25,364 nucleotides of DNA from a virus, in the IMG/VR virus record IMGVR_UViG_3300050821_006400, positions 1 to 25,364 of that record. One strand, 5' to 3'. Shown here in pieces: positions 1-25,364 of the stretch. The notes under the pieces were generated by a model that did not search any database, was not told where the DNA came from, and saw nothing but the letters and a program-made list of their open reading frames with translations. Each line of letters begins with the position of its first letter. Position 1 is the first letter of the stretch. A program made the translations under genes and the position numbers.

Positions 1-54
1 CGCGGCTCTGTAGCCGAGAGTGAACGCGATTACTGTTGCGATAAAGAAACGCAT
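1..54 (-). CDS. Partial small membrane or exported protein (N-terminus only)
   Basis: An open frame starts with ATG at 54 and runs off the left edge after 18 codons. The visible N-terminus, MRFFIATVIAFTLGYRAA, is one basic residue followed by a hydrophobic stretch, as in a signal peptide or single membrane anchor. A GGGAG ribosome binding site lies 7 nt upstream. It follows the 67-residue gene at 103-306 after a 48-nt gap with no other reading frame. Function cannot be judged from the fragment. Confidence 0.55.
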   Translation of the reverse strand, partial: MRFFIATVIAFTLGYRAA

Positions 55-102
55 GAGTACACTCCCGGCTTTAGGGCCTTTGCTTATTTCGATGTTGGAG
101 AA

Positions 103-306
103 CTATCGCTGGCGGTCGCCCTGCGTTTGGCTGTGGCCGACGTTGTTAGCGAAGTGCGGCACTTCACCCTGCTCGTCTTCCTCGCTGTGACTGAAGGGCT
201 TCATCCCAACGGTGCCGGCCGCGGGTTGGCTCGCCACGGTTTTTGGCGGTGCAGTCGTCGGCCCGACCATTCCGATTTTCTTAGAAGACATGCTTGGCTG
301 TTTCAT
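103..306 (-). CDS. Small hydrophilic phage protein of unknown function
   Basis: A 67-residue protein starting at ATG 306, with AAGGA about 8 nt upstream. It is polar, rich in Ser, Pro, Thr and Gln, with a basic start (SSKK) and an acidic SEEDEQGE patch in the middle. It has no membrane segment or Cys pair. I do not recognise a family. It belongs to the leftward series of tiny genes; the 19-nt gap to the gene at 326-514 shows the same close packing. Low-complexity composition makes it likely to be disordered. Confidence 0.5.
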   Translation of the reverse strand: MKQPSMSSKKIGMVGPTTAPPKTVASQPAAGTVGMKPFSHSEEDEQGEVPHFANNVGHSQTQGDRQR

Positions 307-325
307 GATAGTTTCCTTTTTTGGG

Positions 326-514
326 TTAGGCGTTCAACGCCATTTTGTGCGCTATTTCTAAGAGCCCAACGCACTCGGCCCGTCTGGCATTCGTCTTTAA
401 TACTACGTCGTCGTTCTCGTTGGTCCAGGTAATGACGACTTTCCGCGGCTCGCACCGGCCGAACTCCTCCATGGCCTCCACGAGAATCTCGCTCGCACTG
501 CGTTCGTCCGTCAC
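326..514 (-). CDS. Small phage protein, unknown function (GTG start)
   Basis: Sixty-two residues are read from a GTG at 514 whose last two bases lie in the TGA stop (513-511) of the 11-codon frame upstream, a GTGA coupling. The protein has an N-terminal helix (SASEILVEAMEEFG), then KVVITWTNENDDVVLKTN, which looks like two beta strands, then a helix ending EIAHKMALNA. The frame stays open further upstream to 661, but that part overlaps two other coupled frames and its composition looks non-coding, so I reject the longer start. Function unknown. Confidence 0.6.
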   Translation of the reverse strand: MTDERSASEILVEAMEEFGRCEPRKVVITWTNENDDVVLKTNARRAECVGLLEIAHKMALNA

Positions 515-546
515 TGAGCGTCCTTGAGCTGCTCGTCTTCTTTCAT
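511..546 (-). CDS. Micro-ORF, 11 residues (MKEDEQLKDAQ)
   Basis: ATG at 546 is preceded by GAGGTGA and ends at a TGA that overlaps the GTG start of the next gene. It encodes MKEDEQLKDAQ. It sits 3 nt after the stop of the 26-codon frame at 550-630. The good ribosome binding site and the two tight junctions suggest it is translated, perhaps only to couple translation of the next gene. A chance frame cannot be excluded at this length. Confidence 0.3.
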   Translation of the reverse strand: MKEDEQLKDAQ

Positions 547-549
547 CAG

Positions 550-630
550 TCACCTCAAGATCATACTCAGGGCAGAGGTTTCTAGCGCCACAAGAAGCTT
601 GCGGCGCTGTGCTGGATTGGCGGTGTTCAT
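550..630 (-). CDS. Tiny 26-residue protein in an overlap chain
   Basis: The ATG at 630 overlaps the TGA stop (629-627) of the upstream gene as ATGA. The product, beginning MNTANPAQRRKLLVALE, is predicted to be helical with a basic start. It fills the otherwise empty interval between the gene at 627-812 and the micro-ORF at 511-546. The overlap pattern matches nearly every verified junction in the window, which is the main support. No family is recognised. Confidence 0.45.
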   Translation of the reverse strand: MNTANPAQRRKLLVALETSALSMILR

Positions 631-812
631 CGACCCGACCAATGCTTGGCGTTGATGGCATAAGTCGCCATGGACCTCATGTGCGGATCCTTGGAGTGCT
701 TCGCCGATTCCAGCTTAGCGGCCGGTATTTTATCGTCAGCGGGAACGCCTAGGGCCTCATGCAGGCGACCCTTGTGTGACGGTTTTATGCTTGGCGGATT
801 TCCTTTTTTCAT
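627..812 (-). CDS. Small basic phage protein ending HWSGR
   Basis: A 61-residue Lys/His-rich protein. The run HKGRLHEALGVPADDKIP followed by AAKLESAKHSKDPHMRSMA is a pattern I know from small uncharacterised phage proteins: a short basic segment, then two helices. ATG 812 has GAGGTGA just upstream. The gene overlaps the end of the preceding gene (757-981) out of frame by 56 nt, which is long for this genome. It ends with HWSGR, a terminus shared with the gene at 3482-3679 and, as HWSGK, with 19139-19360. Function unknown; a structural or nucleic-acid-binding role is only a guess from its charge. Confidence 0.65.
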   Translation of the reverse strand: MKKGNPPSIKPSHKGRLHEALGVPADDKIPAAKLESAKHSKDPHMRSMATYAINAKHWSGR

Positions 813-981
813 GGGTCACCTCTTCTGCTACGGCGATGCCGTGCATGTCGATCAGTGAGCGGCCAGCAGCGCCTTTATGGAAACAGTGGTCGTAGTCTGC
901 TAGTCTCAATTTCTCGGCAATCTCAGCGTAAGCTGCGGGAGATAAGTCGAGAATGACGTATGTGTGGGTGGAGCGAATCAT
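757..981 (-). CDS. Small phage protein of unknown function (74 aa)
   Basis: Seventy-four residues from ATG 981, joined to the stop of the preceding gene as TAATG. The N-terminal half (THTYVILDLSPAAYAEIAE) alternates a beta strand and a helix. The middle contains HKGAAGRSLIDMHGIAV, and the tail is basic. It reads like a compact alpha/beta protein. I cannot assign it to a named family. Its last 19 codons also encode the start of the downstream gene in another frame. Confidence 0.6.
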   Translation of the reverse strand: MIRSTHTYVILDLSPAAYAEIAEKLRLADYDHCFHKGAAGRSLIDMHGIAVAEEVTHEKRKSAKHKTVTQGSPA

Positions 982-1853
982 TAGGTCGTGGAAGCGCTGT
1001 AAGGCGTGGTTGGGGTGGCGCCGGCCTGATAAACGATCTGACAGGCCCAGGTGCCGGTCGCGATATCCGTACAGATGATGCTATCACCTACGAATCCACC
1101 GCTCGGCTGCGAGCCAGCGAATGGCATTTGGATCGAGTGATACGCTGAGGCGTTGCCCACGAATACCTTGGCGGTGCCGGCGTTTTCTCCGATTGCCGTC
1201 CCTATAATCGCATCCGTCACGGTTGTCAGCAGAATCTTTTCTTGCGCACTAGTGGTGATCACCGAAACAAGGAACTTATAAACGCTACCGCTGCCGGAAC
1301 TCGTCGGTAGCGTTGCGGTGGACCCAGCGCCCTGATTCAATAGGTAGACGGCGCCCGGGACGGTGGCTGAGCAAGTAGCTCCGCAAGCAATCGGGGCAGG
1401 ACCCGTGATGGTTGGGTTTGTTAGCGTGGGCGTAGTAAGCGCGATGCTGGCAGCAGAAAATACCGGCGCCGAGCTAAAGGTCTGAATGCCGGTGAACGTC
1501 TGCGCTGCATCGGTGCGCGCAATCGTTGCGCTGGTCGTTGGGAAGGTTTGCGTCGTCGCGTCTGTGCCAGCGAGCGTCAAAGAATTGCTTACCGTCAGGG
1601 TCTTGCCGGAGGCTACAGTCAAGCCGGTTACGGATCCGACGCTTGCCTCCGTCCAGATTCCAGTCGAGAGGGCGCATCCCCAGATATTCAGGTTATTGTC
1701 GACTACCTGGTTATAGAACTGCTGGCGGCAGTCACCGACCGGTGCAGCGAATAGCGTCACCGACACCGTGTTTTTCTGGATCGAATTCTGGGCGTTCTGC
1801 GCGCTGACCACGAACGGCAGGCACAGCGCGAGTACTGTGATGATCTTCTTCAT
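981..1853 (-). CDS. Exported or virion repeat protein, tail-appendage-like
   Basis: A 290-residue protein with a clear Sec signal peptide: MKK, a hydrophobic core (IITVLALCLPFVV) and a likely signal peptidase I site at SAQ-NA. Residues about 75-150 are rich in Thr, Ser, Ala and Gly. They show the short-period pattern TLTVSNSLTLAG / FTGIQTFSSAPVFSA seen in many predicted phage fibre and appendage proteins. The C-terminal 120 residues form a more globular Gly/Val/Thr-rich part with several Cys. The start follows AAGGAG, and the 16-nt leader AAGGAGAATCAAAATG is identical to that of the gene at 1874-2356. A tail-appendage role is inferred from repeats and position. The signal peptide is the odd point. 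Confidence 0.7.
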   Translation of the reverse strand: MKKIITVLALCLPFVVSAQNAQNSIQKNTVSVTLFAAPVGDCRQQFYNQVVDNNLNIWGCALSTGIWTEASVGSVTGLTVASGKTLTVSNSLTLAGTDATTQTFPTTSATIARTDAAQTFTGIQTFSSAPVFSAASIALTTPTLTNPTITGPAPIACGATCSATVPGAVYLLNQGAGSTATLPTSSGSGSVYKFLVSVITTSAQEKILLTTVTDAIIGTAIGENAGTAKVFVGNASAYHSIQMPFAGSQPSGGFVGDSIICTDIATGTWACQIVYQAGATPTTPYSASTT

Positions 1854-1873
1854 TTTGATTCTCCTTGATTACT

Positions 1874-2356
1874 TTAGGCTTTGGGTATAACTGCCGTTGC
1901 GTGTATGGAATCGGCGTCCGGTTTATGCGGATGCTCGAATCCGGGGATGAGCCTCTTGGCGTGAATCATTGGGCTTGGCGTGCCGGGTTTGGCTGGTACC
2001 GGTGGCTTGTCGCTCCAACCTGCGCCCAGAGATCTCTCTTCGGCCGGCGAGTTGACCGTGCGAACGGCGTGAATCCCGGCAGTGTCCCAGAAGCGCTTAG
2101 GGTAGACCGGGCCCAGCGGGACCAGCTTTCCGTGTGCATCATGCGCGTATTTCGGCGCCGCGATTGGTTCCTCGGCCTTGGGTGCTTCCGGCTTGGGTGC
2201 CTCGACATGAACAGCCTCTTTGGCGGGCTCGCCGCCGCGCGTAGCGGTCTGCTGCTCTTCGAGGATCTTGACTGCCTCTTCTGGCGTCTCGCCCTGAGCG
2301 ATTAGGGCTGCCAGCGGGTTCGGCAGTTGCGCGGGTGATTTCTGTTCGTCTTCCAT
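1874..2356 (-). CDS. Phage protein with a YPK...SLGxGW motif
   Basis: A 160-residue protein. The N-terminal 30 residues form a helix resembling a short UBA-like segment (PLAALIAQGETPEEAVKIL). A Pro/Ala/Glu/Lys linker follows. Then comes YPKRFWDTAGIHAVRTVNS...EERSLGAGW, a short motif recurrent in phage proteins: aromatic pair, short strand, SLGxGW. A related copy sits in the protein at 4197-4661. The C-terminal 40 residues are Pro/His-rich. The start has a strong AAGGAG site with the same leader as the gene at 981-1853. The motif's function is not known to me. Confidence 0.65.
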   Translation of the reverse strand: MEDEQKSPAQLPNPLAALIAQGETPEEAVKILEEQQTATRGGEPAKEAVHVEAPKPEAPKAEEPIAAPKYAHDAHGKLVPLGPVYPKRFWDTAGIHAVRTVNSPAEERSLGAGWSDKPPVPAKPGTPSPMIHAKRLIPGFEHPHKPDADSIHATAVIPKA

Positions 2357-2369
2357 TTTGATTCTCCTT

Positions 2370-2825
2370 TTATGGGGTCAGGATTCCTTGGCGTAGCATG
2401 CCGTGAAAATGCTCCAGTTGAATGCTGCCGGCACCGGCCCTGCAGGACTGTCCGCGGCGTCCCTTGCTGACGGTTATTAGCGGCGGCGTCCCTTCAATTA
2501 CCCAACAGCGGTGCACGTTGTCGTGGGGCAGTTCGCAGTTAGAGGCCCGGCTATCTATGTCCCAATCGCTCGTTCTGCCCGTACCGTTGGGACATCGCAA
2601 GTGCAGGTGCGGTCGGTCTTCGTTTTCCCAGGTCCAGTTTCGCGGCAGCCAGATTGCGTAGAACATCGCGCCCGCGCCGAAGTCCCGATTGTGCCTATGC
2701 ACCTCCCAGGTGTCCGGTCGCGTCCAGCCGACGATTAGCCTATGCGGCGGCCAAAGCTTGGAGGTATCCGGATCGGGTAGAGGATCACCGTAGATTGGCT
2801 CGATCAGGAAGCATTGAGTGGGCAT
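2370..2825 (-). CDS. Conserved phage protein of unknown function (151 aa)
   Basis: ATG at 2825, 3 nt after the TAA of the GroES-like gene. The protein is rich in Trp, His, Arg and Cys: RPHLHLRCPNGTGR in the middle and NVHRCWVIEGTPPLITV after it. The end, GAGSI...FHGMLRQGILT, resembles the closing segment of uncharacterised proteins in phages of soil bacteria. The paired Cys/His residues could bind a metal, but no standard zinc ribbon is visible. No membrane segment or signal peptide. Function unknown. Confidence 0.65.
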   Translation of the reverse strand: MPTQCFLIEPIYGDPLPDPDTSKLWPPHRLIVGWTRPDTWEVHRHNRDFGAGAMFYAIWLPRNWTWENEDRPHLHLRCPNGTGRTSDWDIDSRASNCELPHDNVHRCWVIEGTPPLITVSKGRRGQSCRAGAGSIQLEHFHGMLRQGILTP

Positions 2826-2828
2826 CCA

Positions 2829-3485
2829 TTAAAGCACCGCTAGAATGTGTTCCTCTGGGATCAGCCGCACCGGCTTATCGTAGCCGCTGAACTCGTGATC
2901 CTCTCCACCGAGACACTCGTACAACACCCTGTCCCCGACCTTAACGATCAACGGCACGACCGACCCGTCGTCGATGCGATGCCCGGGCCCGCATGAGATT
3001 ACCGTTCCAGTCACTGGCTCTTTTGCTTTGAACTCCCGCTCGCGCGCCAGCTTCTGCGGAAGGTACAGGCTGCCGGCCCTATCGCTTACCGGATTAGGAT
3101 CGATCACAACAGTGTTCCACAGCGGCACTAACTGCTCTTTGCCGTGAACCTCCGCGATGATCCCGATTATGTCCTTCTCTCGCACCGCGGCATAATGCTG
3201 ATCCCGGCCGAGGTCAATCAGGTGCTCCCAGTGCTTCGCCCATAGGACCTTGTCGCCTGCCTGCACGACTAATGGCAGACGCTGCCCCTTGTTTCCGATT
3301 ACGCCGGCGCCGACCGCAATCACGTTTCCGTACTGGATGTCCTCGCGCTTGTCGTCAGGAACGTACAGAAGGCCACGCTTGTTCGAGCGCGCGACGTGCG
3401 TGGTCAAGCACAGATCATAGAGTGGACGATAGCGGTGAATGAGCGCGTTGCTATCGTGTTTCGAGTGGTGATGGGTGGCTGTCAT
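2829..3485 (-). CDS. Tandem GroES-like co-chaperonin protein
   Basis: A 218-residue polypeptide that appears to hold two GroES-like beta barrels. Domain 1 (about 18-112) has RPLYDLCLTTHVAR, a mobile-loop stretch, GNVIAVGAG, LVVQAGDKVLW and an ending EKDIIGII. Domain 2 (about 119-218) repeats the order: VPLWNTVVIDP, GSLYLP, TVISCGPGH, VVPLIVKVGDRVLYE and a C-terminal EEHILAVL, close to the GroES ending. GroES is about 97 residues, so this is a double-length form. Phage co-chaperonins such as T4 gp31 work with host GroEL to fold the coat protein; that role here is inference. ATG 3485 overlaps the previous stop as ATGA, with GGAG 6 nt upstream. A frame-extended TTG at 3497 is less likely. Confidence 0.75.
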   Translation of the reverse strand: MTATHHHSKHDSNALIHRYRPLYDLCLTTHVARSNKRGLLYVPDDKREDIQYGNVIAVGAGVIGNKGQRLPLVVQAGDKVLWAKHWEHLIDLGRDQHYAAVREKDIIGIIAEVHGKEQLVPLWNTVVIDPNPVSDRAGSLYLPQKLAREREFKAKEPVTGTVISCGPGHRIDDGSVVPLIVKVGDRVLYECLGGEDHEFSGYDKPVRLIPEEHILAVL

Positions 3486-3679
3486 CGGCCGCTCCAATGC
3501 CCGTCGCCGTCCCCGTGTGACTTCTTCTTCGTGTCTCGTTCGTGTTTCGCTTCCATTGCTTTCCCCTTAGATGTCTCTTTGTTCCCGTGCATCGCGCCGA
3601 TGGAGTTTGCCACGGCGTACGGTATCTTGCTGTTTTCCCCATACTCCTGTTTTAACTTCTGAATCAAAAATTCCGGCAT
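3482..3679 (-). CDS. Small basic phage protein ending HWSGR
   Basis: Sixty-five residues beginning MPEFLIQKLKQEYGENSKI. The pattern, a helix with LKxEYG followed by IPYAVANSIGAM, resembles small phage proteins of unknown function. The second half is highly charged (Lys, Glu, Asp, His) and ends GDGHWSGR. I chose ATG 3679, 2 nt after the TAG of the upstream gene with AGGAAGG before it, over a longer frame that would overlap that gene. The codons of the final HWSG contain GGAG, the ribosome binding site of the GroES-like gene. Confidence 0.65.
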   Translation of the reverse strand: MPEFLIQKLKQEYGENSKIPYAVANSIGAMHGNKETSKGKAMEAKHERDTKKKSHGDGDGHWSGR

Positions 3680-3681
3680 TG

Positions 3682-4197
3682 CTACTGGACCTTCCTCCAT
3701 CCATTCGCTACGCACAATTCATACAGCCCGAATCTCTTGCCGTCACTCACGCAACTCGGCGCGACCATCCATCGGTCGATCCCATTAAGCTGCCCAGTAA
3801 CCGCATTAACCGCCTGCGCCCCGCATTCGCTACAGAACCGGTCGTACCCGATATGCGTCCCGGTCTCCAGGCCGATACCAACGATCCCCATGGAATCGTA
3901 CGGCCGGTCATTCATGCCCTCGCAGAAGCCACGCAAGAAGTCATTCTGACTCTGCGTTGTCGGCCACTCCAGCACCGTCCACATTCCGGCCGGCTTGGTC
4001 AGGTCAATCACCGCATACCGGCAACCGATTGGCTCAAGCGCGCTGAAGCACGTGGCGTCACTTAGATCCTCAGAGAGTACGATCTCGACGTGGCTGAACT
4101 GTCCGCCAGTCACTCGCATGATCCCCTCGGAGTAGAATGCCGCGATAGGGCCTTCGTTCTTGATGGCTACCGCGGCGTCCTTGAATGCCAAGCGCAT
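3682..4197 (-). CDS. Permuted papain-like (NlpC/P60, YiiX-type) hydrolase, putative
   Basis: A 171-residue protein with the residue order of circularly permuted papain-fold amidases. A His in FSHVEIV (His36) comes first, and the candidate catalytic Cys follows late, in DRFCSECGAQAV (Cys122). RPYDSMGIVG lies between them, as in YiiX-like proteins. These enzymes hydrolyse amide bonds in lipids or cell-wall peptides; a peptidoglycan or lysis role here is inference. There is no signal peptide. It starts by TAATG overlap with the upstream gene. The family call rests on motif recall only. Confidence 0.55.
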   Translation of the reverse strand: MRLAFKDAAVAIKNEGPIAAFYSEGIMRVTGGQFSHVEIVLSEDLSDATCFSALEPIGCRYAVIDLTKPAGMWTVLEWPTTQSQNDFLRGFCEGMNDRPYDSMGIVGIGLETGTHIGYDRFCSECGAQAVNAVTGQLNGIDRWMVAPSCVSDGKRFGLYELCVANGWRKVQ

Positions 4198-4661
4198 TAC
4201 TGGCTGCCGCCGCCCTCGGCCGGCTTGGCGCTCTTGTTCTGTGCCGCCTGTTTGGTTGCATGCCGTTCGGCTTCGGCTGCCTTCCTAGTTTCGTGCTCCG
4301 CCAATTGCACGCGCATTTTGTCGTTCTCGATCTCCATCATTTGCGCCTTGAGTGCTTCGTTCTCCCGGCGAAGATCTTCGGCCGTCTTCTGCGTTGGCTC
4401 GATATAGCCGTCCGGAGGAGTACGCTCGAATCCTTGCGCGTGCAGGCGTTGTTCATCGGCTAGATCAGCGGCGATTCGCTTCTGGCCGTTGGGAGCGTAC
4501 ATGGCTCGAGGATGATCCTGGTGGACGTAGAATCTCCCCCATCCGGGTCCAAGTGACTTCGCTTCATCGGCGTCCTTGACGACCTTCGGCGGATTTGTTG
4601 CGTGATAGAAATAGGCTGGAAAATTGGTGGCTCGATCCTGAGAACTGGTCACGGTCTGCAT
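4197..4661 (-). CDS. SLGxGW-motif protein with C-terminal coiled coil
   Basis: A 154-residue protein. Residues 14-45 (FPAYFYHATNPPKVV...AKSLGPGWG) carry the same short motif as the protein at 1874-2356, here with the YHA form common in phages. After a short linker, residues about 92-145 are a charged helix (EDLRRENEALKAQMMEIENDKMRV as two adjoining runs), very likely a coiled coil. The tail is Ala/Lys/Gly-rich. This points to an oligomeric structural or accessory protein. The AAGGAAG site is 12 nt from ATG. Confidence 0.65.
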   Translation of the reverse strand: MQTVTSSQDRATNFPAYFYHATNPPKVVKDADEAKSLGPGWGRFYVHQDHPRAMYAPNGQKRIAADLADEQRLHAQGFERTPPDGYIEPTQKTAEDLRRENEALKAQMMEIENDKMRVQLAEHETRKAAEAERHATKQAAQNKSAKPAEGGGSQ

Positions 4662-4716
4662 ACTGATTTATTGCTTCCTTTGTTTGAAATTGCCCTAGGC
4701 GCTTTAAACGCCCGAG

Positions 4717-5247
4717 CTAGTACTGCGTATACGTCACGAAAATGTTTACCGTGCCTGCCGCGCTATTTGTTGCGCACAGTGCACTAGCGGCGTTGGTCTG
4801 GAAGATCTCGCCGATGCCAGATCCAAGACCCCATGGCGGAGCGCTAGTCGATGCTGGGAAGTTCCAAGTAGGCGTCAGCGTTGAGGTCACCGAGGCGCAG
4901 GCGGCTCCGGTACCACCCACAAACTTCAGGGTCGTCGCGGTAGATGTAGTCGATCCCTGTACGCTGATTGCACACACCCGAACCTTCGTCGAGCCGGACA
5001 GCGCGACAATCTGAGTCGTCGTTGCCGTTGTCATCTGCAATTCCGCGAAGGTATTGCAGATTGTCAAGCCAGTCAGATTGGCCGTCCCGTTTCCGGCGAT
5101 GTAGGTGGCCTTCGCCGGCACCGCAGATCCAGTGGCGCTTGTCGCGGCGTCTATAACGGGAGCTGGCTGAGAGGTGCTCAGGTCCGCATTCAGGCAGATC
5201 GCCGCCGAAAGCAATAGGCCGACAAGAACAATACTTTTAAGTGTCAC
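4717..5247 (-). CDS. Exported/virion beta-rich protein (GTG start)
   Basis: A 176-residue protein from GTG 5247, which overlaps the upstream TGA as GTGA. The N-terminus, MTLKSIVLVGLLLSAAICLNADLS, is a Sec-type signal sequence. The body is Thr/Ser/Ala/Gly-rich with four to six Cys residues (LTICNTF, VRVCAISV, GAACASV, ALCATN) and ends VNIFVTYTQY, which suggests a disulphide-containing beta sandwich. It lies with other virion-like genes. A longer frame from 5325 would bury the signal behind an unrelated hydrophilic leader and is rejected. Exact role unknown. Confidence 0.65.
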   Translation of the reverse strand: MTLKSIVLVGLLLSAAICLNADLSTSQPAPVIDAATSATGSAVPAKATYIAGNGTANLTGLTICNTFAELQMTTATTTQIVALSGSTKVRVCAISVQGSTTSTATTLKFVGGTGAACASVTSTLTPTWNFPASTSAPPWGLGSGIGEIFQTNAASALCATNSAAGTVNIFVTYTQY

Positions 5248-5948
5248 TGAAAACCTAGAACCGCCCCGGTGACTCCGGTCGTGCTGGCCGCCCACTTGAT
5301 CCCACTCGTCATGGCTATTCCCCAAAGCGGCTGTATCAGTTGCGAGTTCGCTGGAATTGAGAATGTCAACACGTCGTTGATCGGAGTGCTTTGATTGTCA
5401 CTGATGGTGATGGTGGCCGAAGAACTGTTCGTGTTGTTGATGATGATTGCCTGAACGCAGGTCGTTGAGCTAAACACCGCCGTGCTAACCGTTGGCACCG
5501 CAGCGAGCGGCTGACTAGCAACTGTGTTCCCGCACGCCGTCTTTGGGATCGTATCGACCGTCCCGATTACGTTCGAGCCGACCGGCAGGGCGTTCACCGT
5601 GACCGTCCCGGAAATCGGCTGCGTGACCGCCGATCCATCAACCTTGAGCGCGTTCGACGCCGTTACGCTGGCGCTGTTTCCGCCCTGGCTCAGTGTCGCC
5701 AACCAGGGAGTCGTGTTGGCTGTATTACCCGGCTGAACCGTCCACGTCCCAGTTTGCCCAACATTCCAAGATCCCGACTGCGTTACCGGTAGGCTGGCGT
5801 TCGATACGGTGACCGAGCTTCCGGGTCCACCTGACTGCTGAAGCTGTCCCATCATCGACCCGGCTACATACAGAACAAGGGCCGCGGCGCATAGAGCAAC
5901 CGCTGGCCTGGGCCTATAGCGGCCCCACTGAATCTCTTTGATGTTCAT
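5244..5948 (-). CDS. Membrane-anchored or exported structural repeat protein
   Basis: A 234-residue protein. The N-terminus (NIKEIQWGRYRPRP) is basic, and residues 16-34 are hydrophobic (AVALCAAALVLYVAGSMMG), a signal anchor or uncleaved signal. Residues about 42-120 are short beta repeats (SLPVTQSGSWNVGQTGTW, TVNALPVGSNV) typical of phage appendage proteins. The C-terminal part (TITISDNQSTPINDVLTF, SGIKWAASTTGV) looks like a small beta sandwich of the receptor-side or decoration type. It is translationally coupled to the 4717-5247 gene, which suggests the two products act together. Confidence 0.65.
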   Translation of the reverse strand: MNIKEIQWGRYRPRPAVALCAAALVLYVAGSMMGQLQQSGGPGSSVTVSNASLPVTQSGSWNVGQTGTWTVQPGNTANTTPWLATLSQGGNSASVTASNALKVDGSAVTQPISGTVTVNALPVGSNVIGTVDTIPKTACGNTVASQPLAAVPTVSTAVFSSTTCVQAIIINNTNSSSATITISDNQSTPINDVLTFSIPANSQLIQPLWGIAMTSGIKWAASTTGVTGAVLGFQ

Positions 5949-5958
5949 CTTTTAACCT

Positions 5959-6063
5959 TTAGCAACAGCGCGTGATGACTAACACGATAACGATCACAAC
6001 CCAGCCGACGTGTTGCTCAATCAAATCCCGGGTGCTTCGCGAGCCTCGATTAATTGTGATCAC
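5959..6063 (-). CDS. 34-residue single-span membrane protein
   Basis: GTG at 6063 overlaps the TGA of the preceding gene (GTGA), with AGGG just upstream. The product has a polar N-terminus (ITINRGSRSTRDLIEQ) and a C-terminal hydrophobic span, GWVVIVIVLVI, ending TRCC. One membrane-spanning helix of this size fits a phage small membrane protein; a lysis or envelope role is possible but not shown. The same frame is open upstream to 6228, but that would overlap a better gene almost entirely. Confidence 0.5.
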   Translation of the reverse strand: MITINRGSRSTRDLIEQHVGWVVIVIVLVITRCC

Positions 6064-6380
6064 AGGCGCTGCCCTTGAATATTCCCATACAGGCCTGGCG
6101 CCGATGCCTGCCAGCACAGCCCACCGGCAACCACGCGGCCGAAGTGTCTTGTATACGTGAGCACCGATTGTCCGCCTATGGATGTCGTAGGTATCACAAG
6201 TAGCGGCTCGGCCTGACAATCCCAACACGTTAGCGTGATCGGCGAAGTCGTTGTGTTGACAATCTCCATGTCATAGAGCCTAAAGCTAAACCGTATTATC
6301 TGCGTCAGCGCGGCCGGTATCGCGACATGATTTATCTCAACGTTAGGACTCGGAAGGTGTACTGGATTAGACGGTACCAT
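6060..6380 (-). CDS. Small beta-rich virion-like protein
   Basis: A 106-residue protein whose ATG (6380) directly follows the TAA of the upstream gene. It is beta-rich: FSFRLYDMEIVNTTTSPIT, then a CWDC pair, QSVLTYTRHFGRVV and GLCWQASAPG. Similar short proteins with a VNTTxxPIT segment lie next to appendage genes in phages, but I cannot give a specific function. No signal peptide. It shares an operon with the 126-residue protein at 6381-6761. Confidence 0.6.
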   Translation of the reverse strand: MVPSNPVHLPSPNVEINHVAIPAALTQIIRFSFRLYDMEIVNTTTSPITLTCWDCQAEPLLVIPTTSIGGQSVLTYTRHFGRVVAGGLCWQASAPGLYGNIQGQRL

Positions 6381-6761
6381 TTACGGTGTTGTGTCATAAG
6401 AGACTACGACCGTGTCGCCCGCATTGGCCCCGGAAATCCAGGCGCGCGTGAGGTCGACCGTCCCAGCTAGCATCGATCCGAAGGCCGACTGGTTTTGATT
6501 GTAGCTTCCTCCCGGTGCCGTAGCGGTTGCGGGGGATAATTCTGATGTCAGTTGCCCGTCCGTCGGAGGAACCGCAGGAGTAACTCCGTTGGGAATGCCG
6601 GTTGATACCCAAATAAGACCGCTTCCCCCGTGTAGTGCCTGGACGAAGAAATTGACGACGTACTTCGGCGGTAAGATTTCGCCCACCGTAGCGGCAGTAG
6701 CATTGTCTGAAAGCCGTATCGGGTTGGCTTCGATGGTGTAGGTTCTGTTGAAGCGTGCCAT
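6381..6761 (-). CDS. Structural-type phage protein of unknown function
   Basis: A 126-residue protein starting MARFNRTYTIEANPIRLS with AAGGA 7 nt upstream. The composition (Gly, Ser, Thr, Asn, few charges) and strand-rich stretches (YVVNFFVQALHGGSGLIWV, DTVVVSYDTTP) suggest a small virion or decoration protein. It is the first gene of the left block, diverging from the rightward pair at 6807-7438. Only 45 nt separate the two starts, and I see no convincing leftward promoter there. Confidence 0.6.
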   Translation of the reverse strand: MARFNRTYTIEANPIRLSDNATAATVGEILPPKYVVNFFVQALHGGSGLIWVSTGIPNGVTPAVPPTDGQLTSELSPATATAPGGSYNQNQSAFGSMLAGTVDLTRAWISGANAGDTVVVSYDTTP

Positions 6762-6770
6762 TTTTTATCC

Positions 6771-6799
6771 TTGACGTGCGTCTAGCGTTGTGCTACGCT
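6771..6799 (+). promoter_or_regulatory. Rightward sigma70-like promoter, probably leaderless transcript
   Basis: TTGACG (6771-6776), a 17-nt spacer and TACGCT (6794-6799). Only 7 nt separate the -10 from ATG 6807, so transcription should start at or within a base or two of the start codon. The -10 lies inside a small dyad, CTAC-GCT-GTAG (6793-6803). No ribosome binding site is present, which agrees with a leaderless message. Confidence 0.55.
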
Positions 6800-6806
6800 G
6801 TAGGTT

Positions 6807-6962
6807 ATGAAGATATCCGCTGGATTTAGGCTATCCAGCGATGCGCTCGATCTACTCAGGGCGCTCGCTGAAAAACTAGGGTTGAGCCAAGCCGGCGTCC
6901 TGGAGATGATTATCCGAAGGACCGCCGCGAAAGAGTTCATCAAACAAGGAGACAAGAAGTGA
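6807..6962 (+). CDS. Ribbon-helix-helix (CopG/Arc-like) small regulator
   Basis: A 51-residue rightward gene. The order is a short beta strand (MKISAGFRLS), helix A (SDALDLLRALAEKLGL), a turn (SQ) and helix B (AGVLEMIIRRTAAKEF), the layout of ribbon-helix-helix DNA-binding proteins. Strand-borne Lys2, Ser4 and Arg8 would contact DNA. Such proteins bind as dimers to inverted repeats, often at their own promoter. An 8-bp inverted repeat lies at 6818-6840 just inside the gene and a dyad overlaps the -10. Its TGA overlaps the GTG of the next gene. Autoregulation or phase control is inferred. Confidence 0.65.
   Translation: MKISAGFRLSSDALDLLRALAEKLGLSQAGVLEMIIRRTAAKEFIKQGDKK
6818..6840. repeat. 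Perfect 8-bp inverted repeat inside the RHH gene
   Basis: CGCTGGAT, a 7-nt loop (TTAGGCT) and ATCCAGCG begin 11 nt after the A of the start codon of the ribbon-helix-helix gene. It could be an operator for that protein, or an RNA hairpin masking early codons of a leaderless message. The coding requirement alone does not explain a perfect 16-base symmetry. Confidence 0.5.
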
Positions 6963-7438
6963 GATTCCCTGGAAATGTTGTAACTGAAATTGACACCCGC
7001 TCAGGCGAAGGCGGAAAGGGCAGACCCGAGAAGTGTTTCTACTGCTCCGGTAAAACCGGACAAGCCCACGATCACGATTGCGTCGTCCTCCACCGACCGG
7101 TGAAGATTCGCATGACGCTCGATATGATTGTGGCCGCTCCACGTGAATGGTCAGAAAACGAACTAAATGACTACTGGAACAACGCGATCTGCCTCGACCA
7201 GTTCATGGATGAAATCTGGCGGTACGCGACTGACGAACCAGAAGGCGGCATGTGCCTCTGTAACATCGCCCGGGTCGAATACCTACGTGACGCCGATATC
7301 GGCGAAGCCATCGTACACGGGCTCATTCCGGACTCGGAAGAAGACGGCGTGGCGCTTGGCGAAGAAGGGCCGGAAGACTATGACGATGTTTGCAACGACT
7401 GCCGGGAGAAGGAAGCAGAGGCGGACAAGCCGAACTGA
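6959..7438 (+). CDS. Zinc-binding phage protein of unknown function
   Basis: A 159-residue protein from GTG 6959, coupled to the RHH gene by GTGA. Residues about 25-41 are KCFYCSGKTGQAHDHDCVV: CxxC, His and Cys in zinc-ribbon spacing. Then VKIRMTLDMIVAAPREW is a strand followed by a helical stretch (ENELNDYWNNAICLDQFMDEI). Later come CLCN and CNDC, possible further ligands. The combination resembles a phage family seen in many genomes without known function. The C-terminus is acidic. It is one of only two rightward genes in the window. Confidence 0.65.
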   Translation: MRFPGNVVTEIDTRSGEGGKGRPEKCFYCSGKTGQAHDHDCVVLHRPVKIRMTLDMIVAAPREWSENELNDYWNNAICLDQFMDEIWRYATDEPEGGMCLCNIARVEYLRDADIGEAIVHGLIPDSEEDGVALGEEGPEDYDDVCNDCREKEAEADKPN

Positions 7439-7443
7439 CTCCA

Positions 7444-7472
7444 TCTAGTCCGACCACGTGGATCAGACTAGA
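7444..7472. repeat. Extended hairpin after the rightward pair
   Basis: TCTAGTC (7444-7450) pairs with GACTAGA (7466-7472). The loop holds a second palindrome, CCACGTGG (7454-7461). It begins 6 nt after the stop of the rightward zinc-binding gene. It may help end rightward transcription or stabilise transcript ends; there is no following T-run on the plus strand. Confidence 0.4.
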
Positions 7473-7476
7473 AAGA

Positions 7477-7503
7477 GCGGCGGGGCCGGTAAAGCCCCGC
7501 CGC
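7477..7503 (-). terminator. GC-rich intrinsic terminator of the head-gene operon
   Basis: A perfect 10-bp stem, GCGGCGGGGC / GCCCCGCCGC, with a 7-nt loop. It lies between two convergent genes, 10 nt past the stop of the leftward gene at 7513-8607. Read on the minus strand the stem is followed by TCTTTCT, a modest U-run, so it best fits leftward transcription. As a strong hairpin it could also slow rightward transcripts. Confidence 0.65.
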
Positions 7504-7512
7504 ACCCGAACG

Positions 7513-8607
7513 TTAGTTCGAGATCAAGTTGTAATAAATTTGAAGTCCGGGCGTGTTGAGGGTCAACACTCCGGAGGTCGTATCAACGAACGGGATCGTG
7601 AAAACGATCCACGTCAAGTCAGAGGTCACCGCGAGCGGCGTAGCAAGGGTGCTCTTCACCGACCAGAACGCACCGGCTGTCGTCAACCCCAACCCGCTGG
7701 TAACGGTGTTGTTGGTGAACGTTCCGGTCACAGCCACTGGGGTAACGGTCGATGCCGTCTCCGTAGCCGCCGGTGCTGGCATCGTGATGGTGCTTAGCGT
7801 TGGCGTACCGATACTCGTTAAGGCCGTGGTTTGCACGCCATAATAAGTGTTGATCGACTTGATGTAAATGCCCTTATTCGCCGTTAAGCGCGTCGGGACA
7901 TTGATACCGCAGGTCAACGTTTCGGTACCGGCCGTAGAGTTCGTGGTCTGGTTTAACACCGGCACATTGGAGGCACCCAGCACAATAAATGCAGGCGTTC
8001 CAGTGTACGTGGTATTCGTGAACCAGCAGGCCGACGGGGCAACGAAGAACGATCCGTCAGCGTAGCCTTCAACATTCTGAGAATTGCTAATCACCCAGTT
8101 TCCGGCGTTTGGACCGGTCGATGTGCAATTGTAGAAATTCCCAGAGTTATAGGCGTAAACCGGCAGATACGTGATGGCGGCCGAATTGACGCAGCTACCC
8201 GTTGGGTCAGAATTAACGAGTTGCTGAGCGTACGCCACGTAGACGGTCTCACCAGACTGGTGGGCGACCGCCTTGGTTCCCTGAACGCCACGCTCCACGC
8301 CGACCTGAGTCGAGCTTGGAACAGAGTTGACGCGCATGACTTCACGGTTAACGATCAGGTACGTGATGTTAGGGGCAGAAACCGAGCCGATACTTCCGTA
8401 GGCCGGATTTAGCCCTGGGGCGTACATACCGGTAGTGCTGCCAACGACGATAACGCCGCTGGCACCGAGCGATCCGCTGTTGCCCTGGCCCTTGGCTGAC
8501 AAAGCGGCCGAGAGCGTTGTAGTCGTGAAATTGGTCTGCGCGAACGAAGTCGCGCAAAACAGAGCCACGAGAGCGAAAAGGAGAGTGATTTTGGTGATTT
8601 TGTTCAT
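7513..8607 (-). CDS. Secreted virion-like protein with RGxxGTxxxxHxxG motif
   Basis: A 364-residue protein directly downstream of the coat gene. ATG 8607 gives a Sec signal peptide: MNKITKITLLFALVALFCATSFAQ as two adjoining parts, with the cleavage motif SFAQ-T. The mature part starts with NFTTTTLSAALSAKG. It contains ERGVQGTKAVAHQSG, a motif I associate with phage head decoration and tail proteins (RGxxGTxAxxH). Then follow an SC...PVYAYNSG segment and a long beta-rich Thr/Ser half. The 151-residue protein at 17819-18274 is a shorter paralogue with the same signal, TTTL..AL.AKG and QGT...H motifs. GGA lies 9 nt upstream. It could be a head fibre or decoration protein; the signal peptide is unexpected for that. 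Confidence 0.65.
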   Translation of the reverse strand: MNKITKITLLFALVALFCATSFAQTNFTTTTLSAALSAKGQGNSGSLGASGVIVVGSTTGMYAPGLNPAYGSIGSVSAPNITYLIVNREVMRVNSVPSSTQVGVERGVQGTKAVAHQSGETVYVAYAQQLVNSDPTGSCVNSAAITYLPVYAYNSGNFYNCTSTGPNAGNWVISNSQNVEGYADGSFFVAPSACWFTNTTYTGTPAFIVLGASNVPVLNQTTNSTAGTETLTCGINVPTRLTANKGIYIKSINTYYGVQTTALTSIGTPTLSTITMPAPAATETASTVTPVAVTGTFTNNTVTSGLGLTTAGAFWSVKSTLATPLAVTSDLTWIVFTIPFVDTTSGVLTLNTPGLQIYYNLISN

Positions 8608-8635
8608 GGTTTTTGTTCCTTTGTTTATCACTTCA

Positions 8636-9766
8636 TCACCCCTGAACGCGGCAAGCGAGTTCCGGCCGAGGAGTTGCCCATCCGCCGAGCACGTCGAGAC
8701 GAGTGTACTTCTGGTTAGAACGGATGTCATACCCGCGGATCAGGCGAACGCTCAGCCCGATACGAGGATTGCTGACTTCCTCCGACCATTCCATACCACC
8801 CGGCTTCTCGAGCCGTGCGATAACCAGCGTGAAGGCATTCTTGTCGAACGCCAACGATGCCGGGCTCGATACGCCGGAGATAAGTCCCAGCGCCGTCGAA
8901 CCAGTCACTCCGTACACATTGACCGCGTTCCCGCTGGTTGGCAGGCCCACGACCGTCTGGAACGGGCTGGTGATATCCGCGTTGATGTCCGGCGCAATCG
9001 GAACCGTTGCATTGCCCGAACCATCCGAAGACGTGTCCGAGGTCACAACGAACGTCCGAAGCGCACCGGTGTCGCGGTAGCTGATTGGGTTCACGCCGTT
9101 CATTCCGACCACAGAGATGATATCCCCGCGGTTCAGAACGGCCGCCGAGTGCGCCCAACCGTTGGTGATGAGCGAAGCGCCCGACTGATTTGCACCGCTA
9201 ACCAAAGGCGTGCTGCCCGTGGTCAGTCCGATGGTCTGCCGGCGAATGTTCTGGTCCATCGACCATTTCATCCCGACAGCAATTCCCATCGTGCCCTCTT
9301 CGTACTGCCGAGAAATTTCTTTCATCGGGTTGTACAGGTTGTTGTTAAACCCGAGGGTCGCAACTTCCATGTCAGGGCTTACAACCATTGCCCGCATCCG
9401 ATTCTGCATCGGCGCCGCATGGTTGGCTAGTACGACGCGAGTCTGCGCGTACGTGTTAAGTGAGGTTGGGGTGGTCCCAGGCACGCCGACGAAGTTATAA
9501 ACGTTCGTCGCCTGATCGCAACCCTCGCCGTCGATTGTGTTCGCAATCGTCTCTACGGCTGGTTCAATGTACCGCTCGCCAAAGCGGTCAATCGTCATCG
9601 TCAGGTCTTGATCGCTGATCTGCAGATCTTGACCCCAGAGACGGTTAACCGTGATGGGGAACGGAACTTCCCGGATGTCTTCCGGCTGCATTGCGTCTCC
9701 CTGACGGCCTCTGAGGCGTACAGGGATGCGCGCGTTGAATACGTCGCTTGTATTCCGCTCAGTGCG
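8636..9766 (-). CDS. Major coat protein, 3' exon (P22-like HK97 fold)
   Basis: This exon encodes about 376 residues. From NTSDVFNARIPVRLRGR it continues the P22-like coat N-terminus: strand NARIPVR, then QPEDIREVPFPITVN, a spine helix (TIDRFGERYIEPAVETIAN), a long central beta domain, and the closing EWSEEVSNPRIGLSVRLIR with YTRLDVLGGW. The first in-frame ATG (9691) falls inside the conserved region, so a simple call from it loses about 59 residues. The missing N-terminus lies at 10841-10942, across an intron. Joined, the coat would be about 410 residues, near the 430 of P22 gp5. The exact exon edge is inferred from protein length matching (REL|TRTERNTS) and from the need for a terminal intron G. 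It could be off by some bases. Confidence 0.8.
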   Translation of the reverse strand, partial: RTERNTSDVFNARIPVRLRGRQGDAMQPEDIREVPFPITVNRLWGQDLQISDQDLTMTIDRFGERYIEPAVETIANTIDGEGCDQATNVYNFVGVPGTTPTSLNTYAQTRVVLANHAAPMQNRMRAMVVSPDMEVATLGFNNNLYNPMKEISRQYEEGTMGIAVGMKWSMDQNIRRQTIGLTTGSTPLVSGANQSGASLITNGWAHSAAVLNRGDIISVVGMNGVNPISYRDTGALRTFVVTSDTSSDGSGNATVPIAPDINADITSPFQTVVGLPTSGNAVNVYGVTGSTALGLISGVSSPASLAFDKNAFTLVIARLEKPGGMEWSEEVSNPRIGLSVRLIRGYDIRSNQKYTRLDVLGGWATPRPELACRVQG

Positions 9767-9769
9767 CTA

Positions 9770-10408
9770 TTACTGAGCGCGTTCCGTAAGCGGCCATGCT
9801 GGGTTGTCCGCCCAGTCGCCGTATGGAACAGCCGTGAATTTCTTCACGGGCTCGACTATATCACAGCCCACTTGGGCTTCGGGCACTTCGCTCCGCTTGG
9901 AGCTACTGGCTTGCGCCATAGTCTGTGAACCTTCTTGATGATGCGGACAGATTCCGTCATTATGGGCCCTTCCGCAGTTGCAGTTGTAGCACATAACCCT
10001 GAATCCCGGCGGGAAGTTATTCTGAATCAGCCAGTTGTAAATTGCGTTCTGACCCAGTTCCTGCCGTTTGGCCTTGCTACCAATTTCCTCAATGTGATCA
10101 ATCGTAAAGAAGCCTTCGTTAGTCTCGCCACAGCAGACGCAAATACGTCCGTAGTGGTCGAATACAATCTTCCGTTGCTTCGCGTGTCGTTCCTTCATGT
10201 ACGCTAAGTGGCGATCCATCACCGTCGGATCCTTTGCGACCCGAATATTGAATCGTTCCACTACATACTTAGATGCACACTGCTTGCATCTGTTAGTGCG
10301 ACCACCCTTACCGTCCTTCGTGAAAAGTTCGATATCCTTCTCGGAGTCGCAAAACTTACAATACTTGAGGATTGGTTCTGACATCAAGCTTGGTTGCTGA
10401 TTATCCAT
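9770..10408 (-). CDS. Intron-encoded HNH homing endonuclease
   Basis: A 212-residue protein from ATG 10408 (a GTG at 10420 would add 4 residues). An N-terminal zinc ribbon has CKFC (17-20) and CKQC (41-44), a fold frequent before HNH domains. The HNH nuclease follows: ICVCCG (about 89-94), FTIDHI with DH at 104-105, then RVMCYNCNCGRAHNDGICPHH (ending near 157), which supplies Asn, Cys and His ligands. It should cut intronless coat alleles and so spread the intron; this follows from the family, not from this sequence. Its stop (TAA 9772-9770) lies just 3 nt before the proposed intron end. It has its own promoter at 10423-10452 and no Shine-Dalgarno. Confidence 0.85.
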   Translation of the reverse strand: MDNQQPSLMSEPILKYCKFCDSEKDIELFTKDGKGGRTNRCKQCASKYVVERFNIRVAKDPTVMDRHLAYMKERHAKQRKIVFDHYGRICVCCGETNEGFFTIDHIEEIGSKAKRQELGQNAIYNWLIQNNFPPGFRVMCYNCNCGRAHNDGICPHHQEGSQTMAQASSSKRSEVPEAQVGCDIVEPVKKFTAVPYGDWADNPAWPLTERAQ

Positions 10409-10422
10409 ATATCCGTACACTT

Positions 10423-10452
10423 TTTATAGCATGTCACGTTTGTTGTTGTCAA
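10423..10452 (-). promoter_or_regulatory. Intron-internal sigma70-like promoter for the HNH gene
   Basis: TTGACA (10452-10447, minus strand), an 18-nt spacer and TATAAA (10428-10423). Transcription would begin near 10416, only about 8 nt before ATG 10408. The endonuclease message would therefore be nearly leaderless and independent of coat-gene transcription. A perfect -35 and 5/6 -10 match in the intron, outside any exon, is unlikely to be selected for coding. Confidence 0.6.
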
Positions 10453-10639
10453 CTCCGTTTTAGCAGTACGGCTTTAGGACGTCCCAGCAGTTAACCCGAT
10501 TTTCGTACGGGGATCACTCCCCGCAGGGACGAATATTCATCCGATTTTGTTACCGGCTTGAGCGAATTCGCCATCGACAATTATGTTCAACGCGGTTCGT
10601 TGTCCCACGCCCGCCGCTTACCGGCTGCCTACAATTTCT

Positions 10640-10840
10640 TGCAGGTTCAGGTCATGTCTTCACCCTCGCGGGTGCGCTCCGTTTCGGGCTTCATTAGCCC
10701 TACCGACTTTCGTCGTGACCGTCACACCTTCCTGCGTTTGCAGGCTTGGCTCGGCATTACCTTGTGCCATTCCTGGCCGTCAGGCTTCCACCGAATTAGA
10801 AGCGTTTGCGTACGGCAATTTCTCGCCGTAGGAGCTAGAT
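10640..10840 (-). ncRNA. Group I ribozyme core
   Basis: Catalytic core of the coat-gene intron. A P2-like hairpin CGGC...GCCG is at 10813-10828. The region 10743-10768 carries GGCACAAGGUAAUGCCGAGCC, comparable to the P4-P6 side of cyanobacterial and Azoarcus introns (AACGCCGAGCCAAGC). P7 is at 10716-10720/10650-10654, and P8 with a GCGA tetraloop is at 10661-10674. P9 (CCUGC...GUAGG) lies just past P7 and runs on to about 10628. Boundaries are approximate because P1, P3 and P10 were not resolved by hand. Confidence 0.75.
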
Positions 10841-10942
10841 AGTTAACTCGCGACTCACTTGTTTAAAGAAGACCAAAGAATTCTCTAAACGCATGAGCGT
10901 ATTTTGCGCAATGACAACCGGATTCAGCAACTCATTTGCCAT
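10841..10942 (-). CDS. Major coat protein, 5' exon
   Basis: ATG at 10942 with AAAGGA 9 nt upstream. It encodes 34 residues beginning MANELLNPVVIAQNTLMRL, continuing ENSLVFFKQVSRELT, then meets an in-frame TAG two codons later. This is the N-arm typical of P22-like coat proteins (a short LL-P start, then a helix of the form LENxLVF.KxVxRE). The next expected element, a strand with VRxPVR, is found only 1.1 kb downstream at the start of the 3' exon, which is why an intron is invoked. The same N-arm recurs in the genes at 12547-13500 and 19360-19827. Confidence 0.8.
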
Positions 10943-11019
10943 GTTATTGAATCCTTTGTGGTTATCGAATTGTTTCTTGCCATTCCGATCAACTCCAGCA
11001 CAGGACGGCCGGCATTACA

Positions 11020-11032
11020 GCCAGCGCTTGCC
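11020..11032. repeat. 13-bp dyad element upstream of the coat gene (copy 1)
   Basis: GCCAGCGCTTGCC in the 115-nt gap between the scaffold stop and the coat start. The identical 13 bases occur at 12514-12526 before the scaffold gene. Twelve of its bases form a near-palindrome (GCxAGCGCTxGC). A protein-binding site or RNA processing element is possible. The rest of this gap holds only the coat ribosome binding site. Confidence 0.5.
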
Positions 11033-11057
11033 CATCAAGCGGAGCAGTCAGAAAAAA

Positions 11058-12476
11058 TTATCGCCATTCTCCGGCTTCATCCCGTTTGCGGTAGTCGTCG
11101 GGGTGTAGCTTCCGAACTTCTTCTTGGCTCATCTGCTTGAGGGTTTTGTAGCCCACAGATGCCCGACTTCCTACCGGAGTAATGGGTTGAGGCTTCACCG
11201 GAGGCGGAGTTACAGGCCGTTGGCCCGCTGCTGGCGCTGGTGGAGCGGCTGGAGGTACTGCCGGTGCTGCGGCCGGCGGTTGAGGAGCCGCGGGTGGCGC
11301 GGTCTCTGCAGCGGGTACTTCTGGATCGGGATCCTCTACTGCCGGCGGATCGCCAGCGGCTGGAGGCGTTTCTGGGGGAGTCGGCGGAGCGACCGTGACT
11401 TTACCTAGCTGGATCCAGGCTTTCCGAACGGCCTTTTGGATTGCTTCCGGCGCGTTCACCTTGGTCCGATCCTTGTCGGTCGGAAGTTCGGTGGCTAACG
11501 CCAGCGCATGGGCTTCGTCGGGGTGCGTGGAGATCCAGTAGATCAGGTCTGCGGCTCTCTGCTTATCCTCGGAACCTATTTCGGTGATGACGGCATTCAT
11601 GGCGCCGCTGAATACGATCTTTTTGTGATCGACTGCAGCTTTTTCCCGGAAGTCCGGGTAGCGCTGCTCACCGTCTGTGAAAATCTGCTCTCGCTCTCGC
11701 TCTTCGGCGGTGCGGACTTGATCGCGCTGTTGCTTGGCGATCTGCTCCTGGCGGTCGGTGACTGCCCGGGCGTGGTCTTGTTCGAGGCGCTTCTTCTCGT
11801 CACGCCAGTCGGATACTTTGTCGACATGCTCGTCCTGGAGCCGGGTTAGCTCTGCCTGCCAGTCCTTGCGGGCCTTGGCTGTGGCGGCCGTCCACTTATC
11901 GAAGTCTCCGCCTATTTCCGGGTCGTTGATGTCGGGCTCAACCAGTTCCGGAAGCGCGAGCGTCGGCCGCGGCGGAATAGTTGGTGCGACTGGTTCCGGC
12001 GGAAGCGCGGCTTCTGGATCTGCGGGCTTAGTCTCTGCCGGAGGAGTTACTGGCGGTACTGCGCGCTCAGCCATCTGCCGGCGTAGCTCTGCGAGCTCTC
12101 CGTCCTTGCGGGCCTGTTCGATCTTTAGGGCCTCGGCTTCGGCCTTTGCTTCGTCGCGTTGGCGCTTGTACCGTTGGGCGCCGGATTCTTTCTTGACTAC
12201 CGGCGGAGTGGCCGGAGGAGGTGGCTCTTCCTCATCGTCATCGTCGACTACTTCTTCGACGGGAGGATCCGGTGGGACAGCGTCGGCCGGAGGATCGGCG
12301 GGAGGTACGTCTGCCGGCGGAGTTTCTTCTGTTGGCGACTCAACCCGGACCTCATCGTTCATTTCGGTTACTTCGACGGTTTCAAACCCCTGACTCTCGA
12401 GATGGTTTTTGATATACTCTGCTGTCTGAGTTTTGGAAGTGATCACGAGCTCGGGGAGCTCACCAACATACGGCAT
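11058..12476 (-). CDS. Scaffolding protein candidate
   Basis: A 472-residue, highly charged protein just upstream of the coat gene, the usual place of a scaffold. Residues 1-50 form a small alpha/beta start (ELVITSKTQTAEYIKNHLE). Next is an acidic Pro-rich stretch with DDDDEEEPPPP. Then comes a long helical, Lys/Glu/Arg-rich region (SGAQRYKRQRDEAKAEAEAL, later EHVDKVSDWRDEKKRLEQ), very likely coiled coil. A Pro/Ala-rich linker and a basic C-terminus (TLKQMSQEEVRKLHPDDYR) follow. A C-terminal basic helix that binds coat is a known feature of P22 scaffold. Assignment is by architecture and synteny, not sequence family. The start has AAGGTG 9 nt upstream. Confidence 0.65.
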   Translation of the reverse strand: MPYVGELPELVITSKTQTAEYIKNHLESQGFETVEVTEMNDEVRVESPTEETPPADVPPADPPADAVPPDPPVEEVVDDDDEEEPPPPATPPVVKKESGAQRYKRQRDEAKAEAEALKIEQARKDGELAELRRQMAERAVPPVTPPAETKPADPEAALPPEPVAPTIPPRPTLALPELVEPDINDPEIGGDFDKWTAATAKARKDWQAELTRLQDEHVDKVSDWRDEKKRLEQDHARAVTDRQEQIAKQQRDQVRTAEEREREQIFTDGEQRYPDFREKAAVDHKKIVFSGAMNAVITEIGSEDKQRAADLIYWISTHPDEAHALALATELPTDKDRTKVNAPEAIQKAVRKAWIQLGKVTVAPPTPPETPPAAGDPPAVEDPDPEVPAAETAPPAAPQPPAAAPAVPPAAPPAPAAGQRPVTPPPVKPQPITPVGSRASVGYKTLKQMSQEEVRKLHPDDYRKRDEAGEWR

Positions 12477-12513
12477 TCAATTACACACCTTGGGCTAAGC
12501 ATCCGGCTCATCG

Positions 12514-12526
12514 GCCAGCGCTTGCC
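12514..12526. repeat. 13-bp dyad element upstream of the scaffold gene (copy 2)
   Basis: Identical to the element at 11020-11032 and located in the 70-nt gap between the Tat-leader fusion gene and the scaffold start, 37 nt before ATG 12476. Two copies in the only sizeable gaps of the head module suggest a shared control element. Confidence 0.5.
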
Positions 12527-12546
12527 TAAAACTTTTCCTAACGGAG

Positions 12547-13500
12547 TTACGCGCGGATCAGACTAAGGCAGATAGGCCGAAAGGGTGCACTGGCACGCTC
12601 GCCATCAAGCCCGGTGGCCCAATGGCACTCTGCGATGTCACGGGTGTAGTCAAGCTTGTCCACGCGCATCAATGGCCCGCCGCTTTTAAGCCGGACGAAA
12701 GAGCCTTCTTTAATCCGCGGCTCACCGTTGTCAAAGAATCCGCAAAGGACGTCGAAGCGGGTCAGATACTCCAGGCTCCTTAAATCGAGCCCTCGAATCA
12801 ATCGGACGGACGGTCCTTCTGTGGTTGAAACCTCTTCTGCCCACTCAGTGCCTACTGGATTGTGTAGGCGCCCGAAAACGACCGTGCGCCCCTCCGCTTT
12901 AGCCGCTATGTCCCGGGCAATTCCGACCATTGACGGCCCGATGAATCTGCGTGAGAAGGTGTCGATGTCGAGCGTGCAGTCCATTTGATCGATGAGGAGA
13001 TCCATTCCGACAAGGTAGTCCAGCGGCACTGGAACAACATTGTCAAACACTGGAACAACGTTGTCAAACATGTCTTCATAACGATAGTTTGGATCCCAAC
13101 GTGGCGTAAACTTTGCTGGTTTGCGGACATTCCATGTGTACCCTGGGGTGCTCGGGTAGTCGTGCATCGCAAGCGTTTTAACGCCGCGGTCACGAAGCTC
13201 TCGTTGAAGGATGAACAGCGCCCGCGCCGCGATTACCTTAGGGCTAAGCAGATTGTTGCTGTACTCGGAATTCGGTTGGTCGTACCGCTTTGACCAATCC
13301 GGCCGTTGCTGGATCGCGTATTCTCCAAGGCGCGGCGTGAGCGGCTCGACGGGTGGCAACTGTTCAACCGACGGCACTGGCGGCTTAACCAGCGTGATAG
13401 GCTCAAGCGCCGTGACTTCCTTCGCCAAAACCGTGACAGCCCCCGCTGCCGTGGCGCCGATACCCAGGAGTTTTAGAAAACCGCGTCTGTTCTGATTCAT
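12547..13500 (-). CDS. Tat-type leader, mini-coat and YodC-like domain fusion
   Basis: A 317-residue protein between portal and scaffold. Residues 1-27 are a Tat-type leader: NRRGFLKLLG, an Ala/Gly/Val-rich core, then AKEV. A Pro-rich linker runs to about 80. Residues 82-131 match the coat N-arm and first strand (NNLLSPKVIAARAL, then WNVRKPAKF). Residues 170-203 match the coat spine helix (TLDIDTFSRRFIGPSM). Residues 206-256 match the coat C-terminus (EWAEEVS, SVRLIRGLDLRS, TRFDVLCGF). The long central coat domain is absent. Residues about 265-317 (GSFVRLKSGGPLMRVDKL...CHWATG) fit the DUF2158/YodC pattern. A 7-residue tandem repeat (FDNVVPV, twice) lies at 145-158. AAGGGGATCAG precedes ATG. 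Function unknown; a minor head protein or a decoy coat are both guesses. Confidence 0.65.
   Translation of the reverse strand: MNQNRRGFLKLLGIGATAAGAVTVLAKEVTALEPITLVKPPVPSVEQLPPVEPLTPRLGEYAIQQRPDWSKRYDQPNSEYSNNLLSPKVIAARALFILQRELRDRGVKTLAMHDYPSTPGYTWNVRKPAKFTPRWDPNYRYEDMFDNVVPVFDNVVPVPLDYLVGMDLLIDQMDCTLDIDTFSRRFIGPSMVGIARDIAAKAEGRTVVFGRLHNPVGTEWAEEVSTTEGPSVRLIRGLDLRSLEYLTRFDVLCGFFDNGEPRIKEGSFVRLKSGGPLMRVDKLDYTRDIAECHWATGLDGERASAPFRPICLSLIRA
13028..13069. repeat. 21-bp tandem duplication
   Basis: Two adjacent 21-nt units differing at one base (ACTGGAACAACATTGTCAAAC-type, 13028-13048 and 13049-13069). They keep frame and duplicate FDNVVPV in the mini-coat fusion gene. One mismatch implies a recent duplication. 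Confidence 0.8.
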
Positions 13501-13509
13501 CTGATCCCC

Positions 13510-13665
13510 TTACTCACGAAATAACGGCTTCTCTTGCGCACACCACGCGACAAGATTTTTCATCAACTGGTCTGTGAAATCCGCTAGCCACGTAATGCGC
13601 CCCATCTTGGCTTCGCTGTTCAAGCGGCGGAGGTATTCCAACTCGACTCGCATGTCCTGCGTCAC
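13510..13665 (-). CDS. Small protein coupled to portal (51 aa)
   Basis: GTG at 13665 overlaps the portal stop (GTGA). The product begins MTQDMRVELEYLRRLN and continues SEAKMGRITWLADFTDQLM, then NLVAWCAQEKPLFRE. It is helical with regular heptad-like hydrophobics. It fills the gap between portal and the mini-coat fusion exactly, with 9 nt to the next ATG. Not recognised; a small head-assembly or connector accessory protein would suit the place. Confidence 0.55.
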   Translation of the reverse strand: MTQDMRVELEYLRRLNSEAKMGRITWLADFTDQLMKNLVAWCAQEKPLFRE

Positions 13666-15911
13666 TGTCCGGGATTCCCTTGTGGCGGTCCCGCGGGTCC
13701 AGCCGGACTAGGCGCACCCGCTGGCGATGCCGGGCTCGCTGGAGGCGGCGTAATCCCAGCCTGTTGATACTCGAGGTCTAGCCGCATCGCCTCTTGGTCG
13801 AGAGCCGTTCCAGCATGCAGGGCATTGAGCTGTTGCTTGATTCCCTCTAGTTCGATGTCCACCAGTCTCTGGGACTCGGCCATCTTGGCGTTGATTTCCG
13901 CCACAATGATCTGAGTCTGTGACTGCATGGCCGTCCGGCGCTCATCCGATTCGAGCTTCATGACCTGCTTCTCTTGAAGGGCAGTCAGCCGGTGAACTTC
14001 GCCCGTGAGTAGCTCGATTAACTTGCCCTGCTGCTGGATGGCCTGCATGGCCTGCGGTGGCAGCGGCGCTTGGTCGTCCTGGTCCTTTGCGATATCCGGC
14101 GGCCGTAGCCGATCCGCGATCTTGTCGGCCATCGGGATGTCCATCATCCGGACTCCCAGGTCGAGCGCGCGCATCATGGGTTCCGGTACTGCCTGGACAA
14201 GCTGCAGGAAGGCGTCGACTCCCTGCTGTCGCTTCGTCGCGTAACTTGGTCCCGATCCGATGACCACGTCGTAGCGCATCGCCGAATTGACAAGATTGTA
14301 AAGCTTCTCGGCGCCCTGGTAGATGTGGACCTGATTGATTGGAACGATTCGCGATGCTCCATCCGGATCGTAGATCGAGATTGTTCGCTCTTCGCTGTAG
14401 ATGTGCGGGATTAGGTCTACGATCACCCGGCCGGTGTGCCGGATCGCTCTCGCTAAGTTGTCGTGATAGTTGAAGTGCGCATTGTCGCCCTCACGCTGCC
14501 GGGCCATGATCGCCCGCCCGCTGGCTTCCGGGCTTGGGGCTCCCAGGCTTGGAGCATACGTTGAAAGCTGAGACTCGCAGTCCTGAGCGGCCTGTTGAAC
14601 GCAGACCGTCATCGCCTGGATCTCAGGAGAGACCACCTGCCGCATGGGCGGCGCCGGGAAGGTATTTCCTTCCGCGTCCTTCAGTTTGTGGATGAGGTAC
14701 GGAGTCGCCTTGCGATTGGCGTTCGTGTAAACTTCTTCGTAGCCGTCGATCTGGCCTTCGTAAACCTGCCAGGGAGCTAGAGGTGCAAGGGCCACAGCCT
14801 CAACCTGCTTCGACCGCATGTAGTCGTAGCTTAGGTTTGCGTCCATCGCCGGCCGGATCATGCCGCGATAGGCGCGTTTCTTGTCTTCCCGGATCTCTCT
14901 TCCCAGGCACGGGATGAGCGGAATCCACCGGCCCGGATGGTCTCGGCGCTCCAGGATCTCGTTACCACTGAGCAGCGCGTACTTGACCTTCCGCTTTTCA
15001 GTCTTGCGGGTGTTGACCGGGATAACACCGGCTGGAACCTGATCCCACTTGACGATCCGTCTGTCCGGAAGCTGGCAGATGTAATCCTCTTCGACCTCGA
15101 TCCACCAGTACTCCGCTACGCGTATGCAGCCCTTTGGGAACCAGTCGTTCTTGATGTCGTCGCCGACACCGCTAAAGTCACCAGACGCGGCTTTTGAGTG
15201 CGGATGCTGTTCCTTGAATATCGTCTCGTCCAGGTCTTCGGTGACGAAGCAATACCGCATGTCCGAGTAATCGAACTTCTCGGTCGCTGGATCCGGATAG
15301 ACCGAAAACAAGTTCGAAATGCGATTGACTAGGATTTTTTGCCAGAAGGCGTTCTGCGGGACCTCGTCCGAATCCGGATCTGGGTCGTTCTCGAACTGAT
15401 AGTCCACCCTCCACCAGCCGCGGCCTACCTTGACCGCGTGCTCATAGCCGGTCATAAAGGCTACATCTGAGCAGCTATCGTTGTCGATATTGCGGATCAG
15501 CCCCTGAATGATCTGGGCTGTGTCTTTGTCTCCACCGCTTCCGACCGGTGAGATTCTTGGCTCTGGCGGATTCTGGCGGGCGTCGTTCACGACCTGATCA
15601 ATAGAGGGACCGATCTTGTCAAAGGTGAGCGAAGGGCGCCCGCGGCGCTCGTCTAGCTGCGCGGCCGTCCAATGAATTAGCGAATCGGTAAAGTCAAGTT
15701 CTTGCTCAGCCCGACGTCTCCAGTTCGATTCAATGCTGCAGACAAGCTGAAAACGCGTATGCGCTAGAACAAGTAGTTCCGCGTCTTCATCCGGCGCTGC
15801 TCCGCGCTTTTCTCCGGCGGTGACACTAACCCCTAGATTGCCCGCCAGGGGCGGTTCCACACTAAATGCTGCTGTCGGCGGCCCGCTTAGGCCGTTGAGG
15901 GAGGATGCCAA
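13662..15911 (-). CDS. P22-like portal protein
   Basis: A 749-residue protein, close to P22 gp1 (725). Residues about 45-80 begin the portal fold (FQLVCSIESNWRRRAEQELDF). RGRPSLTFDKIGPSIDQVVN follows, a characteristic P22-type segment, then WRVDYQFENDPDPDSDEV and ISNLFSVYPDPA. In the middle come ADGAS-like turns, LSTYAPSLGAPSPEASGRAI and DLIPHIYSEERTISI. The C-terminal 150 residues hold a Gln-rich helix (QAMQAIQQQGKLIELLTGEV), and a Pro/Gly/Ala tail ends the chain. It forms the dodecameric vertex for DNA packaging and, in P22-like phages, a C-terminal barrel. The start is TTG 15911; no Shine-Dalgarno is visible, so the first residues are uncertain. It lies 4 nt after the previous stop. Confidence 0.85.
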   Translation of the reverse strand: MASSLNGLSGPPTAAFSVEPPLAGNLGVSVTAGEKRGAAPDEDAELLVLAHTRFQLVCSIESNWRRRAEQELDFTDSLIHWTAAQLDERRGRPSLTFDKIGPSIDQVVNDARQNPPEPRISPVGSGGDKDTAQIIQGLIRNIDNDSCSDVAFMTGYEHAVKVGRGWWRVDYQFENDPDPDSDEVPQNAFWQKILVNRISNLFSVYPDPATEKFDYSDMRYCFVTEDLDETIFKEQHPHSKAASGDFSGVGDDIKNDWFPKGCIRVAEYWWIEVEEDYICQLPDRRIVKWDQVPAGVIPVNTRKTEKRKVKYALLSGNEILERRDHPGRWIPLIPCLGREIREDKKRAYRGMIRPAMDANLSYDYMRSKQVEAVALAPLAPWQVYEGQIDGYEEVYTNANRKATPYLIHKLKDAEGNTFPAPPMRQVVSPEIQAMTVCVQQAAQDCESQLSTYAPSLGAPSPEASGRAIMARQREGDNAHFNYHDNLARAIRHTGRVIVDLIPHIYSEERTISIYDPDGASRIVPINQVHIYQGAEKLYNLVNSAMRYDVVIGSGPSYATKRQQGVDAFLQLVQAVPEPMMRALDLGVRMMDIPMADKIADRLRPPDIAKDQDDQAPLPPQAMQAIQQQGKLIELLTGEVHRLTALQEKQVMKLESDERRTAMQSQTQIIVAEINAKMAESQRLVDIELEGIKQQLNALHAGTALDQEAMRLDLEYQQAGITPPPASPASPAGAPSPAGPAGPPQGNPGQ

Positions 15912-15915
15912 ATGA

Positions 15916-16254
15916 TTAGGCTGCTTTTCGTTTGGCCGCGAATGCTTCGGCCTCTTCGAGTGTCTCGAACTTCCCGAGTATCGTTTCGATCACCCACTGT
16001 TTGACGATCACGTGCCCGTCCCGGCGCACCACGTACTCCTCATGCGGCGGCAGATGGCCGCGCTTGGCTAGTACCCGTGCGTGCAGCCGACGATCAGCGT
16101 ACACGTATTGGCCGAGCATCAGGTCCCACTCGATGCGGCGGAGGACATCAGGCAGAGCATACAAGCCGGTCTCTACGTCGGCGAGGTCTTCGTGGTTTAT
16201 AGACTTTGGGCTATTGTGGACCGGTTGATTGATAGACTGTGGGCTATCGCTCAT
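15916..16254 (-). CDS. Small phage protein of unknown function (112 aa)
   Basis: ATG 16254 overlaps the previous stop as ATGA. Residues 3-27 contain an internal repeat (SPQSIN / SPKSIN) made by a short direct DNA repeat. The body is helix-strand: YALPDVLRRIEWDLMLGQYV, LHARVLAKRGHLPPHEEYVV, then KQWVIETILGKFETLEEAEAF and a basic AAKRKAA tail. The last segment looks like the usual end of a short phage protein that modifies or fine-tunes another. No family recognised. A longer frame to 16356 is rejected because it overlaps the upstream gene. Confidence 0.6.
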   Translation of the reverse strand: MSDSPQSINQPVHNSPKSINHEDLADVETGLYALPDVLRRIEWDLMLGQYVYADRRLHARVLAKRGHLPPHEEYVVRRDGHVIVKQWVIETILGKFETLEEAEAFAAKRKAA

Positions 16255-16598
16255 CGGAGTGTCACCTGTTCTTTTGGATCCCAGGGGGCCTGTTCTCGAA
16301 ATGCCCTGTCGAACGAATCCTTTATCTCCGGGGTCGCCTCTTGCTCGAAGACCCAACCCGGAAGCTTGGCGGACTCATGATTGTTATAAACCACGCAATT
16401 GCATAGCGGACAGGTCCATTTGTCGTTTAGCGTGTAGACCTCTTCGGCGCATTCGATCACGGAGTTTTCGCCCGGTGCCTTGGTCCAGTCAATCGCCTTT
16501 TTATGAATCACCCGGTAGTGGCGTGGTGGGGGATCGCTGACGTGGGCCTTGAACATCTCAAGACCGCAGCCGCGATAGAAGATTGCTGGGTGGCTCAT
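16251..16598 (-). CDS. Possible zinc-ribbon phage protein (115 aa)
   Basis: ATG 16598 overlaps the upstream TGA (ATGA). The protein has FYRGCGLEMFKAH near the start and, in the middle, KWTCPLCNCVVYNNHES. The CPLC pair plus nearby Cys and His could bind zinc, perhaps with Cys of RGCG. The C-terminal third is acidic and helical (TPEIKDSFDRAFREQ). Function unknown. It is joined at both ends by 4-nt overlaps, so it is translated as part of the accessory run between terminase and portal. Confidence 0.6.
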   Translation of the reverse strand: MSHPAIFYRGCGLEMFKAHVSDPPPRHYRVIHKKAIDWTKAPGENSVIECAEEVYTLNDKWTCPLCNCVVYNNHESAKLPGWVFEQEATPEIKDSFDRAFREQAPWDPKEQVTLR

Positions 16599-16891
16599 GA
16601 CACCCTCGCGATGGCGCTCTCTTCCGACCAACCCATCCGCTTTAGCAGCTTGATGATGTCCTTCTCGGGGATCGGGATAGGCTGAGCGAGATTTTTAACG
16701 TAGACGTAGTAACGCCTGTCTAGCGCTGATCGCTGAACCCCGAGAATCTCGTCGTACTTGAAGCTGTTGATGTCCCCTGCATGATCCAGCCAGCCGAAGT
16801 ACCCCGTCTTTTGCGGCGGGCTCAGTACGGCTTTCGGAATCTGCTCCATCCCCGGTGGAAGAATCACTGCCGGCCTGTCGTCTGTGATCAC
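16595..16891 (-). CDS. Small phage protein of unknown function (98 aa)
   Basis: GTG 16891 overlaps the previous TGA (GTGA). It begins MITDDRPAVILPPGMEQIP and has TGYFGWLDHAGDINSFKY, YYVYVKNLAQPIPIPEK and a C-terminal helix, DIIKLLKRMGWSEESAIA. Alternating strands and a final helix suggest a compact fold. It is not matched to a family. The extended frame to 16981 would overlap the upstream gene by 93 nt and is unlikely. Confidence 0.6.
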   Translation of the reverse strand: MITDDRPAVILPPGMEQIPKAVLSPPQKTGYFGWLDHAGDINSFKYDEILGVQRSALDRRYYVYVKNLAQPIPIPEKDIIKLLKRMGWSEESAIARVS

Positions 16892-17376
16892 GCTACACCA
16901 ACCGTTTCTAATACGACATCGGGCTCTGGTTGAGCGTGGCCGAACAGTACGGATATTTCCGTACCATCTTTCCACTCGCACGCTCTAATGAAGAAGTGAT
17001 TGTGCTGTACACACTTTCCCCAAATCAGCGGGTCTTCTTCGATGCCGCCGCGCGTGGATGGAATATCCAGCCACGTGGTAATAATCGGGCCGTCGTTCTC
17101 CGCTAGCAGAATCGTTGAAATCTTGTCGCCGAGTGGTTTGGCGTGAATTTCGTATAGCCGTTCAAACTCACCTTTTGAGTCGATCTTTGAGAAGTCGCCG
17201 TTCATCGTAAGCGAGAATAGCCGGTTAACCCTTACCGATTGTCCCATGAACGAAACGAGCCACCCGCGCTTGTCTTCCGGGCTGACCCTACTTTCGCAGT
17301 ACGCCCTTCTTCGGCAGTCGAGTGCAGTGGTAATCTGCCCTAACAGCCTCCACACCATTTCTGTTCTAAAATCCAT
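16888..17376 (-). CDS. Uncharacterised phage protein (162 aa)
   Basis: ATG 17376, with AGGGTAG about 10 nt upstream and 12 nt after the preceding stop. It starts with a helix (MVWRLLGQITTALDCRRRAY). Then come strand-rich segments (GWLVSFMGQSVRVNRLFSL, ISTILLAENDGPIITTWLD), and CVQHNHFFIRACEWKDG near the end. It is predicted globular, alpha plus beta. No signal peptide or membrane segment, no recognised motif. Confidence 0.6.
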   Translation of the reverse strand: MDFRTEMVWRLLGQITTALDCRRRAYCESRVSPEDKRGWLVSFMGQSVRVNRLFSLTMNGDFSKIDSKGEFERLYEIHAKPLGDKISTILLAENDGPIITTWLDIPSTRGGIEEDPLIWGKCVQHNHFFIRACEWKDGTEISVLFGHAQPEPDVVLETVGVA

Positions 17377-17388
17377 TTCAAATCTACC

Positions 17389-17553
17389 CTAGTTGTTGCT
17401 GAACCATCGATAGTTAACGAGGTAATCGCCGATGCCGAAGGTAACGACGAAGTACCGTTTTGCCGTGCAGTGCAGAACGTGCCCCTGCGGGCGCATCATC
17501 CCCAAGGTTTCTGCGCATAGGCAGCCCCCGATCTTCACAACACGGTACCGCAC
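17389..17553 (-). CDS. Small protein, 54 aa, GTG start
   Basis: GTG 17553 shares one base with the upstream TAG (TAGTG). The product begins MRYRVVKIGGCLCAETLGMM and continues RPQGHVLHCTAKRYFVVTFG, IGDYLVNYRWFSNN. It is strand-rich, with Cys pairs CLC and HC that could bind metal. It fills the interval 17377-17553, which otherwise looked empty. No family recognised. Confidence 0.5.
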   Translation of the reverse strand: MRYRVVKIGGCLCAETLGMMRPQGHVLHCTAKRYFVVTFGIGDYLVNYRWFSNN

Positions 17554-17822
17554 TACTGCGAGGTCTTCTGAAGGTCTTTGATCAGATCCTTGATCGATGA
17601 CTTCGCAACCGGCCTGTCAACCTTCTGTACGTGCTGCGTCCATGCGACGATCTGCCCCGCCCCAATGGCGTTTAACACAGCCGCCTTCTTCTCTGCATCA
17701 TCCCGGTTCTGCCTGTCTAGTCTGTGCATTTCGCCGGTCATTGGATCGACGATAACGACCTGAAAGCGGCGCAGGCAGCCGGTCGAGCAGAGCAATATAA
17801 TGGCGAGCGCTAGGCGTTTCAA
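17553..17822 (-). CDS. Putative small lipoprotein (TTG start)
   Basis: TTG 17822 overlaps the TGA of the preceding gene (TTGA), with GGAG 6 nt upstream. Read from here, the 89-residue protein begins MKRLALAIILLCSTGCLRRF. That is a basic start, a hydrophobic core and a Cys after LLCSTG, a non-ideal lipobox (position -3 is Ser). VVIVDPMTGEMHRLDRQNR and a Lys/Asp/Glu-rich helix follow, ending IKDLIKDLQKTSQ. Size and layout resemble outer-membrane spanin lipoproteins, but the evidence is thin and the gene lies far from any lysis candidate. A longer frame from 17921 would hide the leader and is rejected. Confidence 0.5.
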   Translation of the reverse strand: MKRLALAIILLCSTGCLRRFQVVIVDPMTGEMHRLDRQNRDDAEKKAAVLNAIGAGQIVAWTQHVQKVDRPVAKSSIKDLIKDLQKTSQ

Positions 17823-18274
17823 CTTACGCTCCAAATCCCACCCGTGCAGTTCCACTTCGTAGCACCACCGCCGGCGTTCAGCACGATATACGGCATCACT
17901 GGAAACTGGCTGGCTGTGCACGATCCTCCAACCACCGCTCCGCTTGGCGGAAGAAAGTAGAAGTACGAGGGCGGCCCGGTGTACACCGTGGCACCGATTG
18001 AGTGGTTCTGAGTGGCCGTTCCCTGGCAGCCGCGGCTTGCAAACACGTAGCCAGCCACTGGAATGACGAGCGTGGGACAGATAGCCTCACCATCAACTAC
18101 CAGTATGGTGGTGCCCATCCAATACGAGTGGATGTTGGCGGTGCTGGCAACGCTAACTGGGCCTGACCCTTTAGCCGTCAACGCACCCGTTAAGGTAGTG
18201 GTCGGAAAAGCCACCTGAGCTATACAGATCGCGCTAAAAATCGCAAAAAGTGCGAACTTTGTGATGATTTTCAT
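17819..18274 (-). CDS. Secreted virion-like protein, short paralogue of 7513-8607
   Basis: A 151-residue protein with a Sec signal peptide (MKIITKFALFAIFSAICIAQ). The mature part aligns with the 364-residue protein at 7513-8607: FPTTTLTGALTAKGSG, then VVDGEAI, ASRGCQGTATQNHSIGATVY (RGxQGT....H..G.TVY) and a Cys/Trp-rich end, KWNCTGGIWSVS. It lacks the long C-terminal half of that protein. ATG 18274 overlaps the previous TGA as ATGA. A virion decoration or appendage role is inferred from the motif. Confidence 0.65.
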   Translation of the reverse strand: MKIITKFALFAIFSAICIAQVAFPTTTLTGALTAKGSGPVSVASTANIHSYWMGTTILVVDGEAICPTLVIPVAGYVFASRGCQGTATQNHSIGATVYTGPPSYFYFLPPSGAVVGGSCTASQFPVMPYIVLNAGGGATKWNCTGGIWSVS

Positions 18275-18546
18275 TGAATTTTGGCGGTAACGCCGTCGAT
18301 CTCATTCAAGCGGCCGATTAACGCGTCGGCCTCCGCTGAATTCAAGCAATCGACGGCATATTCTTCTGGCGCCCACGATGGCTGCCCACCGACGAGTCGC
18401 GTACGACCGCGCGGCAGATCCATCGCGTTGAAATCTATGGACGGACGGCGATGGATTATAACGGTGACCATTTTGCGTGCGACTATTGTCATGGGCGGCA
18501 GCGCGTCCCATGCCGCATCTAACCCAAGGAGTTCTTTTGCTGTCAA
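18271..18546 (-). CDS. Uncharacterised phage protein (91 aa, TTG start)
   Basis: TTG 18546 overlaps the preceding TGA (TTGA). Ninety-one residues: MTAKELLGLDAAWDALPP, a strand-rich part (IVARKMVTVIIHRRPSID), GRTRLVGGQPSWAPEEY, and a helical C-terminus (NSAEADALIGRLNEIDGV). It has the look of a small alpha/beta fold. Unknown function. Confidence 0.55.
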   Translation of the reverse strand: MTAKELLGLDAAWDALPPMTIVARKMVTVIIHRRPSIDFNAMDLPRGRTRLVGGQPSWAPEEYAVDCLNSAEADALIGRLNEIDGVTAKIQ

Positions 18547-18938
18547 GCGGCCGGTTCCTTCACAATCTCAAGCGCCGATCCTTCGAGCGCTTTCTGCACG
18601 GGCGGAGCCATCGATGTGCTCACCGCAACGAAGGACGGATGCTCCGCCAGCTTCTCTACGAATTCCGCATGCTCCCGCTTCGAAACATCGAACGTCACCG
18701 TAGCCGTCAGCGCCGGTGAGGACTTGAACGGCATGAACGTATTTGTCTCGATCTTCAGATGAAACGAGTAGCCCTTATCCGGAACGACGACCACCTGCGA
18801 TGCTGACCGTGGAACCGCCCTGACGATGTCGCGGCCCAGGAATTCGTATTCACCCGAGCGTGCCATGCGAACGCCGGCGATGCGAACGCCCTCGGGAAGG
18901 TGCGGGATTAGCGCGGCGTATTGTGCGTGGATGTCCAC
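18543..18938 (-). CDS. Uncharacterised phage protein (131 aa)
   Basis: GTG 18938 directly follows the TAA of the upstream gene. The protein starts with an amphipathic helix (DIHAQYAALIPHLPEGVR). Strands follow (GEYEFLGRDIVRAVPRSA, VVVVPDKGYSFHLKIETNT, ALTATVTFDVSK), then a helix and a final short strand. This is consistent with an all-beta plus one-helix domain. No recognised family and no export signal. Confidence 0.6.
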   Translation of the reverse strand: MDIHAQYAALIPHLPEGVRIAGVRMARSGEYEFLGRDIVRAVPRSASQVVVVPDKGYSFHLKIETNTFMPFKSSPALTATVTFDVSKREHAEFVEKLAEHPSFVAVSTSMAPPVQKALEGSALEIVKEPAA

Positions 18939-19142
18939 TTAGCGCGCCCCCGGGCTTGGTTTGTAGGTTTTTAGCAACGCCTCACACTCTTCTACGGGAT
19001 GCGATAGGCCAGCGGAGATCCCAGCCAGGATCGCAGCGTTACGTTCATTGATGCATAGCCCCTGCAGGCTTCTCGCGAATACACGCTTCTTCCATGGCTC
19101 GCCGCGCATGCGGGCGTAAGTGTCGTTGCGTGTCTTGTTCAC
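18939..19142 (-). CDS. Small basic protein (67 aa)
   Basis: GTG 19142 overlaps the preceding TGA (GTGA), and GGAG sits within the last codons of that gene. It reads MNKTRNDTYARMRGEPW, KKRVFARSLQGLCINERNAA, ILAGISAGLSHPVEECEALL. It is basic at the N-terminus and helical afterwards, possibly a small nucleic-acid-binding protein; that is only suggested by charge. Confidence 0.55.
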   Translation of the reverse strand: MNKTRNDTYARMRGEPWKKRVFARSLQGLCINERNAAILAGISAGLSHPVEECEALLKTYKPSPGAR

Positions 19143-19360
19143 TTACCGCTCCAGTGCGCGGGTAACGTTGGCGGCTTGACCTGCTTCGGCTGCGCTGGAA
19201 TGCCCTTAGGCGTCGGAAAGTACAGCCCCTCGCGCGCCGGAGTCTCAGTCGTTGGCAGGAGGTTGTAGTTCTCTCGATACAGCGTGGCCGGGTGGCGCTG
19301 GACTGCCAAATTGAATTTGCGTTGCCCGGGCGGCTTGGGCAGAGCGGGGATTTTGGCCAT
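19139..19360 (-). CDS. Proline-rich small protein ending HWSGK
   Basis: Seventy-three residues, 15-20% Pro and Lys-rich: MAKIPALPKPPGQRKFNL, then TPAREGLYFPTPKGIPAQPK, PPTLPAHWSGK. Extended and probably unstructured. It joins the previous gene by TAATG. The C-terminal HWSGK parallels HWSGR of two other small proteins. The codons contain TGGAGCGG, the ribosome binding site for the next gene. Confidence 0.6.
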   Translation of the reverse strand: MAKIPALPKPPGQRKFNLAVQRHPATLYRENYNLLPTTETPAREGLYFPTPKGIPAQPKQVKPPTLPAHWSGK

Positions 19361-19827
19361 TATGCGGCCTCCGCAAGTGAGTATTCTAGAAGATCCAATA
19401 GACCATTATCGCGGATGCTTGACCGGTTAGCCTCAAAGGCCACATTGACCACCAGTCTAACTTTATACATCCCTGGGTCGTCCACGCACGCAGCCATCTC
19501 AAGTAGAATGGCGAGCCCGCGCCTTGGATTACAGTGAGTCTCGCACCAGTGCAATCCCCTGCGAAGCTTGGGCGTTGAAAATATGACGGTCTGTCCGGCG
19601 TCCCTTAGGCTGTCCAGTTCTTCAACGAGACCATCTATCAAGGGCTGCGTGACTAAGTCCCCGAATTGGTCAATTCCCCTAGCTAGGTACTCTGTCGGCA
19701 CATCTACTTCCCTAGTGATAGAGATTGCGTGGTTACCAATTCTGGCCGGCACACCCTGCAGGGAGTCCTCTAGGCGCATAAGAGCATTAAGAGAAACCAC
19801 CACCGGATTTAGTAATTGCCGTGGCAT
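19360..19827 (-). CDS. Miniature coat-protein paralogue
   Basis: A 155-residue protein from ATG 19827 (TAATG junction). Residues 5-23 (LLNPVVVSLNALMRLEDSL) are nearly the coat N-arm (LLNPVVIAQNTLMRLENSL). Residues 51-78 (IDQFGDLVTQPLIDGLVEEL) align with the coat spine helix (IDRFGERYIEPAVETIAN). Residues 80-133 (TVIFSTPKLRRGLHW, then YKVRLVVNVAFEAN) align with the coat C-terminus. About 250 central coat residues are missing. This is the barest version of the three coat relatives, without leader or extra domain. It is full-length, coupled at both ends and without internal stops, so it is likely expressed. Role unknown. Confidence 0.6.
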   Translation of the reverse strand: MPRQLLNPVVVSLNALMRLEDSLQGVPARIGNHAISITREVDVPTEYLARGIDQFGDLVTQPLIDGLVEELDSLRDAGQTVIFSTPKLRRGLHWCETHCNPRRGLAILLEMAACVDDPGMYKVRLVVNVAFEANRSSIRDNGLLDLLEYSLAEAA

Positions 19828-20102
19828 TAGTTGTAGTTGCCGGAACCGAGGATGCATCCGCCGATAAACGTGCCGAGTAGCGGTGCCGTTTGTCCATTCG
19901 ACAAACCCCGAAGATCGCCGATGTAGGGCACGAACGGGGGCTGATTCGGACCACCAGCCGGAATTGTGATCGCCGGCAGCGGATAGTAGTGGTGATGATG
20001 CTCGACCCCGCCGCAATCAATGACGATATTGCCGTTCGGTTCGACGGTGATCTTGGCACCGTCCTGGACTTCTATGGATACGCCATTTACTTTGATGGTC
20101 AT
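19827..20102 (-). CDS. Small phage protein, His-rich loop (91 aa)
   Basis: ATG 20102, ATGA overlap with the zinc-ribbon gene. It begins MTIKVNGVSIEVQDGAKITVE, a beta meander, with NGNIVIDCGGVEHHHHYYPL next. The second half is Pro/Gly-rich (AITIPAGGPNQPPFVPYIGD). The HHHHYY cluster may bind metal. Ends LGSGNYN. No family recognised; a small virion or assembly factor is possible. Confidence 0.6.
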   Translation of the reverse strand: MTIKVNGVSIEVQDGAKITVEPNGNIVIDCGGVEHHHHYYPLPAITIPAGGPNQPPFVPYIGDLRGLSNGQTAPLLGTFIGGCILGSGNYN

Positions 20103-20275
20103 CGGCTACACCCCAGGCAATTGTCTGTGTTGGCTGAGATCCGACGCCCACACGAGCAGAGATGACTGCCCTTGTTGTACTTTGGTGGAACGCGCACGCT
20201 CGGACACGGGCCGCCCCTCTTCACACCGCGACGGCGTCTACCGTTGTTCATCTCACGACCAGATTCGTTCAGCAT
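20099..20275 (-). CDS. Zinc-ribbon small protein (58 aa)
   Basis: ATG 20275 directly follows the previous TAA. The 58-residue product has a strongly basic first half (NNGRRRRGVKRGG, then CPSVRVPPKYNKG) and a zinc ribbon at the end: HLCSCGRRISANTDNCLGC, giving CxC and CxxC pairs. Similar basic plus zinc-ribbon proteins often bind RNA or ribosomes, but this is not shown here. It fills the space between two genes completely. Confidence 0.55.
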   Translation of the reverse strand: MLNESGREMNNGRRRRGVKRGGPCPSVRVPPKYNKGSHLCSCGRRISANTDNCLGCSR

Positions 20276-20476
20276 TTAATTGAAGACTCTCCCGCCCGTT
20301 GTATCGACATCGAGGTTCATCTGAGTCGCAACTCGCAGCGCGACTGATTGCGACATGAAATCGAAGTACGTCCGCGCTCCCATGGCGACTCGGTACCATG
20401 GAAACGCCTTGAGCGGACGACCGAGGTTGTCGACTCCACCGAACGGATCGGGCGATGGCTCAGAGTAGTAAAGCAC
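20276..20476 (-). CDS. Small phage protein of unknown function (66 aa)
   Basis: GTG 20476 directly follows the TAG of the upstream gene. It begins MLYYSEPSPDPFGGVDNLG and continues RPLKAFPWYRVAMGARTYF, DFMSQSVALRVATQMNLD. A Pro-rich start and one helix. No family is recognised. Confidence 0.55.
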   Translation of the reverse strand: MLYYSEPSPDPFGGVDNLGRPLKAFPWYRVAMGARTYFDFMSQSVALRVATQMNLDVDTTGGRVFN

Positions 20477-20794
20477 CTATTCGTCCTCGTCGTCTCCACC
20501 ACCATCGGGCGTAGACGTTGGCTGCGTTGCCGGCGAAGCCCCTGCCATTGCGGCGCCCATGCCGGTTGTGGCGGCCATGTGGGGTGCGAACGACGCCTTA
20601 ACGTGTTTAAGGGCATGCCCCATCGATGGGTGGATTGTCTCGTCTCCATCCTGCGTGCTCGTTCCGAATGGTGTCTCAACCTCGTGCTCTGCTATCGATT
20701 TCATGCCGTTCGATACGGCCTTCAGGCGCATGCCTGAGATTTTTCCTTTACCCTTCTTGCGGACGGCCGTCGCTGACATGGTTTTGTTTGCCAT
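20477..20794 (-). CDS. Small phage protein, basic head and acidic tail (105 aa)
   Basis: One hundred and five residues from ATG 20794, with AAGGAG 9 nt upstream. The N-terminus is Lys-rich (MANKTMSATAVRKKGKGKI), the middle helical with MGHALKHVKASFAPHMA, and the C-terminus Ala/Thr-rich with an acidic DGGGDDEDE end. Charge asymmetry could suit a nucleic-acid or head accessory protein. I chose this start because a longer frame to 21070 would overlap the terminase. Confidence 0.6.
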   Translation of the reverse strand: MANKTMSATAVRKKGKGKISGMRLKAVSNGMKSIAEHEVETPFGTSTQDGDETIHPSMGHALKHVKASFAPHMAATTGMGAAMAGASPATQPTSTPDGGGDDEDE

Positions 20795-20811
20795 TGAAAT
20801 TGCTCCTTGAC

Positions 20812-20985
20812 TTAGGATTTCTTTGAGATCGTGGTCGTGATGGTCAGCCCGTCGAGCGCTTCCTTCAGCGCGACCCCTATGGCCGGCGCTACTTTGTCGG
20901 CGAGGCCTTCGATTGCCTCGGCTACCGCGGCGTCGATTAGGGGCTTTAGGGCGGCGGCGTCTTGGGCGGGGTTTAGAATACTCAT
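20812..20985 (-). CDS. Small helical protein following terminase (57 aa)
   Basis: ATG 20985 overlaps the terminase stop as ATGA. The 57-residue product starts MSILNPAQDAAALKPLIDA and is almost wholly an amphipathic helix of Ala/Leu/Glu/Lys, ending TTTISKKS. An in-frame ATG 66 nt upstream lies within the terminase and is less likely. Function unknown. Confidence 0.55.
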   Translation of the reverse strand: MSILNPAQDAAALKPLIDAAVAEAIEGLADKVAPAIGVALKEALDGLTITTTISKKS

Positions 20986-23540
20986 GACATCCAACTTCTT
21001 TCTCCGGATGGGGGTTGACTTGGGTAGCGCGTGAGTGGCCGCGGAGGACATAGCATTCTCTGTAAACCACTGGAAATTAAGTACCTTAAGCAATCTACAA
21101 GATGGTCATTTGTCTTAGCGATTTTGCCCGTGTTGTTGCCATCTCGACTCTCTACCCGATGATAGTTCCGGAACTCCCTAAAGAAGTTCTCGCAGCAAGG
21201 TAGAATCTTAAGTTGGCCGTCGACTAGCATATTCCAAACTTTCTTAATGCCGGTCTCAACATCATTGTCGGCCATGCTTAGTTTTAGTCCGAGCTTACGA
21301 TAGAGATCGATTAATTTTCTCCCGTCGATCTGTGATCCGCCTTGGCATGCCGGGTCAATTACCCCAGGAATCCATTCGCCACGCTCTTTAATAGCGTGTG
21401 CGTGCGTTGGCGGCTCGCCCATCGCTCCGTAATGCTCGCTGTAGACGTATACTCTGCCGGTAGCCGGGTCTTTGGCTGCCCATAGGGCTGCGGTGCGAGA
21501 GAAACCTACGTCAAGGGCGTATACGCGCGGCCATGACATAGGAATAACGACTAAGTTAGCGGTGATCTCAGCTTCGGATATTGGATATACCGCGCCAGAG
21601 CCTAACGCAGGCTCGCCCTCAGTACGTGCCTTGATTTGATATGGCGGCGTTGTGGCCAGGAGGGCCGCCTTCTCCTCTTCGGGAATATGCGGGACATGCT
21701 TCCAGCCGGCCTGCACGTAAAACTTATACTTGGCTGCTTCTACTGGATTCTCCGGCTCGAAGAATCCCATGACTACCGCGCTCATCCCCTTGAGGGGCGT
21801 AAAGGTTGTGTAAATAATCCCACGCGTGGTTGCGGTTCGGAACAGTATTTCGGTATAAACGTCGGCGGGTGGCTCTTCGTCGCAGTTCGATACGAGCGAT
21901 GTGCCACATAAAAAACGGTGCTCGCCTTCGACTGTTATGTCGAATACGCGCTTATGTCCGATATCCTCCGTTGACCTTATTAGCGATGTCTTGACTCTTT
22001 GACGGACATTGCGTAGTTCGTACTTCGGATCGCAATTCCCGTGAATCACCATATGGCGAGCCCGGAGCTTTTTCGATTCAGTGCGGCGAGTCGCCTCAGC
22101 CCACACGGACGCTACAGCCTCGGCCTTGCCAACTATTCCGATGGTGTCAATAAACGCAACAACCTCCGAGGAACGCGAGATACCGACCCAATACTGCTCG
22201 CGCCACGTTTTCGTTACTGACTTTCTGACGGATATGTTGGATCTGATCCCCATTCTGTTTAGCAAAATAGAGAGTTGGGATGCAAGCCTCCGAGACGTGG
22301 TAGCATACCACACGCCATGGTGATGGGCCCATCCATCACCCATATAAAGCCATCTCAGGAAAAGGGCAACTTTGTCTTTGGATGACTTAAAAATCCAGTT
22401 CGGAATCTCTTTTGTGGCCGACAGTTGATTCTTGGGCCACTCGCCCCAAAACTCGTCCCAGTATAGGTGCCAGTCTGGGACGTGATGCTGGTGTTCGGCA
22501 AAGTTTTTGCGTCTAACGCGCGCCTCTGGCGGGAGGATCCGCACGGCCTCCTCCATTACTTCAATCGCGCCGTTGGTTACCTTCTTACCGGCAACGTGGC
22601 CCTCCGCTATCACCAAGGCAGCCCAGATGTACCACGCGTCGGAGCGATCTTTGGTTTTATCGGGCCACCAACCGGGAATGATTTGGGCGATTCTGTCGGC
22701 TTCCAGCGCCGGGACTTTATCCTTTAAACCATAGCCTCGATAAACGTTATGATCATGCGTGCAGAGTATTGGCGTACCGAACTTTGGAGAAATCTGCATG
22801 CATAATTTATCACCCTGGTCTACCGTGGCAAGAACCCGACGCCCAACTGGATTTCCAGTCTTGTCGAGCGATAGAACCGAGTCTCCGACCTTGACCTTCT
22901 CAATCGGCTTCAATGAGCCGTCGGCCATTTGAATAAGTTCGCCCTCGGCAATGCACCACGCTACGTCCTTGGCAGTACCCTCAAACGACTCGCGGCCCTG
23001 CTCGTAGGACTTGAGCCCAACGACACTCACCCCGCCAGTAACGTGCTTGACGTAAATCGTCTCGATGGATCCAGCGATACCGCCGCGGCGCGGGATCACC
23101 TTTTCAATAAGATCTGCCGGGATCATACCGGTACCGTGACGATCAAGCGGCCCGAGTAGTTTGTGCTGAACGATGTCCCGCGTGGTTTCTGAATTAGTTC
23201 CGCACGCCCAAGCCTCTATCGGCTTGTCGAATCGCCTACCCTCCCACCAGTGAGGGTAATTTCCAGTTAAATGACAAACGAGCTCGAAGCAGCCCGCCTC
23301 GCTTTTTCCAAGGCGATTTCCGGCCGCGAATAGACGTTCTTTGAACAACTTACCGGCCTTAAAGAACTCCATCTGCTTCGGATAGAGTTCGCGCCGATAA
23401 GGCCCCTCATCCGGAAACATAGTCGAGATCTTATTCCGCGCGATCTTCTCACGCTTGCGAATCTCGAGTTGTTCGGCTGCGGCTTGGGCTTTGGCCAGAA
23501 CTACAGCGGGATCTTCGGGAAGGTTCCCAGGGCGAGGCAT
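20982..23540 (-). CDS. terL: Terminase large subunit with in-frame intein
   Basis: An 852-residue precursor. The extein ATPase has Walker A GNRLGKS (74-80). The Walker B Asp is expected right at the splice junction, VAW|CDEEPP. The C-terminal nuclease shows YALDVGFSRT (Asp677), GVIDPAC (Asp729) and TNDHLVDCLRY (Asp812, Asp816), the metal-binding acids of the RNase H-like fold. Removing intein residues 196-552 leaves 495 residues, the usual size for P22-like TerL. TerL translocates DNA into the prohead through the portal and cuts concatemers. No TerS is recognised nearby. ATG 23540 has no obvious Shine-Dalgarno; 74 nt upstream hold no gene I can support. Confidence 0.85.
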   Translation of the reverse strand: MPRPGNLPEDPAVVLAKAQAAAEQLEIRKREKIARNKISTMFPDEGPYRRELYPKQMEFFKAGKLFKERLFAAGNRLGKSEAGCFELVCHLTGNYPHWWEGRRFDKPIEAWACGTNSETTRDIVQHKLLGPLDRHGTGMIPADLIEKVIPRRGGIAGSIETIYVKHVTGGVSVVGLKSYEQGRESFEGTAKDVAWCIAEGELIQMADGSLKPIEKVKVGDSVLSLDKTGNPVGRRVLATVDQGDKLCMQISPKFGTPILCTHDHNVYRGYGLKDKVPALEADRIAQIIPGWWPDKTKDRSDAWYIWAALVIAEGHVAGKKVTNGAIEVMEEAVRILPPEARVRRKNFAEHQHHVPDWHLYWDEFWGEWPKNQLSATKEIPNWIFKSSKDKVALFLRWLYMGDGWAHHHGVWYATTSRRLASQLSILLNRMGIRSNISVRKSVTKTWREQYWVGISRSSEVVAFIDTIGIVGKAEAVASVWAEATRRTESKKLRARHMVIHGNCDPKYELRNVRQRVKTSLIRSTEDIGHKRVFDITVEGEHRFLCGTSLVSNCDEEPPADVYTEILFRTATTRGIIYTTFTPLKGMSAVVMGFFEPENPVEAAKYKFYVQAGWKHVPHIPEEEKAALLATTPPYQIKARTEGEPALGSGAVYPISEAEITANLVVIPMSWPRVYALDVGFSRTAALWAAKDPATGRVYVYSEHYGAMGEPPTHAHAIKERGEWIPGVIDPACQGGSQIDGRKLIDLYRKLGLKLSMADNDVETGIKKVWNMLVDGQLKILPCCENFFREFRNYHRVESRDGNNTGKIAKTNDHLVDCLRYLISSGLQRMLCPPRPLTRYPSQPPSGERSWMS
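21885..22955 (-). mobile_element. LAGLIDADG intein in TerL
   Basis: Residues 196-552 of the TerL precursor (357 residues). Splicing block A: CIAEGELIQMADGS, with Cys1. Block B: TPILCTHDHNVY (T-x-x-H). Homing motifs: WAALVIAEGHVAG and LRWLYMGDGWAHH, both keeping an acidic residue, so the LAGLIDADG nuclease may be active. Block F: VFDITVEGEHRFL. Block G: GTSLVSN followed by Cys+1, with Ser in place of the usual penultimate His. Insertion is immediately before the DEE of Walker B, a site where sequence is most conserved. Splicing would restore VAWCDEEPP. Confidence 0.85.
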
Positions 23541-23614
23541 TTATTGGATTTGGGAGGGAGGGCCGGTGCTGTATACGCCGGCCCCAACCGACGTGATGCC
23601 GGTTCTGCCAACTA

Positions 23615-23767
23615 CTACACGGAGAGAATTCTGAACACTATCGCGGCACCGAGCACGCAGGCAAAGCCTAGCGTAAACATCGCCAGCGCGCGGATCCGCG
23701 AGCAATACGAGCACTCGCGACCGATACTATGCAGGCGCCCGCAGGCGCAGCGAGTCATTCGGGTCAT
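23615..23767 (-). CDS. Small zinc-ribbon membrane protein (50 aa)
   Basis: ATG 23767 overlaps the upstream TGA as ATGA; a second ATG follows two codons on. The product starts with a zinc ribbon (RCACGRLHSIGRECSYC: CxC, CxxC) followed by a single membrane span (LAMFTLGFACVLGAAIVF). The ribbon sits on the N-terminal side. Family unknown. Confidence 0.5.
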   Translation of the reverse strand: MTRMTRCACGRLHSIGRECSYCSRIRALAMFTLGFACVLGAAIVFRILSV

Positions 23768-23946
23768 CTTGTTATCGGCTCCACGTCCGAGTTCGCCCGG
23801 GCGAGATCGTATTTCAACGCTATTCGCTCCCAGACAACACGTATGTCGGCCGGCTGATCCGACCAATCGCAGACGTCCGCGAGGTTCTTCTTGTTGGCAT
23901 GGAAGCACACGTAGAGCACTTCGCCGGGGGTTTTGGAGGTCGGCAT
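23764..23946 (-). CDS. Small phage protein of unknown function (60 aa)
   Basis: ATG 23946, one nt after the TGA of the Tat-leader gene. Sixty residues: MPTSKTPGEVLYVCFHANKK, NLADVCDWSDQPADIR, VVWERIALKYDLARANS. Beta strand then helices, with no recognised motif. A longer frame to 24036 starts within the upstream gene and is rejected. Confidence 0.5.
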   Translation of the reverse strand: MPTSKTPGEVLYVCFHANKKNLADVCDWSDQPADIRVVWERIALKYDLARANSDVEPITR

Positions 23947-23947
23947 G

Positions 23948-24526
23948 TCAATACGAGACGCGCGGAATCGGCCTTCCAAGGTACGGCGCGATCTGCGTTG
24001 CCAGACGTAACGGCGTGGCCGCAATGCCACCAGCACGTAGTTTAGCGATCTGGGCGCGGCAGAATGTCTCCTCGGCGGGAGAACACGAGCGGGCGATCTT
24101 CAGCCCGCCGCAGAGCACCATCGCTTCATAGATGAGATCCTCGTCCGTCGAGCTCGGTAGATCCAGATGAGTATACGCAGGACCCTGCATGCCGTATGAC
24201 GGCGCTATAGCCGACGCCAGCGCCCAGTGTAGCCCCATCGCCCTAAGGCTAGGATCTTCAGCGCGGATCCGTTCCAGCATGCGCAGGCCGAACGATATAT
24301 CTTCCGCAGTCGGGCAATCGCTAGCAGCCAAGACACCAATGGAAATCATTGCATCGGTGACGATGTGACGGTTGAACTCCGCCAAAGCCGTATCGTATGC
24401 CTGCTGGTAGTCGAAACCGCCAGTCGGCCCTACCGGCAACGCACCCTTCGAGGTTGGAAGCACCGTCGCAACGCCAGCGGCCGGTGCCGCAATCCCCAAA
24501 AGACTTAGAAATCCCCTGCGCTTCAC
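23948..24526 (-). CDS. Tat-leader protein of unknown function (192 aa)
   Basis: ATG 24526 overlaps the previous stop as ATGA. The leader MKRRGFLSLLG, then AAPAAGVATVLP, has a twin-Arg motif, a hydrophobic core and Ala/Gly-rich turns. It is almost identical in pattern to the leader of the mini-coat fusion (NRRGFLKLLG, ATAAGAVTVLA). The body is helical (QQAYDTALAEFNRHIVTDA, ISFGLRMLERIRAED, WALASAIAPS). Later come IYEAMVLCGGLKIARSCS and ETFCRAQIAKLRAGG, possibly disulphide-bonded. I see no coat similarity here, so a shared leader has been joined to an unrelated body. Export by the host Tat system is predicted only. Confidence 0.55.
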   Translation of the reverse strand: MKRRGFLSLLGIAAPAAGVATVLPTSKGALPVGPTGGFDYQQAYDTALAEFNRHIVTDAMISIGVLAASDCPTAEDISFGLRMLERIRAEDPSLRAMGLHWALASAIAPSYGMQGPAYTHLDLPSSTDEDLIYEAMVLCGGLKIARSCSPAEETFCRAQIAKLRAGGIAATPLRLATQIAPYLGRPIPRVSY

Positions 24527-24768
24527 TGGACAATCTCCGTAATTGGTCGCGTTTGTTCAAGTTGCTCTGCCGCCAACCTACGTGCAATCTCTCCCCGCTC
24601 GACGAAAATCAGGTCATCCTGATCGCACCCCTCGCACTCCATGACAGCCGGATACGGCTTGTTCGCCGGCCAGGCGTGCAGGTGACCGCAGGAGAGCGTT
24701 AGGACGTGCTCACCGCAGCGGATGGGAGAGAGCATGGAGCCGACGACGCAGCGCTTGAATTGTTCCAC
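24523..24768 (-). CDS. Small Cys/His-rich protein (81 aa, GTG start)
   Basis: GTG 24768 has AGGG upstream and starts 10 nt after the previous stop. It begins MEQFKRCVVGSMLSPIRC and contains LTLSCGHLHAWP and MECEGCDQDDL, with spacing (CGH ... CxxC) like a zinc ribbon. A helix with Arg/Glu follows (ARRLAAEQLEQTRPI). A metal-binding regulatory or assembly role is possible. A longer frame from 24819 has no supporting ribosome binding site. Confidence 0.5.
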   Translation of the reverse strand: MEQFKRCVVGSMLSPIRCGEHVLTLSCGHLHAWPANKPYPAVMECEGCDQDDLIFVERGEIARRLAAEQLEQTRPITEIVQ

Positions 24769-24778
24769 GTTCCAGACC

Positions 24779-25000
24779 CTAGCTCGCCCGGAACGCCCTA
24801 ACGGCATCCACCCAGTCATCGTAGTGCAGCATCCGTGCCTCGTTTAGCTTTGCGAGCAGGACTGGATCGGCCGAATGTAGCGAGTGCTTGGCGAATAGTG
24901 CGACCGTTTTGTCGCTGTGTACGAAGTCGCGGCGGGCGTCACGGAGACGCGAAAGCGCAGCAGCCCGTGATACTTCCGCCGTAAGTTGTTGATTCTGCAT
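24779..25000 (-). CDS. First gene of the leftward operon, helical protein (73 aa)
   Basis: ATG 25000 is the first start after the promoter at 25044-25073. Seventy-three residues, mostly helical: NQQLTAEVSRAAALSRL, RDARRDFVHSDKTVALFAK, LLAKLNEARMLHYDDW, AVRAFRAS. The Arg/Ala-rich helices could bind nucleic acid. It might be a terminase small subunit by position, but it is short and no DNA-binding motif can be seen, so I do not make that call. Confidence 0.55.
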   Translation of the reverse strand: MQNQQLTAEVSRAAALSRLRDARRDFVHSDKTVALFAKHSLHSADPVLLAKLNEARMLHYDDWVDAVRAFRAS

Positions 25001-25043
25001 TTAGACGGTCCACCGGCAAGTCGCGCGCATTGCGTTCGTGTAA

Positions 25044-25073
25044 ATACTACCAGATAGATGGATCGGCTGTCAA
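25044..25073 (-). promoter_or_regulatory. Leftward promoter of the head-gene operon
   Basis: TTGACA (25073-25068), an 18-nt spacer and TAGTAT (25049-25044). Transcription would start near 25037, giving a leader of about 37 nt before ATG 25000. It follows the tRNA cluster and precedes an unbroken leftward gene chain up to the terminator at 7477-7503, so it may drive about 17 kb. An A-rich run (AAAAAAAC) just upstream could be a UP-like element. Confidence 0.6.
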
Positions 25074-25092
25074 GAAGTTTTTTTGGGATTTT

Positions 25093-25167
25093 TGGTGCGC
25101 CGCCCCCGACTTGCACGGGGAGGACCGAGCTTTTGAGGATCGGATGTCTGCGTTGCATCAGCGGCGC
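25093..25167 (-). tRNA. tRNA-Leu(CAA), class I-sized, atypical
   Basis: Acceptor GCGCCGC/GCGGCGC, D arm ATG-CAACGCAGA-CAT without the usual GG, anticodon loop CTCAAAA (anticodon CAA), variable region of 5 nt, T arm CCCCG-TGCAAGT-CGGGG, discriminator A and encoded CCA (25093-25095). Mature length 72 nt plus CCA. The anticodon stem has one T-C mismatch. Bacterial tRNA-Leu normally has a long variable arm; this one does not. Separated from the next tRNA by one nucleotide. Both share an 11-nt D-arm block, GCAACGCAGAC. Confidence 0.7.
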
Positions 25168-25168
25168 G

Positions 25169-25241
25169 TACCGGCGGCTGGACTTGCACCAGCAAAACCG
25201 CGGATTTTAAGTCCGCGAGGTCTGCGTTGCCTCACGCCGGC
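25169..25241 (-). tRNA. tRNA-Leu(UAA), class I-sized, atypical
   Basis: A 73-nt molecule: acceptor GCCGGCG/CGCCGGT, D arm AGG-CAACGCAGA-CCT, anticodon stem GCGGA/TCCGC with loop CTTAAAA (anticodon TAA), variable GGTTTT, T arm GCTGG-TGCAAGT-CCAGC, discriminator A. No CCA is encoded. The D loop is the same as in the tRNA-Leu(CAA) beside it, so the two are paralogues. T loop TGCAAGT departs from TTCxAxT. Confidence 0.75.
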
Positions 25242-25246
25242 AAGGT

Positions 25247-25339
25247 TGGTGGAAGTAGCAGGATTTGAACCTGCATGAGGGCTAGCCTCAAACGCATTTA
25301 CAGTGCGCCGCGACCATAATCCGTATTCGCCTTACTTCC
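25247..25339 (-). tRNA. tRNA-Tyr(GTA)
   Basis: Acceptor GGAAGTA/TACTTCC, D arm GCGA...TCGC, anticodon loop CTGTAAA (anticodon GTA), a long variable arm (TGAGG-CTAGC-CCTCA), T arm GCAGG-TTCAAAT-CCTGC, discriminator A, encoded CCA (25247-25249). The long variable arm and anticodon match class II bacterial tRNA-Tyr. One anticodon-stem pair is G-T. Confidence 0.9.
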
Positions 25340-25344
25340 AAACT

Positions 25345-25364
25345 TGGCGGGGAGACAGAGATTC
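25345..25364 (-). tRNA. Partial tRNA (3' end only)
   Basis: The right edge contains the 3' end of a tRNA: T-arm end (GAATCTCTG, partly outside the window), acceptor strand TCTCCCC, discriminator G and CCA (25345-25347). G73 is compatible with Ser, Asn, Asp or Trp. The 5 nt between it and tRNA-Tyr indicate a tight tRNA cluster extending beyond the window. Confidence 0.6.

Follow-up and report, generated by a model that had tools for sequence, protein, structure and literature searches.

Judged from its sequence, the short protein W1 of a P22-type podovirus is a member of a class, spread across P22-type phages, in which Tat-type leaders are joined to segments of the coat protein. The phage is IMG/VR record IMGVR_UViG_3300050821_006400, complete at 25,364 b, and this whole stretch is referred to as the window. 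Its genes include those for a P22-type portal, an intein-bearing terminase, a coat, and GroES. On the minus strand, the gene order is terminase, small genes including that of a second coat-like protein (W2), portal, W1, scaffold-position gene, and coat. The terminase large subunit (20982-23540) carries an in-frame intein with Hint-type and LAGLIDADG matches, GroES (2829-3497) matches Cpn10 in two stretches (Pfam 9.5e-27), and tRNA-Leu, tRNA-Leu, and tRNA-Tyr are clustered at the right end (25093-25339). In the related locus L028, a GroES-like ORF recognized by eye lies near the mini-coat at 13672-14079. The main features of the window are the following.

8636..9691, minus strand: coat exon 2, main part (Pfam P22_CoatProtein 1.3e-21; phrog_283 6.2e-53)
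about 10942-10844, minus strand: coat exon 1, the N-arm, 33 aa, MANELLNPVVIAQNTLMRLENSLVFFKQVSREL (from the sequence; N-arm HMM iE 5.2e-10)
11058..12476, minus strand: scaffold-position protein in the interval between W1 and the coat (from gene order; in relatives its family cluster lies beside the coat)
12547..13500, minus strand: W1, 317 aa, a Tat-type leader followed by a coat without A- and I-domains and a DUF2158-like tail
13662..15911, minus strand: P22-type portal, upstream of W1 (Pfam 6.8e-144)
19360..19827, minus strand: W2, 155 aa, leaderless, with N-arm, spine, and C-terminal strands (pairwise E 5e-8; an ORF in locus L024; low-confidence model)
23948..24526, minus strand: W24, the second Tat-leader protein of the window, with a GTG start and a possible gp4-type connector-like stretch in mid-protein

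The scaffold-position protein gave no significant family match in Pfam and PHROG searches. The coat, which the original prediction described as a full gene, is actually split into two exons, separated by a group-I-intron-like RNA and an HNH ORF. Exon 2 ends at 8636, and its open frame runs upstream to about 9766, an approximate boundary. The interruption lies within 9770-10942 and contains a match to RF00028 (E 2.9e-7, under the curated cut-off) with the HNH ORF beside it. A separate N-arm exon is also seen in the related coats L004, L026, L027, L028, and L029.

The sequence of W1 strongly supports its being a paralogue of the coat. The protein can be divided into five parts.

13405..13500, minus strand: residues 1-32, Tat-type leader MNQNRRGFLKLLGIGATAAGAVTVLAKEVTAL (NCBIfam TIGR01409, 19.3 bits; cut-off 16.7)
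13186..13251, minus strand: residues 84-105, coat N-arm helix (coat HMM alignment; AlphaFold2 helix 87-104, pLDDT >90)
12898..13035, minus strand: residues 156-201, first half of the P-domain and spine helix (spine-segment HMM iE 2.3e-8; AlphaFold2 helix 179-201)
12727..12888, minus strand: residues 205-258, second half of the P-domain and C-terminal strands (57% identity to the phage's own coat, E 1e-12)
12610..12723, minus strand: residues 260-297, DUF2158-like tail (phrog_3261 6.4e-7; Pfam DUF2158 0.012, 15.8 bits and thus under the cut-off of 22.3)

In blastp against the spliced coat of the window, the 57% identity of the C-terminal strands extends over 51 aa, and the spine helix is 40% identical over 42 aa (E 1e-6). 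With an HMM of related-phage coats, W1 scores E 2.2e-21 over two separate blocks (model positions 19-142 and 363-413), and a set of virion-family HMMs returns the coat match at 2.8e-20. The curated coat models PF11651 (Pfam) and phrog_283 match neither W1 nor W2, and a single-protein scan of viral contigs with W1 found no homologue. W1 retains the N-arm, the E-loop, and both halves of the P-domain, and model positions of about 121-343 have no counterpart in it, which leaves the HK97-type fold, including its A-domain, incomplete. In P22 gp5, the P-domain comprises residues 79-127 and 358-416, the A-domain 128-221 and 346-357, and the I-domain 222-345, and the gap of W1 corresponds to residues 128-357, namely the A- and I-domains of this map (PMC9965877). 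Since the gap between the HMM blocks coincides with the gp5 domain map, W1 can be described as a coat cut at the borders of its P-domain. About 220 residues of the coat are missing from it.

AlphaFold2 predicts the N-arm helix and residues 160-255 of W1 mostly with pLDDT >90. VIA-align ranks P22 procapsid gp5 first against this model (Z 12.4, 177 residues), followed by 34 entries that are all HK97-type shells or encapsulins as well. Foldseek is weak when taken alone (best match 5.6e-4; P22-type coats 0.03-0.05), and the VIA realignment is stronger. Since coats were present in the AlphaFold2 input alignment, homology already enters the fold match, which supports the alignment without being a separate proof. 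The best BFVD match to the model, A0A6J5NY35, is an uncharacterised phage protein of 116 aa (TM 0.74 by target) and is possibly another stand-alone P-domain. The codon usage of W1 resembles that of the sure genes of the window (0.173 bits per codon). The paralogy of W1 with the coat that had been proposed is borne out by the profile match together with the predicted gp5 fold, and two further parts of the protein, the Tat-type leader and the DUF2158-like tail, had gone unmentioned. Both short proteins had also been called coupled to their neighbours, which applies to W2, whose gene overlaps its neighbours, but not to W1, which lies 161 nt from the portal gene and 70 nt from the scaffold-position gene.

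W2 is moderately supported as a coat relative. It aligns pairwise with the phage's own coat at E 5e-8, with MPRQLLNPVVVSLNALMRLEDSL matching MANELLNPVVIAQNTLMRLENSL in the N-arm and GLHWCETHCNPRRGL matching GMEWSEEVSNPRIGL near the C-terminus, and an ORF of comparable build in L024 aligns with it at 30% identity. This ORF is the sole match besides coats in a W2 profile search of the relatives. W2 is less certain than W1 because the coat HMM alone does not detect it. The model of W2 is of low confidence (pLDDT 55); its top matches are capsid-like, an encapsulin at Z 7.6 followed by a mycobacteriophage capsid at Z 6.1. The coding signal of W2 is weak (0.006 bits per codon). The proposed paralogy of W2 can thus be kept at moderate strength on the pairwise match and the L024 homologue.

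The N-terminus of W1 is MNQNRRGFLKLLGIGATAAGAVTVLA and exceeds the curated cut-off of the NCBIfam Tat signal model; it is a predicted signal for Tat export or membrane targeting. Relatives were collected as about 150 loci from coat-guided scans, all of them metagenomic fragments and most read within 10 kb of the coat, and all of their ORFs were scanned for Tat-type leaders. With TIGR01409 (cut-off 16.7), L010 scores 17.7, L077 21.3, and L153 19.9 bits, and some members of the class fall below the cut-off. The L010 protein (5589-6269) has the leader type and the A-less coat architecture of W1, and the same combination is found at 22-33% identity in L028 (14623-15321) and L077 (4226-4738). Other Tat-leader ORFs carry pieces of the coat: the C-terminal hairpin in L066, L162, and L077b, and the N-arm and E-loop in L170 (2337-2759). 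Weak matches occur to the coat in L170 (1957-2301) and to the coat spine in L027. The Tat-leader ORF of L032 contains a segment of the portal instead (Pfam P22_portal 6.1e-10, above cut-off). For W24, the match to a gp4-like connector (iE 0.075 at Z 19,740; blastp 0.003) is suggestive only. An ORF without a Tat leader in L094 (1137-1871, minus strand) holds a coat N-arm segment of 22 residues that shares 86% identity with a related phage's coat; the same ORF also has, by eye, a stretch resembling the C-terminal domain of RNA polymerase alpha.

Tat-leader genes are often paired and situated ahead of the terminase or portal, as in L170 (1957-2759), L162 (3-1485), L207 (2630-3615), and L066 (2586-4194). 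The L066 ORF at 2586-3275 was considered, from its sequence alone, as a terminase fragment and dropped for want of profile backing. A second type of leader protein, with a different common C-terminal part (LSDQEYxxLVxxGxxxL), is encoded in L207 (3184-3615), L231 (5084-5563), and L153 (868-1590).

The association between leader and coat was assessed with nine virion-family HMMs and shuffled decoys, and the decoys gave no match below 0.01. Excluding intron exons and contig-edge pieces, short internal partial coat matches were found in W1, L066, L162, L170, and L010, all with a leader, and in the leaderless L094 ORF; the portal match of the same screen is L032, also with a leader. Coat fragments are thus present in 5 of the 16 Tat ORFs, against a single one among about 14,000 other ORFs (Fisher p 5e-15; 4e-11 when just one ORF in six is taken as a gene). 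A coat-blind set was obtained by searching viral contigs with DNA for the leader ends DPERLLWVPG and DPERLLWRPG, which gave 34 distinct leader proteins. Twelve of these 34 exceed all 200 shuffles on the coat HMM, while each of the eight other virion HMMs picks out 0 or 1 protein at p 0.01; the shuffles behind these tests destroy local order. Clear N-arm pieces in this set are those of L207 (8e-10) and L234 (N-arm and E-loop 2e-7, with a weaker C-terminal match), clear I-domain pieces are those of L210 (7.5e-8) and L220 (5.6e-7), and L214 has the C-hairpin (5e-4). Weaker coat segments include those of L244, L235, L236, L239, L223, L218, and L221. PHROGs independently gives weak matches to phrog_283, the major head protein, for L210, L234, and L207. 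About half of the leader proteins have no recognisable coat segment.

The choice of segments is uneven. The pieces span the N-arm, E-loop, P-domain and spine, I-domain, and C-hairpin, and almost never the A-domain (13 strong segments give p 7.5e-5, or 0.0014 once shared architectures are collapsed). The A-domain profile is no less informative than other parts of the coat, and the one exception, L227, is a weak match of 1.2 bits. The L210/L220 gene pair is under purifying selection: 40 of 399 sites differ, 32 of them third positions, with dN 0.028, dS 0.40, and dN/dS about 0.07. When the own coat is ranked among 127 coats as a match to each fragment, it comes 1 for the C-part of W1, 1 for L170b, 2 for W2, 3 for L210, 65 for L010, and 100 for L024. 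The best-matching coats lean towards the own lineage, not strictly. An origin of the fragments from rival phages was also considered, and this ranking, mostly own lineage but for L010 and L024, does not decide it.

One reading, which we put forward tentatively and with less than even confidence, is that these proteins are membrane-targeted interface mimics that bind coat or scaffold and thereby alter or block assembly, most likely against related phages. The retained pieces (N-arm, E-loop, P-domain, and I-domain) would be those through which the coat contacts its neighbours and the scaffold, and the A-domain, which builds the centre of the capsomer, is omitted. In P22, the scaffold binds the N-arm of the coat, and residues D14, E15, and E18 of gp5 contact gp8 (PMC9965877). 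Fragments bound to coat or scaffold could cap, slow, or misdirect shell assembly, and the leader would take the protein together with its bound partner to the inner membrane. The likeliest target would be related phages in the same cell, the alternative being that the fragments tune assembly of their own phage. They might meet the shells before export or at the membrane face, or shells may not be the target at all. Coat homology, the P-domain fold, leader scores, the leader-coat association, dN/dS, A-domain avoidance, and the lean towards the own lineage are in favour of interface mimicry. Its weakest point is the leader itself, which would move the protein out of the compartment of capsid assembly unless it acts before or during targeting. 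Moreover, a phage that blocks its own coat type must somehow spare itself. Coat binding cannot be the whole story either, because about half of the leader proteins lack a coat segment and L032 carries a portal piece. The stronger version, in which P22-type phages keep fast-changing membrane-targeted coat pieces as weapons, a viral form of pathogen-derived resistance that poisons the shell assembly of competitors, is doubtful.

Minor capsomer, assembly regulator, and anti-phage roles had all been suggested for the short coats, and each is possible. A role in the phage's own virion or its assembly, as a minor protein whose P-domain-only subunits sit at a vertex or portal ring or seed the procapsid, would fit the place of W1 between the portal and scaffold-position genes and near the coat, its intact predicted P-domain fold, and a C-part closest to the own coat among 114 coats. 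However, lone hairpins and N-arms (L066, L207, L214) cannot form shell subunits, a Tat-type leader is odd for such a subunit, the gene position differs among relatives, and close coat relatives have no recognisable copy in the regions examined. For the whole family, the assorted coat fragments of the Tat-leader class make the plain minor-capsomer reading less probable, and we consider a role of this kind unlikely. The varied fragments can also be seen as products of gene birth, in which a mobile module with a Tat-type leader is joined by recombination to virion genes close by, the coat being raw material for unrelated functions on the envelope side. The short length and rapid turnover of the proteins, the tandem copies in L066, L077, L162, L170, and L207, and the coatless half of the class agree with this. 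Such an origin is nevertheless somewhat unlikely to explain the class, as the coat is strongly favoured over eight other virion families, the A-domain is avoided, one pair is under purifying selection, and W1, L010, L028, L077, and L234 have a common A-less architecture at low identity.

The fragments may instead serve as anti-defence decoys that occupy bacterial sensors, with the leader clearing the complex from the cytoplasm. Their derivation from both coat and portal is compatible with this, and capsid proteins are known to trigger bacterial immunity, through CapRel (PMC9712102) and a TIR system (PMC11312562). Binding of a trigger normally activates such sensors, though, and a decoy function seems quite unlikely. 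Many of the lone fragments are short, and several are also weak when taken alone (L027, L170a, L223), as chance similarity or decaying coat copies would be. This explanation is highly improbable for the class in view of the E-values, the empty decoys, the shuffles, the intact frames, and the dN/dS of 0.07 in one pair, and it is refuted for W1.

Several known systems resemble these proteins in part. Members of the P22 gp5 family (PF11651, phrog_283) resemble W1 in sequence and predicted fold over the N-arm, E-loop, and P-domain, whereas W1 lacks the A- and I-domains, has an added Tat-type leader, and gives no curated coat match. In animals, capsid-derived restriction factors such as Fv1 are fragments of a viral shell protein turned against viruses; Fv1 is host-encoded and unrelated, and serves as an analogy only for interference with assembly. 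The closest working analogue of W1-type proteins is Ccm of SaPIbov5, a capsid homologue of a mobile element that enters the helper shell and alters its size or assembly at the phage's cost (PMC8569155). Ccm has the full capsid fold and forms pentamers, whereas W1 has no A-domain; Ccm is encoded by a satellite, whereas this phage carries coat, portal, and terminase genes of its own; and no Tat leader is noted for Ccm (PMC8569155). Tab, a prophage protein, keeps invading phages from assembling virions, the kind of effect proposed here, but it targets the tail through the tape measure protein and is not described as capsid-derived (PMC10884400). In cultured phages, the search for homologues of the short coats returned only full coats, and Tat-led coat fragments have no described counterpart in cultured phages or open-access papers. 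The original prediction knew of no described counterpart, and this holds after the search; leader-tagged coat fragments are apparently an undescribed class.

Capsid proteins are regarded as structural and as encoded by one gene per phage. Here, whole P-domains and single interface elements of the coat recur in small genes of their own, many of which start with an export-type leader, and purifying selection acts on at least one of these genes. If assembly is what the products act on, they would amount to natural, evolvable capsid inhibitors of tailed phages and to a so far undescribed kind of conflict between phages. An action on host sensors would be a sign of capsid-sensing immunity in poorly known hosts, and if pieces of the coat are merely re-used, this would be an unusual recycling of capsid segments into new genes.
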